A DNA stretch of 64,000 nucleotides. Source: Termitidicoccus mucosus. Lineage in GTDB: Bacteria > Verrucomicrobiota > Verrucomicrobiia > Opitutales > Opitutaceae. The translations under genes and the position numbers were made by a program. The stretch lies in NCBI RefSeq assembly GCF_038725785.1, contig NZ_CP109796.1:7378501-7442500 (forward strand), read 5' to 3'. The notes under the pieces are model-generated. The model was not told where the DNA came from. It saw only the letters and a list, made by a program, of their open reading frames with translations, and did no database searches. Of the stretch, positions 1 through 64,000 are shown in pieces. How positions within the stretch are numbered: position 1 is the stretch's first letter; each line of letters opens with the position of its first letter.

Positions 1-102
1 ATGCAAAAAATGATGCGCATGCTGAAGGGCAAAGGCGGCCGCAAAATGATGCGCCAGATGGAAGCCATGCAGTCGCAAGGTGGCGGGATGCCGCGCATGT
101 GA
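1..102 (+). CDS. ffh: Signal recognition particle protein Ffh, C-terminal end (partial)
   Basis: Only the last 33 codons are present; the true start lies before the window and the ATG at base 1 is internal. The peptide is rich in Met, Lys and Gly (for example MQKMMRMLKGKGGRKMM), which is the usual methionine-rich tail of the Ffh M domain. That domain binds signal peptides and 4.5S RNA and, with FtsY, brings nascent membrane proteins to the Sec translocon. The call rests on composition of a short tail only. Confidence 0.75.
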   Translation: MQKMMRMLKGKGGRKMMRQMEAMQSQGGGMPRM

Positions 103-145
103 TTGCCCTCCCGCAATGAATTTAACCGGCCAGGCGCGCTCCCTT

Positions 146-241
146 CTTTCCTCTTTATTCTTTATCTTTATTCTTTCTCTCTCTCCCCAGCCTCGCGCCG
201 GGGAATGGATGAAAGTGAAAGATAAAGAATAAAGAGGAAAG
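146..241. repeat. Polypurine/polypyrimidine inverted repeat, family copy 1
   Basis: A 23-bp arm at 146-168 is exactly complementary to 219-241 (core AAGATAAAGAATAAAGAGG). It lies between ffh and the DUF5069 gene. Related sequence recurs at 1941-1996 and 36292-36370. The arms could form a long hairpin, but there is no T-run typical of a terminator. Confidence 0.8.
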
Positions 242-305
242 AGAACAAAAGGGAGGGCGAGAACACGAACGATTTAATCCACTATATTAATCCGTCATAA
301 TCACC

Positions 306-842
306 ATGAGCCACTACACATTCCCCCAGACATTCCGCGCACTCTATGACAAAGCCGTCGCGCTTTACGCCAAGGGCCAGCGCGGGGCCGGGACGTATTT
401 CACGTCCGACGAAACCGCGTTCCTCGCCGCCAACGGCATCACCGCGCAGCATCTCTACGACTACGCCGAGGATCACAACAACTACGACGGCGAGCCCGGT
501 TATGACCGCGCCCTCGGCATCGAACTCGTGCGCCGCGACTACTACCTCAACCAGCAGGGCGGCAAAACCTCCTCCGCCATTCTCGACGAGTCCCGGCTCC
601 CCGCCAAGACCGACGCCATCCGCGGCATCGAGTGGCTCCCGCGCCTCATCCCGAAGGCGAAGGCCAAGCTTCGCGGCGAGTTGCCGTCGTCGCTCATGTA
701 TTGCTGCGGAGGCGACCGGGGCTTCTTCAAGCAGCATGACATCCTTCCGCACGAATTCCTGAACCTGGTGTGGCGCTACGAAAACAACGACGATGCCATC
801 ATCAACTGGGTCGTCCGCCGCAGCGCCTCGACCAAAGGCTAG
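306..842 (+). CDS. DUF5069 domain protein
   Basis: A 178-residue soluble protein without signal peptide. The segment IEWLPRLIPKAKAKLRGEL followed by a cysteine pair, and a C-terminal FLNLVWRYENND stretch, match what I know of DUF5069, a family common in Verrucomicrobia and of unknown function. The N-terminal half carries acidic and aromatic residues (DYAEDHNNYDGEPGYD). It stands alone between ffh and a lipoprotein gene. Family assignment is by motif memory; no biochemical role can be given. Confidence 0.65.
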   Translation: MSHYTFPQTFRALYDKAVALYAKGQRGAGTYFTSDETAFLAANGITAQHLYDYAEDHNNYDGEPGYDRALGIELVRRDYYLNQQGGKTSSAILDESRLPAKTDAIRGIEWLPRLIPKAKAKLRGELPSSLMYCCGGDRGFFKQHDILPHEFLNLVWRYENNDDAIINWVVRRSASTKG

Positions 843-986
843 GGCCAGGGATGGATTCGACCGTGGGGGCTTCGCAGGCGAAGCCCTCCACGTGGCTGTC
901 CCTTGGTTCCAGCGAGGTTCCTTGAAACCGGTGTTGCACAAAGGGCGTCATCCTGCTTTTGCATCACCTTACTGAACAGCCCCTCA

Positions 987-1793
987 ATGAAAAAAACTCT
1001 TCCGGTCCTGTTAGCGCGAATCGTTCTGCCCCTCTGCGCCGTCGCATTCCTGTCCTCCTGCGGCACATTTGGGGACTACGGCAGCGAGGTCACCGTCGCC
1101 GCCGACCGCACCAAGGCCGGGGCGAAATTCGTTCCGCCCACCGCCGAAAAACCCGCCTACTATTATCTCGTTTCAGTCGGCGCGCTCGAACTCGGCGCGG
1201 TTTACGCCGGAGAGCAAAAACCCCCGGAAAACAGCGAGGTCGAGCCCCAGATCGTGCAGACGCTCGCGAAACAGCATTATATCCGCGCCACCGCCGCCAC
1301 GCCGAAACCATCGCTCGTCATCGTGTATGCCTGGGGCAGCATCAATCCCGACGAACTCGACACGGGCGATCCCGAGATGCCCCCGGCCCAGCTCAATCGC
1401 GGCCAGATGCTCGCCCTCGTCACCACCAACAAAACCGACACCACCCCCAACAGCATCGACATGACGCTGAACGTCCCCGATCTCTCCGACGGGCGCTACT
1501 TTCTCCTCATCGGCGCCTACGACGCCAAGTCGTTTGAGCCCGGCAAAAAGCGCGCCATCCTTTGGCGTGCAAAATTCAGCACACCGAATTCCAGCACCTC
1601 CCTCGCCGCCGCGATTCCCGGTCTTCTCGACAAGGGCGGCGACTTCCTCGGTCAGGACGGCCTGCCCGCGACGATCTACGAGAAGATCCGCAAGGGCACG
1701 GTCACGGTCGGCGAGGCCGAAGTCGTCGAGAACAAGCCGGGCGACGATGCCGGCCAGGGGGGAAAAAACGCTTCGTCCGCGAAACCCGAATGA
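987..1793 (+). CDS. Putative lipoprotein of unknown function
   Basis: 268 residues. I start at the ATG at 987 because it gives a signal peptide (MKKTLPVLLARIVLPLCAV) ending in a lipobox FLSSC, so the mature protein would be anchored by a lipidated Cys. The body has alternating beta-like segments (YYYLVSVGALELGAVYAG, RYFLLIGAYDAKSF) and an acidic, Gly/Ser-rich tail. Upstream in-frame starts exist but would bury the signal peptide. I do not recognise the family. Confidence 0.7.
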   Translation: MKKTLPVLLARIVLPLCAVAFLSSCGTFGDYGSEVTVAADRTKAGAKFVPPTAEKPAYYYLVSVGALELGAVYAGEQKPPENSEVEPQIVQTLAKQHYIRATAATPKPSLVIVYAWGSINPDELDTGDPEMPPAQLNRGQMLALVTTNKTDTTPNSIDMTLNVPDLSDGRYFLLIGAYDAKSFEPGKKRAILWRAKFSTPNSSTSLAAAIPGLLDKGGDFLGQDGLPATIYEKIRKGTVTVGEAEVVENKPGDDAGQGGKNASSAKPE

Positions 1794-1841
1794 TGTCCCT
1801 TGTCGTTTGGATTTTTGGAGGGACGGCCTGTGGGATTGCGT

Positions 1842-1917
1842 GGCATGGGCGTCCCCGCCCATGTGTCCGAGAAGTTTGCGGCGCGGAGCGCCGTCCACGG
1901 GCGGGGACGCCCGTGCC
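1842..1917. repeat. Interspersed palindromic repeat (GGGCGTCCCCGCCC family)
   Basis: Arms 1842-1860 and 1899-1917 are 18 of 19 complementary and enclose a 38-bp loop. The arm sequence GGGCGTCCCCGCCC is part of a long imperfect palindrome of the kind scattered through this window (compare 33748-33808, 43588-43649, 47372-47449). It is in the gap between the lipoprotein and creatininase genes. Confidence 0.75.
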
Positions 1918-1940
1918 ACCCGTCCCGCTCCTGACGAAAG

Positions 1941-1996
1941 AGAAAGATTAAGAATAAAGAGGGAAGATGGAATGACACCGCTTTGAGTCGCACCCG
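1941..1996. repeat. Polypurine repeat, family copy 2
   Basis: The run AGATTAAGAATAAAGAGG followed by TGACACCGCTTTGAGTCGCA closely matches 36343-36411, where the same order of blocks is AGATAAAGAATAAAGAGG, then TGACATCACTTTGAGTTGCA. The shared block order across more than 50 bp marks this as a dispersed element, not a chance purine run. Confidence 0.7.
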
Positions 1997-2058
1997 ACGG
2001 CCGGCCGGCCGTCACAAAACACTCGCTCCCCGCCGCCACGGACACGCATACTCCGCGC

Positions 2059-3639
2059 ATGAGCATGACATGGCTGGCCGACGCCGATTTCGACACCGCA
2101 TGGGCACACCGCGCATGGAGCGATTTTGACGCGTTTCCCGACAAGCGCCGCGCTCTTGTCATCCTGCCCGTCCACGGTTTTGCCGACCACGGGCTGGGCC
2201 TCCCGCTCGATGCGGAGGAAGCCGCCGGTGGCGCCATCCTCCGCCGCGCCGTCACCAAGGCAAAGTCCGTCCTGCCGCTCGTCGTCCTGCCGCCGCTTCG
2301 CTTCGGGCTCGCGCCGTATCCGCACACTCACTTCGGGCTCGATCCCGATGACGCCCACGCCCTCATCCGGGAAATCTCCGGCGGCGTGAAGGACGCCGGT
2401 TTCACCCGCCTCGTTTTTTTCTGCACCAGCCCGTGGAACAAGGAGCTCGTCGATGCCGCCGCCATTGACCTGCGCGCGGAGCCGGGCCTCCAGACCTTTG
2501 TCATCAACCTCGCCGGGCTCGGCCCCGACTTCCACCCTGCCGGCGCCGGCCGCGCCGACGCGCAGGCCATTGCCGCGCATGTGCTCGGCGTCACGCCCGA
2601 CACCGGCGGGGCGCGCCCCGCCGACGTGCGCGACCTCGCGTTCCGTCCCGGAAATTTCCGTCAACCCGCGCCGCTGCCGCCGCCGGTGCTCGCGCCCGAT
2701 CCCGTCGCGCTCATCGACAGCACCGCCCGCCATCTCGCCCGCCTGCTCGCCGAAATCGACGCGCATCCGCCCCTCGGCGCCGACCCGCGCGCCGCGGCCA
2801 GTCACCGCGCGCCCGTGATGCTCCCGCGCCTGCCGGAAAGCTATCCTGTTTCCACCGCCGGGAGCGCCTTCGCCGCGCCCTACCGGGCGCGCTACCTGCC
2901 TGCGCTCACGCAGGCGCGGCTCGATGCGTTTGCCGACAAGGCCCGCGCCCTCGTCATCATCCCGACCGGCGCCATCGAACAGCACGGGCGCCACCTGCCC
3001 GTCGGCGTTGACGCGATTCTCGGCCAGGCCTGGCTCAACCACGCGCTCCCGAAGCTTTCCCCCGCCGCCGCGCCGCGCGTGTTTGTCGCGCCGCCCGTCA
3101 CCTGCGGGAAAAGCAACGAGCACGCCGGCTTTCCCGGCACCGTGAGCCTTTCCGCCCGCACCCTTCGCCGCCTCCTGCTCGCGCTCGCCGCGCACCTGCG
3201 CGGCCTCGGTTTCCGCCACATCGCCATCCTCAACACCCACGGTGGCAACAGCCCGGTCATCGTTTACACCCTGCGCGAAATCCAGACCGTGCTCGGCCTG
3301 CGCGCCGGCATGCTCGGTTTGCCCCGCCCGGCGGACCTCTCCGCGCAGGAAGCCGCCAACGGTTTCCACGCCGGAGAATGGGAGACCGCGCTCATGCTTG
3401 CCTGCGCCGGCAAACTCGTGCGCATGGACCGGGCCGTGCGCGAGCATCCCGCGCAGGTTGACGATCCCGGCGAACTCCGTCCCGGCGGCGCTCCCGCGGT
3501 GTTCGCCTGGCTCACCAGGGACATTTCGGCCTCCGGGGTGATGGGCGACGCAACCGCCGCCACCTTGAAAAAAGGCGCGCGCTGGCTCGACGAATCCAGC
3601 ACCGCCCTCGCGCATCGGATCGAGGAACTGCTGCCGTGA
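2059..3639 (+). CDS. Creatininase family protein with two tandem domains
   Basis: 526 residues, about twice the usual length of a creatininase-fold amidohydrolase. The C-terminal domain (about 285-526) has the metal ligands: E307 and H309 in IEQHGRHLP, D318 in VGVD, H394 in NTHGGN and E440 in AGEWET. The N-terminal domain (about 1-240) keeps the outline (LPVHGFADHGLGLPLD) but the Glu of the EQH motif is Ala, so it is probably inactive. Family members hydrolyse cyclic amides such as creatinine or the formamide of a pterin/flavin precursor; the substrate here is unknown. No signal peptide, so it acts in the cytoplasm. It stands as a single gene. Confidence 0.85.
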   Translation: MSMTWLADADFDTAWAHRAWSDFDAFPDKRRALVILPVHGFADHGLGLPLDAEEAAGGAILRRAVTKAKSVLPLVVLPPLRFGLAPYPHTHFGLDPDDAHALIREISGGVKDAGFTRLVFFCTSPWNKELVDAAAIDLRAEPGLQTFVINLAGLGPDFHPAGAGRADAQAIAAHVLGVTPDTGGARPADVRDLAFRPGNFRQPAPLPPPVLAPDPVALIDSTARHLARLLAEIDAHPPLGADPRAAASHRAPVMLPRLPESYPVSTAGSAFAAPYRARYLPALTQARLDAFADKARALVIIPTGAIEQHGRHLPVGVDAILGQAWLNHALPKLSPAAAPRVFVAPPVTCGKSNEHAGFPGTVSLSARTLRRLLLALAAHLRGLGFRHIAILNTHGGNSPVIVYTLREIQTVLGLRAGMLGLPRPADLSAQEAANGFHAGEWETALMLACAGKLVRMDRAVREHPAQVDDPGELRPGGAPAVFAWLTRDISASGVMGDATAATLKKGARWLDESSTALAHRIEELLP

Positions 3640-3796
3640 ATCGGCCGGCCCCGGCTGGATCACGCAACCGGTCAAATAGATGTATGCAGGCATCCCGGCC
3701 CCGGCCCGCGAAAATGCAAATTCCTGCCTTGCCGTGCATTTTCTCCGTTTTGCCTCCCATTTGACTCTCCCGCGTCCTCGTGAGAAATTCCGCCGC

Positions 3797-4651
3797 ATGT
3801 GCACGCGGCGTTTCCCAACGACCTTTTTATTCATCGCGCTGGCGCCCGCTCTCGCGTTCATCGGGTGTCCCGCCGCGGAATCCGCGGCGCCGCGTCCGCG
3901 TCAGGTCGCGGTGCCGCCTGCGAAAATCCCTTTCCCCTACGAATCACTCGATGTGCGCAACTCGTGTTTCGTCGAGTCCGTGCATTTTTACGACGCCTAC
4001 CAACAATGGCGCGCCACCGCGTCCGACGGCGGCGATGCGGGCTGGGCGCGCGTGCTGCAATGGGGGCACCTTGATGACACCTCCGCCGTCGGCCTCGGCC
4101 ACGCCGTCGCCCTGTGCATGGACAACGGGAAACTCTGGATGTATGACGTGAATTTCGGCCTGTCGAAGCTTTCGGTCCCGGCCTCGCGCCGCGGCGACCT
4201 GACCGACGTCGGACCGGAGGTTTACGCGAAATACCCCCAGATCAACGCGGTGCTTGGCAGATATCGCGACGATGCCGGGCGGATTTCGCCGGCTGCCGCG
4301 CCGGCGCCATTCCTCGAAAACGACAAGAACGAGGACATCCGCGACGCGACCCGCGTGGCCAGCGAACTGGGCAGGTTTCGCCGCGCCCGGGTGTTTTTGT
4401 TCGATTACAAGGACTCCCGCGGACGGATGAGGCACGGCGCGGCGACGGCGTTTTCGTTTTCCAACCGCCTCTGCGTGTATTTCCCCGACAAAGGCACCCA
4501 CCTGTCGTCGCGGATGCGCGCCGTCGCCGTGGAGGACTTGCGCGTGATGCGGGGGCTCACCCGGCGGATTTATCCGGGGGTGCTGGATGTCCGCTGGCTC
4601 GAAGCCGCGCCGCCGCCGGATGCGAAAATGGCGGGGACTTCCGGTCCGTGA
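3797..4651 (+). CDS. Exported protein with a papain-like Cys-His-Asp pattern
   Basis: 284 residues from the ATG at 3797, chosen because it opens a signal peptide (TTFLFIALAPALAFIGC) with a weak lipobox at Cys24. The mature part has NSCFVESVHFYDAY with Cys57, GHAVALCMDNG with His102 and LWMYDVNFG with Asp117. This order and spacing fits a papain/transglutaminase-like or C39-like cysteine peptidase fold, where the Cys starts a helix and His and Asp lie on neighbouring strands. That reading is inference from spacing; I do not recognise the family. The gene is alone, upstream of the sigma factor operon. Confidence 0.5.
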   Translation: MCTRRFPTTFLFIALAPALAFIGCPAAESAAPRPRQVAVPPAKIPFPYESLDVRNSCFVESVHFYDAYQQWRATASDGGDAGWARVLQWGHLDDTSAVGLGHAVALCMDNGKLWMYDVNFGLSKLSVPASRRGDLTDVGPEVYAKYPQINAVLGRYRDDAGRISPAAAPAPFLENDKNEDIRDATRVASELGRFRRARVFLFDYKDSRGRMRHGAATAFSFSNRLCVYFPDKGTHLSSRMRAVAVEDLRVMRGLTRRIYPGVLDVRWLEAAPPPDAKMAGTSGP

Positions 4652-4804
4652 TGGGCCTGGCCTGGCGGGGGCGGGGCATCCGCCCATGTCCGGGGTGGGG
4701 CAGGGCGGCGCGGGGGCCTTGCCGCCCGCCAATCGCGCTCCGTAACTTCCCGCCGCCGGACGCGTCTTGAATTTCGTGCATGACACTGTTTCCATCCTCG
4801 CACC

Positions 4805-5401
4805 ATGCCTGATGACGCCGCCGCGCCGTATGACTACGCCCGCTCCTTGGAGCGCGTGCGCGCGGGCGACCAGTTGGCGGCGCGCGAGCTCGTGGAACGG
4901 CTCTATCCGGTGGTCATCCGCATCGTCCGCTCCCACCTGCCGCGGCGCGTCCAGGAGGAGGATCTGGCCCAGGAGGTGTTCATGAAAATGTTCTCCCGCA
5001 TCGACCAGTATCAAGGGACAATGCCGCTTCCGCACTGGGTGTCGCGCATCGCGGTGACGACCTGCATCGACCACCTGCGCGCGCAAAAACGCCGCCCCGA
5101 ATTCCGCTGGGCGGACCTTTCCGAGGGCGAGGCCGACATGCTCGACCGCGTGCTCGTGAGCGACCAGGCGGCGGACGCGGGCGATGCGCTTGCGTCGAGC
5201 GAACTCGTGCGCAAACTTCTCGACCAGCTCAATCCCTCCGACCGCATGGTCATCCAGTTGCTCGACCTCGCGCAAAAATCCGTCGCCGAGATCAGCGAAC
5301 TCACCGGCTGGGGCAAAACACTCATCAAGGTCCGCGCTTTCCGCGCCCGCCGAAAACTCCACAAACTCTTTCTCGAACTCAAACAAAAGGAACGCTCATG
5401 A
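4805..5401 (+). CDS. ECF-type RNA polymerase sigma factor
   Basis: 198 residues. Region 2 is at about 20-95 (RVQEEDLAQEVFMKMFSRI, then HWVSRIAVTTCIDHLRAQKRR) and region 4 at about 135-190 (LNPSDRMVIQLLDL, VAEISELTGWGKTLIKVRAFRARRKL). It directs RNA polymerase to a small regulon. Its stop overlaps the start of the next gene (ATGA at 5398), and the third gene follows in the same way, so the three form one translationally coupled operon. The partner genes suggest an envelope-stress circuit. Confidence 0.93.
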   Translation: MPDDAAAPYDYARSLERVRAGDQLAARELVERLYPVVIRIVRSHLPRRVQEEDLAQEVFMKMFSRIDQYQGTMPLPHWVSRIAVTTCIDHLRAQKRRPEFRWADLSEGEADMLDRVLVSDQAADAGDALASSELVRKLLDQLNPSDRMVIQLLDLAQKSVAEISELTGWGKTLIKVRAFRARRKLHKLFLELKQKERS

Positions 5402-5712
5402 ATCCTTTGCAACCGACACCGCCCGAGTGGGCCCGCCTCGCCGCCGCCGCGCGCCGCGCCGCCGATGTGAGCGACGCCGCCGCGCCCTATGGATTCGCCG
5501 TGCGCGTCGTCGCCCGCGCCATGGGCATCACCCAGCCCGCCGCCGCCTCGCTCTTCGCGCGGTTCTCGCTGCGCGCGCTCGGGTTCGCCTGCCTGCTCGC
5601 GATCGCGAGCGTCGCGCTCAACTACGGCGCGATCGTGAACGCCATGCAGGAGGATATCGCCACGCTGGGCGAACCCGTGGCCCTCGTTGACTCGTCCGAC
5701 CAAGCCTCGTGA
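5398..5712 (+). CDS. Small membrane protein, possible anti-sigma factor
   Basis: 104 residues with one clear membrane segment (about 66-85, ALGFACLLAIASVALNYGAI). The N-terminal 60 residues are cytoplasmic by position and Ala/Arg-rich, and the short C-terminal tail would be periplasmic. The start overlaps the sigma factor stop by 4 bases. Position, size and topology fit an anti-sigma factor, but I see no zinc-binding HxxxCxxC motif, so the role is inferred from context only. Confidence 0.6.
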   Translation: MNPLQPTPPEWARLAAAARRAADVSDAAAPYGFAVRVVARAMGITQPAAASLFARFSLRALGFACLLAIASVALNYGAIVNAMQEDIATLGEPVALVDSSDQAS

Positions 5713-6149
5713 TGAACAAAAACGTCCTCGTTGCCTTCGCCTTCATCGGCATCTTTTTGTGCGGCGCGATCACCGGCGGCTTTCTCTCGGTGCGCTACGC
5801 CCGCGGCCTGGTGCAGAAAAAAGCCGTCGAGCAAATGACCGCCGGGCAATGGCGCCGCATTTCCGACCTCGTTGACCTGACCGAGGAGCAGCGCGCGAAA
5901 ATCACCCCGATCGTGCAGCAGTTCGTCAAGGAACAGCAGGTTCTGCGCAAGAACACGCAGACGCTCGCCGAGAAGCTCAACGCGGACATCGAGGCCGTGC
6001 TCACGGACGCGCAACGCGAGGAATTCGCGAAGCGTCGCGAGGAAATGCGCGAGACCGAGCGGCTCTGGCAGCGCTGGATAAAGGAGCAGCGCGCCAAATA
6101 CGGCAACCGTCCGCCCAAATCGAAGCCGAAGGACGGATCGAGGAAGTGA
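5712..6149 (+). CDS. Spy/CpxP-like periplasmic protein (heavy-metal resistance family)
   Basis: 145 residues. An N-terminal membrane or signal segment (VLVAFAFIGIFLCGAITGGF) is followed by a helical domain with DLTEEQRAKITPIV and LTDAQREEFAKRREEM, the paired LTxxQ-type motifs of Spy, CpxP and ZraP. Such proteins are periplasmic chaperones or sensors of envelope and metal stress. The C-terminus is very basic (PPKSKPKDGSRK). ATG at 5712 shares one base with the previous stop; a GTG codon just upstream is an alternative. It closes the sigma factor operon. Confidence 0.78.
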   Translation: MNKNVLVAFAFIGIFLCGAITGGFLSVRYARGLVQKKAVEQMTAGQWRRISDLVDLTEEQRAKITPIVQQFVKEQQVLRKNTQTLAEKLNADIEAVLTDAQREEFAKRREEMRETERLWQRWIKEQRAKYGNRPPKSKPKDGSRK

Positions 6150-6263
6150 AGGGAACGCGCGCGCGAAAGTTTTCTCCGGCGCGGGCAAAACACGGCTTGA
6201 TGTGAAGGGCGGTCCGGCGCAAGATTCCCCTGCGCCTTGCGCGTGTTCATCCAACATTCATAA

Positions 6264-6611
<348 letters not shown>

Positions 6612-6639
6612 CCCGGCGGCAACACCTTCCTGTTCCTCG

Positions 6640-6663
6640 ACCCGGCCTTGCGCCGGGTTTTTT
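6640..6663 (+). terminator. Rho-independent terminator after PII
   Basis: A 7-bp stem ACCCGGC/GCCGGGT with a 5-base loop is followed directly by six T residues. It sits 29 bases after the PII stop codon. Confidence 0.9.
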
Positions 6664-6707
6664 GTTGCACGGCGCCATCGGTTTGCGCGCCGTGTTTCGC
6701 ACTATGG

Positions 6708-6728
6708 GCAAAGTATATGCAACTTTGC
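6708..6728. promoter_or_regulatory. Perfect dyad upstream of the PepSY-like gene
   Basis: GCAAAGT (6708-6714) and ACTTTGC (6722-6728) are perfect inverted repeats around a 7-bp spacer ATATGCA. The dyad ends 78 bp before the start at 6806 and has the size of a dimer-binding operator. No regulator gene is adjacent. Confidence 0.5.
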
Positions 6729-6805
6729 GTTCCTCCCTGTGTTTTCAAGGATGAGCGCATGGCCGGGCACGGTCGTGTTTTTCCAAAACCAATACCTGAA
6801 ATATC

Positions 6806-7249
6806 ATGAAAAAACTCCTCTTCCTTTTTGTCATTTTCGGATTGGGCCTGGTGGCCCCGGCCGGCGACCGTGTCGCCGACGCCGCCGCGCTGCCCGGGGC
6901 TGCGACAAAATACATCGCGCAACATTTCCCGAATGAGACCATCCAGCGAGTGACGGTTGACGACGATGACAACCGGAGGCACGACTCGAAATACGAAGTC
7001 GTGCTGGGCAACCGCGTGGAGCTCGAATTCAATCCCAAGGGCGCCTGGCTTGAAGTGGACGGCGGTGCCGTTCCCCTTCCCGAAAGCGTGCTGCCCGCGG
7101 CGATTCTCGAGTATTTGAAAAAGAATTACCCGGACCAGCCGGCGACAAAAATCTCCGCGGAGCGCCGCGGCTATGAGGTCAAATTGCTCAACCGCGTGGA
7201 GCTGAAGTTCAACAAGGACGGCAGGTTCTTGCGCATCGACAAGGATTGA
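6806..7249 (+). CDS. Secreted PepSY-like protein (BLIP-type repeat)
   Basis: 147 residues with a signal peptide (MKKLLFLFVIFGLGLVAPAG). Two similar units follow: KYIAQHFPNETIQRV...YEVVLGNRVELEFNPKG and EYLKKNYPDQPATKI...YEVKLLNRVELKFNKDG. This duplicated helix-plus-sheet pattern is that of the PepSY-like (DUF2874) family, small periplasmic proteins of unknown function often linked to two-component systems. It is monocistronic and ends ahead of a strong hairpin shared with gdhA. Confidence 0.75.
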   Translation: MKKLLFLFVIFGLGLVAPAGDRVADAAALPGAATKYIAQHFPNETIQRVTVDDDDNRRHDSKYEVVLGNRVELEFNPKGAWLEVDGGAVPLPESVLPAAILEYLKKNYPDQPATKISAERRGYEVKLLNRVELKFNKDGRFLRIDKD

Positions 7250-7317
7250 AAAAACCGGCGGCCGATGCCTGCTGCCTCGCGGAGTCGCCGGCTGTTTCTG
7301 AAAGACTGATTAGAACG

Positions 7318-7347
7318 GCGAGGGCCGGGCAGAAGCCCGGCCCTCGC
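7318..7347. terminator. Bidirectional terminator between PepSY-like gene and gdhA
   Basis: A perfect 13-bp G+C-rich stem (GCGAGGGCCGGGC and its complement) with a 4-base loop lies between two converging genes. AT-rich sequence follows on the + side. It could serve both transcripts. Confidence 0.75.
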
Positions 7348-7412
7348 AACATTTCATAAATCGAGAACGATTTTGTGCGCGCTCCCCCGCCTCGCGGGCA
7401 GGGGCGCGGCGC

Positions 7413-8783
<1,371 letters not shown>

Positions 8784-8987
8784 TTATTTATGGATGGGTG
8801 TTTTGTCACCCCGTCAGTGCCACCCGCGCAACAGGCGAAGTTCGCGACTCCACCTCTCACAGGGGCTGCAGCGCTGGGGCAGGGGGACAGACGTAAAGAA
8901 ACGGGCATCCCTTTGACAATAAAATTTCGTTTGCATCCATCGATTGGGAAATGGCTGGCGTTCAGTCCCGGTCGTTTCGCCCGTTAC

Positions 8988-10511
8988 TCACAATCCAAAC
9001 AATTTTTGAAAACCGCGCCACCGGTTCGCGAGAAAACGACCGGGCCAGCCTGCCGACCGGTCGCTGCCCGGCACGCGTTTCGTCAGCAAAACCACGCCGG
9101 TGCCCATGAACAGTTCGTCGAACAGCAAGCTCATGCCGCGGCAATAGCTCCAGAACGATTCCGCCCGCGCCGGGCGGAATCGCAATCCCGGCGAAAACGC
9201 GATCGCCTCGCCCCAATTCGCGCGCCGCGCCGGCTCGCGTCCGCTTTCCCCGTCGGTCTCCATTTGCTCCACTTTCACGCCGCGCCGGCTCGCCACCACC
9301 AGGCGGCACGGCCCCGTGAATTCCAGATGGCGGAATTGTCCCGACACACATGCGCGCAATCCCGGCGCGCGCCAGTGGCCGCGGATCTGCACCGGCTCGT
9401 CCGCGCGTCCCACCACGCCGGCGAGCCAGCGGGGGCGCATCACCAGCGATGCTCCCTCCGCCACATGAATGATGGTGAGTTCGCCGCCGCCTCCGGCGCC
9501 CATGCCGATCACACCGCGCAACGGCACCCGGCGCGGCGCGCCCGCGTGCGTGTTGCGCAACTCCACCAGCCGCGCCATGCCGCACATCAGACTCGAAAGC
9601 GGAAACCGCCACGACAGCAATGCGCGCCGCCCCTGCGCCAGCCCTGCGGTGACCTCGGCGCCCTCGTCCGCCACAAAACCCCGCCGCACCAGCAACCGCT
9701 CGCCCGGCCAGAGCTGCACGCGCACCTCCGTTCCCGTCTCGCCCGCGAACGGCATCTCCCCTTCCTCGTCCGTCAGCCGCGCCGGGTGCCTGCGCGTCAC
9801 GAAGGGGGCAAATCCGTAATACAAAATCACCAGTCGGAACCAGGGCCCGACCAGCACCAGCACGATCACGGCCAGCGCGGCCCGGCGCCAGTCGTTCCAC
9901 GCCTGCAATGCATAAAAGCCCGGGCCCGACTTCGCGCGCGACACCCGGCGCGCCTGCTTGTCCACCGCCACGATTCCGGCCTCCGCGTCTTTCCATGCCT
10001 GCAAGGCGTCCGGCAATTCGGCGTCGATCCCGGCAATCCGCTCCGCCGCGTTTGCCCGGGCGGTCTCGGCGGAGGCGAGCCGTTGCACGAGCGCCTCGTG
10101 GCCCTCGCGCTTTCCGAGCCAGCCAAACCAGCCGCCCTTGCGTTCGTGCAGCCCCTCCACCGTGCGCGCCGCCTGGTGCAGCTCGACTTGCCGGGCAATC
10201 GATTCCGACTGCAGCGCCTCCAGCCGGGCTTCCGCCGCCGCGAGCGTCTGCTCCTGCGCGGCGCGTTGTTGCGCGAGGCCGTCCAGCACCGCCGCGCGCC
10301 GTGTTTCGACCGGCAGCGGGTCATGCGCCGCCAGCCACCACGCGCGGCCCGCCAGCAACGCCGCCGCCAGCAGCACCCCCGCGCCCAGCCGCGCGAGAAA
10401 CCGAAACAGAAATTTTTTTAAAACGAAAGCCACGCTCCTGTCACGATGCCACACCCGCCCGTCCGATTTCAACCGCACAAAAGAAGGGTCGTCGTTTTTC
10501 TCGCCTTTCAA
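8988..10511 (-). CDS. Membrane protein with coiled coil, function unknown
   Basis: About 507 residues. A first membrane segment (about 35-55, FLARLGAGVLLAAALLAG) is followed by a long Ala/Glu/Arg-rich coiled coil (about 70-195) and a second membrane segment (about 214-232, AALAVIVLVLVGPWFRLVILYYG). The C-terminal 270 residues are beta-rich and cytoplasmic by topology, with blocks such as SFWSYCRGMSLLFDELFMGTG that recall AIM24/DUF124-type domains; that likeness is weak. The longest start is a TTG that overlaps the stop of the YgbA-like gene by 4 bases (TTGA), so the two may be coupled; a GTG at 10433 just before the first membrane segment is an alternative. Confidence 0.55.
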   Translation of the reverse strand: MKGEKNDDPSFVRLKSDGRVWHRDRSVAFVLKKFLFRFLARLGAGVLLAAALLAGRAWWLAAHDPLPVETRRAAVLDGLAQQRAAQEQTLAAAEARLEALQSESIARQVELHQAARTVEGLHERKGGWFGWLGKREGHEALVQRLASAETARANAAERIAGIDAELPDALQAWKDAEAGIVAVDKQARRVSRAKSGPGFYALQAWNDWRRAALAVIVLVLVGPWFRLVILYYGFAPFVTRRHPARLTDEEGEMPFAGETGTEVRVQLWPGERLLVRRGFVADEGAEVTAGLAQGRRALLSWRFPLSSLMCGMARLVELRNTHAGAPRRVPLRGVIGMGAGGGGELTIIHVAEGASLVMRPRWLAGVVGRADEPVQIRGHWRAPGLRACVSGQFRHLEFTGPCRLVVASRRGVKVEQMETDGESGREPARRANWGEAIAFSPGLRFRPARAESFWSYCRGMSLLFDELFMGTGVVLLTKRVPGSDRSAGWPGRFLANRWRGFQKLFGL

Positions 10512-10948
10512 CCGCCATCAAGCCGGGAAGTTTCGCGGCGCCTGGGCGCTTCCGGCGTCGGCGACCACCCGTCCAGCAAATGCCGCAGCGCCCAATACGG
10601 GTGCTCCAGCAGCATGCGCGGCCCGGCATGGCGCATCACCGCGGTGATCTTTGCGCGCATGTCCGGCCTGTAGCAATGCACGGGACATTTCTGGCAGGTC
10701 GGCTTGCCTTCCTTGAAGACGCAGCGCGACAGCCGCAGCGCCGCATACGCGCGCAGCTCTTGGCAATCCGCGCAATCGTCCACCTGCCGCCCATGCCGGT
10801 CGCGGCAGTGCATCGCGATCATCGCCTGCACGGTGTGATATTCGCGCTGTCTCCGAGGTCCCAGCGCGCGCCAGTCGCAGCCGGGCGCGCCCGCGCTGCG
10901 CGGCGGATCAGATGTGGCCTTCTCCACGGGAAACCTTTTTATCGGCAT
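10508..10948 (-). CDS. ygbA: YgbA-like protein (nitrous oxide-stimulated promoter family)
   Basis: 146 residues with the cysteine pattern of this family: Met-His-Cys-x-Asp-x-His (MIAMHCRDRHG), CADCQELRAYAALRLSRC and CQKCPVHCYRP, then a WALRHLL tail. The cysteines suggest a bound metal or iron-sulfur cluster. In E. coli ygbA is a member of the nitric-oxide-responsive NsrR regulon; here it lies beside a nitrite reductase. The start overlaps the end of the upstream cupin gene by about 40 bases; a GTG at 10927 would shorten the overlap. Confidence 0.82.
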   Translation of the reverse strand: MPIKRFPVEKATSDPPRSAGAPGCDWRALGPRRQREYHTVQAMIAMHCRDRHGRQVDDCADCQELRAYAALRLSRCVFKEGKPTCQKCPVHCYRPDMRAKITAVMRHAGPRMLLEHPYWALRHLLDGWSPTPEAPRRRETSRLDGG

Positions 10949-11300
10949 CCGCCGCGCCGCCGCCCATGCCGAGGGTCAGCAGCATCGCAAACGCGCCGAA
11001 AGCCGCGCGCACCGCGTGCGGATGGGCCGGCGGCAGGTGAAGCAACGCGCCGGCGTCGAGGCGCTGCCATTGTTCGTTGAACAAAAACTCGCACGCCCCC
11101 TCCAGCACCTGCACGACGGCGCGATGCGGACTCGCGTGCGCGGTCAGCTCCTGCCCGGCGTCGAAGACAAAGTGCACCACTCGCAGTTCGGGCGACTGGA
11201 GAATGGTGCGGCTGACGATGCCGGATGCCGCATTGTCGCGCAGTTCGGCAAGAGAAAGCGCTTGCGCGGTGTCGGCGGGGAGCAAGGTGGATGTTTTCAT
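10908..11300 (-). CDS. Cupin-domain protein
   Basis: 130 residues from the ATG at 11300. The single cupin barrel shows HFVFDAGQELTAHASPHRAVVQVLEG and LHLPPAHPHAVRA, with His residues in both cupin motifs that could bind a metal. Such small cupins often accompany nitric oxide or redox stress genes. It is the first gene of a minus-strand unit with the YgbA-like gene and lies downstream of an FNR/CRP-type dyad at 11337-11350. Longer in-frame starts add a Cys-rich leader without support. Confidence 0.75.
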   Translation of the reverse strand: MKTSTLLPADTAQALSLAELRDNAASGIVSRTILQSPELRVVHFVFDAGQELTAHASPHRAVVQVLEGACEFLFNEQWQRLDAGALLHLPPAHPHAVRAAFGAFAMLLTLGMGGGAADADKKVSRGEGHI

Positions 11301-11336
11301 GCGCCGCCAGCTTAGCATGCCGCGGCGCAGTCCGCC

Positions 11337-11350
11337 TTGACTTGCGTCAA
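11337..11350. promoter_or_regulatory. FNR/CRP-type dyad in front of the cupin-ygbA unit
   Basis: TTGACTTGCGTCAA fits TTGA-N6-TCAA and is palindromic through the inner C/G pair. Its centre is about 43 bp from the cupin start codon, so a class II promoter would leave almost no leader. It could therefore act positively with a short leader, or negatively. Confidence 0.5.
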
Positions 11351-11571
11351 CGATTTTCGCCGACGCGCCACAGGCGCGCCGCCAGAGCATTTGCGAGCCA
11401 AGGCACCCATTCCCGCAGGCACACTGCCAGCGAAAGCGGGCGTGTTTTAAGCCGAATGCTCCGGCGTATGCAGGGATTGACACAGGGATGGATTCCTCCC
11501 GTCCGCGGCCAGGCGGAAAACGCCGGTCTGCCCGGTTTGCATGATATAAAGCCCATCCTCCGGTGATGGTA

Positions 11572-11585
11572 TTGATTCATGTCAA
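11572..11585 (+). promoter_or_regulatory. FNR-type site in front of the methyltransferase
   Basis: TTGATTCATGTCAA differs from the consensus TTGAT-N4-ATCAA at one position. A GATAAT -10-like hexamer lies at 11606-11611, which would put the site centre close to -40 of a start near 11618, the class II arrangement. Confidence 0.6.
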
Positions 11586-11702
11586 GGCGCGGATGCCGTG
11601 ATAATGATAATATTATCCAATATCATTTATCGGGCACACGGGCGGGACAAATGCAATTTGCCCATTTTCTCCCTCCCGTTCCGCCAATCTTTCCCATTCA
11701 AA

Positions 11703-12527
11703 ATGCCAGCAATCACCAACGCACCATCCGCCGCGCAGCCGGGCTCCGCCTCGCGCTCGCTCGAAAACCTGCCCGGCCACTGGGTTCTCGCCCGCATGGG
11801 CAAACGCGTGCTGCGTCCCGGCGGCATGGGGCTGACCCGCCGGCTCCTTGCCGCGCTCGACATCGGTCCCGCCGATGATGTCGTCGAGTTCGCGCCCGGG
11901 CTCGGCGCCACCGCGCGCCTCGCGCTGGCGAAAAAACCGGCGAGCTATACCGCCGTCGAGCGCGACGGGGCCGCCGCCGAAACCGTGCGCCGCCTGCTCG
12001 CGGGCGGCGTCCAACGCTGCATCGTCGGCAACGCCGAGGCCACCGGCCTGCCCGCCGCCCGCGCCAGCGTGGTTTACGGCGAGGCGATGCTCACCATGCA
12101 CGCGCCCGCGCAGAAGGCCGCCATCGCGCGCGAGGCGTTTCGCGTGCTGCGCCCCGGCGGGCGCTACGGCATCCACGAAATCGCGCTCACGCCCGACACC
12201 GTGGACGAGGCGACCAAGCGCGACATCCTGCAATCGCTTTCCCACTCGATCCGCGTCGGTGCGCGCCCGCAAACCCTTGCCGAATGGAAAGCCCTTTTCG
12301 AAAACGCAGGCTTCCGGGTGAAAACCATCCACACCGCGCCCCTGCATTTGCTGGAACCGCGCAGGCTCATCCAGGACGAAGGTTTTTTCCGCGCATTGAA
12401 GTTTGTTTTCAATGTCATGCGCACGCCCGAGGCCCGCCGCCGCGTGCGCGGCATGCGCGGGGTTTTCAGAAAATACGCCGGGCATCTTTCCGCCGTGATG
12501 ATGGTGCTGGAGAAACCCGCCGGATAA
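11703..12527 (+). CDS. SAM-dependent class I methyltransferase
   Basis: 274 residues from the ATG at 11703. The Rossmann-type motif I is VVEFAPGLGATARLAL, an acidic residue ends strand 2 (YTAVERDG), and post-motif III is FRVLRPGGRYGIHEIAL. The overall plan is that of UbiE/COQ5-like small-molecule methyltransferases; the substrate cannot be told. It reads toward nrfHA and has its own FNR-type site. Genes of this kind near NO-response genes suggest a role in anaerobic metabolism, which is inference. Confidence 0.8.
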   Translation: MPAITNAPSAAQPGSASRSLENLPGHWVLARMGKRVLRPGGMGLTRRLLAALDIGPADDVVEFAPGLGATARLALAKKPASYTAVERDGAAAETVRRLLAGGVQRCIVGNAEATGLPAARASVVYGEAMLTMHAPAQKAAIAREAFRVLRPGGRYGIHEIALTPDTVDEATKRDILQSLSHSIRVGARPQTLAEWKALFENAGFRVKTIHTAPLHLLEPRRLIQDEGFFRALKFVFNVMRTPEARRRVRGMRGVFRKYAGHLSAVMMVLEKPAG

Positions 12528-12538
12528 ATCCGGGCGGC

Positions 12539-12552
12539 TTGATATAAATCAA
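12539..12552 (+). promoter_or_regulatory. Consensus FNR box in front of nrfHA
   Basis: TTGATATAAATCAA is an exact match to TTGAT-N4-ATCAA. TATAAA at 12569-12574 can serve as a -10 box. The nrfH start is 80 bp downstream of the box. This is the classic anaerobic control of nitrite ammonification. Confidence 0.8.
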
Positions 12553-12631
12553 GAAAAACGGCATTCATTATAAAAACTCATTTCCGGGGCTTGTGAAGGT
12601 CGCGGGCATTTATCATAAAAATGCCATTGCC

Positions 12632-13258
12632 ATGCCCAGTGAGCAAACTCCAAGACCCGCCGGCGACGGCCGCCGGCTGCCGCGCATCCGCGTGCCGCGT
12701 TATCTCGCGGCGGCGCTGGGGATGCTCGCCGGGCTGGGCGCTTACGTTGTCCATATTTCCAACGCCTTTTCCTATCTGTCCGACGACCCGGCGGCCTGTG
12801 TGAACTGCCACATCATGGGCTCGTATTACGCCAGCCATGCGCACAGTTCGCACAAGGGCGCCGCCACCTGTAATGACTGCCACGTCCCGCACACCGGTGT
12901 GTTTGCCAAATACGCCTTCAAGGCCAGGGACGGCCTTTACCACGCCAGCGTGTTCACGCTGCGCGGCGAACCGCAGGCGATGATGATAAAGGAGGCCGGG
13001 GCGAATGTCGTGCAGGCGAACTGCGTGCGCTGCCACGGCCGCCTCAATGAAATCGTCGCCCCCGGCGCGCCGGTCACGCTCGCCGGGAAGCTGCATGGCG
13101 AAGGGCACCTTTGCTGGGATTGCCACCGCGACGTGCCGCACGGCACCGTGCGCAGCATCTCCTCCGCGCCCGACGCGATCGTGCCCTATCCCGAGTCCGC
13201 CATGCCCGCATGGCTGCGCGCCGCGCGCGGCGAATCCCCCTCGCCCCTCCCGCGCTGA
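12632..13258 (+). CDS. nrfH: Cytochrome c nitrite reductase membrane subunit NrfH
   Basis: 208 residues from the ATG at 12632; an earlier GTG at 12593 is possible. One N-terminal membrane helix (YLAAALGMLAGLGAYVVHI) anchors a periplasmic tetraheme domain of the NapC/NirT type with four CxxCH motifs at Cys56, Cys80, Cys131 and Cys161. NrfH takes electrons from menaquinol and passes them to NrfA. It lies 52 bp before nrfA in the order typical of epsilon- and deltaproteobacteria and Bacteroidetes. Confidence 0.95.
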   Translation: MPSEQTPRPAGDGRRLPRIRVPRYLAAALGMLAGLGAYVVHISNAFSYLSDDPAACVNCHIMGSYYASHAHSSHKGAATCNDCHVPHTGVFAKYAFKARDGLYHASVFTLRGEPQAMMIKEAGANVVQANCVRCHGRLNEIVAPGAPVTLAGKLHGEGHLCWDCHRDVPHGTVRSISSAPDAIVPYPESAMPAWLRAARGESPSPLPR

Positions 13259-13310
13259 CCTTTTTGCCTCACTTTCCGCATCTTTTTTTATTAAAAAACC
13301 CGCGCCCGTC

Positions 13311-14804
13311 ATGAAAAAACGCCCCCTGCCAGGCTGGCTTGTTTTCGCCGCCTCCCTCGTCGTCACCTTCGCCCTCGGCCTGCTCGCCTCCTCCATCATG
13401 GAACGCCGGGCCGAGGCGTTGCAGGTCAATACCCCTCTCGCCGCCATCAAGCCCTTCGAATCGCGCAACTCGGCCTGGGGCGACGCCTATCCGCGCCAAT
13501 ACGGAACACTCCGCGACACCCGCGACATGAGCTTCACGCCGCCCGTCGTCGGCGCGCACGGCCTCGACGCCCTCGGTGAAAACCCCCGCCAGGTCATCCT
13601 CTGGGCCGGCTACGCCTTCGCGAAAGACTACAATCATCCCCGCGGGCACGCCTACGCGGTCGAGGACGTGCGCAACACCCTGCGCACCGGCGCGCCCATG
13701 AAACTTGGCGAGGGCCCGCAACCCGCGAGTTGCTGGGTCTGCAAATCCCCCGATGTGCCGCGCCTCATGAACGAACTCGGCATCGACGAGTTCTACAAAC
13801 GCAAATGGTCCGATCTCGGCGGCGAAGTCACCAACCACATCGGCTGCGCCGACTGCCACGACCCGAAGACGATGAAGCTCTCCATCACGCGCCCGCACCT
13901 CGCCATCGGCTACAAGGCCGCCACCGGCCGCGACATCTCCACCGCCAGCCACCAGGAAATGCGCACGCTCGCCTGCGCGCAGTGCCATGTGGAATATTAT
14001 TTCGACAAAACCGCCGTTCCCGGCGGCCAGGTCGTCACGCTCCCGTGGAAACACGGCTTTACCGTCGAGGCCGCGGAAAAATACTACGACGAAGCCGGCT
14101 TCACCGACTTCGTGAACCCCATCAGCAAAGCGCCCATCATCAAGGCGCAGCACCCCGACTACGAACTCTGGCAGATGGGCATCCACGGCCAGCGCGGCGT
14201 CTCCTGCGCCGATTGCCACATGCCCTACACGACCGACGGCAGCCAGAAATTCTCCAGCCATCACGTCCAAAGTCCGCTCGCCGACCCTGGCAAATCCTGC
14301 CAGGTCTGCCATCGCCAGAACGCGGGCGAACTCCTGCGCAACGTCACCGAGCGCCAGACCAAAATCGCCGACATGCTCGCCCGCATCGAGCAGCAACTCG
14401 TCCACGCCCACTTCGAGGCCAAGGCCGCTTGGGATGCGGGCGCGACCGGGGACGAGATGAAACCCGTCCTGCAACTCATCCGCCAGTCGCAGTGGCGCTG
14501 GGACTTCGTCGCCGCCTCGCACGGCGCGTCCTTCCATGCGCCGCTCGAATGCGCGCGCATCCTCGACGACGGCCTCGCCCGCGCCGGCGAGGCGCGCCTT
14601 GCGCTCGCCCGCATCCTGGCCCGCCACGGCCAGTTGGACCCGGTCGCCCTGCCCGATCTTTCGACCAAGGAAAAAGCGCAAAGCCATCTCGGCCTCGACA
14701 TCGCCAGCGAGCGCGCGGCCAAGGCCGAATTCATCCGCACTGTCGTCCCGCAATGGCTCCGGCAAGCCCGCGAGAACGGCACCCTCGACGAAAACGCCCT
14801 CTGA
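13311..14804 (+). CDS. nrfA: Ammonia-forming cytochrome c nitrite reductase NrfA
   Basis: 497 residues, starting at the ATG at 13311, which opens a signal peptide (GWLVFAASLVVTFALGLLA). The catalytic heme site is CWVCK (Cys141-Lys145), with Lys as proximal ligand; four CxxCH motifs follow at Cys179, Cys222, Cys299 and Cys330. The enzyme reduces nitrite to ammonium with six electrons in the periplasm. The pentaheme layout and CxxCK site are diagnostic. Maturation genes follow directly. Confidence 0.97.
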   Translation: MKKRPLPGWLVFAASLVVTFALGLLASSIMERRAEALQVNTPLAAIKPFESRNSAWGDAYPRQYGTLRDTRDMSFTPPVVGAHGLDALGENPRQVILWAGYAFAKDYNHPRGHAYAVEDVRNTLRTGAPMKLGEGPQPASCWVCKSPDVPRLMNELGIDEFYKRKWSDLGGEVTNHIGCADCHDPKTMKLSITRPHLAIGYKAATGRDISTASHQEMRTLACAQCHVEYYFDKTAVPGGQVVTLPWKHGFTVEAAEKYYDEAGFTDFVNPISKAPIIKAQHPDYELWQMGIHGQRGVSCADCHMPYTTDGSQKFSSHHVQSPLADPGKSCQVCHRQNAGELLRNVTERQTKIADMLARIEQQLVHAHFEAKAAWDAGATGDEMKPVLQLIRQSQWRWDFVAASHGASFHAPLECARILDDGLARAGEARLALARILARHGQLDPVALPDLSTKEKAQSHLGLDIASERAAKAEFIRTVVPQWLRQARENGTLDENAL

Positions 14805-14904
14805 CCCGCGACCGCCGCCGCGCGGCGAAGCCCCGCACGCGATTCCGCCCGGGATTCGGTGCGGTGTCGAGGCGGGCGAGAGAATCCGGTCGCGATCAAC
14901 CCAA

Positions 14905-16173
14905 ATGCCCTCCGCCATCCCCCACGCCAACACCCTCCCGGCGCGCCTCGCCTGCACGCAGGCCCTGTCCGCCGCCACGGGCGTTTACGCGGCGGGCGTG
15001 GCCATCCAGCTTGTCACGCGGCGCGCCATCCCCGAGCCCGCATGGCCGGTCAATTTCATCCTGCTCGCGGCGTTTGCCGCCGCGCTTGTCATCACGGCGC
15101 TGGCCGGGCGCCGCTCGCCCTTCGTGCGCTGGCTGCGTTCCGTGCCGGTTTCCATCAGCGCCATCGCGCTCGTCCTCGTGCAAGCCGTGCTCATGGGCAC
15201 GCTGCGCCAGTCGCCCGGCGCGGGCATCCTCGGCGACGTGATGCACTCGTGGCCGTTCGTGCTCACGATGTTTTATTTTCTCACCAACCTCGGCCTCGCC
15301 ACGGTCGCGCGCGCGGTGCCGTTCAAGAGAGAAAACCTCGGCTTCCTGCTCAACCACCTCGGCCTCTGGATTGCGCTCTCCGCCGGCATGCTCGGTGCGG
15401 GCGATCTCGCGCGGCTCGCGATGGAACTGCGCGCCGGCGCGCCCGAATGGCGCGCCATCGACCGCTCGCACGCCGGCCATGCGCACCTCGTCGAAATGCC
15501 CTTCGCGCTGGAACTCCGCCGCTTTGAAATGGACACCTACGCGCCGAAGCTCGTCCTGCTCGACACGAAAAATAACACCATCGCCGCCTCGCGCGGACGC
15601 GCCCCGGTGGAGATTTCCGCGCCCGCAAACTCCCGCGCGCCCGATGGCGCGCCGCTCCAATCCTCCACGCTCGGCGACTGGAGCGTTGACATCCTCGAAT
15701 ACATTCCCGAGGCGCTCGGCTTCGCGGACAACTATCACGCCATGCCCGGCGAACCCGGCGCGGCCCCCGCGGTGCGCGTCGCGGCCCGGCGCCATTCGGC
15801 AAAAGAGCGTGCGCGCCACGGGTGGGTCTCTTGCGGCAGTTTCGCCACCATGCCCGCCATGCTCGAACTCGACGACGGCCTCGCGCTCGCCATGCCCGAC
15901 CCCGAGCCGCGCCGCTTCGCCTCGCAAGTCGAGGTTTTTGCGCCCGGCCGGGAAAGCCGCGCCGCCACCATCGAGGTCAACCGGCCGCTCGCGCTCGGCG
16001 GTTGGAAAATCTACCAGCTCAGCTACGACCAGCGGCGCGGGCGCTGGTCGCAAACCAGCATCGTGGAACTCGTCCGCGATCCGTGGCTGCCCGGCGTTTA
16101 CACCGGCGTGTTCATGATGATGGCGGGCGTGTTTTTCCTCATGGCCCGGGCCAGAAGAAAGGCGGCCGCATGA
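14905..16173 (+). CDS. resB/ccs1: Cytochrome c biogenesis protein ResB/Ccs1
   Basis: 422 residues from the ATG at 14905. Membrane segments at the N-terminus (about 20-42, 50-65, 78-95, 113-130), a large periplasmic domain ending in NRPLALGGWKIYQLSYD, and a last membrane segment (GVYTGVFMMMAGVFFLMA) form the ResB pattern. With CcsA it makes the system II heme lyase that attaches heme to CxxCH apocytochromes. It lies after nrfA and overlaps ccsA by 4 bases, so it probably serves NrfH and NrfA. Confidence 0.9.
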   Translation: MPSAIPHANTLPARLACTQALSAATGVYAAGVAIQLVTRRAIPEPAWPVNFILLAAFAAALVITALAGRRSPFVRWLRSVPVSISAIALVLVQAVLMGTLRQSPGAGILGDVMHSWPFVLTMFYFLTNLGLATVARAVPFKRENLGFLLNHLGLWIALSAGMLGAGDLARLAMELRAGAPEWRAIDRSHAGHAHLVEMPFALELRRFEMDTYAPKLVLLDTKNNTIAASRGRAPVEISAPANSRAPDGAPLQSSTLGDWSVDILEYIPEALGFADNYHAMPGEPGAAPAVRVAARRHSAKERARHGWVSCGSFATMPAMLELDDGLALAMPDPEPRRFASQVEVFAPGRESRAATIEVNRPLALGGWKIYQLSYDQRRGRWSQTSIVELVRDPWLPGVYTGVFMMMAGVFFLMARARRKAAA

Positions 16174-17015
16174 ACGCCGCGCCCTGGATGCAGTTTCCGT
16201 TCTACGCCGCCGCCGCCATCGCGTGCTGGCTGCTCGCGCTTGCGCTTCAGGCCCGCCGCGCCACGCGCGACCGCCACCGCCTGCACGCCGCCGTCGCGGC
16301 GCTCGGCGCGCTTGCGCCGCTCGCGTTCGCCATCGTGCTTTGGATCACACTCGAACGCCCGCCCATGCGCACGCTCGGCGAGACGCGCCTGTGGTATGCC
16401 ATCTTCACGCCGCTCATCGGCGCCGCCGCGCATCTCGCATTCCGCCAGCGCTGGCTTCTCAACTACGCGCTCGGCATGGGCGCGCTGTTCCTCGTCGTCA
16501 ACCTGCTCCGCCCCGAGGCGCACAACCGCGCCCTCATGCCCGCGCTCCAAAGCGTGTGGTTTGTGCCGCATGTGCTCGTTTATATTTTTGCCTACGCGCT
16601 CTTCGCCGCCTCGTCCGCCATCGCCGTGCGCGGGCTTTGGCGCATGGGGCGGGCGCGAGCTGTCCGGGACGGCGCCCTGTCCGCCCCTGTCGTCGGCGAA
16701 GATGCCGCGCACCTCGGCCTCGCGGGTCGGCTCGTTTATCCCGGCCTCGGTTTCCTCACGCTTGGGCTGCTCTTCGGCGCGCTCTGGGCGAAGGAAGCGT
16801 GGGGCCATTACTGGACGTGGGACCCGAAGGAAACCTGGGCGCTCATCACGTGGCTCGGTTACCTCGCGTTCATACACATCCGCCATTGGCTCCCCGCCGC
16901 CACCAAGGCTGCCCTCTGGGTGCTCGCGCTCTCCTTCGTCATCCTGCTCATCTGCTGGTTCGGCGTGAACTACCTCCCCTCCGCCGCGCAAAGCGTTCAC
17001 ACCTACACGCAATAA
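16170..17015 (+). CDS. ccsA: Cytochrome c biogenesis protein CcsA
   Basis: 281 residues, mostly membrane helices. The tryptophan-rich heme-handling motif WGHYWTWDPKETW (about 213-225) is diagnostic of the CcmC/CcmF/CcsA family, and conserved His residues flank it. The start overlaps the resB stop (ATGA). It exports heme and joins it to apocytochrome c together with ResB. The pair being encoded within the nrf block is as in Bacteroidetes and epsilonproteobacteria. A dedicated CcmF/NrfE for the CxxCK site is not seen, so this pair may also handle the lysine heme. Confidence 0.92.
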   Translation: MNAAPWMQFPFYAAAAIACWLLALALQARRATRDRHRLHAAVAALGALAPLAFAIVLWITLERPPMRTLGETRLWYAIFTPLIGAAAHLAFRQRWLLNYALGMGALFLVVNLLRPEAHNRALMPALQSVWFVPHVLVYIFAYALFAASSAIAVRGLWRMGRARAVRDGALSAPVVGEDAAHLGLAGRLVYPGLGFLTLGLLFGALWAKEAWGHYWTWDPKETWALITWLGYLAFIHIRHWLPAATKAALWVLALSFVILLICWFGVNYLPSAAQSVHTYTQ

Positions 17016-17160
17016 GAATCTCTTCTCAACGAATTCCGGCTCCAAATCGGCCACGCCTTCCGCACGGCGGTTTCGTTCCCGGCGAAAGCCGCATCGCCTT
17101 TTGAGTTTGGCCCAACCTCCGCTTGCCACTGTCACCGCGCCGGCCATGATTGCGGAGATC

Positions 17161-18324
17161 ATGGAAAATTTCACGTACCACAATCCCACGCGCATCCATT
17201 TCGGGCGCGGGCAAATCGAAAAAATCTCCTGCGAGATCCCGGCCGGCGCGCGCGTGCTGCTGCTGGCGGGAGGCGGCTCGATCAAAAAGAACGGCGTTTA
17301 TGACCAGGTGAAAAAAGCCCTCGGCGCGCGCGTCACGCACGAGTTTTTCGGCGTCGAGGCAAACCCCGATTTCGACACGCTCATGCAGGCGGTGGCGCTC
17401 GCGCGGCGGGAAAAGAGCGACTGGGTGCTCGCCGTCGGCGGCGGCTCCGTGCTCGACGGCGCGAAACTCGTCGCCGCCGCCGTTCCCCACGAGGGCGACG
17501 CGTGGCAGATTCCCGCCACGCACGGCGGCGCCATCACCGCGCCCCCGCTGCCCATCGGGGCGGTGCTCACGCTGCCCGCCACCGGCTCCGAGGCCAACGG
17601 CAACGCCGTCATCTCGCGCCGCGCCATCAAGGAGAAACTGGCGTTCTACCATCCGCTCGTTTATCCGCGCTTCTCCATCCTCGATCCCGAGACGACGTTC
17701 TCGCTGCCCGAACGGCAGGTCGCCAACGGCATCGGCGACGCGTTCTGTCACGTGATCGAGCAATACCTCACCTTTCCCGCCGCCGCGGAAATCCAGGATC
17801 GCTTCGCCGAATCCATCCTGAAGGTGCTCATCGACGAAGGACCGAAGACGCTGGCCAGCCCGCACGACTACGATGCCCGCGCCAACCTCATCTGGGCCGC
17901 CACTTGGGCGCTCAACGGCGCCATCGGCGTCGGCGTGCCGCAGGACTGGGCCACCCATACCATCGGGCACGAACTGACCGCGCTCCACGGCATCGACCAC
18001 GCGCGCACGCTGGCCATCGTGCTGCCCGGCCTGATGCGGGTGCAGCGCGAAACCAAGCGCGGCAAACTCGTGCAATACGCCGCGCGCGTCTGGGACCTGC
18101 ACGAAGGCAGCGAGGACGAGCGCATCGACGCCGCGATCGAAAGCACGCGCGCGTTCTACGAGTCGCTCGGCATCCGCACGCGACTCTCGGACTACAAAAT
18201 CAAGGCCGATGAGACCGCCGTGGAAGTCGCGCGCCGCCTCGCCGCGCGCGGCGAGACCGCCATCGGCGAACGCGGCGACATCACGCCGGCCAGGATCGAG
18301 GAAATCCTGCTGCTCGCGGCGTGA
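17161..18324 (+). CDS. Iron-containing alcohol dehydrogenase (YqhD/BdhA type)
   Basis: 387 residues. The ATG at 17161 follows a GGAG box and gives the family opening MENFTYHNPTRIHFGRG. Visible features are the nucleotide motif AVGGGSVLDGAK, the metal-binding region NGIGDAFCHVIEQYL and the His residues in HTIGHELTALHGIDHA, which hold a divalent metal. YqhD-type enzymes reduce aldehydes with NADPH; the best substrate cannot be told. It stands alone after ccsA. Confidence 0.9.
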   Translation: MENFTYHNPTRIHFGRGQIEKISCEIPAGARVLLLAGGGSIKKNGVYDQVKKALGARVTHEFFGVEANPDFDTLMQAVALARREKSDWVLAVGGGSVLDGAKLVAAAVPHEGDAWQIPATHGGAITAPPLPIGAVLTLPATGSEANGNAVISRRAIKEKLAFYHPLVYPRFSILDPETTFSLPERQVANGIGDAFCHVIEQYLTFPAAAEIQDRFAESILKVLIDEGPKTLASPHDYDARANLIWAATWALNGAIGVGVPQDWATHTIGHELTALHGIDHARTLAIVLPGLMRVQRETKRGKLVQYAARVWDLHEGSEDERIDAAIESTRAFYESLGIRTRLSDYKIKADETAVEVARRLAARGETAIGERGDITPARIEEILLLAA

Positions 18325-18348
18325 GCCCCGCGCATGCCGCGTCGTGCC

Positions 18349-18780
18349 TCAGGCGCGTTTTCCCTCGGGGCGCGCCGCTGGCACCGCGATCATTTTCACC
18401 ATGCCGGAATCGACCATGTCGGTCACATTCCCCAGGGTGCCGTCCTCGAAAAACATGATGTGCCAGCGCCGGGTCGCCCCGCGTTCCCCGTGTTCGTTTT
18501 TCACGGTGATGCCCAGAATCTGGACCCAGCCGTAATAGGTTTTTTCTCCCCGGTAGCGGCCCGCCTCCATGACCGCCTTGGCCAGGTCGCCGAACTCGAC
18601 GATGGCGGATTCCGGTGCGTTGAGCGTGGAGATGGCAAATGTCCGGGCGCGCTCCCGCGCCTTTTCCGGCGGCGGGCCGAAGTCATGATGCGAGATCGAT
18701 TTGGAGGCGGAGGCGCATCCGGCGAGGATGAGGAGGGCGAACGTCAGGAGCGCGAGGGGCGGAAGACTGGAGGGTTTCAT
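18349..18780 (-). CDS. Small putative lipoprotein
   Basis: 143 residues with a signal peptide ending in lipobox ILAGC (Cys22). The mature domain is small and mixed alpha/beta (SAIVEFGDLAKAV, TYYGWVQILGITVKNEHG, RRWHIMFFEDGTLGNV). I do not recognise it. It converges on the alcohol dehydrogenase gene, with 24 bp between stops. Confidence 0.7.
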   Translation of the reverse strand: MKPSSLPPLALLTFALLILAGCASASKSISHHDFGPPPEKARERARTFAISTLNAPESAIVEFGDLAKAVMEAGRYRGEKTYYGWVQILGITVKNEHGERGATRRWHIMFFEDGTLGNVTDMVDSGMVKMIAVPAARPEGKRA

Positions 18781-18858
18781 TGCCTGCTCTTGTGACTTCG
18801 CCGGACGCCGCGGGTTTCACATTTTTCAGACGGCGACACCGCGATACAGGCCAAACGC

Positions 18859-18894
18859 AAAAGCCTCGCAACCGTTTCCAGTTGCGAGGCTTTT
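18859..18894. terminator. Terminator after tRNA-Thr
   Basis: A 14-bp stem (AAAAGCCTCGCAAC and its complement) with an 8-base loop lies just after the 3' end of the tRNA on the minus strand and ends in four T residues. Confidence 0.85.
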
Positions 18895-18898
18895 AGAA

Positions 18899-18974
18899 TG
18901 GAGCCGAGCATCGGACTTGAACCGACGACCCATGCTTTACGAAAGCATTGCTCTACCAACTGAGCTAGCTCGGC
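18899..18974 (-). tRNA. tRNA-Thr (anticodon CGU)
   Basis: On the minus strand the sequence folds as a full cloverleaf: acceptor GCCGAGC pairs with GCTCGGC, the D-arm contains AGCTCAGTTGGTAGAGC, the anticodon loop TTCGTAA gives anticodon CGT, and the T-arm holds GGTTCAAGTCC. CCA is encoded. A hairpin terminator follows. Confidence 0.95.
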
Positions 18975-19164
18975 AAAAATGAGATGCTGGGTTTATCGGC
19001 GCGGAGGGCGTCACGTCAACCCGGATTTGCCGGGATTGATTGATTTGGGGTGCGTTTGCGATTGTCGGTGCAGAGTGGCGGCGAGGCTGCGCCGTGATCC
19101 GCGCGGCGCATTTTCCGCGTTGCGCGCGGAGCGGAAGGCAGGCGATGCTTTGGCCGATCTCATC

Positions 19165-20085
19165 ATGGCCCGCGAACCCATCCAGTTTTTCAACCGTTAC
19201 ACCAGGCAAATCGAAACCGAGGACATCTACGGCGAAACGTGGATGCGCCTCGTCTATGAAAACCCGGTCGGACGCCTCCTGCTTTGGGCGCTGGTGAAGC
19301 GGAAGTTTTTCTCGTGGTATTACGGACGGCGCATGAACCGGCGCTGGAGCGGCTCGAAGATTTTTCCGTTCGTCGTGAAATACAACCTCGATGCCGACGA
19401 GTTCGCCAAGTCAATCTACAAGATGCGGACGTTCAACGAATTTTTCTCGCGGGCCTTGAAACGCGAGGCGCGTCCCATCGTCGGCGGCGAGCGCGTGGCG
19501 GTGTTCCCGGCGGACGGGCGGCATCTGGCGTTTCCCGACGTGGATGCGGCGGAGGGATTTTATGTGAAAGGCTCGAAGTTCACGCTCGCGGAACTGCTCG
19601 GCGAGGGCGGGCTGCCGGAAGCCGGACAAAAGCTGGCGCGCAAATTCGCCGGTGGCGCGATGCTCATCTCGCGGCTGTGTCCGGTGGACTACCACCGCTT
19701 TCATTTTCCCTGCGCGGGCACGCCGGACGAGGCGCGCTTGATCAAGGGTTTTTTGTATTCGGTGAGCCCCATCGCCCTGCGCCGCAACATCGACTACCTC
19801 GTGCAGAACAAACGCATGCTCACGCTGCTGGAAACGCCGGTCTTCGGCACGGTGGCGCTGCTCGAAGTCGGCGCCACCAATGTCGGCTCCATCCAGCAAT
19901 TCTACGTGGAAAACCGCCCCGTGGCGAAAGGCGAGGAAAAGGGGTTTTTCAAATTCGGCGGCTCGTGCGTGATCACGCTTTTCGAGCGCGGACGGATAAA
20001 ATTCGACGCCGACCTCGTCGCGCAAAGCCGCGAGTGCCGCGAAACCTACGCGCGCATGGGCGATCGTTTGGGCGAGGCAGTTTGA
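19165..20085 (+). CDS. psd: Phosphatidylserine decarboxylase
   Basis: 306 residues from the ATG at 19165. It converts phosphatidylserine to phosphatidylethanolamine at the inner membrane. The C-terminal FKFGGSCVITLF holds the GGS/LGST-type self-cleavage site where the Ser becomes the pyruvoyl group; VDYHRFHFP and VGATNVGSI are the other conserved blocks. The N-terminus (MAREPIQFFNRYTRQIETEDIYGE) is typical of the longer type II enzymes. Upstream in-frame starts give an implausible Cys/Arg-rich leader. Confidence 0.92.
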   Translation: MAREPIQFFNRYTRQIETEDIYGETWMRLVYENPVGRLLLWALVKRKFFSWYYGRRMNRRWSGSKIFPFVVKYNLDADEFAKSIYKMRTFNEFFSRALKREARPIVGGERVAVFPADGRHLAFPDVDAAEGFYVKGSKFTLAELLGEGGLPEAGQKLARKFAGGAMLISRLCPVDYHRFHFPCAGTPDEARLIKGFLYSVSPIALRRNIDYLVQNKRMLTLLETPVFGTVALLEVGATNVGSIQQFYVENRPVAKGEEKGFFKFGGSCVITLFERGRIKFDADLVAQSRECRETYARMGDRLGEAV

Positions 20086-20177
20086 GCCGCGTCGCGCCAC
20101 GGCGCCTGCAAACCGCGGCGAAAGAGCGCTTGCCAACCCAAAACGAACCCCGGCAAGCTCCCCGGCACACTTTCCGC

Positions 20178-20261
20178 GCCCGGGTGGTGGAATGGCAGAC
20201 ACGACGGTCTTAGAAGCCGTTGCCGCAAGGCGTGCAGGTTCAAGTCCTGTCCCGGGCACCA
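20178..20261 (+). tRNA. tRNA-Leu (anticodon UAG), integration target
   Basis: The 84-base gene has acceptor GCCCGGG/CCCGGGC, a long variable arm (TGCCGCAAGGCGT), anticodon loop CTTAGAA with anticodon TAG, and encoded CCA. Its last 23 bases are repeated at 33038-33060, which marks it as the integration site of the element that starts here. The tRNA is left complete. Confidence 0.96.
20239..20261 (+). other. Left attachment site core
   Basis: The 23 bases from the T-arm to the CCA of tRNA-Leu are identical to 33038-33060. The core begins TTCAAGTCC and ends GGGCACCA. Confidence 0.92.
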
Positions 20262-20305
20262 CATAACAAGCTAAATTACAGATAGTTGGGAAAGAATCCC
20301 TAAAA

Positions 20306-20325
20306 TTACTGACAGAGTTCTGACA
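20306..20325. other. Possible integrase arm-type sites, left end
   Basis: CTGACAGA occurs twice in a row here (20309-20316 and 20320-20327). The 11-mer GAGTTCTGACA at 20315-20325 recurs in the same orientation at 32930-32940, 98 bp before the right core. Shared short repeats just inside both ends are typical of integrase or excisionase binding sites. Confidence 0.45.
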
Positions 20326-20369
20326 GAAAAGCCTTGAATCTGGCAGGAATCCCTTCACTACTCCCGGCC

Positions 20370-21665
20370 ATGAAGTCTTACGAATGGCCCGAACGGAGCA
20401 GCATCATTATTGCAGAGATTGAGAACATCAAAGCGGGGCTTGCCTATGGCACGTCGTGGCAAGTTCGCATTCCCGCCAAGCTCACGGGGGGCAATCGTGA
20501 ACGCCAACAGTTCCCCACGGAGGATGAGGCGAAGCGACATGCGGAAGACCGCCTGTTGGCATTGCGCAAGCACGGCTCCTCCTTTGCAGAGATTCCACCA
20601 ACCCAACAGAAGGAGGCCATAGCCGCTTGGGGGCTGTTGAAGGAAGCGGGGATTAGCTTCATGGAGGCAGCCCGGGTGGCTATCGATGTCCTCCGTCCGG
20701 CTGGCGGGACAAGGACACTGGCTCAAGTCTGCTCTGAGATGAGCACCAGCAAGGAGGCCCGGGCCAAGGCCGGGGAGATGGACATGCGGACGGTTGGGGA
20801 CTTCAAGCAAAGGACTGAAAGACTCGTGAAGGCCCTTGGGACCAAGCCCGTGAATCTCGTTACCGTTGACGACGTGAAGGATTGGCTGGACGGGCTCCGT
20901 AAGTGCTACTCTCAACGGACAACGCTGAACCATAGGAACTGTGTAGCAGAGGTCTTGAGGCACGCCAAAGCCAGCCGCTACGTCAAAGACAACGTCATGG
21001 AGTTCTTCACCCGTGAGGATTACGCCCGTCTTGGAGGGGAGAAGGCCATAAGGAAGACCTCCAATGCAAAGGCCCTCTCCGTAGAGGATGCCGGAAAGCT
21101 TCTGAATGCGGCGGCAGCGGAGAAGGGACGCCCCCTGCTTGGGTCTCTGGTGCTGCGTCTCTTTTGCGGACTCCGGACGGCAGAGACATACAAGATGGAT
21201 TGGAAGGATATCCATGATTCAGACTCCAGCCCCTTCGTCCACGTCCCGGAGACAATCGCCAAGAAGCGGAGAAACCGCCTTGTGACGCTGCCGGAGAACG
21301 CCCTTGCATGGCTGTCCCTTTGCACGAATCGGGAGGGCCTTGTATGCCCCGGGAATGACCAGAACCGCTACGGGGATTCCGTGGCTAAGTTGGCACGGTC
21401 TGTCCGTGTGAAGATTCCCAAGAACGGGACAAGGGATTCCTTTGGCAGCTACCATTACGCCTTGCATGGGGATTCAGTGAGGACGGCGGCTCTCATGGGC
21501 CATAAGCAAGGGGATGATGTCCTGTTTGCTCACTACCGGCAGCTGGTGCGGAAGGAGGATGCGGAACGTTACTTTGCCCTGTCCCCGGATGCGGAGGGCA
21601 AGAAGGTTGTTAGGTTCAGTGGCAGCATAGGCAAAGCCGCCAGCAAAGCCCGCAAGACAGCGTGA
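20370..21665 (+). CDS. int: Tyrosine recombinase (integrase)
   Basis: 431 residues from the ATG at 20370; a TTG at 20334 is in frame. The N-terminal part (about 1-130) should bind arm sites, 130-230 is the core-binding SAM-like domain, and the catalytic domain follows: Arg269 in GLRTAETYKMDW, Lys in AKKRRNRLVTL, Arg355, His378 in LMGHKQGDD and the nucleophile Tyr389 in FAHYRQLV. At box II the usual His is Asn352 (NGTR). The gene lies directly inside the left end and would catalyse insertion into tRNA-Leu. Confidence 0.93.
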   Translation: MKSYEWPERSSIIIAEIENIKAGLAYGTSWQVRIPAKLTGGNRERQQFPTEDEAKRHAEDRLLALRKHGSSFAEIPPTQQKEAIAAWGLLKEAGISFMEAARVAIDVLRPAGGTRTLAQVCSEMSTSKEARAKAGEMDMRTVGDFKQRTERLVKALGTKPVNLVTVDDVKDWLDGLRKCYSQRTTLNHRNCVAEVLRHAKASRYVKDNVMEFFTREDYARLGGEKAIRKTSNAKALSVEDAGKLLNAAAAEKGRPLLGSLVLRLFCGLRTAETYKMDWKDIHDSDSSPFVHVPETIAKKRRNRLVTLPENALAWLSLCTNREGLVCPGNDQNRYGDSVAKLARSVRVKIPKNGTRDSFGSYHYALHGDSVRTAALMGHKQGDDVLFAHYRQLVRKEDAERYFALSPDAEGKKVVRFSGSIGKAASKARKTA

Positions 21666-21694
21666 GGAGTATGGGACAGGACGGCCCCGGCCTA

Positions 21695-22166
21695 TATGAC
21701 CAGAGAACCGTTTTGGTTGTCCTTTGGATGTGACGGTTTTACCCTACCACCCTTATGACCAACAAACCGCCCAAGCGGGACCAGCTAGAGACCCAAGCTA
21801 AAGAAGCCAAGAAGGGTTCCCGTTGGTCTTCCGCTTGGGAAGTTCTCTGCCTAGTAATAGGCGTTCTAGTCTGGTTGTGCATTGTCGGACAAGTTCACAG
21901 CTACGTCACTAAGCCTTGAGAATGCCCCCATTGAGACATCCGAGAGGATTCTCTTGGGGTTGCTCCCCAAGGGGTTGGATAATCGTCCGACCATCGGGAA
22001 GGCCACCGAGGAGGAGCAAAATGAGACTTCTGCTATCCCCTCGACACCAAGCTCTTAGCTTTGGCTACACTTATGACCAAGAACGGCCCTGGCATCGGGG
22101 CTTAATGGCCGTTTTGAAAGTCCTTGAAATGCAGGCCGTTGGCTTTGGCCACATATATGACCAAGA
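21695..22166. repeat. Four TATGACCA repeats and a 25-bp direct repeat after int
   Basis: TATGACCA occurs at 21695, 21754, 22072 and 22156. The last two are part of 25-bp direct repeats at 22058-22082 and 22142-22166 (22 of 25 identical, core GCTTTGGC...ATGACCAAGA). The region between the integrase and the antirepressor holds only one convincing short gene (21755-21919), so these may be binding sites for an element-encoded HTH protein. Confidence 0.55.
21755..21919 (+). CDS. 54-residue single-pass membrane protein
   Basis: The short frame starts at an ATG within one TATGACCA repeat. The first 24 residues are charged (MTNKPPKRDQLETQAKEAKK), then comes one hydrophobic helix (AWEVLCLVIGVLVWLCIVGQV) and a 7-residue tail. 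Small membrane proteins at this position in prophages are often exclusion or holin-like factors, but nothing here proves that. The lack of other coding sequence nearby and the clean charge/hydrophobic split support it as real. Confidence 0.5.
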   Translation: MTNKPPKRDQLETQAKEAKKGSRWSSAWEVLCLVIGVLVWLCIVGQVHSYVTKP

Positions 22167-22289
22167 GGCCACCCCAAGGCCCCTGCTAATGCGACACAAT
22201 CTCGTCTGCGTATGAGTATCTGTATTCTGTGACATTGAAACTCCTTGAATCCCTGATAGTTCCCCCGAAAATCCCCGCTGCCGATTCCC

Positions 22290-22838
22290 ATGACACATCC
22301 ACACAATCACGCTCTAAGCTTCTTCAGCCATGACGCCCACGATGTCCGGGCCATCACCATTCGTGGCGAGCCTTGGTTCGTTGCGGCAGATGTCTGCCGT
22401 GCTCTTGACCTTCAGTTTGAAGGCGGGGCAACACGATACCTTGGCTATCTAAGCAAAGACCAGAAGCGTCTGTGTGCTGGAAGCACTCTCAACCGCCTTG
22501 CAGGAAGGCCCATCTTCCGGGGGCACAAGATTGCGCTTATCTCTGAATCAGGACTTTACCTGCTCATCTTCCGTGCCCATCGGTGCAACCCCACCGCTGA
22601 ACGTTTCCGCGATTGGGTCACCAGTGAAGTCCTCCCGGCCATCCACCGGGACGGCGCTTACTTCATGGGAGAGGAACGTGTGAGGACGGGAGAAATGAGT
22701 GAAGAGGCTTTGATGGAGAAGGCCGATAGGCTCATTCAAGAAAAGCTAAAACGAATCAAACAACTAAAAGATAGGAAGTTGGACGGCTCACCCTCAATAA
22801 TTGTTCCGCTTCTTCCACCCAACCACCACCACCAATGA
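22290..22838 (+). CDS. BRO-N domain antirepressor-like protein
   Basis: 182 residues. The BRO-N domain covers about 15-125: VRAITIRGEPWFVAADVCRAL, then ISESGLYLLIFRAHR, and RFRDWVTSEVLPAIHRDGAY, which is the classic end of this domain in phage antirepressors. The C-terminal 50 residues form a charged helix (EEALMEKADRLIQEKLKRIKQL). Such proteins bind DNA or a repressor and favour induction. The gene overlaps the next one by 4 bases (ATGA at 22835). Confidence 0.9.
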   Translation: MTHPHNHALSFFSHDAHDVRAITIRGEPWFVAADVCRALDLQFEGGATRYLGYLSKDQKRLCAGSTLNRLAGRPIFRGHKIALISESGLYLLIFRAHRCNPTAERFRDWVTSEVLPAIHRDGAYFMGEERVRTGEMSEEALMEKADRLIQEKLKRIKQLKDRKLDGSPSIIVPLLPPNHHHQ

Positions 22839-23182
22839 ACCCCACCAAGAACCCCGGTGGCAAAGCCACCACCAAAACCCCAATCCCTGAAGCCCCCTCA
22901 CTAACCCGGAAGGACGTTGCACGGCTCTTCCAAATCTCCCCCCTCACAGTCTGGCGCTGGGCACGAGATGGGAAGCTTCCCAAGTATCGTCTTGGGCCGG
23001 GCGTCGTCCGCTACCGCCTGTCCGATGTCACCAGACTTGCGGAGGCAGCTAGCCAAGAGTCCAACAGCAAGCCCGGAGTGAAGCCGGGAAGAGGCAGAGC
23101 CACCACCAGAAGCATTGGATACACCCTCCCCGAAGGAATCACTGAGAACATTCAGAGGCTCCGGCAGGGGCAAAGCTTGTAG
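22835..23182 (+). CDS. HTH DNA-binding protein (MerR/excisionase-like)
   Basis: 115 residues. A winged-helix motif is at about 22-65: LTRKDVARLFQISPLTVWRWARDGKLPKYRLGP followed by RYRLSDVTRL, as in the HTH_17 family of excisionases and phage regulators. N- and C-terminal tails are basic and low-complexity. It is coupled to the BRO-N gene, so the two probably act in the same switch. Whether it is the repressor or a second excisionase cannot be told. Confidence 0.8.
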   Translation: MNPTKNPGGKATTKTPIPEAPSLTRKDVARLFQISPLTVWRWARDGKLPKYRLGPGVVRYRLSDVTRLAEAASQESNSKPGVKPGRGRATTRSIGYTLPEGITENIQRLRQGQSL

Positions 23183-23206
23183 TAAACACCGATTGATTTT
23201 CACAGC

Positions 23207-23569
23207 ATGAATAAAAACCAAAGACACGTTATCCGGATACTAGCCAAGTCGTATCAGTTGAACCCCACCAGCATTTCTCAGTTACTCACAAAGAGCCAAA
23301 TGACCCAACAGGACGTGGCGGACTTTTGCGGGACCACGTGGATAACGGTTAGAGACTGGAAGCGGAAAGGATATCTGAAGCCATCCATGCGGAGGGAAGA
23401 CGGGGCTGATTTATTCAGTCTGGAAAGTCTGCAACTGATTTTGAAAAATGCGATAGGCTCCGGGCTGGCTCCCGGTCTCCTTTCCATCAAACGCAGAGGC
23501 CCCGCTAAAAAGCGAAAAACAGCGCCAGTTCCAACGACTCCGGAAACGGCGGAAGACTACGGCTTTTGA
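23207..23569 (+). CDS. Small HTH-like protein
   Basis: 120 residues. The segment MTQQDVADFCGTTWITVRDWKRKGYLKPS (about 31-60) reads as a helix-turn-helix followed by a wing, similar in type to its upstream neighbour but not in sequence. The C-terminal third is basic (RRGPAKKRKTAPVP). It follows the previous gene by 24 bp. Probable regulator of the element; family not recognised. Confidence 0.65.
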   Translation: MNKNQRHVIRILAKSYQLNPTSISQLLTKSQMTQQDVADFCGTTWITVRDWKRKGYLKPSMRREDGADLFSLESLQLILKNAIGSGLAPGLLSIKRRGPAKKRKTAPVPTTPETAEDYGF

Positions 23570-23996
23570 GGGAGATTCCGTCCCCCTAAGTTTCGACGGT
23601 CATTCTGTTGACGACGACTCCCCTTATTGACGACAACAAAAACAAGACATACAGGGAGTTGCCCCATTTCCGACAAAACAGGAGAAGACAATAAAAGACA
23701 AAAGAACTTCAGGCCCTCCCTAAGATACTAAGGAACCCTCCTGAGAAGTCCTTTTGATACTCAATGAGGTGTCTATGAGTCTCCTCATTGAGTAACTCTG
23801 GTTTTATTTAAAGTGTGTCTACGTAGTAGTATCTTTAAGAGAACCAGAGACCTTCCTTCTGTTCACCAGACGAACTCTAAACGAGGACCAGAGGAGAACA
23901 CTGGGATGCCTGTTTTGTTGGCCGTCTGCCATCGCTGAAGCATTCCCCGCCAGTGGCAATACCACCACCCACCCAAGAGGCTCCGTCTCCACCACC
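23570..23996. promoter_or_regulatory. Gene-free, AT-rich stretch with two inverted repeats
   Basis: No convincing gene in 427 bp. A perfect 10-bp inverted repeat CTCAATGAGG (23760-23769) and CCTCATTGAG (23783-23792) is followed at once by a wider one, CTCTGGTT (23796-23803) and AACCAGAG (23842-23849), whose inner flanks TTTAAAG/CTTTAA also pair. TTGACGAC occurs twice at 23608 and 23627. This may be a promoter/operator region or an origin; it separates the regulator genes from the rest. Confidence 0.5.
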
Positions 23997-24407
23997 ATGA
24001 CTACCACCACCACTCACCCCGCCCTTACCATTGACCCAACTGCCAAAGCCCGGCATGCCAGAGCCCTTGAAATTGAGGAGGTCTGGAATCAGGCCATCAT
24101 CCGCATGGAACAGTTCGCGGATGAACATGAGAACCCCCATGAGTTCCCGCTAGGCGAACGCCTCTCGTGGTGCCTCATGCAGCTACGAGTTTACCAAGTG
24201 CCGGAAGAGCTTGCCCCCGGCTTCATCCTTTCCGCCGTAGTCCCCGTGATTGTCCGGCTGGTATCGGCTGGCAGGATACGGGATGCCCGGAGAGTCGTTG
24301 AGGCTCTGAGGTCTGTTCCCGTTGACGCCACCGGAACCAAGCTCAAGGACGTTCTCACCGCAAGGCCCCTGCTCGACTGGCTGGGAAGAGAGCTGGGAGA
24401 TTACTGA
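23997..24407 (+). CDS. Element protein of unknown function
   Basis: 136 residues, soluble. After a Thr/His-rich N-terminus it is helical: ARHARALEIEEVWNQAIIRMEQFADEHEN, LSWCLMQLRVYQVPEEL, LRSVPVDATGTKLKDVL, LLDWLGRELGDY. There is no signal or membrane segment. I do not recognise it. It stands between two gene-free regions. Confidence 0.6.
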   Translation: MTTTTTHPALTIDPTAKARHARALEIEEVWNQAIIRMEQFADEHENPHEFPLGERLSWCLMQLRVYQVPEELAPGFILSAVVPVIVRLVSAGRIRDARRVVEALRSVPVDATGTKLKDVLTARPLLDWLGRELGDY

Positions 24408-24802
24408 AGAGGGTAGATACCGGTAGAAATTTTGCTAGTATCCACCCTCCCTGATTCCCGGCTCCCGCTTGCAGGCCCCTCCCCGGATTCTCTGCCGGAA
24501 GGCTTCAAAGTTTGAAGGCTTCTCCCTGCCGGAAGGCTGAGAATTTCTCAGGCTTTCAGCACACGCATGCCAAAACCGTCAAAATCGTGGAGGTTTTGTC
24601 AGATGGCTATGTCCATATGGACCACCCCTCTACCTCAACGATTTTGCGGGGGGCCGCACACGGGAAAGGGCCTTCCTGAAAACGACCTCAACCCCAATTC
24701 AACCGCCAACAACCCAAACCCCTTAAAACACGTGAACACGTGAACACTGAATCCCCTATCTCTGCTTCACCCCCAAGCTCCTCTTACACCAAAGAGAACC
24801 CA
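24408..24802. promoter_or_regulatory. Gene-free stretch with tandem palindromes
   Basis: CTGCCGGAAGGCT occurs at 24492-24504 and 24526-24538; each copy runs into its own 15-bp palindrome (CTTCAAAGTTTGAAG and CTGAGAATTTCTCAG). Further on, CAAAACC/GGTTTTG (24571-24577 and 24592-24598), CAAAATCGT/ACGATTTTG (24580-24588 and 24638-24646) and GTCCATATGGAC (24611-24622) are nested or alternative dyads. No gene is seen. Possible origin, packaging signal or regulatory RNA. Confidence 0.5.
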
Positions 24803-25102
24803 ATGCCCCTCCCGCTTGAGTTCACCCGGAAGCTCCCGGGAAGCAGCATCAGCCGCCTTCGCTACACCCAAGTCAAGAGAACCGGGAACATTGCCCTTTA
24901 TCAATTTGGCCGGATAGACCCGGGCTTTGAGGTTGTCAGAATACGAATAGCTAAGCCGCACTCTTTGCCTTCTGGAAGCTCTCTGCCTTGGCATGAGGTC
25001 TATCCGTCAACGGAAGACTTTGGACGCGATGGCTGGTATTACCGGCATGAGGAAGACGCCTTGAAGAAGTTCCATGAGCTGGCGGAGGCTTCCGAAAAAT
25101 AA
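24803..25102 (+). CDS. Element protein of unknown function
   Basis: 99 residues from the ATG at 24803; a GTG at 24740 would add 21 Ser/Pro-rich residues. The protein looks like a small beta-rich domain (SISRLRYTQVKRTGNIALYQFGR, GFEVVRIRIAKPH) ending in a short helix (DALKKFHELAEASEK). The core is similar in style to single-domain proteins that modify or bind other proteins, but I do not recognise it. It precedes the structured leader of the ejection operon. Confidence 0.55.
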   Translation: MPLPLEFTRKLPGSSISRLRYTQVKRTGNIALYQFGRIDPGFEVVRIRIAKPHSLPSGSSLPWHEVYPSTEDFGRDGWYYRHEEDALKKFHELAEASEK

Positions 25103-25200
25103 TGCTTGCCATCAGGCCCTCCATGACCTAACGCTACCCCCGCGTTTTTTACGGAGACGCCCGGCGTAGTAACCGGAGTTAGAAATACAGGATAAGATTT

Positions 25201-25271
25201 GAGGCCGCATCGAAAGCGGGGAGGGCTACTGTATTGGCCCAATTACTACCCCCGCCAGTAGGTGCGGCCTC
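25201..25271 (+). promoter_or_regulatory. Structured leader RNA with two competing inner stems
   Basis: An outer 9-bp stem GAGGCCGCA (25201-25209) / TGCGGCCTC (25263-25271) encloses two 6-bp pairings, GCGGGG (25216-25221) / CCCCGC (25250-25255) and CTACTG (25226-25231) / CAGTAG (25256-25261). The inner pairings interleave; with only 4 bases linking them they are unlikely to form together, so they look like alternatives. The structure ends 31 bases before the start of the next gene. Confidence 0.5.
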
Positions 25272-25302
25272 TCTATTGTCAGAGCTAAAACAACACACAC
25301 AC

Positions 25303-25965
25303 ATGAAACGTAACACCCGTAAAGTAGTAACCATCACCGGCAGCAACGAGGTCAAAGCCCTCGCCAAAGCCTGTGACAAAATCAAAGCATCCGCCCAGGT
25401 TCTTGCGGCCCTCTCTAACGCCAAGCAAGGAGCCTCCCGCCAGCAACACAGGAACCTTCATCTCTCCGTCGTCCTTCCAGATGGCATGACTCACACGAAG
25501 GCCCGGAGCCTCATCCGGTGGAGCCTTGGCGTTGAGCCGGAAGCTCTCATCACCAGTGCCATTGAACAGGCGTTGCGTGAGAAGACCTATCTGACGCCCT
25601 TTGAGATTCGCTTGGATGCCTCCAATGCCCGGAGGCTCCGGGAGTATGTCAAGGTGACCGGGGACACCAATGTTCTCACCGCCGCCGGTCTTGGCGAGCT
25701 TGTCGGAGAATACCTCAGTGAGGAAGGCCGTGTGAATATGGCCTATGACTTCGTTCTCTGGACTCAAGGCAAGGCCGCCCCCATCGCTCCCCCGGACGCC
25801 GGTGACCCGGAAGGTTCGGAGGTGTTTGACGTGAACGTCTCGAATGATGTTCTTGCCTTCGTCAAAGACCTCCCCAAGGCCAAACAGACCAAGCTCCTTA
25901 CGCCCATCATCAATGCGGCTCTCTTTGCTTGGCTCAACGAAAACACCGTGGAAGAAGCCGCCTAA
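25303..25965 (+). CDS. Element protein of unknown function, first gene after the leader
   Basis: 220 residues from the ATG at 25303. The N-terminus is basic (MKRNTRKVVTI), then helices (EVKALAKACDKIKASAQVLAAL) and a region VVLPDGMTHTKARSLIRWSLGVEPEALITSAIEQAL that may be a small helical domain. The C-terminal half ends in a hydrophobic helix pair (KLLTPIINAALFAWL). It is separated from the ejection operon by a terminator-like hairpin. Its place, between a structured leader and structural genes, suggests a late or packaging-related role, but I do not recognise it. Confidence 0.65.
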   Translation: MKRNTRKVVTITGSNEVKALAKACDKIKASAQVLAALSNAKQGASRQQHRNLHLSVVLPDGMTHTKARSLIRWSLGVEPEALITSAIEQALREKTYLTPFEIRLDASNARRLREYVKVTGDTNVLTAAGLGELVGEYLSEEGRVNMAYDFVLWTQGKAAPIAPPDAGDPEGSEVFDVNVSNDVLAFVKDLPKAKQTKLLTPIINAALFAWLNENTVEEAA

Positions 25966-25996
25966 GGCCCATCCCCATCCCATCATCATTCCAATG

Positions 25997-26031
25997 GACC
26001 TCCCGGCATCGTGCTTGGGAGGTCTTTTTAT
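25997..26031 (+). terminator. Terminator-like hairpin before the ejection operon
   Basis: GACCTCCC/GGGAGGTC, an 8-bp stem with a 12-base loop, is followed by TTTTTATTT. It ends only a few bases before the gp14-like start and its 3' arm contains the only GGAGG ribosome-binding sequence. Folding would therefore both stop transcription and hide the ribosome site. Confidence 0.7.
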
Positions 26032-26037
26032 TTCCCC

Positions 26038-26568
26038 ATGTGTCACCCTGCCGTTGGCTATGCAATAGCCGCCCTTAGCACCGCTGCCAGTATCGTTGGT
26101 CAGAACCAAGCCGCCAAGGCCCAGGAATCCTACCAAGAAGACCTGATAAAGACCAACAACGTCAATGCCACGAAGTCCTCGGAAACCCTCCGGGAACAAC
26201 AGGCGAACCAGCGAGAGGCCGCCTCCCGTGAGGCCGAGCAGGCCCGCATTGCAGGCCGCAAGGCCGCCGCTACAGCCTCCACCGCTGCCGGTGAGTCCGG
26301 CGTTGCAGGAGCCTCCGTGGAGGCCCTCCTTGGTGAGTTCAAGGCCGAGGAAGGCCGCTACAAGGAAGCCCTTGCCCGTCAGACCACGATTAACGACAGC
26401 AACACTGAATCCCAGATCGACGCCCTGAAGACGGGAGCCAGCTTCCAGAACATCCAGACTGCCCAACCCATCGCCCGCCCCAACTACTTTGCGGAGGGCC
26501 TGAAGCTGGGTGGGCGATGGCTAGATATTTATAACATTCAGAAGGCAAAGAAGCCGCCCCTTGTATGA
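26038..26568 (+). CDS. T7 gp14-like internal virion (ejection) protein
   Basis: 176 residues against 196 in T7 gp14. It opens MCHPAVGYAIAALSTAASIVGQ, like gp14 (short hydrophobic start with Cys2, then GQN-AK), followed by a long Ala/Glu/Gln helix (QREAASREAEQARIAGRKAAATA), the shared pattern GES...GAS and FKAEEGRYKEALARQ. gp14 is released first from the virion and forms the outer-membrane pore of the ejection tunnel. It is the first gene of an operon; its stop overlaps the next start by 4 bases. Homology is judged from pattern and gene order. Confidence 0.75.
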   Translation: MCHPAVGYAIAALSTAASIVGQNQAAKAQESYQEDLIKTNNVNATKSSETLREQQANQREAASREAEQARIAGRKAAATASTAAGESGVAGASVEALLGEFKAEEGRYKEALARQTTINDSNTESQIDALKTGASFQNIQTAQPIARPNYFAEGLKLGGRWLDIYNIQKAKKPPLV

Positions 26569-28790
26569 GTAATAAACAACCAAGAAAACAGGTAGAATCC
26601 CCCATCCCCCATTCTCCGGCCCTCCGCATTCCTGATGCCATCCGCTTCCCCTCAACGGCGGGGGCCGCCTCCGGGCGTGCCCGTGGTGCCATCATGAGTG
26701 AAGGCATGCTTCAATTGGCGGACGCGTTGGACGACATAGAGCCCGGCATTCTGGAATTAATCAAGAACCGGACGGCGGAAGACCAACGCGCCGCACTCAC
26801 CACCAGCGAACTCAAGGCCGCAGCCGAGGACTCAAAGACCAAGCTTGGCGTGCTAAATGGAAACCTCAAGGAACACCTTGAAGCCGGGGGCATCAGCCGT
26901 TTCCAGCTTCCGTATGCACAAATTGGATACTCAAGGAGGGCCGGGCAGGATATAGCATCCGCCGAACTCTCCACCCTCCTTGACTCACGGCTTGCGGATG
27001 CAACCAAGGCGGACGCCCCATTTGACCCGGAGGGCGTGATAAAGCAGGCCACCGATGAGATACGCTCACAGCTCCCCAAGGACAACGTTTACGCCCTCCA
27101 GGGCTTCCAGCAGGAAGCGGACAGGCAGGCGGAAACGTTCAGGCGCAAGGCCAAGGCCGTGCATGAGCAAAAGTTCGTTCAGGCCCAAGAAGCCCGCATT
27201 GGTTCCCGCATTCTGGACTTTGCGGACGCCTACGCCTTCTCGGACCCGGACAACAAGGACGCCATCAAAGCGGAGGTTCACCAGTTCATTTCCACCGTCA
27301 AGGAAGAGGAGATGCCCCGTCACCGTGTTGGCCCTCTGGTGGCATCCAAGGCCCTTGAAGCCGTTCAGGATATTCTTAGCCAGAACCCCACCGCCACCGA
27401 TGAAGCGGAGACCGTTCTTGACCTGTTCCATGACTATGACCTCACCGGACAGGGCGGGCTCTTGGGGAAGGCGTCGGCCTCCCGCCAGTTCTTCATCACG
27501 GCCCGGCAGGAAATACGGAAGGCGGCTGAGAAGTCGGAGACCGTTGACCTTGAGGTCACCAAGCGCAACGCCACCGATAGGCAGCTAGGGGCGGATGCAG
27601 CCCTTGCGGCCCTTGCTGAACTCGACGGACAGACACTCGACAAGGCAGCAAGGAACCGCCTTGCGGACTCCTTCCGGAAGAGCGAAGACGGTAGGAATCC
27701 CCAAAAGCTTTCCGGCTATCTCCAAACCCTTGACCGGGCCATCTCCCAAGCGGACAAACAGGACGACGATAGGGCACTTTCTACGGCCTCCCGGATGCTT
27801 GCCACGATTGACCCGGCCAAACTGGATGAGGCGGAAAGCTTCATCCGGCAGGCAGAGCAGAGAGGGGACCTCCGCGCCCTCACTGTTGCCCAACAGCTAG
27901 AACCCGCCTTGAGAAAGGCCCGGAGCCTGTCCAGCATTTATGACACACGATGGCTGGCGATTGCATCGACCAAGCTCTACGGGGAAGACGTTGACGGTCC
28001 CGGCACGCTCACCCCCACCTTCACCATTGAGGAAACCCCGGAGCTTCCCGGCCTCTCACAGGACGAACTCCGGGAACACCAACGCCAGACACTCTCATTC
28101 TTTGAGCAGGCGGCCCAACGCCACCTTGTGGAAATGTCGGAAGGTGACCCGATGAAGGCCGTCCAAGTTCGCGAAAAGGCCCGGAGTGAAGCCTATGTCG
28201 ATACGGTCAAATATGCGGAGAACCTTGCCAAGGAAATGACCAAGGCAAAGGTGTCCGGCCTGTCTGACAAGAAGGAGAAAGACCTTGAGGCCCGTGTAAT
28301 TCGTGGGGATGCCATGAGAGGCACCCTGTCCGTCGAGGCATCCGATATTCTGGAATCCCGCCCGGGCTGGCTGGCCAACCTCCGCCTTCTGCCCGACCCG
28401 GCAGCACTCGCCAAGAACTGGAAAGAACCCCATTTGCCAGACCCGGACAGCCAGAAGACACCCCGCCAACGCTGGCTGGAAGAGGTTGCCAGACAGTCTC
28501 CCGGCAGCGAACCCCACGCCTTGGCCTATGCCGTCGTAAAGAGCGCGGAAGGCTATTCGCTGGAAGAGATGAAAGCGGGCCGGACAAGTGAGGGAGTCCC
28601 CCTCAACCCCCGCCTCATTAACTGGCGAAACGTGCCCCTCTTCAAGAACCGGAAGGAACTGGAAGCGGCGTATTCAAAAAGGCAGGACAAGAACAGCGTA
28701 TTTAACGAGGTCCATCTCTTGGTTGACCCCGGAAAAATCCACAGTCCCCAAGAGCTTTACCAACAACAGGCCATCCTCCTTGGCCGATAA
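26565..28790 (+). CDS. T7 gp15-like internal virion (ejection) protein
   Basis: 741 residues, against 747 for T7 gp15. It is helical throughout, with no signal or membrane segment: LKAAAEDSKTKLGVLNGNLKEHL near the N-terminus, then LPKDNVYALQGFQQEADRQAE and DLFHDYDLTGQGGLLGKAS, a block resembling the internal-core proteins of podoviruses. In T7, gp15 forms the periplasmic tube of the ejectosome with gp16. Assignment rests on size, helical content, position between the gp14-like and gp16-like genes and translational coupling; sequence support is moderate. Confidence 0.68.
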   Translation: MSNKQPRKQVESPIPHSPALRIPDAIRFPSTAGAASGRARGAIMSEGMLQLADALDDIEPGILELIKNRTAEDQRAALTTSELKAAAEDSKTKLGVLNGNLKEHLEAGGISRFQLPYAQIGYSRRAGQDIASAELSTLLDSRLADATKADAPFDPEGVIKQATDEIRSQLPKDNVYALQGFQQEADRQAETFRRKAKAVHEQKFVQAQEARIGSRILDFADAYAFSDPDNKDAIKAEVHQFISTVKEEEMPRHRVGPLVASKALEAVQDILSQNPTATDEAETVLDLFHDYDLTGQGGLLGKASASRQFFITARQEIRKAAEKSETVDLEVTKRNATDRQLGADAALAALAELDGQTLDKAARNRLADSFRKSEDGRNPQKLSGYLQTLDRAISQADKQDDDRALSTASRMLATIDPAKLDEAESFIRQAEQRGDLRALTVAQQLEPALRKARSLSSIYDTRWLAIASTKLYGEDVDGPGTLTPTFTIEETPELPGLSQDELREHQRQTLSFFEQAAQRHLVEMSEGDPMKAVQVREKARSEAYVDTVKYAENLAKEMTKAKVSGLSDKKEKDLEARVIRGDAMRGTLSVEASDILESRPGWLANLRLLPDPAALAKNWKEPHLPDPDSQKTPRQRWLEEVARQSPGSEPHALAYAVVKSAEGYSLEEMKAGRTSEGVPLNPRLINWRNVPLFKNRKELEAAYSKRQDKNSVFNEVHLLVDPGKIHSPQELYQQQAILLGR

Positions 28791-28793
28791 AAC

Positions 28794-31700
28794 ATGCCCA
28801 TGATAACCGACAGTATGACCGCCCCGGAAGGCGAACAGGATTACCTCGACCAAGAACTGACAAGAGCCCGCCAGCGTTCCTTGGCCTCCCGCCCGGAAGA
28901 CGACACAGCACCAACCCCAAACCCGTCCGTAGTCCTTGACACTCTCGCCGCCCCCCTCCGGGGCGTTGCGGGGGCCGTCCAAAGCGTCTATGGCCTTGCG
29001 GACTCTCTGACAGGGGACGCTCTTCCCGATTGGGACGAGAATCCCCTTGGCAAGTCCCAAACCACCGGAGGGCAGCTGGTGGAGAACGTCGCCCAATTCC
29101 TTGTTGGGTTTGTCCCTGGCCTTGGCATCGCCAGCCGTGCCGGTGGCATCCTCAAGACCTCCATGCTTGCCCGGAGTGCCGCTGCCGGGGCCATTGCAGA
29201 CTTCACCGTGTTTGACGGCCATGAGGAACGTCTGAGCAACCTTGTCGAGAAGTTCCCGGCCCTCTCCAATCCCGTAACAGAATATCTGTCCGCCGATGAG
29301 TCAGACAGTGAAATAGAGGGACGGCTAAAAAACACGCTGGAAGGTCTCGCCCTTGGTGCCCTCTCCGATGGATTCATGAAGGGGCTCAAGGCCTATGCCA
29401 AGGCCCGCAAAGCGAAGCTGGCAGGGGCGGGGCCAGAAGCCGTTAACAGCATTCTGGAAACGGCGCCAAAGACGGACATTGAGGATGCCCTGATTAACCA
29501 GAAGAAACCCAAGGAAGTCCCGCCAGCCCCCACCACCACCACCGCCACCCCCCCGGAAGTCCCCGGCTCCGTCACCAAAGCCACCGAAACCAAACTAGCC
29601 AACGATGGCATTGATGGCTTGGCCCGGCTCGACGTTGAGAGCGGGCATCTCTTCCAGTCCCCGGAAAAGTCCATAGGCCGTTTCGTGGATGACTCTGACG
29701 GGATGGCATCATTCCTTGAGAAGCGCGCCGAGTTCATTCGTGAACGGGACGCGGCTGCGGGCCGGAAGAAGTCCCATGAGACTATGGAGGTTTCCCTAGC
29801 AAAGGCTGACGCGGTCATTAAAACCATAGCTAACAAGTCACCGGAAGCCATCTTTGCGGGCTTCCGGGGAAGTATCGCGGACATCCAGAAAGCCCAATCA
29901 ATGTCAATAGCAGCTTCAGACGTAATGCTGTCTATTGCAAAGGAGGCGAAGTATTACGCTGAACTCGTGGCGAAGGGAGACAGGAGCAACCAGAACATCC
30001 TTCAGGCCGCACGTTCCCAACAACAGCTCACGGAGCTTATCTCAATCGTGTCCGGCTTTGGAACAGCCCAGGGCCGGGCTTTGAAGGCCCGCCAGTTCAT
30101 CCGCCTTCAAGAGATAAAGACCGGGGAGATAGCCCGGCAGATTGTCAACGAACTTGGGGGCACTGGCTATTGCTCAAAGGAACTTGAGAAGCTGGCGGCT
30201 GCATCCTCCCCGGAGATGGCCGGTAAGCTCATTGCCAACCAACAGACGCTTGGGGGCCGCCTCCTCCGGGCTCACAATGAGTATTGGCTGAACGGCATTC
30301 TGAGCGGGCCAAAGACCCATATAGTAAATGCCATCGGAAATACCTTCACGACGCTTTACCTGCCTCTTGAAGGGGCTATAGGTGCGCTCTTCCGTGGGGA
30401 CGTGCCAGCCTCGCAAGCCTTCCTAAAACAATACGTCTACATCATGGAATCGGCAAAGGACGCTTTCAGCTTTGCAGCCCAAGCGTTCAGAACCGGAGAG
30501 CCCGTCTTTGACCGGGCCGCCCAACTGGCGGACACCAAGCCTTTCCGCAACGCCATTGATTGGGGAACCATCACCGGACGAACTGAACTCACCAGCCAAG
30601 GACTCATCCGGGAGGGCAGGGAGACCCTTGGGGCCTTCAAGAATCTTGAGTTCTCCGGTCTCTACCACATGGTCAACTTCCTTGGCGAGGCCGTGAGGAT
30701 GCCCATGCGGTTCCTCACCACCAGCGATGAGCTGTTCAAACAACTGAACGGACGCTCTGCCGCAAAGGCCAAGCTCTGGCATCAGGGACGCTCAAAGGGG
30801 CTCACCGGGGATGCCCTCTCTGATTACGTTGACGACGGTATCCAGAAAATCATTACCCAATCCGGGGAGGTTTACAGTGAAGCCGCCGTCACCCGTGAGG
30901 CCATCCGGCTTGCGGAAGAAAAGGGGCTTCAGGGAATCGACAAGGCGGACTTCGTTGAGAAGCACGTTGCGGATAATTGGGACCCCTCCCGCTCCGGTCT
31001 GGCAGAGTTTGCCGGGGTCGCCTCCTTTGCCCGTGGCGTTGCCCAAGAAGCAACCTTCACCCGTGAGCTTGGGGAGTTCACGCAAGGACTCCAAAACCTT
31101 GCCCGTAGGAATCCCCTGTTTCAACTGGTGCTGCCCTTTATCAAAGCACCCACGAACATCCTCAAGTTTGCTGGACAGAGAGCCTTTGCGTTCTCGACGC
31201 TGCCGGAGGGTGTTCAGTTCCCCATACTCTCTAGTATCCAGAAGCGTCACGCCTTGGAGATGGCGAGTGAGGATGCCCTGGTCCGGTCACAAGCGGCAGG
31301 CCGTAGCGTCATGGGGACAGCCCTGTTCAGCATGGGGGCCATAGCCGCCCTTGAAGGAAAGGTCACCGGCAGAGGGCCGGAAGACCCCAAGGAAAGAGCG
31401 GCTCTCATGGCAACCGGATGGCAGCCCTACTCACTCGTTTTCCCCAACGATGAGGGGGGCAGGACATACGTTTCCTACCATCGCTCAGACCCTGTTGCCC
31501 TGTTCCTTGGCCTTTGTGCCGATTGGTCAGAAGCGGCGGCCCGGCAAGACCCTCACAATGCGGAGGGGCTGGAAGCCATCATTGCAACAGCAGGGGTTGC
31601 CCTCTCCCAGAACGTCACCAGCAAGGGCTACCTTGCAGGGGTGTCCCAAGTTCTTGACGCCCTCAACCAGCCTCAACGACACCTTGAACGCTTCGCTCAA

Positions 31701-32354
31701 CAACGCATTGCCTCCTACGTCCCCAACATCCTCAACCAAGTGAGGGGAACACTCGACGGAGACAACGCCTTGAGAGAGGTTCGCTCTTATTCTGACGCCC
31801 TGCTTAACCGTCTCCCCGGACAGGCCCGGAAGGTTGAGCCCAAGCGGAATCTTCTGGGAGAGCCCATTGATTCAGCCTTGGCCCAAACCCCTCTGGCTTG
31901 GGGCAACCCCTTCATCCGTTCACGGGAAAAGGGCGATGCCGTCTTTGACGAGATTGCACGCCTTGGGCACGGATTCAGTCAGCCCCCGGTGACCTATCGG
32001 GGCCATTCATTGCTGGACTACCGGAGCCCGTCCGGGCAGTCCGCCTTTGACCGATGGCTAGAGCTTCACGGGGAAGTAAAGCTGAACGGCAAGACTCTCC
32101 GGCAATCTCTGGAAGGGCTCATCAAGAGCACTGCATATCGGAAGCTCCCGGAGGCAGACCCCGCCTTTCAGGACAACCCACGGGCGGAAGCCGTGGGTAA
32201 GATCGTTAGTCGCTACCGGAGAAGCGCAATGGAACAAGTTCAGAAAGAGTTCCCGGAGCTTCACCAAGCCCTCAAGGTTGACGCTGAATCAGCCTTGACC
32301 CGCCGCAAGGAGGGGAGGGCTCGTCAGCTTCAAGAGCTTTTGGATAGTCAATAG
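28794..32354 (+). CDS. T7 gp16-like internal virion (ejection) protein
   Basis: 1186 residues, against 1318 for T7 gp16, starting 3 bases after the gp15-like stop. Landmarks are a Gly/Ala-rich amphipathic stretch near residues 95-140 (VAQFLVGFVPGLGIASRAGG), and a block at about 490-520, LRAHNEYWLNGILSGPKTHIVNAIGN, which I know from internal virion proteins of many podoviruses. The N-terminal lytic transglycosylase of T7 gp16 is not visible. In T7 the protein spans the inner membrane, drives entry of the first kilobase and opens the wall. Here a wall-cutting activity would have to come from elsewhere. Confidence 0.72.
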   Translation: MPMITDSMTAPEGEQDYLDQELTRARQRSLASRPEDDTAPTPNPSVVLDTLAAPLRGVAGAVQSVYGLADSLTGDALPDWDENPLGKSQTTGGQLVENVAQFLVGFVPGLGIASRAGGILKTSMLARSAAAGAIADFTVFDGHEERLSNLVEKFPALSNPVTEYLSADESDSEIEGRLKNTLEGLALGALSDGFMKGLKAYAKARKAKLAGAGPEAVNSILETAPKTDIEDALINQKKPKEVPPAPTTTTATPPEVPGSVTKATETKLANDGIDGLARLDVESGHLFQSPEKSIGRFVDDSDGMASFLEKRAEFIRERDAAAGRKKSHETMEVSLAKADAVIKTIANKSPEAIFAGFRGSIADIQKAQSMSIAASDVMLSIAKEAKYYAELVAKGDRSNQNILQAARSQQQLTELISIVSGFGTAQGRALKARQFIRLQEIKTGEIARQIVNELGGTGYCSKELEKLAAASSPEMAGKLIANQQTLGGRLLRAHNEYWLNGILSGPKTHIVNAIGNTFTTLYLPLEGAIGALFRGDVPASQAFLKQYVYIMESAKDAFSFAAQAFRTGEPVFDRAAQLADTKPFRNAIDWGTITGRTELTSQGLIREGRETLGAFKNLEFSGLYHMVNFLGEAVRMPMRFLTTSDELFKQLNGRSAAKAKLWHQGRSKGLTGDALSDYVDDGIQKIITQSGEVYSEAAVTREAIRLAEEKGLQGIDKADFVEKHVADNWDPSRSGLAEFAGVASFARGVAQEATFTRELGEFTQGLQNLARRNPLFQLVLPFIKAPTNILKFAGQRAFAFSTLPEGVQFPILSSIQKRHALEMASEDALVRSQAAGRSVMGTALFSMGAIAALEGKVTGRGPEDPKERAALMATGWQPYSLVFPNDEGGRTYVSYHRSDPVALFLGLCADWSEAAARQDPHNAEGLEAIIATAGVALSQNVTSKGYLAGVSQVLDALNQPQRHLERFAQQRIASYVPNILNQVRGTLDGDNALREVRSYSDALLNRLPGQARKVEPKRNLLGEPIDSALAQTPLAWGNPFIRSREKGDAVFDEIARLGHGFSQPPVTYRGHSLLDYRSPSGQSAFDRWLELHGEVKLNGKTLRQSLEGLIKSTAYRKLPEADPAFQDNPRAEAVGKIVSRYRRSAMEQVQKEFPELHQALKVDAESALTRRKEGRARQLQELLDSQ

Positions 32355-32666
32355 ACCAACCGCCAGCGTTCCCAAGCCGTCCTTCTGGGTTTCCCGGAGG
32401 GGCGGCCTTGGCGGACTGGCGGGGCAACTTGGGGAAAAAATCTGAGCTGATATATACGTAGCGGGGCGCGGAGATTCCCCCCGTGCCCCCTCCCTTCCTA
32501 CGCACGGGCGCGCATGACGCGTTACGCTCACACGCTCACGCGCACGATACCGCGTCTAGGCGTGTGGGCGCGTAGGAATCCCACTCAAGTTCCCCCATGA
32601 ACCAAAGCAAAACAAACACTCCCGGCCCCTTGAAAGCTCACAGAGCCCAACAGGGCGGGAATCAGA
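32355..32666. other. Gene-free stretch after the ejection operon
   Basis: 312 bp without a convincing gene. It includes G+C-rich alternating sequence with repeated CGCTCACACGCTCACGCG (32526-32543) and GCGTGTGGGCGCG (32558-32570). No clear terminator was found. Confidence 0.4.
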
Positions 32667-32921
32667 ATGTCAAAGACAGCATTGGAAGGACAGCCTTCCT
32701 CATCGGTAGTGGCAAAGCCACGATCAGAGAGCATCCGAAGCAATCCTCCGGAGTGCATGAGCCGTGAAGAGGCGGCCATTTACCTTGGCGTCAGTATCCG
32801 ATGGCTGGCCCGCGCCATTGCCACCAAGAGGCTCCGCGTTGCCCGTCTTGGCCGTAGAGTCATTATCCGGCTGGCAGAGCTGAGGCGGCTTGTTGAGCTG
32901 GCGGAAGCCGTGGCAGCATGA
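32667..32921 (+). CDS. xis: Excisionase-like HTH protein
   Basis: 84 residues. A disordered N-terminus is followed by MSREEAAIYLGVSIRWLARAIATKRLRVARLGRRVIIRLAEL (residues 31-72), the HTH_17 fold of excisionases and recombination directionality factors. It lies 117 bp from the right attachment core, opposite the integrase, near a GAGTTCTGACA repeat. It probably bends DNA at the ends to favour excision. A regulator role is also possible. Confidence 0.75.
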   Translation: MSKTALEGQPSSSVVAKPRSESIRSNPPECMSREEAAIYLGVSIRWLARAIATKRLRVARLGRRVIIRLAELRRLVELAEAVAA

Positions 32922-32929
32922 CCGTCCCG

Positions 32930-32998
32930 GAGTTCTGACAAGTTCTGCCTGAAAATAAGCACTTCAGTGCACTTCCAGACATCTCAAGACATCTCGTT
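32930..32998. other. Possible arm-type sites, right end
   Basis: GAGTTCTGACA (32930-32940) repeats the 11-mer of the left end in the same orientation. AGACATCTC occurs twice close by (about 32979-32987 and 32989-32997). These may be binding sites for integrase or the excisionase-like protein. Confidence 0.4.
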
Positions 32999-33037
32999 TA
33001 CATCCGTAAGGCATTGCTCCTAGGTAAGTTAATCGGA

Positions 33038-33060
33038 TTCAAGTCCTGTCCCGGGCACCA
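33038..33060 (+). other. Right attachment site core
   Basis: These 23 bases are identical to the 3' end of tRNA-Leu at 20239-20261. On the other strand the core encodes the last residues and the stop codon of the flavin reductase gene that follows. Confidence 0.92.
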
Positions 33061-34544
33061 GCGCCGATCCGGTCGGCGATCTCTTCCAGCGGATAGGTGA
33101 TGATCTCCGCGAGGGTGGGGTGATACCACGGGGCGCGCAGCATGTCGAAAACCGTCGCGCGCATCGCCAGCGGGGTGTTGAAACAGTGGATCAGCTCGCC
33201 CGCCTGCGGGCCGACGATCTCGGCGCCGAGCAGGCGTCCGCGTTTCGGCTCGGCGATGACCTTCACGAAGCCGTAATTCTCATCCATCAGGATGGACTTG
33301 CCGTGATCGTTGAACGGATAGCCCGCCGACAGGAACGGCACGCCTTTTTCGCGCAACTCCCCTTCGAGCACGCCGATGGTGGCGAGCGCCGGGCTGGTGA
33401 ACACCACGTTGAGCAGAAGCGCGTTGTCGATGGGCTTCAGGTTCGGAACGCCAGACGCATGCCGCGCGGCCAGCTCGCCTTGCGCGACGGCGAGGTGCAC
33501 GATGTCGTGCGGGCCGCAGACGTCGCCGCCCGCGTAGATGTGCGGCGCGCTGGTCTGCTGGAAACGGTTGACGGCGATGCGCCCGCCGGCGCGGAGTTTT
33601 ACGCCGGCGGCGGCGAGATTCAGGCCGTCGGTGAGCGGCTCGCGTCCGAGCGCGTTGAACAGATGGCGGGCGCGGCGCGTGATGGTTTTGCCGCCGTGCT
33701 CGAAGGTGGCGGCGACGCCGCGCGCGCCGGCGGCGGCTTTTATCAAAGGAGCGCGGGCATTCCTGCCCGCGATTCCACGCGCGTCGCGGACAGGAATGTC
33801 CGCGCTCCCGTCATTGTTGCCGCCGCCGACGGCGGCGACGCGCAGGATTTTCGTGCCGGCGAAGAGCTCGATGCCGTCGTCGCGCAAGGACTGCGCCACG
33901 ACGCCCGACGCCTCGGGCGAGTGGTCGCTGAGGATGTGCGCGCTGCGCTGGACTTGCACGACGCGCGAGCCGATGCGCCGGAGGAACTGGGAGAGCTCGC
34001 AGGCCACGATGCCGCCGCCGAGCACGAGCACGCTCTCGGGAATGAAATCGAGGTCGAGCACGTCGTCGCTCGTCCAGGCGGGCGTCCCCGCGAGCCCGGG
34101 TATCGGTGGAACGGATACGCGCGAGCCGGTGGCGACGAGGATTTTTTGCGCGGTGAGTTTTTTGCCGTCGTCGAGTTCGACCGTGTGCGGATCGGCAAAG
34201 CGGGCGTGGCTGCGGAAGAGCTTGTAGCCGCCGGACGCGAGCGCCTTCGCTCGATGGTCGGCGAACTCCGCGATGATTTTTTTCTTTCGCGCGTGCATCG
34301 CCCGCATGTCGGCGGCGGCGCGGGGAATTTTGAGGCCGAAGGTTTTCGCCTTTTGCGCGAGGTGCAGCACCTCGGCCATGTGGATGAGCGTTTTTGACGG
34401 CATGCAGCCGCGCAGGATGCAGAGTCCGCCGAGTTCGCGCGCGCCGTCCACGATGGCGACGCGCTGGCCGAGCCCGGCGGCGACGCGGGCCGCGTTGAAT
34501 CCGGCGCTGCCGCCGCCGATGACGAGAAAGTCGAATGGTTTCAT
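33039..34544 (-). CDS. FAD-dependent pyridine nucleotide-disulfide oxidoreductase
   Basis: 501 residues from the ATG at 34544. FAD binding is shown by FLVIGGGSAGFNAARVAAGLG; the redox-active disulfide is Cys42/Cys47 in GGLCILRGCMPSK; NAD(P) binding is VLVLGGGIVACELSQFL; the second FAD site is IYAGGDVCG; and the dimer domain ends with HPTLAEI. The family includes mercuric reductase, lipoamide dehydrogenase and soluble transhydrogenase; there is no metal-binding N-terminal domain, so mercury reduction is not supported. About residues 245-266 come from an inserted palindromic repeat. The stop codon lies in the tRNA-derived attachment core. Confidence 0.88.
   Translation of the reverse strand: MKPFDFLVIGGGSAGFNAARVAAGLGQRVAIVDGARELGGLCILRGCMPSKTLIHMAEVLHLAQKAKTFGLKIPRAAADMRAMHARKKKIIAEFADHRAKALASGGYKLFRSHARFADPHTVELDDGKKLTAQKILVATGSRVSVPPIPGLAGTPAWTSDDVLDLDFIPESVLVLGGGIVACELSQFLRRIGSRVVQVQRSAHILSDHSPEASGVVAQSLRDDGIELFAGTKILRVAAVGGGNNDGSADIPVRDARGIAGRNARAPLIKAAAGARGVAATFEHGGKTITRRARHLFNALGREPLTDGLNLAAAGVKLRAGGRIAVNRFQQTSAPHIYAGGDVCGPHDIVHLAVAQGELAARHASGVPNLKPIDNALLLNVVFTSPALATIGVLEGELREKGVPFLSAGYPFNDHGKSILMDENYGFVKVIAEPKRGRLLGAEIVGPQAGELIHCFNTPLAMRATVFDMLRAPWYHPTLAEIITYPLEEIADRIGAGARDRT
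33748..33808. repeat. Palindromic repeat inserted inside a coding sequence
   Basis: Arms 33748-33771 and 33785-33808 are 22 of 24 complementary (GGAGCGCGGGCATTCC against its near complement). The repeat is in frame within the reductase gene and encodes GSADIPVRDARGIAGRNAR, a loop between two strands. It belongs to the same general class of palindromes that lie between genes elsewhere in the window. Confidence 0.8.
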
Positions 34545-34601
34545 GGAATGCCGCGCATCTTCATGCAAGAAGCCCGGGCGAGGGAAGCCTCCATCGCGCG
34601 C

Positions 34602-35141
34602 TCACGCGCAGATCGACGCATGGATTTCCCGCGATTTTTCCGGCGAGATCAGTTGCCCGACCAGCGCCAGCCCGAAGTCGAGCGCGGTGCCCGCTCCTCG
34701 CGAGGTGATGATTTTCCCGTCGATGACGACGCGCTCGTCGGCAAGGCGCGCGGGCAGTTCGGCGGCGACGGAGAAGTGCGCGGTGTGGCGGCGTCCGGCG
34801 AGCAGCCCGGCGTCATTGAGCACGGTCGGCGCGGCGCAAATGGCGGCGAGCCAGCGTCCGGCGGCGGCCTGGGCCTTCACGAGCGCGGCCACGCGCGGAT
34901 CGGCGCGCAGGTGTTTCACCCCGGGGCCGCCGGGCAGGAAAAGCAGGTCGTAAGTGTTGCCGGCGACGCGGGCGAGCGTCGTGTCGGCGCGCACGGTGAT
35001 GCCGGTGCGGCCGGTGACCGGCGTGTCGTCGGCCAGCGCGGCCGTGGTGACCTCCACGCCGGCGCGGCGCAGGAGGTCGATGGGCGTGACGGCTTCGATT
35101 TCCTCAAAACCCTCTGGCAAAATGGCGAGAACTGTGGGCAT
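34602..35141 (-). CDS. DJ-1/PfpI family protein
   Basis: 179 residues from the ATG at 35141; longer starts at 35156 or 35162 are possible. The fold is shown by VLAILPEGFEEIEAVTPIDLLRRAGV with the family Glu, and the nucleophile elbow AAICAAP with Cys102 after LLFLPGGPG. DJ-1 proteins act on methylglyoxal or repair glycated molecules, or sense oxidants. It is 57 bp from the reductase start on the same strand, so both may belong to one redox unit, and it is divergent from the epimerase-like gene. Confidence 0.88.
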   Translation of the reverse strand: MPTVLAILPEGFEEIEAVTPIDLLRRAGVEVTTAALADDTPVTGRTGITVRADTTLARVAGNTYDLLFLPGGPGVKHLRADPRVAALVKAQAAAGRWLAAICAAPTVLNDAGLLAGRRHTAHFSVAAELPARLADERVVIDGKIITSRGAGTALDFGLALVGQLISPEKSREIHASICA

Positions 35142-35163
35142 GGTTTTAATGAACATATTCAAA

Positions 35164-36159
35164 ATGAGCGCAGATGCACCCGGAAAATTTTTGGGCAGGC
35201 GGCTGGTCGTTTTCGGCGCGGGCTACGTGGGCGGTGCGGTGGCGCGCGAAGCGGCGGCTCGGGGGATGAGAGTGACGGCGTTGACGCGCAATCCCGAAAA
35301 GGCCCGCGTCCTCGCTGAGGCGGGCGTGGATGCGGTCGTCGGCGAACTGGCGGACGACGCGTGGCATGGGCGCATCGCGGAGCGCGGCGCGGATTTTGTC
35401 TTGAATTGCGTGAGCGCGGGCGGCGGCGGACTGGAGGGATATCGCAGAAGCTACGTGGACGGCATGCGCTCCGTGGCTGGTTGGGCGGCAAAAATGCGCG
35501 GGCTGGCAGGCCCCGGCCAAAGAGGGATTGGCATGTTGGTTTACACCAGCAGCACGGCGGTTTATCCGCAGACCGGCGGCGCGGTGGTCGGCGAGGAGGC
35601 GCCGTGCGACGGACGAGCAACCGGGGGCGGGGGCGACGGACGCGCGCGGTTGTTGCTGGAGGCCGAGCGGCTCGCGCTCGCGATGCACGCGGAGGGCACG
35701 GCGCGCGGCGTGGCGGTGCTGCGGCTCGCCGGCATCTATGGGCCGGGGCGGCACCAGTTGCTCGACAAACTGCGCGACGGGGCGGATGAGCTGCCGGGGC
35801 GCGGTGATTATTATATGAATCTTGTCCATCGCGATGACATCGTCGGCGCGATCTGGGCGGCATTTTCCAGTCCTGAGGCGCAGGGTGTTTTCAACATCGC
35901 GGACGACAGCGCGGCCACGCGCGGCGAAATCTGTGGCTGGCTGGCCCGGCAGCTCGGCCGCGCCGCCCCGCGTTTTTCCGGCGTCGCGGCGGGCGGACGG
36001 CGCGGCGCATTGTTGCACCGCCTCATCGCCAACCGCCGGGCCAAGGCCCAATTGGACTGGCACTTGCGTTATCCGACATTCCGCGAAGGATATGCGCCGG
36101 TTCTTTCGCGTCCTTCCGGCGATGGGCGGGATGATTGTTGTGGCTCGGCAGGCGGATAA
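35164..36159 (+). CDS. NAD-dependent epimerase/dehydratase-like protein (extended SDR)
   Basis: 331 residues from the ATG at 35164. The Rossmann motif is VVFGAGYVGGAVAREAAARG; the active region LVYTSSTAVYP has the Ser but the usual YxxxK is not clear, since RARLLLEAERLAL stands in its place. LAGIYGPGR and LVHRDDIVGAIWAAF are conserved in sugar-nucleotide epimerase relatives such as YeeZ. The missing Tyr suggests an atypical member. It starts 22 bp from the divergent DJ-1 gene. Confidence 0.78.
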   Translation: MSADAPGKFLGRRLVVFGAGYVGGAVAREAAARGMRVTALTRNPEKARVLAEAGVDAVVGELADDAWHGRIAERGADFVLNCVSAGGGGLEGYRRSYVDGMRSVAGWAAKMRGLAGPGQRGIGMLVYTSSTAVYPQTGGAVVGEEAPCDGRATGGGGDGRARLLLEAERLALAMHAEGTARGVAVLRLAGIYGPGRHQLLDKLRDGADELPGRGDYYMNLVHRDDIVGAIWAAFSSPEAQGVFNIADDSAATRGEICGWLARQLGRAAPRFSGVAAGGRRGALLHRLIANRRAKAQLDWHLRYPTFREGYAPVLSRPSGDGRDDCCGSAGG

Positions 36160-36501
36160 AATCGTTTTCGTTCTTTTACTCGTTCTCTCTTTTCCGCTTC
36201 CGTTTCCGATTTCCCGATGTTTTGAAAAAGAGAACGAGAACGATTTTGCGCAACCCCCGGACCCGGGAGTAACTCAAAGTTGAGTCACTCCCTCTTTCTT
36301 CTTTCCTCTTTATCTTTCGTCAGGCACGGGCAGGGAGAAAGAGGAAAGATAAAGAATAAAGAGGAAAGATTCCGGCGGTGACATCACTTTGAGTTGCAAC
36401 CCCCGGACCCGCCTCCCGCCAAAATCTCGTTGCACCCGTCCCGGTCAACCGGTTGGATTTTTCGCTTTCATTCCCATATCAAAGCCCGCCTCATCAACCT
36501 T
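36160..36501. repeat. Repeat-rich gap before guaA, polypurine repeat copy 3
   Basis: No gene is seen. GCAACCCCCGGACCCG occurs twice in direct order (36250-36265 and 36396-36411). Between them are complementary arms TTTCCTCTTTATCTTTC and its purine partner, and the block TGACATCACTTTGAGTTGCA that is also at 1973-1992. An outer dyad of AAAATCGTT...AACGATTTT type lies at 36157-36247. Confidence 0.7.
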
Positions 36502-38049
36502 ATGCCACAAACCATCGCCGTCCTCGACTTTGGCTCCCAATACACGCAGGTCATTGCCCGCCGCATTCGCGAGTGTCAGGTTTACTCAAAAATCTACCAC
36601 TTCGAAACACCGGCCCAAGTGCTGCGCGACGACGGCGTGGCCGGCATCATTCTCTCGGGCGGCCCCAGTTCGGTCTTCGCATCCAATGCGCCCATGCCCG
36701 ACCGGGCCATCTTCGACCTCGGCGTCCCGGTGCTCGGCATCTGCTACGGCGTGCAGCTCATGGGCAAGCTCCTTGGCGGCAAGGTCGCCAAAAGCCAGCG
36801 CCGCGAATACGGCCTCGGCTCGCTCGGCATCCGCAAAAAATCCCCGCTCTTCGCCGGCCTCCCGCGCAAGCTCAACGTGTGGAATTCCCACGGCGACAAA
36901 CTCACCGCGCTCCCGCCCGGCTTCGCCGCCGTCGCCCGCACGGAAAATTCCGAGTTTGCCGCGATTCTGGACGCGCGCCGCCGCTTCCACGGCATCCAGT
37001 TCCACCCCGAGGTTTACCACACCGAGCACGGCATGGACATCATCCGCAACTTCGTCTTCGGCGTCTGCGGCATGTCGGAAAACTGGACCACCGCCGATTT
37101 CATCAAGCACACCGTCGCCGACATCCGCGCCCAGGTCGGCAAGGGCCGCGTCCTCCTCGCCCTCTCCGGCGGCGTCGATTCCTCCGTCGCCGCCGCGCTC
37201 CTCCACAAGGCCATCGGCCGCCAGCTTGTCTGCGTTTACGTGGACACCGGCCTCATGCGCAAGGACGAGACCGCCAACATCGAAAAACTCTACGCGAAGC
37301 ATTTCAAAATCGACCTTCGCGTCGTGGACGCCTCCTCCATCTTCCTGCGCCGGCTCAAGGGCGTCACCGACCCCGAGCAAAAGCGCAAGATCATCGGCAA
37401 CACCTTCATCGAAATTTTTGAGAAAAAAGCCCGCGAACTCAAAACCCGCGAGCACATCGAGTTCCTCGGCCAGGGCACCATTTACCCCGATGTCATCGAG
37501 AGCGTCGCCATCGGCAACAATCCCGCCGCCCTCATCAAGTCCCACCACAATGTCGGCGGCCTGCCCGAGCGCATGAAATTCAAGCTCGTCGAGCCCCTTC
37601 GCCAGCTCTTCAAGGACGAAGTCCGCCGCGTCGGCGAAAAACTCGGTCTCCCCCGCGAAGTCGTCTGGCGCCAGCCTTTCCCCGGCCCCGGCCTCGGCAT
37701 CCGCGTCATCGGCGAAATCACCAAGCCGCGCCTCGACGTCCTCCGCGAGGCCGACGCCATTCTCCTCGAGGAAATGATGGCCGCCGGCCTGTATTATAAA
37801 ATCTGGCAGAGCTTCTGCGTGTATCTCCCGGTAAAATCCGTCGGCGTGATCGGCGACGAGCGCAACTACGCCGACATCATCGCCCTGCGCCTGGTCGAGA
37901 GCATAGACGCCATGACCGCCGACTGGGCGGACCTTCCCCGCGAGCTTCTGCAAAAAGTCTCCAACCGCATCACCAACGAAGTCCGCGGCGTGAGCCGTGT
38001 CGTCCTCGACATCAGCTCCAAGCCGCCCGCGACGATCGAGTGGGAGTGA
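36502..38049 (+). CDS. guaA: GMP synthase (glutamine-hydrolysing)
   Basis: 515 residues from the ATG at 36502, the usual length. The N-terminal glutaminase has [15 protein letters not shown], the nucleophile Cys81 in GICYGVQLM and [11 protein letters not shown] with the His/Glu pair. The ATP pyrophosphatase P-loop is [13 protein letters not shown], and the C-terminal dimer domain ends [17 protein letters not shown]. It amidates XMP to GMP in purine synthesis. A longer upstream frame exists but has no support. Confidence 0.97.
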
Positions 38050-38059
38050 GCCGAATTAT

Positions 38060-39817
38060 ATGAGCAAGCTGAACGTAGACCAAAAGAACATTAAAGGGTT
38101 GCTGGCTGACAAGTCCGCGAATTTCCTGATTCCCGATTATCAACGTCCATATGCATGGGAGGAAGATGAGTGCCAGACTCTTTGGGATGACATATTCACC
38201 TTTGCGTTCCCGGACAACGACGTGAACGCGTTCAACAAAAACGACGAATACTTTCTGGGGGCTATCGTCACCTACAAGAACGACAACCATCAATCCGAGG
38301 TGATTGACGGCCAGCAGCGGTTGACCACAATCCTGCTCCTGCTGCGGGCGTTCTACGACAAGTTCGGGTATATGAAGGACAACGCTTCGCAGGATATGAG
38401 AAAGTATATCTCCACCTGCATTTGGATGACGGACGAGTTTGGAAACGCAGACATGGCAAACCTGAAAATTGATTCGGAGGTGGCCACCGATGACGAGAAA
38501 GAGGAGTTTCTTTCCCTCCTGAAACACGGACTTCCAGTCAAAACGGCGCATAGCAAATACGCAAAAAACTATCGGTTCTTTGAAGAAAAAATAAACAGCT
38601 TCATCGCTAAATACCCCTCGTATCTGCCATTCCTGCCCGCGCGGATTCTCAACAACTGCATCCTCTTGCCCATAGAAGCCGATTCGCAAGACACAGCCCT
38701 CCGAATTTTCTCTACGCTGAACGACCGTGGACTGCCTCTTGCGGACGCCGACATCTTCAAGGCGCAGTTCTACAAATACTACGAAAAGCAGGGGACAAAG
38801 GCCGACTTCATCGACGACTGGAAAGAACTGTCCTCCGGCACCAAGAAAATATTCCATCCCATCAATGGCACTCCGATGGATGAGTTGTTCACGAAATACA
38901 TGTATTACGTTAGAGCATCCGAGGGCAACAAATCGACCACGACTGAAGCCCTTCGCAAATTCTATGAGGCCGACAAATACCGCCGTCTGCTCACAGATCA
39001 CACGATTGGCGACCTGAGGATACTTTTGGCTTTCTGGAAGGCAGTGGCCGAACAGGACGAGAAGCGGTTCTCCGAGGATGTGCTGAAAAAGCTGTTTGTG
39101 CTGAAATACGCGCCCAATGGAATGTGGGAGTATTTCACCACTGTCTACTTTCTGTCATATCGGGACGAGGCGGGCAATCTGGATGATGCCGGATTCAAGA
39201 ATTTCCTGTCGAAAATTACAGCGTTTATATTCGCCTACTCGCTTACCAATCCGGGCGTGAACGCGCTCCGCACTCCCGTCTATGCTGAAATGCTGAAAAT
39301 CTATAGAAAGCAGCAATGCGACTTTGCGGATTTCAAGTTTGACACGGAACATATCCGCAGGGTGTTGGAGAACTACAAATTCACGAACAACAGGACGGTG
39401 ACCCGTTCGCTGATTACATGGTATGCGTTCACCTTTGACGGGCAGAAGCGGCCATCCTCCGATGATGGCGACTTCGACATCGAACACATCTATGCCAAGG
39501 AACGGCACAACAAGGAAAACAAGCTCGAAAACCCGGATAATCTCGAAGAGTTGGGTAACAAGATATTGCTCGAAAAATCCATCAATATCCGTGCGGCGGA
39601 TTACAAATTTCAAGACAAGAAGCGTTATTACAACGGCTATGCTGATGCCAAGGGCAATAGGCATTCAGCGAGCATGATTATCGAGTATTGTGAGCTGGCA
39701 CAGAAAGACGATTTCACCGAAAAGGATATCATGGAGCGCGACCGGAAGATACACGACAGGTTCATTGCCTATCTCGAAGCGGAGGGGTTGCTGAAAGATT
39801 ACAAACCGATGATCTAA
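38060..39817 (+). CDS. GmrSD-like DUF262/DUF1524 protein (predicted type IV restriction nuclease)
   Basis: 585 residues. The DUF262 (GmrS) domain shows FLIPDYQRPYAWEEDE and VIDGQQRLTTILLLL (DGQQR at 83-87), the nucleotide-using ParB/Srx-like motif. The C-terminal DUF1524 (GmrD) domain has an HNH-type site: DFDIEHIYAKE with His476, then NPDNLEELGNKILLEKSIN. Single-chain proteins of this plan cut modified phage DNA or act as standalone defence nucleases. The gene starts 10 bp after guaA yet its codon use is much less G+C-rich, so it was probably acquired. Confidence 0.85.
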   Translation: MSKLNVDQKNIKGLLADKSANFLIPDYQRPYAWEEDECQTLWDDIFTFAFPDNDVNAFNKNDEYFLGAIVTYKNDNHQSEVIDGQQRLTTILLLLRAFYDKFGYMKDNASQDMRKYISTCIWMTDEFGNADMANLKIDSEVATDDEKEEFLSLLKHGLPVKTAHSKYAKNYRFFEEKINSFIAKYPSYLPFLPARILNNCILLPIEADSQDTALRIFSTLNDRGLPLADADIFKAQFYKYYEKQGTKADFIDDWKELSSGTKKIFHPINGTPMDELFTKYMYYVRASEGNKSTTTEALRKFYEADKYRRLLTDHTIGDLRILLAFWKAVAEQDEKRFSEDVLKKLFVLKYAPNGMWEYFTTVYFLSYRDEAGNLDDAGFKNFLSKITAFIFAYSLTNPGVNALRTPVYAEMLKIYRKQQCDFADFKFDTEHIRRVLENYKFTNNRTVTRSLITWYAFTFDGQKRPSSDDGDFDIEHIYAKERHNKENKLENPDNLEELGNKILLEKSINIRAADYKFQDKKRYYNGYADAKGNRHSASMIIEYCELAQKDDFTEKDIMERDRKIHDRFIAYLEAEGLLKDYKPMI

Positions 39818-40106
39818 CGTGCATATAATAGAATAAGTAGTGCAAGTGTGCGCTCAAAAAATCCGAAGACCAGATGTCTAAATGGAATAAATCGTGGCGC
39901 AACCTGCTCTTCATAGAGAGCAACCTTGATTTCCTGAAACCAGACGGACGAAATCAAAATGAACGCCATATTAAGCAAGTCCCCTGTTCGCTTCATATCG
40001 TCAGTCTTATGCTCTCTTTGACATTGCGCACGCGGTGATTGCAAACGCCCTGCCCGACCGCTAATCCATTTGCTTTTCAATTTCTCACAACTTCCCCTCC
40101 CTATCC
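39818..40106. other. AT-rich gap after the GmrSD-like gene
   Basis: This 289-bp gap keeps the lower G+C of the defence gene up to about 40030 and then returns to host composition. Short frames on both strands (for example a 53-codon one starting at 39873 on the + strand) show no family features. It probably marks the right end of the acquired DNA. Confidence 0.4.
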
Positions 40107-41399
40107 ATGCTCCTCCTCTCCACCACCTCCAAATCCTTCGCCGACGAACTCGCCGCGTTTTGCAGCGCCGCGTCCGCGCCGAAGGAAATCCAGGACAGTG
40201 TCGCCGCCATCCTCGCCGACGTCCGCGCGCGCGGGGACGAGGCGGTCGTTTACTACGCCGCCAAGTTCGACGGCGCGAAGCTCCGCGCCCGCGAGATCCG
40301 CGTGAAGGAGACCGACCTCGCCGCCGCCGCCAAGACCCTCGCCGCCGCCGAGCGCAAGGCCATCCTCGCCGCCCACGAGAACATCGCCGCCTATCACCGC
40401 AAAAACCTCCCCGCCGGATGGCTCGGCAAAAACAAGCACGGAGCCGAGGTCGGCGAGAAGTTCGACCCCATCCGCCGCGTCGGCCTCTACATCCCCGGCG
40501 GACAGGTTCCGCTCGTTTCCACCGTGCTCATGACCGCCACGCTCGCGAAGACCGCGGGCTGCCCGGAAATCGCCGTTTTCACCCCGTCCGATTCCTCCGG
40601 GCACGTCGCCCCCGCGCTCCTCGCCGCGCTGCACCTGGTCGGCGTGACCGAGGTTTACCGCGTCGGCGGCGTGCAGGCCGTCGGCGCGATGGCCTACGGC
40701 ACGGCCAGCATTCCCGCCGTGGACAAATGCTTCGGTCCCGGCAACGCCTACGTGTGCGAGGCCAAGCGCCAGGTTTTCGGCGTCATCGGCGTGGACTCGC
40801 TTCCCGGCCCCAGCGAACTGATGGTCATCGCCGACGAAACCGCGCGCGCCGATTACGTCGCCGCCGACCTCCTCGCCCAGGCCGAGCACGGCTCGGGCCG
40901 CGAGAAGATTTACCTCGTCGCCACGTCCCGCGAGATCATCGACGCCGTCAACGCCGAGATTGACGCCCAGTTGAAACTCATCACCCGTGCCGGGAAAACG
41001 CAGACCGTCCTCGCCAACGGCTACGCGGCCATCGAGACCGCCGGTCTCGCCGAGGCCGCGCAAGTCGCCAACTACGTCGCGCCCGAGCACCTCGAAATCA
41101 TCGTGAAGCCCGCCGCCGAGAAAAAACTTCTCCGCGAGATCACGACCGCCGGCGCGATTTTCCTCGGCAACCACACGCCGACCGCGCTCGGCGATTTCAC
41201 CGCCGGCCCCAGCCACGTGCTGCCCACGGCGCGCACCGCGCGTTTTTCCAGCGGCCTGCGCGTGACCGATTTCATGCGCCGCACCAGCATCGTCCGCTAC
41301 GGTCCCGGCACGGTGAAAAAAGGCGGCGAGGTCACCTCCGTGTTCGCCGCCATGGAAAAACTCGACGCCCACGGGCGCTCCGTGAAAATCCGTTGCTGA
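40107..41399 (+). CDS. hisD: Histidinol dehydrogenase
   Basis: 430 residues. It oxidises histidinol to histidine in two NAD-dependent steps. Conserved blocks are GLYIPGGQVPLVSTVLM, YRVGGVQAVGAMAYGT, KCFGPGNAYV and GPSELMVIADE, followed by the zinc-binding AEHGSG. No other his gene is next to it. The gene converges on the oxidoreductase gene with 4 bp between stops. Confidence 0.96.
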   Translation: MLLLSTTSKSFADELAAFCSAASAPKEIQDSVAAILADVRARGDEAVVYYAAKFDGAKLRAREIRVKETDLAAAAKTLAAAERKAILAAHENIAAYHRKNLPAGWLGKNKHGAEVGEKFDPIRRVGLYIPGGQVPLVSTVLMTATLAKTAGCPEIAVFTPSDSSGHVAPALLAALHLVGVTEVYRVGGVQAVGAMAYGTASIPAVDKCFGPGNAYVCEAKRQVFGVIGVDSLPGPSELMVIADETARADYVAADLLAQAEHGSGREKIYLVATSREIIDAVNAEIDAQLKLITRAGKTQTVLANGYAAIETAGLAEAAQVANYVAPEHLEIIVKPAAEKKLLREITTAGAIFLGNHTPTALGDFTAGPSHVLPTARTARFSSGLRVTDFMRRTSIVRYGPGTVKKGGEVTSVFAAMEKLDAHGRSVKIRC

Positions 41400-41403
41400 G
41401 CGG

Positions 41404-42438
41404 TCAACGCTCCCTCGCGCCTGCGCGCACCGATTTCTCCTCGGCCTCGCAGATTTGCAGCGTCGTCAGCGCATCCTGCGCCGTGACAACCTCCGGGCGG
41501 ACCCCGCGCGCCACGCAGTCCGCGAAGTAACGGATCTCGGCATCGTAGCCATCCGGCCCGCGCCAAGCCACCTCGCGCGTCTTTTTGCCGGCTTCCGACA
41601 GCCGCCACGCGCCGCCCTTCGCAAAATCGGTCTCGATGGTCGCGCGCTCGAAATTAATGGAAAAGCCCATGCTGAATCCGCCCTGGTGCAGCCAGCTTCC
41701 CTCCGCGCTTACGAGCGGTCCGCCCGGATAAATATAATGCGTCACCACGTGCTCGATTGAGCCGTTCGCGGAAATCACGCCGCGTGATTGGACGCGTTGC
41801 GGACGGCCAAAAATATAATTTATGAAATCGGTGTCGTGGATGTGCAGGTCATACAACGCGCCGCCCATGTCCGCGCCCGCGTAGGTGTTGGTCGTGCTCC
41901 AAGCCGGCCTCTGCGAGACGCGGCGGAAAGCCGCCGCCAGCGCGCGCCCGTATTTTTGGGTTTCGACGAGTTCCTTGAGTTCGCGCCAGCCCGTCCAGAA
42001 TCGCATGCACATCGCGGGCATGAGAAATCCCTTCGATTCCGAGGCCGCGCGCAGGATTTTTTTTGTCTCCGCCGGGGTGCGCGCGAGCGGCTTTTCGCAA
42101 AGCACGTGCCTGCCCGCCCTCAGCGCCGCGATGACCTGCCCCGGATGCAGCGGCGTGGGCGTGCATATATCGACCAGATCCACCTCCGGGTCGGCAAGCA
42201 ACGGCCCAAGCTCGCGGTATGTTTTTAATTTCGCGCCCAAATCCAGGCCGCCCGAATCGCTTTTTATATTGCCCGCCACGCCCCGCAGCACGCCGTTCTC
42301 CGGCAGCCTGGTGGCGTCGCAGACGGCGACGATGCGCGCATTGCGGATTTTTTGCCACGCCCGCAGATGCGTGACGCCCATGTAGCCGAGACCGACGACG
42401 GCAACATTAACGCGGCTGGATTTTGTTTTCATGCCCAT
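41404..42438 (-). CDS. Gfo/Idh/MocA family oxidoreductase
   Basis: 344 residues. NAD(P) binding is VAVVGLGYMGVTHLRAW, and the substrate Lys is in HVLCEKPLARTPAE. The C-terminal domain has the usual open sheet (GGALYDLHIHDTDFINYIFG with the catalytic-type His). Members oxidise or rearrange sugars and inositols; the substrate is unknown. It has no signal peptide. It reads away from the sugar isomerase-like gene but on the same strand, separated by an inverted-repeat element. Confidence 0.92.
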   Translation of the reverse strand: MGMKTKSSRVNVAVVGLGYMGVTHLRAWQKIRNARIVAVCDATRLPENGVLRGVAGNIKSDSGGLDLGAKLKTYRELGPLLADPEVDLVDICTPTPLHPGQVIAALRAGRHVLCEKPLARTPAETKKILRAASESKGFLMPAMCMRFWTGWRELKELVETQKYGRALAAAFRRVSQRPAWSTTNTYAGADMGGALYDLHIHDTDFINYIFGRPQRVQSRGVISANGSIEHVVTHYIYPGGPLVSAEGSWLHQGGFSMGFSINFERATIETDFAKGGAWRLSEAGKKTREVAWRGPDGYDAEIRYFADCVARGVRPEVVTAQDALTTLQICEAEEKSVRAGARER

Positions 42439-42460
42439 GATATGGAAGGATCTAAAAATT

Positions 42461-42592
42461 GAACAGAAGGCAACGAAGAGAACGAAGAATAACCAAGGAT
42501 GCTGCCTGTTTAATTCTGCTTAAATTAAAATAAATAAATTATAATCATGATTTTCTTTGTTTTTTCTTCGTTATCTTCGTTCCCTTCTGTTC
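42461..42592. repeat. MITE-like inverted repeat
   Basis: Arms 42461-42489 and 42564-42592 (29 bp, 27 complementary; motif GAACAGAAGG then AACGAAGA) enclose an AT-rich centre. AGGATCTAAAAATT and its near complement just outside extend the dyad. No gene inside. The element lies just upstream of the oxidoreductase start. Confidence 0.75.
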
Positions 42593-42619
42593 AAAAATGA
42601 ATTTTTAGAACCTCCCATA

Positions 42620-43465
42620 TTATACGAATTTTCCAAGGAATTCCCGCCCCTCGCGAATATCCTCGACGCGCTGCATCCCGGCCTCGCGCTCGATTGCAAA
42701 ATCGCCGCCATAGCCCAGCTCGCGCAACGTCTCAAAGAAATGCGCCCAATCAACATCGCCCCGCCCCGCCGGGACCTCCTCGCCCCATGCGCCGGGCGTT
42801 TTCGCATGCCTGGCGTCCTTGATGTGAATCTGCCGCAGCCACGGCGCCAGCGCGCGCAGCGCCGCGACCGGGTCGCCCTTGCCGTAGAGAATCATGTTTC
42901 CCGGATCGAAGTTCACCCCGATGTTATTGTTTTTGCCGTCCGCCAGCTCCCGCATCAACTCCGCCAGCTCCCCGGCGGTTTCCTGCCCCGTCTCCAGTCC
43001 GAGCGCGATTTTTCTTTCCGCAAAAAGGCTGGCGAGCGTCTCCAGCCGTTCCTTCATCACGGGGAAGCCCGCGTCCGTTTTGCGCGGGAGGAAGCCTGCG
43101 TGAAATGTCACGAGTTTCAAGCCGAGACGCGATGCAATCGCCGCGCCCTCGCGAAAATTCGCCAGGTTTTCCGCCCACGTGGCATCGGGCGCGATGCCGC
43201 CGGTGCGCTTGATTGATTCGAGCGTTGTATAATCCTCCCCGACGCAGCCGAGCATGCCCGAAATGACGGTTATATTATTTCTGGCGAGCAGGCTTTCGAT
43301 GCCGTCCCACGCCGCCGGGGTTTCGCGCAAGGGGTCGAGCGCCAGTTGCACGTTGCGAATGCCGGTGCGCACAAGCCGCTCAATCAACTCGTGCTGGTCG
43401 CGCGCCTGCAACGACCAGCTGCAAACCGCAAGGCGTCCGGGCATGGGTGCGTGGATGGGCATCAT
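42620..43465 (-). CDS. Sugar phosphate isomerase/epimerase family protein
   Basis: 281 residues, an AP endonuclease 2-type TIM barrel. Features are LAVCSWSLQARDQHELIERL, VTFHAGFLP, IALGLETGQE (metal Glu), IGVNFDPGNMILYGKGD (metal Asp) and RQIHIKDA with His, then FAIERE. Such enzymes isomerise or epimerise ketoses or inositol derivatives and often work with Gfo/Idh/MocA dehydrogenases, two of which flank it. Start could be either of two neighbouring Met codons. Confidence 0.9.
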   Translation of the reverse strand: MMPIHAPMPGRLAVCSWSLQARDQHELIERLVRTGIRNVQLALDPLRETPAAWDGIESLLARNNITVISGMLGCVGEDYTTLESIKRTGGIAPDATWAENLANFREGAAIASRLGLKLVTFHAGFLPRKTDAGFPVMKERLETLASLFAERKIALGLETGQETAGELAELMRELADGKNNNIGVNFDPGNMILYGKGDPVAALRALAPWLRQIHIKDARHAKTPGAWGEEVPAGRGDVDWAHFFETLRELGYGGDFAIEREAGMQRVEDIREGREFLGKFV

Positions 43466-43530
43466 GGTGTGTATCGTAGGATTATTGGTTTTTCGCCGCA
43501 GCGGGAGGAAGAGGGGAAAATTAGGAATTA

Positions 43531-43679
43531 TACCAATTACGAACGAGATTTATCCTTTTGGCCGGCCTCTGTGCCGGTCCGGTTTGGGTAGGGCGAGGCG
43601 TCCCGCCGAGCCGTTGCGGCTCGCGGCTCGGCGGGACGCCTCGCCCTACCTGAAATATAAATTCCATTCGTAATTGGTA
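43531..43679. repeat. 149-bp MITE-like element with nested inverted repeats
   Basis: Outer terminal repeats 43531-43553 and 43657-43679 are 20 of 23 complementary (TACCAATTACGAA perfect). Inside, a perfect 25-bp inverted repeat (43588-43612 and 43625-43649, motif GGCGTCCCGCC) encloses 12 bases. No open frame and no clear target duplication. Confidence 0.78.
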
Positions 43680-43768
43680 TTGGAAAAACAAACCCTGCGG
43701 CTTCGCCGGTCTGTTTATAATTCATGTTTCGTGTTTTCTAATTCCTGACTCCTGATTTCTAATTTTTT

Positions 43769-45145
43769 CTACAGTCCGGCGACTTCCCAGCCTTTGCGGT
43801 ATTTGCTGCGGACGAATTTGTCCGCGGCCTTGAGGTCGAATTTCAACGCGGCGCTGTCCCACTTGAGCGTGGTCTTGGGGAAGCGCGCGGCGACGCCGCC
43901 GAGGAGGACGGCCTCGGTAAGCGGGCCGGCGTAGTCGAAGCCGGCGGTGGTTTTGTCGTTGCCGCGGCAGGCCTCGACAAAGGTTTTCCAGTGGTTGGCG
44001 CCTTTTTCACGGGGCAACTGGTAGCCGGCGTGGCTTGCCGTGGGGAAGAGCTGGGCGCGCGCGATGTGCGGCAGCAGGAGCGCGCCGTTTTCGCCGACAA
44101 ACAGGGTGCCCTGCTCGGGCAGCTTGTTGTCCTTGAGTTTGTCGAGTTCGACGAGGCCGGTGATTTCGGCGGGCGGACGCTGGGCGCCGTCATACCAGAA
44201 GAGGCGGAACGCGCCGCCGGTGGTGAAGGGCGTGGGGGCGAAGGTGAGCGTGACACGGGCGTCGATGCCCCAGTTGCCGTGGGCGGGGGCGGGGCCGTCG
44301 GAGCGGACGGAGATGGGCGAGCCGAGGCCGAGGCCGCCGAAGACGGGGTCGAAGATGTGGCAGGCCATGTCGCCCAGGGTGCCGGTGCCGAAGTCGAGGC
44401 GTTTGCGCCAGTTGGAGGGGTGGTAGTAGTAGTCTGCCTTGGCGGGGTTGTCGCTGATGTCGCCGATGTAGGGGCGGGCGTCGCAGACGCCGAGCCAGTT
44501 GTCCCAGGCGAGATTTTCGGGCACGGGGTCAATGCGGTCGGGCTTGGGCGAGGGGTCGCCCCAAGTCTTGTAACACCACGAATGGGCCTCGCGAACCTTG
44601 CCGATGGCGCCGGCGCGGAGGGCGGCGACGGCGATGCGGTAGTGGGCGTTGGAGTGGATTTGGATGCCCATCTGCGTGACGAGCTTTTTCGCGCGGGCGA
44701 TTTCGCGCATCCGGCGGACTTCATACAATTCGTGCGCGAGGGGTTTTTGCACGTAAGCGTGGAGCCCGAGGCTCATGGCGGACACGGCGATGGGCGCGTG
44801 CATGTGGTCGGGCGTGGAGACATTGATGCTGTCGAGCGAGCCGCCCATTTTCGCGAGCATTTCGCGCCAGTCGCGGAAGAAGCGGGCGTCGGGAAACGCC
44901 TCGCGCGCCTGGGCGGCGAGGGATTCGTCAACGTCGCACAACGCGGCGATTTCGACGCCGTCGCAACTGGAGATTTGTTGCAAGTCCTGCCAGCCCATGT
45001 GGGCGAGGCCGACGGCGGCGTGGCGAAGGCGCCCGGAGGGCGGGTTGGCGAGGAGGCCGCGCGTGACAAAGGGCGCGGCGAGGGCGGCGGCACCGACGGT
45101 TTTAAGGAAGGCGCGGCGGGTGGCGAGGGCGTGGCGGGCGTGCAT
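43769..45145 (-). CDS. Tat-exported Gfo/Idh/MocA family protein
   Basis: 458 residues with a twin-arginine signal (TRRAFLKTVGAAALAAPF). The Rossmann part begins AAVGLAHMGWQDLQQI and the sugar-binding region includes STPDHMHAPIAVSAMSLG and YVQKPLAHE with the family Lys. This long, exported subgroup, common in Planctomycetes and Verrucomicrobia, has members that act as glycosidases by transient oxidation with a tightly bound NAD. It lies 50 bp after a DUF1080 fusion gene, also exported, on the same strand, so both likely act on the same periplasmic glycan. Confidence 0.9.
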   Translation of the reverse strand: MHARHALATRRAFLKTVGAAALAAPFVTRGLLANPPSGRLRHAAVGLAHMGWQDLQQISSCDGVEIAALCDVDESLAAQAREAFPDARFFRDWREMLAKMGGSLDSINVSTPDHMHAPIAVSAMSLGLHAYVQKPLAHELYEVRRMREIARAKKLVTQMGIQIHSNAHYRIAVAALRAGAIGKVREAHSWCYKTWGDPSPKPDRIDPVPENLAWDNWLGVCDARPYIGDISDNPAKADYYYHPSNWRKRLDFGTGTLGDMACHIFDPVFGGLGLGSPISVRSDGPAPAHGNWGIDARVTLTFAPTPFTTGGAFRLFWYDGAQRPPAEITGLVELDKLKDNKLPEQGTLFVGENGALLLPHIARAQLFPTASHAGYQLPREKGANHWKTFVEACRGNDKTTAGFDYAGPLTEAVLLGGVAARFPKTTLKWDSAALKFDLKAADKFVRSKYRKGWEVAGL

Positions 45146-45195
45146 GACGGAGGCGGTTGTTGGTGGATTTTGGCCCGGGATTTGTCCGGGTTGGT

Positions 45196-47280
45196 TCAGT
45201 CAAGCTGGAGGATGGCGAGGATGGGCAGGTGATCGGAGGCGACGGGTTCGTCGAGAGTGCGGGTTTCGAGGACTTTGAAAGGGTCGGCCGAGCGGTGGAA
45301 GATATAATCAATGCGGTTTTCGCGGTCTGGGGTGGCGTGTTTGCCGAGAGCGGGGGCGGCGGTGTCGGCCCAATGTTTTTGCAGGGCGGCGACGGGGGCG
45401 GAGGAGGGGCGGGCGTTGAAGTCACCGGCGAGGATGACGGGGGCGGGATCGTCGAGGAGGAGTTCGTTGATTGTCGCGGTCTGGATGGCGCGCTCATCGG
45501 CGGAGGCGACGGAGAGGTGGGTGCAGGCGAAGCGAAGCGCGCGTTTGCCGGGAAGGCTGAGGCGGGCGACGAGGAGGCCGCGCTGTTCTTTCTGGACGGG
45601 CGGGGGGAGGAGCATCATTTCGTGGCGCTCAATGGGAAATTTGGAGAGGATGAGGATACCGTATTCGCCGCCGCGGTAGTTGATGGTTTTGCCGAAGGCG
45701 TGGTCCATGCGGAGTTTTTCCGCGAGGACGCGGGCCTGGTCAACCCGCCCGGTGCGGGTGGTGTCGCGGTCAACTTCCTGCACGGCGACGAGGTCGGGGG
45801 CGGCGGATTCGATGACGGCGGCGATGCGGTCGAGGTCGAGTTTTTTGTCGGTGCCCTCGCCGTGGTGGATATTATAGCAGAGGACGCGGAGGGTTTGGGG
45901 TGCGGCGGCCTGGTCAGGCTGGATAGGCTGGAGGGGTTTTATGGAGATGTTGCGAAACTCGACGGGATCGTTGTGGCCGGCGAAGCCGAAGTGGCCGCTG
46001 GCGCGGTCCTTGCCCGGATGTGGTTTGTCGCCCATGAACTCGGTCACGGTTGACAGGTCCGCGTCGAGGATGGGCGCGCCGTTCAACTCCACCTTGATGG
46101 TCGGGCCGGCGACGGTGACCTCCTGGTAATTCCATTCGCCAGCAGGCCGCTGGTAGCCTCGGTGCGCGCCGACCATGCCGTAGGCGGAGCCGTGCGCCTG
46201 GCGCGGGTCGATTTTTTGCCCGGTGACTTTTTCGTAGTCGGCGGCGAGTATTTGCAACTCGCACATGCCCGCGTAGGCGGGGTTGCCCTTGCCGGGATAG
46301 CGGATGGCGAGGCCGTTGTTGCCGCCGGGGGGCAGCTTGAATTCGAGGCGGGCGACGAAATCGGAATACTCGGCTTCGGTGTAGAGTGTGCCGCCTTTTT
46401 TGGGCTGCCAGACGATGGCGCCGTCCTTGACGGCCACGGCGGCGGTCGCGCCCGTCCATCCGTCGAGGTTTTTGCCGTTAAAGACGGATTCGAACCCGTC
46501 AGGGGAGCGGTCACGCAGGAGGGCGGTGGCCTCGGCGCCGGAAATTTCGCGGATATAGAGGTCGCGCCAGCGGATTTCGGAGCCGTGTGTTTGCAACTGT
46601 ATCGGGCCGCGCGCGGGCACCGGGGCGCGCTGCGCGCGCGGGAGTTTGCGGTCGTAATAGTTTTCCATGACGGCGCCGTCCACGGTTTGTTTTCCGTTCA
46701 ACCAGACCCAGACGCGCGACCCGGCCATGATGACGCGCAGGCTGTTCCATTCGCCAAAAGGCTTGTCGGCAAAGACGAGCGGGTCCTTGCCGGGCGCGCC
46801 GGGGCTGTTGTTCCAGAGCGCGCCGGAGCCTTTTTGCGCCCCGTTTTTGAATTCCTTCGGGTTGGTGTGGTCCCAGATTTGCACCTGCGGGCACCCGCGC
46901 AGGTAAACGCCGCTGTCGCCGAGCGGGAGGGCCTTGTATTCGAGGAGGAGTTCGAAGTCGCCGTAGTCGTTGCCGGTGGTCAGATACAGGCCCTGTCCGT
47001 CGTTGACGAGTTCGCCGTTTTCGACGCGCCAGTGGGCGCGGATGTCGGCCAGCGAGGCATCGCGTTTTTTTGCGAATTCCTCCGGCGGCAGCGCCATGTA
47101 AACGCGCGGGTCCTCGGTCTTCGCGCCCCACCAGCCGGCGAGGTCGCGTCCGTTGAAAAGCGCCGCGAACCCGGCGGGCGGCGAGGGGAGTGCCTGCGCA
47201 TGCAGGAATGCGGCTTGCGCGAGTATTCCGGCGGCGAGGGCACACAGGGCAATTCCCCGGGGATTGTTTTTTTTCTTCAT
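45196..47280 (-). CDS. Exported DUF1080-DUF1080-endonuclease/exonuclease/phosphatase fusion
   Basis: 694 residues from the ATG at 47280, with a signal peptide (GIALCALAAGILAQAAFLHA). Domain 1 (about 35-245) and domain 2 (about 255-450) are concanavalin-like DUF1080 (3-keto-disaccharide hydrolase) folds: FAALFNGRDLAGWWG...GDSGVYLRG and FESVFNGKNLDGWTG...NNGLAIRYPG. Domain 3 (about 465-694) is an EEP-fold hydrolase: LCYNIHHGEG, VAVQEVDRD, HLSVASADERA, ILAGDFNA, IDYIFH and SDHLPI, complete in its metal and catalytic residues. The protein could cleave a glycan and a linked phosphodiester; that combination is inference. Confidence 0.88.
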   Translation of the reverse strand: MKKKNNPRGIALCALAAGILAQAAFLHAQALPSPPAGFAALFNGRDLAGWWGAKTEDPRVYMALPPEEFAKKRDASLADIRAHWRVENGELVNDGQGLYLTTGNDYGDFELLLEYKALPLGDSGVYLRGCPQVQIWDHTNPKEFKNGAQKGSGALWNNSPGAPGKDPLVFADKPFGEWNSLRVIMAGSRVWVWLNGKQTVDGAVMENYYDRKLPRAQRAPVPARGPIQLQTHGSEIRWRDLYIREISGAEATALLRDRSPDGFESVFNGKNLDGWTGATAAVAVKDGAIVWQPKKGGTLYTEAEYSDFVARLEFKLPPGGNNGLAIRYPGKGNPAYAGMCELQILAADYEKVTGQKIDPRQAHGSAYGMVGAHRGYQRPAGEWNYQEVTVAGPTIKVELNGAPILDADLSTVTEFMGDKPHPGKDRASGHFGFAGHNDPVEFRNISIKPLQPIQPDQAAAPQTLRVLCYNIHHGEGTDKKLDLDRIAAVIESAAPDLVAVQEVDRDTTRTGRVDQARVLAEKLRMDHAFGKTINYRGGEYGILILSKFPIERHEMMLLPPPVQKEQRGLLVARLSLPGKRALRFACTHLSVASADERAIQTATINELLLDDPAPVILAGDFNARPSSAPVAALQKHWADTAAPALGKHATPDRENRIDYIFHRSADPFKVLETRTLDEPVASDHLPILAILQLD

Positions 47281-47371
47281 GGGCAATGCGTGGCAAAAGG
47301 GATGGCTGCGGGGTGGGGGAACGGTGGTTCAGGATTATATATCAATGACTATTGAAAAACAGATTTTTGCG

Positions 47372-47449
47372 GGAGGGACGACCTCCGTGTCGTCCGCTTC
47401 GGGAGGAAAGCGGAAGAACCGGAATGGACGACACGGAGGTCGTCCCTCC
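47372..47449. repeat. Palindromic repeat between two carbohydrate genes
   Basis: A perfect 24-bp inverted repeat (47372-47395 and 47426-47449; motif GGGACGACCTCCGTGTCG) encloses 30 bases. It lies between the DUF1080 fusion gene and the NagB/PIG-L gene. Confidence 0.8.
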
Positions 47450-47492
47450 AAACCCTGTCTCTGCCAACGTGTCATTTTGATTTATAAAAATG

Positions 47493-49478
47493 CTAGAGCT
47501 GGGCGTGGCCGAGAAATTCCTCGGGGGAATAGCGTTTGAAGGCCTCGATGGCCTCGTATTCGGCGAGACCGAGGATGTTGTAGGCATCCGCGATGGCGCG
47601 TCCGCGATCTTCGCTGCGCTGCCAGAACTCGCGGTGGTCGTCGCCGGCGAAAAGCGCCGTGTCCTTTTGCGTGGCATGGCGGAAGATCGCGCGGCGGCGG
47701 CGCAGGACTTCCTGCGGGCTGAGGGGCACGGCCATGTCGATTTCATCCGGACCCCACGAAGCCCATGCGCCGCGGTAGAGCCAGAGCTCGGTGCCGGCGA
47801 CCCAGTCCTTTTTGTCCGCGGCGCAAAGGGCGAGCGCGTCGCGGAGCGCGTTGAGGCAGAGGCGGTGTGTGCCGTGCGGGTCGTTGAGATCGCCGGTGGC
47901 GAAAATCTGGTGCGGGCGGATTTCGTCGAGGATCGCACGCATGACCCGCAGGTCGGCATCGGCGAGCTTGCGATGACGGTCGGCGTCGTGGTGGTAGAAC
48001 GGCAGGTCGAGAAAATGCAGATGGTCGAGCGGCACCCCGCAGACGCGGGCCGCGGCCATCGATTCGTGACGGCGCACGAGCGCCTTGAGCCGGGTGATTT
48101 CGGGCGCGGCGGGAAGCGCGCCCGTGTTTTCAAAGGCCGCGCAAAGGGCGGACGCGGAGAAGTCCGGCGGCGGCGTCCCGGGAGAGGCCGCGTCGATGGT
48201 GTCGCGCGCAAAGAGGAGCGCGCGCCAGAGCGCCTCGTCGGAAATGGCGTTGGCGCCGGACACCTGGCAGGCGACATGCACATCGTGGCCGTGCTCGACG
48301 AGCCGGCAAAGCGTGCCGCCCATGCCGATGACGGCATTGTCGGGATGCGCGGAGAAAATGAGTATCCGTTTCGGGAATACGGCGGCGCTGGTCGAGCGGA
48401 GCGGGCGCGAGGGCGCGTCCCCGGGGCGCGTGCGCGCGGGGTCCCGCCCGCCGGGCCAGCCGGTGATGGTGTGCTGCATCTGGTAGAACCCGGCGAGGTT
48501 GGCGTCGTAGGCGGAACCGTGGATGCGCAGGAGGTCTTGCAGGCCGGATTCGTTGTAATCGTCGTTGGTAAGCTTGAGGATCGCCTTTTTCCGCCGCAAC
48601 GAAAGCCAGATGATGGCCCGGCGCGTCATGCGCGCATCCCATTCGAGCCCCTGATCCTCGAGCGGGCCGAGGAGCCAGGGTGCGCGATGGCGCGTAAGCT
48701 CGCCCGCCGCCGCCAGGTCGGTGATGAACAAGGCATTGTCGTGCTCCTGGAGAAAAGACGCGGGACAGTGCGGGGTCACCTCGCCCTCGACGGCGGCGCG
48801 GACGACGGGCGCCTTGTGCTGCCCCCAGGCCAGCAGCATGACCCGCCGCGCGCCTAGGATGGTGCGCACGCCCATCGAGACGGCCTGCCGGGGCGTGTGT
48901 TCCTCCCCGCCAAAATCACTGGCGGCGTCGCGGCGGGTGAGCGGGTCAAGCGTGACAAAACGGGTGCGCGACCGGCGCGCCGAACCCGGCTCGTTAAAGC
49001 CGATATGGCCCGTCCGCCCGATGCCGAGGATCTGGATGTCGATGCCGCCCGCCTCGGCGATTGCCTGTTCGTAGCGCCGGCAGGATTCCTCCGCATCGGC
49101 GGCAGGCGCGTTGCCGTCGGGAATATGCGTGTTTGCGGCGGGGATATCGACCTTGGCAAAAAGGTGCGTCCACATGAAGTGGTGATAGCTTTGCGGATGC
49201 CCGGGCGGAAGATTCTGGTATTCGTCGAGATTGAAGGTGACGACATTTGCGAAACTGAGGCCCTCTTCGCGGTGCATGCGCACGAGTTCGGCATAGAGGC
49301 CGAGCGGTGTGCTGCCGGTGGCAAGGCCGAGGACGGCCCGCCGCCCCTGGCGCTGGCGCTCGCGGATGAGCGCCGCGATTTCGCGCGCGACGCAACGGGA
49401 CGCCTCCGCGTTGTCCTTGAAAACGGCAAGGGCGACATGCTCGTGGCGGTTTGGCGCAAGGATGTGCTGGCTGATCAT
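47493..49478 (-). CDS. Glucosamine-6-phosphate deaminase fused to PIG-L/LmbE-type domain
   Basis: 661 residues. The NagB domain (about 15-270) has LGLATGSTPLGLY, FNLDEYQNL and GIGRTGHIGFNEPGS; the Asp usual before GHI is Thr, which I recall as normal for this long form. The C-terminal domain (about 370-660) is PIG-L-like, starting ILIFSAHPDNAVIGMGGTL; the metal-binding HPDD motif is HPDN (His378, Asp380, Asn381), and DLNDPHGTHRL supplies the later His. NagB turns glucosamine 6-phosphate into fructose 6-phosphate; the PIG-L part would remove an N-acetyl group if active. Confidence 0.88.
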   Translation of the reverse strand: MISQHILAPNRHEHVALAVFKDNAEASRCVAREIAALIRERQRQGRRAVLGLATGSTPLGLYAELVRMHREEGLSFANVVTFNLDEYQNLPPGHPQSYHHFMWTHLFAKVDIPAANTHIPDGNAPAADAEESCRRYEQAIAEAGGIDIQILGIGRTGHIGFNEPGSARRSRTRFVTLDPLTRRDAASDFGGEEHTPRQAVSMGVRTILGARRVMLLAWGQHKAPVVRAAVEGEVTPHCPASFLQEHDNALFITDLAAAGELTRHRAPWLLGPLEDQGLEWDARMTRRAIIWLSLRRKKAILKLTNDDYNESGLQDLLRIHGSAYDANLAGFYQMQHTITGWPGGRDPARTRPGDAPSRPLRSTSAAVFPKRILIFSAHPDNAVIGMGGTLCRLVEHGHDVHVACQVSGANAISDEALWRALLFARDTIDAASPGTPPPDFSASALCAAFENTGALPAAPEITRLKALVRRHESMAAARVCGVPLDHLHFLDLPFYHHDADRHRKLADADLRVMRAILDEIRPHQIFATGDLNDPHGTHRLCLNALRDALALCAADKKDWVAGTELWLYRGAWASWGPDEIDMAVPLSPQEVLRRRRAIFRHATQKDTALFAGDDHREFWQRSEDRGRAIADAYNILGLAEYEAIEAFKRYSPEEFLGHAQL

Positions 49479-49573
49479 CGAGAGGAAAGCTCGCGGGCTT
49501 GGCGGTTGGCGATTTTTGCAATCCGGCGTTTCTAAAGACTTGCTGATGATACCCGGGTCGTGGTCTGTTTTGA

Positions 49574-50545
49574 ATGGCAGAAACGACTATGTTTTTAACA
49601 AAAATAACAACCCGGAGCGCGGCCAGAAAGATGCCCTCGCTGGAAAAACTGCTGGCCCTGCTGCCCTCCCCGGCGCATCCGCTGGCCGGCAGGCGCGCGA
49701 CGACGCTCGTCCTGCCGGACAACATCGCCTGCTTTTGCCGGCGCTCCGCGTCCGGCCTGAACCGCCCGCAGCGCGGCCGCGCGCTGCACCACCGGTTCGT
49801 GCTCATGCTCGCGCTCCGCACGGGCGTGACCGTCCGTGTGGACGACACCGACGTCTCGTTGGGCGAGGGCAAGGGCCTGCTCGTGTTTCCGTTCCAATTC
49901 CACGACTACATGGACGCCCGGCGCGAGGCGTTGCAGTGGCTGTTCATCACGTTCGACATGGTCAACGACGGCTCGCTCGAGGCGCTGCGCTACCAGCCGT
50001 TCGACATCACGCCGGACATGGTGCGGATCATGGCGGACCTGGTGGCGGTGTATTTGAAAACCGGCGCGACCGCCGACGACTTGACGACGTTGCTGCTGGC
50101 GCTGTTGCTCGCTCATATCAAGCGCCCGCGCGCGGGCGCGCGCAAACGGGGGCAAAGCCCGGCGGCAAGCACCTTGGCGGGCGGCCGCGCCGCCGGAGGC
50201 CCGGGCCTGATGACGAAGGTCAACGAGCTTGCCGAAGAACGCGCCCTGCCGCCGAGCGTGAAGGAAATGGCGGCCGCGCTGGGCATCAGCGCGAGCCATT
50301 TGCGGACCCGGTTTCGGGAATCGTGCGGCGTGACGATCGGCAGGCACGTGCGGTGGCTCCGGCTGGAAAAGGCGCGCGGCCTTCTCCGATTAAGCACGCG
50401 CCGGGTGAGCGAGATCGCGGAGATGTGCGGGTTTTCATCCGTCTATACGTTCAGCCGCGCGTTTCACGCGGCCTACAGCGTGGCGCCGCTCGAATATCGC
50501 AAGGGCGCCCACATCCAGCCGCGGAAATCGACCAGACGCCGGTGA
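49574..50545 (+). CDS. AraC family transcriptional regulator
   Basis: 323 residues. The N-terminal half is a cupin-like sensor (ALHHRFVLMLALRTGVTVRVDD...GLLVFPFQFHDYMDA). The C-terminal half has two HTH motifs: VKEMAAALGISASHLRTRFRESCG and VSEIAEMCGFSSVYTFSRAFHAAYSVAPLEYR, the full AraC signature. It is divergent from the NagB/PIG-L gene with 95 bp between starts, so it probably controls that gene in response to an amino sugar. The Met at 49631 is an alternative start. Confidence 0.9.
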   Translation: MAETTMFLTKITTRSAARKMPSLEKLLALLPSPAHPLAGRRATTLVLPDNIACFCRRSASGLNRPQRGRALHHRFVLMLALRTGVTVRVDDTDVSLGEGKGLLVFPFQFHDYMDARREALQWLFITFDMVNDGSLEALRYQPFDITPDMVRIMADLVAVYLKTGATADDLTTLLLALLLAHIKRPRAGARKRGQSPAASTLAGGRAAGGPGLMTKVNELAEERALPPSVKEMAAALGISASHLRTRFRESCGVTIGRHVRWLRLEKARGLLRLSTRRVSEIAEMCGFSSVYTFSRAFHAAYSVAPLEYRKGAHIQPRKSTRRR

Positions 50546-50577
50546 GGATGCCGGCGCGGAAATGGCCCGTCCCCCGC

Positions 50578-53289
50578 TTACTCGCTGCGCAAATCGACCC
50601 TGGCACCGGCCAGACCGTCGCTTTCCGCAGTGAGCGTGATCGCTCCCGGGGAACCGGGACGGCTTCGGATGATGACGAGAGCGAGGGCGTTGTAGGCGCG
50701 GCGCGCGGTGGAGCGGAATGCGGTGTGATCGGTGGCGTCGCCGTTGTCCGTCGCGATGATTTCGGCCGGGCCGGTTACATGAAACCGGATGAGATTACGT
50801 GCGCGCGGGACCGGACGACCGTCCCTGTCGGCGATCGTCACTGTGATGAAAGACAAATCCTGTCCGTCCGCGCGAAGGGCGGCGCGATCCGCGCCGAGCG
50901 TGAGTTTCGCGGCGGGACCGGTCGTGGTGCGCGCGGCCTCGGCCCACGGGCGTCCATTTTTCCAGGTGAGAACCTTCAATTCGCCGGGCTCGTAAACGAT
51001 CTCGTCCCATCGGAAACGATATTCGAGCGGCGAGCGTTTTTTGCGTCCGAGGGATTTTCCGTTGAGAAAAAGCTCCGCCTCGTCGGCGCTGGTGTAAACG
51101 TGCACGGGGGTGATTTCGCCGATGCGTTCAGGCCAGTTCCAATGCGGCAGGATGTGCGCCATCGGCAGATCGGGCCGCCAGCGGGCCTGGTAATGGTAGA
51201 AACGGTCTTTCGGAAAACCGGCGAGATCGATGATGCCGAAATAGGAGCTGCGCGCGAGAGTGCGGACGCGTCCGAGTTCGGCCAGTTCCTTTTCGGCGCG
51301 GGCGCGCTCGACGGGATCGGAAAAGTTCAGGAGATTGGTCGCGTCGTCGTTGTAGGGCGTGGGCTCTCCGAGGTAGTCGAAACCCGTCCAGACGAACTCG
51401 CCGAGCACGGCAGGATTTTCATCTTGGGCGCGCCATTCGTCATCGGGTGTCGTGGCCCATCGGGGGGCGTAAAGATCGTAGGAACTGACCTGGTTGTCGG
51501 CGCGGCCGTCGTTTTTGTTTTCGCCGACCGGGAAAAAATACTCGCCGCGCGAGCTGATGGTCGATGCCGTCTCGGCGCCGAGCAGCGGGATGTGCGGGTG
51601 CGCGGCCCGGAAGCGCGCATATTCGTGCGGCTTGTAGTTATAGCCGACGATGTCCATCACAGCGTGGAACCCGCTGTAGCCCGAGCGCACGCCGTTGAAC
51701 CCGCAGGCAATGGGACGCGTGCGGTCCTCCTCGCGCACGATGGCGGCGAGGCGGGCGGCGAGTTTCCAGCCGTCGGAGCGACCCTGCTCGCGAATTTCGT
51801 TGCCGATGCTCCACTGAATGACGCACGGGTGGTTGCGGTCGCGGCGGACGAGGGCGCGAAGGTCCTTCTCGTGCCAGTCATCGAAAAAGCGGCTGTAGTC
51901 GTCGCGTTTCTTGCCCATCGCCCAGCAGTCAAACGCCTCGTCCATGACCAGGAAACCCATGAGATCGCAGAGTTCGAGCAATTCGGGCGCGGGCGGATTG
52001 TGGCTGGTGCGGATGGCGTTGCAGCCCATCTCGCGCAGGATTTCGAGCTGGCGCTCCATCGCGCGGAGATTGATCGCTGCGCCGAGCGCGCCGAGATCGT
52101 GGTGCAGGCATACGCCCCGAATGGGCACGCGTTCGCCGTTCAACAGAAATCCGCGGTCTGCAGTCGTATCTGTTTTTCGGATACCGAACGGCGTCGTCAC
52201 GCGATCGACGAGCGCGCCGCTCGCGATGACCAGCGTCTCGGCGACATAGCGGTGGCGAGCAGCGAGGCTCCAGAGGCGCGGGGCGGCGAGGGTGACGGTG
52301 TGCGAATAGTTCGCCTGGCGCGCGGCGTCCACCTTCACCCGGGCGGGTTCGCCGAGGGCAACGGGCGCGCCGGCGGGACGGCCTTGCGCGTCCGCCTCGA
52401 AGACGCGCAGGGCCAGCTCGACGTTCGCGCCCGTTGCGGTCGTGTTGTCCAGCGTGACGGCGATATCGACGGTGGCGGCCTCGCGCGTGACGACCGGCGT
52501 GGTGACAAAGACGCCCCATTGCGCGACGTGCACGGGATTGGTTTTCACCAGCCAGACGTTGCGGTAGAGACCGCCGCCGGGATACCAGCGCGAGGATTCG
52601 CGGGCGTTGTCGAGACGGATGGCAAGGGTGTTTATCTCGCCGGGTCGCAGGTGAGGCGTGAGATCGACGCGCCATGAGGTGTAGCCGTATGGCCAGCCGC
52701 CGATGAGCCGGCCGTTGAGCCAGACGAGGGCGTTGGACATCGCCCCGTCGATATCGAGATAGACGCGGCGTCCGGCATCGCTGGCGGGCGAGTCAAAGTG
52801 CTTGCGATACCACGCGGTGCCGAACCACGGGAGCTTTCCGGTCTCGCCGGGCAAATCTTGCCGGAAATCACCCTCCACGCCCCAGTCGTGCGGAAGGTCC
52901 AGCGCTCGCCATTTCGTGTCGTCGAAGTCCGGCTGCGCCCAGGTTGTGCCATTCGTATAATTGGCGTCGGGAGTCGGTGTCCCCGCGGGTGCGCGTCGCG
53001 TCGCGTCGGCCAGCAGGTGGTCGCCGGTCGGCAGCACCCAGTCGCGCACGCGTTCGTAGTCCAGCGCGCCGCCGATGTGCGCCGGGTCGCCCTGCCGGAA
53101 AAGCCACCCGTCGTTGAACGCGATGCGCTCGCGCACGGACTGGGTGGAATCGGCATTCGAAATCGTGAGGGCGGCGGCATCAGCCGCGCCCAGCGCGGGC
53201 GCGGACAGCAGGCAGAGGAGCGCCGTGGATTTTTTGATGTGGCGAGGCAGGCCGGGTTCGGCGCTCTCGGAAGACGGAGTCTGGCTCAT
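50578..53289 (-). CDS. Secreted glycoside hydrolase family 2 enzyme (beta-galactosidase-like)
   Basis: 903 residues from the ATG at 53289, with a signal peptide (TALLCLLSAPALGAADA). The jelly-roll domain begins near FNDGWLFRQGD and has WRALDLPHDWGVEGDF; the barrel has the acid/base Glu498 in WSIGNEI and the likely nucleophile Glu573 in LLGAETAST. A C-terminal DUF4982-like part follows (ADEAELFLNGKSLGRKKRS), then a Big-like domain (LTLGADRAALRADGQDLSFITVTI). It probably removes beta-linked sugars from a glycan outside the cytoplasm. Starts at 53313 and 53346 are also in frame, but the latter lies in the 45-bp operator. Confidence 0.92.
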   Translation of the reverse strand: MSQTPSSESAEPGLPRHIKKSTALLCLLSAPALGAADAAALTISNADSTQSVRERIAFNDGWLFRQGDPAHIGGALDYERVRDWVLPTGDHLLADATRRAPAGTPTPDANYTNGTTWAQPDFDDTKWRALDLPHDWGVEGDFRQDLPGETGKLPWFGTAWYRKHFDSPASDAGRRVYLDIDGAMSNALVWLNGRLIGGWPYGYTSWRVDLTPHLRPGEINTLAIRLDNARESSRWYPGGGLYRNVWLVKTNPVHVAQWGVFVTTPVVTREAATVDIAVTLDNTTATGANVELALRVFEADAQGRPAGAPVALGEPARVKVDAARQANYSHTVTLAAPRLWSLAARHRYVAETLVIASGALVDRVTTPFGIRKTDTTADRGFLLNGERVPIRGVCLHHDLGALGAAINLRAMERQLEILREMGCNAIRTSHNPPAPELLELCDLMGFLVMDEAFDCWAMGKKRDDYSRFFDDWHEKDLRALVRRDRNHPCVIQWSIGNEIREQGRSDGWKLAARLAAIVREEDRTRPIACGFNGVRSGYSGFHAVMDIVGYNYKPHEYARFRAAHPHIPLLGAETASTISSRGEYFFPVGENKNDGRADNQVSSYDLYAPRWATTPDDEWRAQDENPAVLGEFVWTGFDYLGEPTPYNDDATNLLNFSDPVERARAEKELAELGRVRTLARSSYFGIIDLAGFPKDRFYHYQARWRPDLPMAHILPHWNWPERIGEITPVHVYTSADEAELFLNGKSLGRKKRSPLEYRFRWDEIVYEPGELKVLTWKNGRPWAEAARTTTGPAAKLTLGADRAALRADGQDLSFITVTIADRDGRPVPRARNLIRFHVTGPAEIIATDNGDATDHTAFRSTARRAYNALALVIIRSRPGSPGAITLTAESDGLAGARVDLRSE

Positions 53290-53330
53290 GGGGTGGATGG
53301 AAATTCGCAGCATGGTAAAAGCTCCGGCCC

Positions 53331-53375
53331 GAAACGTCTTTACCATAAAAGGTAATTATATTGTTGTTTTGGCCA
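53331..53375 (-). promoter_or_regulatory. 45-bp operator-like sequence, copy 1
   Basis: Read on the minus strand it matches 54618-54662 at 38 of 45 positions; it begins TGGCCAAAAC and ends GGTAAAGACGTTTC. It lies between the divergent GH2 and XylR-type genes and touches the regulator start codon, so it could control both. Confidence 0.75.
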
Positions 53376-54556
53376 TGAGAAAGAATGCGCGCCAGAGCCC
53401 GTTCCACATGCACCTGCTCAATCTCGAGACCGGGTGGGAATATTCGCGCAACATCATCCTCGGCGCGCGGCATTACGCGTTTACCACGGGGCGCATCAAG
53501 CTCAGCAACAGTCCGCTCAAGCGCGGCACGGACCTCGCGGCCATGGTGCGCGAGCAGCATATCGACGGCATGATCGCGCTGGTGCGCGAAAAGGCGGTCG
53601 AGCGAAAGCTGCTCAGGCTGCCGGTGCCGTGCGTCAACATCTCCAACGTCATGCCGTCGACACGGCTGCCGCTGGTCACGCAGGACGACGAGGCGGTGGG
53701 GCGGCTGGCGGCGGAGCACCTGCTCGCATGCGGCTGCACCACATTCGCATGCTGGGGGCAGCGCAACGCGCGTTTCTCACAGGAACGCATCAAGGGCTTC
53801 CGCCACACGCTGCACGGGCGGATGCCGTGGGCGAAGTGCGTCGTGGGCGAGGGCCCGGCCCTCCTGGCGGAGGAAGGCGCGCCGCTCATCGCACGCATGC
53901 GCGCCTGGCTGGGAAAACTGCCCCGCCAGCTTGGGATTTTCGGCGTGCTCGATCCGTTTGCCCTGCACCTCATCCGCGCCGCCCAGGAGATCGGGCGCAA
54001 TGTGCCGGAAGACATCGCGATCATCGGCGCGGGCGACGACGAATTCTGGGTGGATTTCGAAAACGTGCCGCTTTCGAGCGTGAAGCTGCCGTCGCGCCAG
54101 ATCGGATTTGAGGCGGCGGCGCTGTTGCACAAATGGATGGACGGGCGGAAAGTGGCGGCCCTGCCAGGCGAGTTGCACCTGCCGGTGACAGCGGTGTCCG
54201 CGCGCCGCTCGACGGACGTGCTGTTCGTCGAGGACGAGGCGGTGGCGCGCGCGGTGGCATTCATCCGCGAGCACGCATCGGAGAATGTTTACGTGGAGGA
54301 TGTGGTGCGCGCGTCGGGCATTTCGCGCAGCGGCCTGAAAGTGCGCTTCAAGCAGGCACTCGGCCGCTCGATCCTCAGCGAAATCCAGCGCGTGCGCATC
54401 GCGCGCGTGCAGTATTTTTTGCGGACCACGGACATGAAGCTGACCGCGATTGCCGAGGCCTGCGATTTCCCGAGTTCGCCGCGCCTGAACGTGCTTTTCC
54501 GGCAGGCCACCGGCCAGACGCCGGGCGAATATCGCGCCATGTTCCGGCACGAGTGA
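53375..54556 (+). CDS. XylR-type transcriptional regulator (sugar-binding plus AraC domain)
   Basis: 393 residues from the ATG at 53375. The N-terminal part resembles a LacI/periplasmic-binding sensor (GMIALVREK, VPCVNISNV, VTQDDEAVGRLAAEHLLACG, IAIIGAGDDEFWVDFENVPLSSV). The C-terminal AraC domain has VEDVVRASGISRSGLKVRFKQALG and LTAIAEACDFPSSPRLNVLFRQATGQTPGEYR. This plan is that of E. coli XylR. It stands between the GH2 gene and the autotransporter gene, and its likely operator is duplicated in front of both. Confidence 0.9.
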   Translation: MRKNARQSPFHMHLLNLETGWEYSRNIILGARHYAFTTGRIKLSNSPLKRGTDLAAMVREQHIDGMIALVREKAVERKLLRLPVPCVNISNVMPSTRLPLVTQDDEAVGRLAAEHLLACGCTTFACWGQRNARFSQERIKGFRHTLHGRMPWAKCVVGEGPALLAEEGAPLIARMRAWLGKLPRQLGIFGVLDPFALHLIRAAQEIGRNVPEDIAIIGAGDDEFWVDFENVPLSSVKLPSRQIGFEAAALLHKWMDGRKVAALPGELHLPVTAVSARRSTDVLFVEDEAVARAVAFIREHASENVYVEDVVRASGISRSGLKVRFKQALGRSILSEIQRVRIARVQYFLRTTDMKLTAIAEACDFPSSPRLNVLFRQATGQTPGEYRAMFRHE

Positions 54557-54617
54557 CGGGATACGGGGCGGACCCCGGGCAAAACCATGCGGACGGGATT
54601 CATGATGCTCATGATGT

Positions 54618-54662
54618 TGGCCAAAACGACAAAATTATTGCCGTTTTCGGTAAAGACGTTTC
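54618..54662 (+). promoter_or_regulatory. 45-bp operator-like sequence, copy 2
   Basis: Matches 53331-53375 (other strand) at 38 of 45 positions. It begins TGGCCAAAACGACAAAA and lies 79 bp before the autotransporter start, with the same orientation relative to that gene as copy 1 has to the GH2 gene. Confidence 0.75.
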
Positions 54663-54741
54663 CGCCGTCTTCTGACATGATCGGGACATCCTCGGTATTT
54701 TCCCCTTCCCCGCAAATCATCCCATCGTCCCCGGTTGCCTT

Positions 54742-57700
54742 ATGAAAACACCCTTGTCGCTTTTTCGTTTTTCGCTGTGCGTTGGCGTGGCCGCCTGTCA
54801 TGCGCTCATGGGGGCCGTTTATGAATGGACACCGGATGGCACCCAGGAAGGCGCGGCATCGGGCGGCGATGGAGTGTGGAGCAGCACCGGCGTAAACTGG
54901 TGGAGTTCCAGCGCGATGAACGCATCCGCATTCGGTACCAGCGCCAACCCGCTCGGCGGCGCGGGCAGTGACACCTTTAACTTCATGGGCGGCGGCACGC
55001 TGACCAAGAGTGACACAAGCTATTTTGGAGACGGGAACTACAATCAGACCCTCTTTTTCGCCGCCGACAGTCGCTATACGATCCTAGGCCAGACTGGTTC
55101 CACCGGCCTGCTCGACGGGCAGCATTCGCGTCTGCTTTTCAACCTCGCTCCTTCCGCACTGCTCACCTTGGGAGGCGACGGAAACTGGATCGGGGTCGCA
55201 TCTTCCTATGATAACGGCGGCGCGGCCACCGCCAACGCGGGCCTTACGATCGGCGGCGGCGGCGCAATGGTGCTCAAAGCCGGCGCGTGGCTGCGCAACA
55301 ATAGTGACAACACCCGTCTGGTGATCAAAAACGGTTCGAAAATAGCGTTTGGCGCGGGATCGCTTTACGCAGGAGTGGGCAAGGATCTCGGCTCCATCGG
55401 CGGCGCGTTTTCGGGCCTTTCCCGCATAGCCATCGACGGCGGCACGCTGGAGGTCGATGGCGGAGTTGTGCACGTCGGTTACTCGGAACTCGCCAACGAG
55501 TGGCGGCGCGGTTTCGGCATCGTGATCGGCATGCTCACGGCGGCCTCGGACCCGAACGACTCGGTGTTCACGCTCACGAGCGGCACCGTGGTCGCGCTGG
55601 GCGATGCCCGGGGGAATGATGCCAATTACGCAGGCCTCCTTTTCGCGGGCAATAACGCCACTTACAAAGGCGGCATCGCCAACCTCAACGGCGGGACGCT
55701 CGTCACCACCAACATCAGGACGCGGAACGATGTCCGGGCCGAATTGAACCTCGACGGTGTCACCATCGTCGTGTCCACCGCCGCCGCCGGCGCGACGGTT
55801 GTCCCCACGCAAGCGCAGCTGCGAACGAGGCTGGATAATTTCATCACCGGCTTCAACACCGCCGCCACCAACCGCATCAACCTCGGTTCGGGCGGCGTGA
55901 CATTCGACACCTCGCAAATCGACACCGTGGCGCTCGGCGGCGACTATGCGACGAGCGTCCTTTCCGTGATGGGCGGCGCGGGCGGGATCACCAAAACGGG
56001 TGCCAACACGCTCGCGTTGCGCGCGGTCAACACCTACACGGGCGCCACCGTGGTCGAAGGCGGCGTCCTCCGGCTGCAAACCGCGGGCGCGATCAATGCC
56101 AGCAGCGCCGTCACTGTGGGCGCGAGCGGCACGATTAATACTTGGGGACTCAACCAAACCCTGCAAAATCTCGACGGAGCGGGCCTGATCGTGATGGGAG
56201 CCGGCAGCCTCGCCGTGGCAAGCACTGCTGACACCGCGTTTTCCGGTGCCATCACCAGCAATGTCACCACCGCCGGTGCGATCACCAAAAGCGGCGGCGC
56301 GACCTTCACGCTGGCCGCGCCCAGCAACAGTTATTATGGGGCGACCATCATCAATGCCGGCACGCTGCGTGCCGGCGCGACCGATGTGCTGGCCGGCAGC
56401 AGCACGCTGTCCATCGCGAACGGGGCCGTATTCGACGCGGATGGGCACGACCAGTCTTTCAAGAACCTGACCGGCTCGGGCTCGCTCACGCTCGGCGCGG
56501 CCACGCTCACGGTGAGCAACAGCACCGCCGACAACGTTTACAGCGGTATCATCTCCGGGGCGGGTGGCCTCGCCAAAACCGGCGACGGCGTTTTGGCCCT
56601 GGACGGCGTCGGCACCTATACGGGAACGACGACGGTCAATGGAGGGCTTCTGCGGCTCCAGGCAGCCGGTGCGATTGATGCCAGCGGCGCGGTCAACCTC
56701 GGCGCGAGCGGCACGATTCAGCTTTGGGGCCAGCCGCACACATTACAAAACCTCGGTGGATCCGGTCTGATCGTCATGACCTCGGGAGAGTTGACCGTCG
56801 CGAGCAGCATGGACACCACGTTCGGCGGTGCGATTACCAGCTATTCTACCACAGGAGGGCTGTTCACCAAGACTGGCAGCGCGACCTTCACGCTGGCCTC
56901 GGCGGCGGAGCACTGGGGCGCAACCACGGTGGCCGAGGGCACATTGCGCGCGGAGACGGAAAACATCCTCGCCAACAGCCGCGTGCTCGCCATCGGCGCC
57001 GGCGCGGTCTTTGACGCCAACAACCATAATCAAACGATCAAGGGACTCATCGGCTCGGGCACGCTGTTGCTGGGCACCGGCACGCTCACGCTCAATGACA
57101 TCGCGGACAGCGCCTTCGATGGCGAAATCTCCGGCGCGGGCGGTCTCGTGAAAAACGGCACCGGCACCCTCGCGCTCGGCACTGCCAGCGCGAGCTTCAC
57201 CGGCCTCGCCACAGTCAACGCCGGAACGCTTCTGCTCTCCAGCGGGCTCACCCATTCCGGGCTCACGCTGAAGACCAACACCACCCTCGGCGCTGTGGGT
57301 GCAATCGCGGCGCTCACAGCGGAAAACAATTCCGTCATCCGAATCGGTGATCAAAGCGGTGTGACCGAACAGACCCTGACCGTGAACGGCGCGGCGAGCC
57401 TCACAGGTGTGACACTCACCTACGATCTTTTCGCCGGCAACGCCAGCGACCGGCTCGACGTCGCCGGCGCGCTCACCAACGGCGGCGGCAATACCATCGA
57501 CCTGACCACCTACGAGATCGGCGCATTCAACCTCGGCAACGGACTGGCCGCGTTGGGCGCCGATGTGACCACCACCATCCTCATCGAGGGAGCAATGATT
57601 GTTCCCGGCGGACGCCAGCAGGCATCCTTCGACACCACCGAAACCGGCTATCTCAAGCTCGTCACCGAATCGGGCGAGAGCGCGTTGCGCACCTGGACCG

Positions 57701-60700
57701 GCGCGAACGGCGCCGAGATCAACTCCTCCGCGGAAAACTGGAACGAAGACGACCGGCGCTTCGCGCGCGGCGACACCCTTGTATTTGACGGCAGCACCGA
57801 CGCTCCCAACGCGGCGAACCGTGTCATCACGGTTCAGGCTGCCGGCGTGACGGTTTCCGGCATGGAAGTCAGCGGCACCGCCGACTATGTGTTCGACGGC
57901 GGCCGCATCGTTGCCGACAAAACCAGCGCCGTAGGCACTGTTCTCGCCGCCCCGACTGGAAAACTCATCAAAACCGGAGCGGGCACGCTCACGCTCGACA
58001 ACGGTGCCAACGACTTCAGAGACGGCGTCGATTTCGGCGGCGGCATCCTCGCCCTCGGAGCCGACACCACGCTCGGTGGCGGCCCGCTTCTCGTCACAGG
58101 CACGGACACCACGCTTCGCACCGCGGGCACACTGGGTTTCCGGCTGGAAAACTCAGCCGGCATCGCCCCGGACGCCACGCTCGTCCTTGATGTGCTCGAC
58201 GCTTCTGCGACCGCCACGCTCGCAGGCAGCATCAACGGCTCCGGCGTTCTCTCCAAAACCGGCGCGGGCGTGCTTGCGCTCACCGGCTCCAACGCCCATG
58301 CCGGCGGCACCCGGCTCGCCGCCGGCACCCTCGCCTTCGCGCACGACCACGCCCTTGGCGCCGGCGCGCTCGTCCTCGAAGCCGACGCGGCCACCGTGCG
58401 TTTCGACGCCGATGCGCTCTCCGTGGGCAACGCCATCGCGATAGGCGCGCACGCGGTCACGTTCGACACCGGCACCCATGCCGCCACGCTTTCCGGCACG
58501 CTTAGCGGGGATGCCGCCGGCGTGTTCACGAAAACCGGCGGCGGCACGCTTACCCTTTCCGGTTCAAGCACCGCCTTCCACTCCGCGCTCACCATCGCCG
58601 AGGGCATGCTTGCCTTCACCTCCGCCGACAGCATCGGCACTTCCGCGACCGCCGCCGCGACCATCGCCGCCGGTGCCACGTTCGCCATCAACCAAGCCGC
58701 AGCCGGCGACATGATTTTCGCCCGCCGGCTCGACGGCAGCGGCACGCTGGACATCACGCTCTCCTCCGGCACCGGCAGGATCGGCTTCGCGCAAACCGCC
58801 GCTGGCGGAGCCTGGTCCGGCAACATCGCGCTGGATCGCGGCACCCTCGCCGTCGATGAAAACGCCTATGCGCTGCTCGGCGCAAGTTCGTCCGGCACGC
58901 TCGCAATCCACTCCGGCGGTCTGGCCGATGTCACCGCCACCGGCACGCTCAACGCCCTCGCTCTCGACGGCGGTTCCGTGCGCGTCACGCTCGGCGCGGA
59001 CCATGCCACGCCGCTCGCCGTCGCGCATCTCACCGTCACAGCCGGCAGCACCATCGCGGCCAACCTTGACGGTCCCGACATCCCGAACCCAATTGTCAAT
59101 CCTCCCGCCTCGCCCGACTCCGCCAACCTCTTCGACTTGGGCCTCTCCACCGGCATAAAACTCATCGACGCGGAAAACGTCACCGGCATCGGCGAAGTCC
59201 TGGCCGTGACGCGGCTCGACGGCACCACGATCGCCTCGCCCCTGTTCGTCGATGTCACGCAAAACGGGGCCAAGGCTGCCACCGCCACCTACAATTACAA
59301 CGCCACCGCGCAGGCCGACGGCGTGCATCTCAGCTACGGCATCACCGCGCTCGACATCCTTTCCGGCCAATCGCTCATCCTCGATAATGCCGGTGCCGAC
59401 ACATCCACGCTCACCGCCGGTCTCGGCGGCGCAGGGGGCATTGATGTGCGTGCGTCGGGCACGATCACACTGTCCGGCAGCATCGGTTTCACCGGCGCGA
59501 CCACGGTTTCGCGCGGCGCGTTGAAGCTCATCCATGCCGATGCGCTCGCAAACAGCGCGTCCGTCACGCTGGCGGAAAACACCACGCTCGATGCCGGTGG
59601 CCAGAACCAGACTTTGCGCAATCTCTCCGGCGCGGCCGGCAGCGCCATCGATCTTGGCGCGGCCGGCTCGCTCACGCTCGATAGCGATGAGGGCGTTGAC
59701 ACGGTTTTCGCGGGCGGCATCAACGCCACCGCAGCCGCCACGCTCACCAAAACCGGCTCCGGCGCGCTCACGCTCGGCGGCTCCAGCACCCACGGCGACA
59801 CCGTCATCTCCGGCGGCACGCTTCGCGCCTCGCGTCTCGATGCGCTCGGCTCCGGCGAGGTGACTATCGCCGCCGGGACCACGCTCGAATTCAACGGCGC
59901 CAGCGGCAATCTCGACCGGGCCATCAATACCGGTGGCTCGCGCCGCGGCACACTCGCGTTTGTGGACAGCGCCATCAACCTTGACCGCGCCTACGCCAAC
60001 ATCGCAGCCTTCGCCATCTCCGGCCGCTCGTATGTGCGGGTCAACGCCGCCGGGGCGTTCGGCGGCGGCTCCGGCAGCGTCAGCGTCCGCGACGGCGGCG
60101 CGCTCGAGATCGGCGCCGTCTCCGTCGCGGTGGCCGGCCTGACAATGGACGGCGGCGCGCTGTTGTTTTCCTCCGCCTCTTCCGCGCTTACTTCCGCCTC
60201 GGGCACCGTTTCATTTGCGAACCATGCCAGCGTCGGCCTGGCCGACGGCTCGATCGCGTCCGGTCGTTACACCTTTGTATCCGCCCGCTCACTACTCAGC
60301 GACAACGCCAGCAATATCCCCGATTATGCGCCCTACCAGCACGGCAAGCGTGTCGTCGTCTCGCGCGCCGGGCAGTCGCTCGTGTTCGACGTCATGGACA
60401 CTGCCGCCCATCCCGCCAAGGATGCCGCGATGGTCTTCGACACCGTGCTCGCCTCGCTCGGCACCATTTATGGCCGCATGAGCGAGTCGCTGGCCGATCC
60501 GCTCATCTCCCGGCAGTCCGGCGACCCTGCATGCGGATTCTGGACGCGCGGCTTTGGTTCCAGCGCCGACTACGAGCAGACTGCCGCGCAGCCCGGCTTT
60601 AAGGATTGGAGTTACGGCATGGCGGTCGGCTGCGACCGGGTTTTCGGCGAGCGCCTGCTGCTCGGTCTTTGGGGCGGTTTTGCCACCAGTGCTCTCGACA

Positions 60701-61344
60701 CCTTCAACGGCGCGGCCACCGACGCCGACCACCAGCTCGGCGGGGTTTACGCCGCGCTCAAACTCGGACGCTTCCACCTCGCCGCCGACGCCGCCTTCGG
60801 TCTGCTCCAGACCCAAAGCACGCGCGACGAGCAGACCGGCCGCGCCTATGGCAGCTACGATGGGGATTATTTCGCGGCGGGCGGGGAGATCGGTTTCCGC
60901 TTGTTTGAATGGGCGGGAGGCTCCCTCAGCCCGACCGCCGCGTTGCACTGTATCGATGTGCGCGTCGACGACTATGAAGAAAGCGGCCCGGGCGCAATGC
61001 GCGTGTCCGGTTTCAACCAAGACCGCGTCCTCAGCGTGCTGGGCATGAAGGTCGCCCATGGGTTCACCCTTCCGTGGAACCGCCCCGCGTTTCTCGACGC
61101 GCGCCTTGGCTGGCAGCAAACCCTGCGCGGCAACACCGGTTCGGTTGACATGGCTTTCGCCAGCGACCCTCTCAATTCTTTCGCAGTGACAGCCGGCGGC
61201 TACTCCAGCGGCAGCCTCGTGCTAGGTCTCGGCCTGCGCGCCGCCTTCACTGACTCGCTCTGCCTCGGACTCGGCTACGACTACGAATCCGCCTCCGGAC
61301 GCCAGCGCCACTCCCTTAATGGCACCCTCCGCTATGCTTGGTGA
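54742..61344 (+). CDS. Giant autotransporter with beta-strand repeats
   Basis: 2200 residues. A signal peptide (LFRFSLCVGVAACHALMGA) is followed by a Gly/Thr/Ser/Ala-rich passenger built of autotransporter-associated (PATR) units such as GGLAKTGDGVLALDGVGTYTG. The passenger includes near-duplicate blocks of about 185 residues (about 410-600 and 600-785). The C-terminal barrel (about 1930-2200) begins CGFWTRGFGSSADY and ends in an aromatic residue (RYAW), as required for outer-membrane insertion. It should be displayed on the cell surface, perhaps as an adhesin or a glycan-binding fibre. A 45-bp operator-like sequence lies upstream. Confidence 0.93.
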   Translation: MKTPLSLFRFSLCVGVAACHALMGAVYEWTPDGTQEGAASGGDGVWSSTGVNWWSSSAMNASAFGTSANPLGGAGSDTFNFMGGGTLTKSDTSYFGDGNYNQTLFFAADSRYTILGQTGSTGLLDGQHSRLLFNLAPSALLTLGGDGNWIGVASSYDNGGAATANAGLTIGGGGAMVLKAGAWLRNNSDNTRLVIKNGSKIAFGAGSLYAGVGKDLGSIGGAFSGLSRIAIDGGTLEVDGGVVHVGYSELANEWRRGFGIVIGMLTAASDPNDSVFTLTSGTVVALGDARGNDANYAGLLFAGNNATYKGGIANLNGGTLVTTNIRTRNDVRAELNLDGVTIVVSTAAAGATVVPTQAQLRTRLDNFITGFNTAATNRINLGSGGVTFDTSQIDTVALGGDYATSVLSVMGGAGGITKTGANTLALRAVNTYTGATVVEGGVLRLQTAGAINASSAVTVGASGTINTWGLNQTLQNLDGAGLIVMGAGSLAVASTADTAFSGAITSNVTTAGAITKSGGATFTLAAPSNSYYGATIINAGTLRAGATDVLAGSSTLSIANGAVFDADGHDQSFKNLTGSGSLTLGAATLTVSNSTADNVYSGIISGAGGLAKTGDGVLALDGVGTYTGTTTVNGGLLRLQAAGAIDASGAVNLGASGTIQLWGQPHTLQNLGGSGLIVMTSGELTVASSMDTTFGGAITSYSTTGGLFTKTGSATFTLASAAEHWGATTVAEGTLRAETENILANSRVLAIGAGAVFDANNHNQTIKGLIGSGTLLLGTGTLTLNDIADSAFDGEISGAGGLVKNGTGTLALGTASASFTGLATVNAGTLLLSSGLTHSGLTLKTNTTLGAVGAIAALTAENNSVIRIGDQSGVTEQTLTVNGAASLTGVTLTYDLFAGNASDRLDVAGALTNGGGNTIDLTTYEIGAFNLGNGLAALGADVTTTILIEGAMIVPGGRQQASFDTTETGYLKLVTESGESALRTWTGANGAEINSSAENWNEDDRRFARGDTLVFDGSTDAPNAANRVITVQAAGVTVSGMEVSGTADYVFDGGRIVADKTSAVGTVLAAPTGKLIKTGAGTLTLDNGANDFRDGVDFGGGILALGADTTLGGGPLLVTGTDTTLRTAGTLGFRLENSAGIAPDATLVLDVLDASATATLAGSINGSGVLSKTGAGVLALTGSNAHAGGTRLAAGTLAFAHDHALGAGALVLEADAATVRFDADALSVGNAIAIGAHAVTFDTGTHAATLSGTLSGDAAGVFTKTGGGTLTLSGSSTAFHSALTIAEGMLAFTSADSIGTSATAAATIAAGATFAINQAAAGDMIFARRLDGSGTLDITLSSGTGRIGFAQTAAGGAWSGNIALDRGTLAVDENAYALLGASSSGTLAIHSGGLADVTATGTLNALALDGGSVRVTLGADHATPLAVAHLTVTAGSTIAANLDGPDIPNPIVNPPASPDSANLFDLGLSTGIKLIDAENVTGIGEVLAVTRLDGTTIASPLFVDVTQNGAKAATATYNYNATAQADGVHLSYGITALDILSGQSLILDNAGADTSTLTAGLGGAGGIDVRASGTITLSGSIGFTGATTVSRGALKLIHADALANSASVTLAENTTLDAGGQNQTLRNLSGAAGSAIDLGAAGSLTLDSDEGVDTVFAGGINATAAATLTKTGSGALTLGGSSTHGDTVISGGTLRASRLDALGSGEVTIAAGTTLEFNGASGNLDRAINTGGSRRGTLAFVDSAINLDRAYANIAAFAISGRSYVRVNAAGAFGGGSGSVSVRDGGALEIGAVSVAVAGLTMDGGALLFSSASSALTSASGTVSFANHASVGLADGSIASGRYTFVSARSLLSDNASNIPDYAPYQHGKRVVVSRAGQSLVFDVMDTAAHPAKDAAMVFDTVLASLGTIYGRMSESLADPLISRQSGDPACGFWTRGFGSSADYEQTAAQPGFKDWSYGMAVGCDRVFGERLLLGLWGGFATSALDTFNGAATDADHQLGGVYAALKLGRFHLAADAAFGLLQTQSTRDEQTGRAYGSYDGDYFAAGGEIGFRLFEWAGGSLSPTAALHCIDVRVDDYEESGPGAMRVSGFNQDRVLSVLGMKVAHGFTLPWNRPAFLDARLGWQQTLRGNTGSVDMAFASDPLNSFAVTAGGYSSGSLVLGLGLRAAFTDSLCLGLGYDYESASGRQRHSLNGTLRYAW

Positions 61345-61395
61345 GTGCCTCCGCCCATACGGCCGCATTCTTTGCAAAACATCTCCGCATCTTTC

Positions 61396-62352
61396 ATGTC
61401 TGCTTCCCTCCAACCCGCACTCCACACCGCCGGCGCCTGGCCGGTCATGCTCACGCCCTTCGATGCGCAAAAACGCATCGACTGGCCTGCCTTCGACCGT
61501 CTGGTCGACTGGTATCTCGCCGCCGAGGTCGAAGGACTCTTCGCCGTCTGCCTGTCTAGCGACATTTTCCAGCTCGACGCCGATGAGCGCCTGGAACTCG
61601 CGCGCCGCACCGTCCGGCGCACGGCCGGCCGCGCGCGTGTGATCGCGTCCGGGGCCTTTGGCGACACGCCCGCCCAGACTGCCGAGGCGGTCAATCGTCT
61701 GGCCGATACCGGCGTGGATGCCGTGATCCTGCTCACCAACCAATTCGCCCGCCAGGATGCCCTGCCCGAGGCATGGCAGGCCGCCGCCGAGACCGCGCTC
61801 CTGCGCATCCGCCCCGAGGTGGCGCTCGGCCTCTACGAATGCCCCCTGCCTTACAAACGCCTCCTCACTCCCGCCCTCACCCGTTGGGCGGCGCAAACCG
61901 GCCGTTTCCATTTTTTGAAAGACACCTGCTGCGACATGACGCAAATCGAGGCCAAGCTCGCCGTCCTCTCCGGCACGCCGCTCCGCTTCTACAATGCGCA
62001 CACCGCCACGCTTCTTCCCAGCATGCTCGCAGGCGGCCACGGCTTCAGCGGTTGCGGCGCCAACGCCATACCGCACCTCTATTCGTGGCTCTGCAAACAC
62101 TTCGCCGCGCAACCCGAGCGCGCCGGGGCGCTCCAGGCCTTCCTCAACCAATCCAGTCCCGCCGTGGACAACAAATATCCCGCCTCGGTCAAAACCTACC
62201 TTCGGCTCCACGGGCTTCCCATGACCACGTCATCCCGTCTCCCGGACATCCCCATTGATTCCGCCGACATCGATGCACTCCGCGCCTTTCATGCCGCCGT
62301 CCGCCAGTGGGAGGAAATCTTAAACATCCCGTCGCCCTTTGCCTCCATGTAG
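61396..62352 (+). CDS. DapA/NanA family lyase or synthase
   Basis: 318 residues from the ATG at 61396. The TIM-barrel class I aldolase pattern is present: WPVMLTPFDAQKRIDWPAFDRLVDWYL, VIASGAFGDTPAQTAEAVNRLADTGVDAVILL, Tyr147 in GLYECPLPYKRLL and the Schiff-base Lys175 in FHFLKDTCCD. Members cleave or make bonds to pyruvate (N-acetylneuraminate lyase, dihydrodipicolinate synthase and others). Its place after surface glycan genes favours a sugar-acid lyase; the active-site loop is not a plain DapA type. Confidence 0.88.
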   Translation: MSASLQPALHTAGAWPVMLTPFDAQKRIDWPAFDRLVDWYLAAEVEGLFAVCLSSDIFQLDADERLELARRTVRRTAGRARVIASGAFGDTPAQTAEAVNRLADTGVDAVILLTNQFARQDALPEAWQAAAETALLRIRPEVALGLYECPLPYKRLLTPALTRWAAQTGRFHFLKDTCCDMTQIEAKLAVLSGTPLRFYNAHTATLLPSMLAGGHGFSGCGANAIPHLYSWLCKHFAAQPERAGALQAFLNQSSPAVDNKYPASVKTYLRLHGLPMTTSSRLPDIPIDSADIDALRAFHAAVRQWEEILNIPSPFASM

Positions 62353-62413
62353 GGGCTTCGCTTGCGATGCCCGCCGCAGATCCCGCCACCCTCCATCCCA
62401 ACCCATACCCGCC

Positions 62414-63097
62414 ATGAAAACACACATCCCCGCCCGCCCACTCCTCGCCGCCGCGTTTCTCTTCGGAATGGCTTCGCTTTCCGCGCAACCCCTCCCTGCG
62501 CCGCTCCCTCTCGAAATTCCGAAGGCTGATCCCGCCGTTGTGTTCCAGAAAGATGGTCAGATCGCAAAACTCACTCTCAAACAAAAAGCCTATCTCGCCC
62601 CCGTGAATCTGCCCAAGGCTTTCGGTGACAATTATACCCTCACGTTTTGGGTGAGACTCGACGACACGCCCGCCCTGCGGGAGACCGGGTTCACCCCCGA
62701 CGCCCCCGTGACGCTCATCGATCTCTCCTCGCCTGACTGGGATGACCAGCGCACCACGCTGCGAGTCCACGGCGGACGGTTTTCCGTTACCGCCCTGAAC
62801 GAGGGCAAATGGAAGATGCTCGCCGGCGTGCGCCCCATCGCGGAACCCGAGACATGGTATTTTCTCGCCTATGCCAAATCCGGAGGCAAAGGCGCCTTTT
62901 ATATGAACGGCGACATCATGACCCGCACTCCCGCGGACGCCCCCGTTCAGGACAAAATACAAAATATAGTCTTCGGTAATTTTCAAAAACAGCGACGACT
63001 GCAAGGAGTGATTCTCCAGCCCCGCCTATATCCCGCGGCACTGGACATGGCCCAAATTCAATCGCTTCACGCCTCCCCTCCCGCCGAGGTAAAATGA
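62414..63097 (+). CDS. Exported LamG/concanavalin-like protein
   Basis: 227 residues from the ATG at 62414, with a signal peptide (PLLAAAFLFGMASLSAQP). The remainder is a jelly-roll of the LamG type: DNYTLTFWVRLDD, TLIDLSSPDWDDQRTTLRVHGGRFSVTAL, ETWYFLAYAKSGGKGAFYMNGDIMTR. Such domains bind carbohydrate. It lies between the lyase and a TonB receptor, all on the + strand, and may present a glycan to the receptor; that role is inference. Confidence 0.8.
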   Translation: MKTHIPARPLLAAAFLFGMASLSAQPLPAPLPLEIPKADPAVVFQKDGQIAKLTLKQKAYLAPVNLPKAFGDNYTLTFWVRLDDTPALRETGFTPDAPVTLIDLSSPDWDDQRTTLRVHGGRFSVTALNEGKWKMLAGVRPIAEPETWYFLAYAKSGGKGAFYMNGDIMTRTPADAPVQDKIQNIVFGNFQKQRRLQGVILQPRLYPAALDMAQIQSLHASPPAEVK

Positions 63098-63240
63098 CCC
63101 CTTGCCCAACCGCAAAAGACACGGGGGTTGCACCCGGGGAAACAGAACCCGCGCCGTTTCGTCCTCCGCGTCCTTTGCGCCCGCTCCTGTTGACCTCATC
63201 CCTTTGTGTTCTTCGCGGTTATTATAAAACAACCATCACC

Positions 63241-64000
63241 ATGATCTCCCGCATTATTGCCCTGCTGGTGCTCGTCGCGATCTCCGCCGGCGCAAGCACC
63301 GCCCAGGATGCTCCACCCGGACGCATCTCCGGCGTGGTTCGCAACAAAGCCACCGGCCTTTTCCTGCGCGATGCCATCATCGAATTGCATCCCGGCGGCA
63401 GGACCGCCGCCACCGACGAGCTCGGTCGTTTCTCGTTTTCCGTGCTTTCCCACGGCCTATATACAATCACCGTCTCCTACATGGGGCTGGAGTCATTTCA
63501 ACGCACCGTGGAAGTCTCGGCCAATGTCCCCGCGCCGGAAATTGATGCGCAGCTTACCGATCCCGTCTACCGCCTCGAGGCCTTTGTGGTGAGCGGCGAG
63601 CGGGAAGGCGCCGCCGCTGCCATCACCCGCCAGCGCAACGCCGACAATGTCAAAACGGTCGTGGCCCTCGACTCGTTCGGATTTCTTCCCAACGAGGACC
63701 CCAGCGACCTGCTCATCCGCCTGCCCGGCGTGAACACCGAGGACCCCGATATAGGCACCATCAGCGTGCGTGGCATCGATTCCAGCCGAAATGCCGTCAC
63801 CTATGATGGCGCTCAGATGGCCACCTCGTTTGGCATGATCAGCCGTAGTTTTCGCTTCATTAATATCAGCGCCTCCTCTTTCGAGGAACTGGAGGTTATC
63901 AAGGCTCCCACGCCCAACATGTTCGCGTCTTCCCTCGGCGGCACGGTAAACATGAAGACAAAAACGACGCTGAACATGAAGGAGGACGTCCAGTTTACCT
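63241..64000 (+). CDS. TonB-dependent receptor, N-terminal part (runs off the window)
   Basis: The first 253 codons are present. A signal peptide (IIALLVLVAISAGASTAQ) is followed by a carboxypeptidase-regulatory-like domain (GRISGVVRNKATGLFLRDAIIEL, about 28-105) and the plug: LPNEDPSDLLIRLPGVN, ISVRGIDSSRNAVTYDG and ELEVIKAPTPNMFASSLGG. The TonB-box region is near YRLEAFVVSGE. It should import a ligand, probably a glycan fragment, across the outer membrane. This layout is typical of verrucomicrobial TonB receptors. The barrel is outside the window. Confidence 0.92.
   Translation, partial: MISRIIALLVLVAISAGASTAQDAPPGRISGVVRNKATGLFLRDAIIELHPGGRTAATDELGRFSFSVLSHGLYTITVSYMGLESFQRTVEVSANVPAPEIDAQLTDPVYRLEAFVVSGEREGAAAAITRQRNADNVKTVVALDSFGFLPNEDPSDLLIRLPGVNTEDPDIGTISVRGIDSSRNAVTYDGAQMATSFGMISRSFRFINISASSFEELEVIKAPTPNMFASSLGGTVNMKTKTTLNMKEDVQFT

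Follow-up and report, generated by a model that had tools for sequence, protein, structure and literature searches.

An integrated element with T7-type ejection protein genes and a phage-type genome-end site as a probable satellite of T7-like phages

What purpose could a set of genes for phage ejection proteins serve in a bacterial genome if the genes for the remainder of the particle are missing? Such a set is found in a stretch of 64,000 nucleotides from Termitidicoccus mucosus, referred to as the window, and an earlier note had described it as a complete ejectosome standing alone on an integrated element. Integration is apparent from a 23-bp direct repeat, TTCAAGTCCTGTCCCGGGCACCA, with copies at 20239 and 33038 (spacing 12,799), and from an integrase gene between them. 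Site-specific integration into tRNA-Leu with an own recombinase is thus fulfilled. The features of the element are listed in Table 1.

Table 1. Features of the integrated element and its attachment site (window coordinates)
Feature	Position	Strand	Basis or remark
Whole integrated element	20239..33060	.	~12.8 kb, att repeat to att repeat
tRNA-Leu(tag)	20178..20261	+	ARAGORN, Rfam tRNA, att repeat
attL, 3' end of tRNA-Leu	20239-20261		Direct repeat
Tyrosine integrase	20334..21665	+	phrog_1, 1.3e-22
Bro-N / Ant anti-repressor-like protein	22290..22838	+	Pfam Bro-N, 2.5e-15; phrog_130
HTH_17 regulator, overlapping the Ant stop	22835..23182	+	Pfam, 6.4e-10
MerR-like HTH protein	23207..23569	+	phrog_2474, 3.8e-7
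Unknown ORF, 136 aa	23997..24407	+	Without family match
Unknown ORF, 120 aa	24740..25102	+	Without family match
Unknown ORF, 243 aa	25234..25965	+	Without convincing family match
gp14-type internal virion protein, 176 aa	26038..26568	+	Pfam T7_gp14, 3.5e-28; phrog_805
Putative gp15-type internal virion protein, 741 aa	26565..28790	+	Location between the gp14 and gp16 genes, length, weakly matching fold in T7 core proteins
gp16-type internal virion protein D, 1186 aa	28794..32354	+	phrog_6651, 2.1e-57; tblastn against phages
Putative T7-type genome-end / terminase (pac) site	32435..32497	+	Phage-only profile; ~80 bp past the gp16 stop
HTH_17 / excisionase-like protein	32667..32921	+	Pfam HTH_17, 3.4e-6; phrog_66, 6.7e-6
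attR	33038..33060	+	Direct repeat

The three coupled ejection genes, whose lengths had been given correctly before, are intact, the gp15 start overlapping the gp14 stop codon by 4 nt. Gene order, sizes and the gp14 family model are as in the gene 14-15-16 ejectosome of T7 (NC_001604). The proposed gp14-type identity of the first product is borne out by its membership in the Pfam family PF24072 (99.2 bits, cut-off 27) and by phrog_805, internal virion protein (4.8e-25). The third product matched phrog_6651 (internal virion protein, T7-like internal virion protein D) with 195.9 bits in three stretches, and in tblastn searches up to 79% of its length was covered by Autographiviridae genes for 'internal virion protein D' at about 25-30% identity. 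No Pfam match, transglycosylase included, was obtained at E values up to 1. Since the N-terminal lytic transglycosylase domain was not found, the protein was not filed as T7 gp16 itself. Direct comparison with T7 gp16 yielded 5.2 bits in HMMER and a probability of 2.6% in HHalign, both near T7 residues 552-634, and a direct relation by profile may be regarded as suggestive only. The assignment to T7 gp16 made from the sequence alone therefore stands for the internal virion protein D family, but the direct link, at about 5 bits, had been over-read. The AlphaFold model of gp16 was poor (mean pLDDT 51.9) and no ejectosome was present among its best 50 Foldseek matches, which was weighed neither way.

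For the second product, no convincing sequence match was detected in PHROGs, Pfam, NCBIfam or PDB, nor with phmmer, and comparison with 17 phage gp15s by HHalign did not rise above the level of the controls. The best PDB sequence match (E 5.6e-4) was a repeat artefact with TALE proteins. Its AlphaFold model is of low confidence (mean pLDDT 48.4). Among 350,542 chains searched with this model, Foldseek placed 9jyy_G, a chain of a T7 core protein, first (E 0.075, prob 0.87), with a pre-ejectosome of a cyanophage in sixth place. VIA-align gave Z values of 7.0-7.8 against the T7 ejectosome or core chains 6yt5_A, 7k5c_A and 9jyy_G and against 7eyb ('core proteins'), pairing model residues ~111-326 with chain residues ~90-350; according to the tool, helical models commonly reach such values. 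The designation as gp15 rests on synteny, size and the weak fold match to T7 gp15 and is putative, not proven; with a sequence match lacking, its equation with T7 gp15 had also been carried too far. The element differs from T7 (NC_001604) in the missing Pfam transglycosylase of gp16, in gp15 and gp16 sequences that cannot be usefully aligned, and in the absence of other virion genes nearby.

This absence was examined in two ways. A PHROG scan of the 11 element ORFs revealed head or tail families for gp14 and gp16 only. The exceptions were weak matches to phrog_57, terminase small subunit, obtained with the three helix-turn-helix proteins (E 4.9e-4, 0.0083, and 0.1). Each of these was outranked by excisionase or regulator families, but a small-terminase role for one of the proteins is not excluded. 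In tblastn searches with 108 proteins of nine T7-like phages, gp14 and gp16 were matched and nothing else. Neither search found a gene for a portal, capsid, tail or large terminase. The panel is incompletely sensitive, as it missed tail genes in G856 and G1139, two of eight phage or prophage controls, which had been recognised by eye. Within this sensitivity the element does not encode a full particle gene set, as required for a satellite, and the sequence agrees with the view of an ejectosome without further virion genes. No replication gene was identified in the element, and a primase was not found with PHROG or Pfam. The three unknown ORFs of 120-243 aa might still conceal a capsid and make the element an autonomous small virus. 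Relatives of these ORFs were absent from all loci compared, other elements included, large terminase and portal were not found, and the element comprises just 12.8 kb, which leaves this explanation extremely improbable.

Eleven further elements with gp16 were identified, one from the same bacterial family, nine from Hyphomicrobiales and one from IMG/VR. In one of them gp16 is broken, gp15 is additionally found in two, and other virion genes were not found. Methylobacterium oryzihabitans TER-1 (G739) is one host in which the element is intact. The 108 phage proteins matched gp16 in all 12 elements, gp15 in two (one of these matches was also reached by a 204-aa protein of phage L142), gp14 in one, and an integrase-like protein in two. 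The window element and the G037 element have in common only the Bro-N / Ant protein (48% identity by tblastn), gp16 and, by a weak similarity, the excisionase-like protein. Many of the Hyphomicrobiales elements possess common backbone genes that are absent from the phage loci compared; the window element is without this backbone. Seven other contigs (G278, G334, G347, G856, G1031, G1139, and G1212) have the appearance of ordinary phages or prophages, a judgement made partly by eye.

In a first gp16 tree calculated without candidate helper phages, the Hyphomicrobiales elements formed one clade. For the second tree 16 rows were added, seven of them from L135-L142, and the phage rows L034, G334, L030, G347, L021, L022, L027, and L020 were dropped; the broken copies of G740 and G741 were left out of both trees. 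Phages and elements interleave in the second tree with four changes, at least three of which are forced by starred branches. One old capsid-less lineage was rejected on this account, and repeated capture or exchange is favoured.

These relatives bear on the possibility that a temperate T7-like phage decayed until just the ejection genes were left. Temperate T7-like prophages seem to exist, as in G1212, where terL, gp15 and gp16 matches and a tRNA-Leu are accompanied by an integrase-like ORF identified by eye, and broken gp16 copies occur elsewhere, in G740 and as a remnant in G741. The window genes, however, are all intact, and matches to other virion genes or their remnants were not found. 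The same partial virion set is seen in two or more separate lineages of gp16, and dN/dS values of 0.22-0.43 in the four element pairs measured indicate purifying selection on gp16. The backbone genes unknown from the phage loci speak against decay as well, an argument not valid for the window element. According to the earlier note, capsid, portal and terminase genes next to related copies would have reduced the element to a decayed prophage; capsid, portal and large-terminase genes were not found there, with the sensitivity limits seen in 2 of 8 controls. Decay is thus considered very unlikely.

A site of about 60 bp at 32435-32497 is the only place in the window matched by a profile built up from T7-like phages alone. 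The cleaner test is provided by a profile seeded by phage L012 alone and grown in phages only, with ten final rows and without any use of the window. Its best window match was 32435-32493 (E 1.3e-8), and one match was obtained in G037 (E 2.3e-4; 104 kb together). An 11-row phage profile, the rows of which were collected with the window's help, matched the window once (E 5.9e-9, the only match in 64 kb) and G037 once (E 1.3e-4). Ten shuffles of 428 kb reached at most 9.7 bits versus 31.2 and 16.8, and the reversed control was empty. When 74 phage loci totalling 1.1 Mb, 33 of them with terL, were searched with a profile from the window site and L012, 14 matches were detected. Every one was located 326-1600 bp downstream of terL and on its strand, and the best reversed score was 6.6 bits; L012 itself is part of the profile and L195 repeats L136. 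The 160-bp terminal repeat of T7 starts inside a match (E 3.6e-4, profile rows including the window and G037).

Six of the Hyphomicrobiales gp16 elements contain a related version of the site, as do two loci that lack gp16. The 11-row profile scored these sites weakly (7.9-13.2 bits), the G738 and G791 sites being absent from its matches, and the link between the two versions is therefore made mainly by phage L136. The profile of the Hyphomicrobiales version matched the window at E 0.0049 only, and a block-shuffled control once reached 0.036. No clear site was found in G1110, L140, G891, and G1019 (best L140, E 0.033). The contig of phage L135 breaks off 13 bases into the site, without a continuation at the opposite end, and was not counted. 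The records of CRP-114 and HTVC119P extend about 480-750 nt beyond the site, that of CRP-114 without an end repeat, and their ends neither prove nor disprove a genome-end reading. Where the records of ProddE (E 0.29) and CRP-227 (E 0.27) end, matches with weak scores were obtained. A search of whole records detected the site in two of six phage records and missed the known L136 copy; a single copy is demonstrated for those two only.

Judged by sequence, the site appears to be of the T7-like genome-end type and the match is strong, but its use in helper packaging has not been shown. Packing into a helper capsid, already suggested for the element, gains from a site of this type inside it, packaging itself being inferred. 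The position directly after gp16 in the window and G037 could also mean that another conserved phage signal (terminator, promoter or replication site) is present or that the site was co-captured with gp16. The phage copies, however, lie behind terL and kilobases from gp16, the Hyphomicrobiales sites lie away from gp16, in the direction of the end distal to the integrase, and occur even in loci lacking gp16, and the T7 terminal repeat starts in the site. We therefore regard a signal unrelated to packaging as quite unlikely.

The ejection proteins could alternatively be anti-phage cargo, decoys that poison or exclude T7-like phages and do not serve the element's own transfer. Of five loci examined in which the Hyphomicrobiales backbone occurs without gp16, three carry restriction genes, and in the L140 element gp15 and gp16 are accompanied by PDC-S28 and a TIR-like protein. 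A full-length three-gene set together with a packaging-type site fits use in particles better, and defence and satellite life are not exclusive, as indicated for PICMI in PMC10803314. Cargo of this kind appears unlikely, though it deserves to be kept in mind.

From the observed integration, the gene set without detectable further virion genes, the phage-type site and the recurrence of this plan in independent relatives, we consider it probable that the element is a satellite packaged by T7-like helper phages and supplying its own ejection proteins. Excision on infection, packaging and incorporation of gp14-gp16 into particles are inferred; data on induction, particles and transduction are lacking. 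The element would reside in tRNA-Leu by means of its integrase and, upon helper infection, would be excised and multiplied. The helper terminase would recognise the genome-end site and package the DNA in heads and tails made by the helper. The element's gp14, gp15, and gp16 would constitute the internal core of these particles and, in the next cell, provide the channel across the envelope. Wild-type T7 gp16 admits only the first ~850 bp, transcription pulling in the remainder, and with gp16 missense mutants the whole genome enters without transcription, as stated in PMC8954989 and PMC6042481. The preferred rationale is that an own gp16 may bring in the whole satellite DNA without phage RNA polymerase and promoters. 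Why an ejectosome is carried is the least certain step; transcription-independent entry is put forward by analogy with T7 and not from sequence, T7 gp16 not being usefully alignable.

Among the phages compared, four T7-like phages from IMG/VR (L135, L136, L139, and L142; 46-48 kb) have the gp15 and gp16 closest to those of the Hyphomicrobiales elements (26-57% for gp15; 31-49% over the long part for gp16). L136 and L139 carry the same genome-end site as the elements. All four differ from them by the presence of portal, capsid, tail-tube and terL genes. A search for T7-like helpers in the hosts by tail-tube-B (TTPB) was negative in 14 of 15 genomes. It is insensitive, as control G856 was missed, and the alignment matched only control G1031, itself a row of that model. 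The T7 portal family PF12236 gave no match in any host genome, controls included, and is uninformative. Element sizes of 12.8, 13.9, and 19.2-20.3 kb are close to integer fractions of a 40-kb helper; this is not claimed because the candidate helper contigs are 46-48 kb.

Two groups of known satellites are comparable. PICMI of Vibrionaceae, according to passages of PMC10803314, are likewise small, integrated, without capsid remodelling genes and dependent on virulent phages, and some members carry restriction systems as cargo. Unlike the present elements, they integrate beside fis and comprise about 1/8 of the helper genome, and those passages do not mention ejection proteins. The window element does not qualify as a PICMI (fis site; int, alpA, and prim core), since it is in tRNA-Leu and a primase was not found. 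The cf-PICIs (see the review PMC11389934) likewise acquired a phage virion module, and did so in several separate radiations, but theirs consists of capsid genes, whereas the window element and its relatives have ejection proteins only. Own capsid and packaging genes, as expected of a cf-PICI, were not found in the window element with PHROG and tblastn, apart from the weak small-terminase matches of the HTH proteins.

To our knowledge, known satellites redirect, shrink or replace capsids. It is possible, although we put this forward tentatively, that widespread satellites which evolved several times swap the helper ejectosome in stolen particles, with gp16 indispensable and gp15 and gp14 optional, and thereby achieve DNA entry without helper transcription or into cells unserved by the helper core proteins. 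If true, replacement of the DNA-entry machinery would be a new way of parasitising a phage, and T7-like phages would be indicated as helpers beyond the enteric world. Natural gp16 variants would then become available for experiments on the metering of DNA entry by the T7 ejectosome, and the common genome-end site may serve as a sequence handle for finding satellites of this sort that are presently unannotated.

The genes and other features of the insert, which belongs to a host genome of 7.92 Mb in two contigs, are listed in the table. The 12.8-kb insert is flanked on one side by the 3' end of tRNA-Leu(tag) and on the other by a duplicate of the last 23 bases of this tRNA. Its G+C content per kilobase is about 0.51-0.60, that of the flanks mostly 0.57-0.72, and an even lower value than in the insert is found outside it, at 38-40 kb of the window. 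The genes for gp14, gp15 and gp16 are tightly coupled, the first two overlapping by four bases and the last two being separated by three.

Features of the window element in gene order, with positions in the window; phrog_57 is the terminase small subunit family
Feature	Positions	Remarks
Insert	~20239-33060	in tRNA-Leu
Integrase		
TTATGACCAA-type motif, repeated	21747-22174	between integrase and Ant gene; copies near 21753, 22071, 22156; candidate operator or iteron
Bro-N/Ant protein		
Helix-turn-helix protein	22835-23182	weak phrog_57 match, E 4.9e-4
Helix-turn-helix protein	23207-23569	weak phrog_57 match, E 0.1
Three unknown ORFs		
gp14	26038-26568	
gp15	26565-28790	
gp16	28794-32354	
63-bp site	32435-32497	
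Excisionase-like helix-turn-helix protein	32667-32921	weak phrog_57 match, E 0.0083

The assignment of gp14 by Pfam and PHROG is secure, and so is that of gp16 to the family known in T7-like phages as 'internal virion protein D'. Window gp16 matched 80 phage records in tblastn, 55 of them from Pelagibacter, Synechococcus or Roseobacter phages, but in none was more than 80% of the protein covered, and the link to T7's own gp16 amounted to a few bits only. For window gp15, no relative was detected among the sequences compared. Phage gp15s also differ in mutual detection: that of phage L012 misses L007 and L061, but finds G278. A single-sequence model of window gp15 was poor (mean pLDDT 48.4); its best structural match among 350,542 PDB chains was a T7 core protein, and phage ejectosome or core-protein entries (6yt5, 8vb2, 7k5c, 9k2v, 7eyb, 9jyy) made up six of the 19 top VIA-align rows. 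That it is a gp15-type protein is likely, but not shown.

To look for other virion genes, 108 proteins from nine T7-like phages were compared with twelve elements at E 1e-4. Matches were obtained for gp16 in all twelve, for gp15 in two, for gp14 in one and for an integrase-like protein in two; no further match to the panel appeared at this threshold. In the controls G1031a, L012, L126 and L129 most structural regions were covered, but tail genes recognised by eye in contigs of G856 and G1139 were missed, and diverged genes could therefore escape the panel. A PHROG scan of the window ORFs served as an independent check.

Comparing the DNA of elements with that of candidate helper phages revealed short matches outside gp16. 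A six-copy profile of this site detected new copies in G738 (2.5e-6), L178 (2.3e-4) and G740 (0.0017), and weaker ones in L176 (0.019), L136 (0.046) and G739 (0.2); the L178 and L176 copies come from backbone loci that lack gp16. With the enlarged profile, the reversed control gave no hit at E 5. In phages L136, L137, L139 and G1368 the site lies behind terL. It is present as a single copy in two whole phage records, the only two of six in which the search could detect it, and its exact pattern matches three of 2.9 million viral contigs. The next round reached the window element at 32460 (E 0.0049) and positions behind terL in phages L113 (E 0.022) and L012 (E 0.77), while a block shuffle once gave 0.036 and a reversed phage 0.28. 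In L012, a ten-base core of the site is located 1.3 kb behind terL; among 74 phage loci, seven of nine matches to this core, two duplicates included, were behind terL on the same strand.

The window and L012 sites can be aligned from end to end, and 14 hits to a profile built from the two were obtained across 1.1 Mb of phage loci, all behind terL on its strand. An 11-row phage profile gave a single match in the window, at the site (E 5.9e-9), and a single one in G037, a genome of the same family, about 90 bp past its gp16 (E 1.3e-4); ten shuffles of 428 kb yielded at most 9.7 bits. Since the rows of this profile had been collected with help of the window, a profile was regrown from L012 alone, in phages only. 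Its window match improved from E 0.0069 (one row) to 2e-5 (six rows) and 1.3e-8 (ten rows), and the G037 match improved to E 2.3e-4. In T7, the 160-bp terminal repeat, as computed from the record, starts within the match; a weak match in ProddE extends across the start of the record, which carries the annotation of a predicted terminal repeat. Most simply, the site would therefore be the terminase or genome-end site of T7-like phages. One of the three helix-turn-helix proteins could be a packaging adaptor.

Matches to gp16 were obtained in three of 141 near relatives of the window genome, five of 372 genomes of its order, seven of 387 of its phylum, 10 of 397 Hyphomicrobiales (the order of G739) and six of 248 of the family of G739 as defined by the search tool; these tallies overlap and count the query genomes. 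Beyond the own genome, the phylum search gave six weaker matches within ORFs of 567-4,910 aa. Very long ORFs (~2,200-4,900 aa) with a gp16-like stretch, possibly giant polyvalent phage proteins, were noted in other genomes (L038, L052, L054, L055, L057, G1272 and G1146). The nearest relative, in G037, is 51% identical to window gp16; its element specifies a serine recombinase (recognised by eye) and shares with the window a Bro-N protein (48% identity), and gp14 and gp15 were not detectable. Hyphomicrobiales carriers are G738, G739, G740 (gp16 broken), G791, G828, G862, G891, G1019 and G1110; G741 is a remnant. Apart from gp15 in G739, with CHAP and lysozyme-like domains, no T7 structural genes were detected in the stretches read around these nine genes, and the same holds, again apart from gp15, for IMG/VR contig L140. 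This element also encodes, at 11966-16315, the candidate defence protein PDC-S28 as well as a TIR-like protein.

Exact tRNA att repeats flank five further gp16 elements, those of G739 (19,899 bp), G1110 (13,927 bp), G828 (19,972 bp), G791 (20,328 bp) and G862 (19,249 bp), and the G741 remnant has one at 3,819 bp. For G738, a 19-bp repeat but no tRNA was detected, and for G740 a repeat matching at 19 of 22 positions; no att repeat was found for G891 and no tRNA match for G1019 and G037. Left of the G891 element (L096/L095), a gene cluster resembles, by eye, the tail genes of a siphovirus and may belong to a prophage that occupies this tRNA as well.

Many Hyphomicrobiales elements have a common backbone of integrase types, a small resolvase, a phrog_4756 protein and a 253-aa cysteine/histidine-rich protein, which was found neither in the phage loci compared nor in the window element. 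The phrog_4756 gene occurs in 19 of 249 Hyphomicrobiales genomes, and a profile search detected no gp16 in 17 such loci from 16 of these genomes. Type I or IIG restriction genes are present in three of five gp16-less loci read; L172, L177 and L178 are integrative elements combining the Cys/His-rich protein, resolvase, integrase and restriction genes. The phage-type site is clear in two of the 17 loci (L176, L178) and weak in L181 (E 0.0039). In this order, gp16 therefore looks like a cargo that recurs within a larger family of elements.

A gp16 tree of 39 sequences, calculated by a quick method and containing several long branches, groups the window with G037 as its sister (support 100) and scatters the Hyphomicrobiales elements and L140 among phages L135-L142. 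Four changes between element and phage labels are needed, three of them forced by starred branches, and none of 500 shuffles was as low. The dN/dS values are 0.22 (G862/G891), 0.35 (G738/G739), 0.43 (G791/G862) and 0.33 for window/G037, the latter rough because dS is 1.4. This fits repeated capture of gp16 from T7-like phages, or its exchange with them, and subsequent selection for function, rather than decay. L113 (G1212), a T7-like and apparently temperate prophage with an integrase-like ORF and tRNA-Leu, may link lytic T7-like phages to integrating elements.

A T7-type packaging site, integrase, regulators and a full ejection set, with no capsid gene found, suggest a satellite, for which the helper would build particles carrying element-made core proteins. 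Full-text searches, with most subscription papers outside their scope, found no description of a satellite with ejection or internal virion proteins, so that absence is unproven. According to two papers, T7 gp16 is believed to act as a clamp on the genome at about 850 bp, the remainder being drawn in by transcription, and with gp16 missense mutants the entire genome enters without transcription (PMC8954989, PMC6042481). Carrying gp16 could be explained by its suiting the host envelope better or by its interfering with the helper. Helper-independent DNA entry is preferred, because a satellite without the helper's promoters and polymerase would meet the ~850-bp entry block of T7 gp16.
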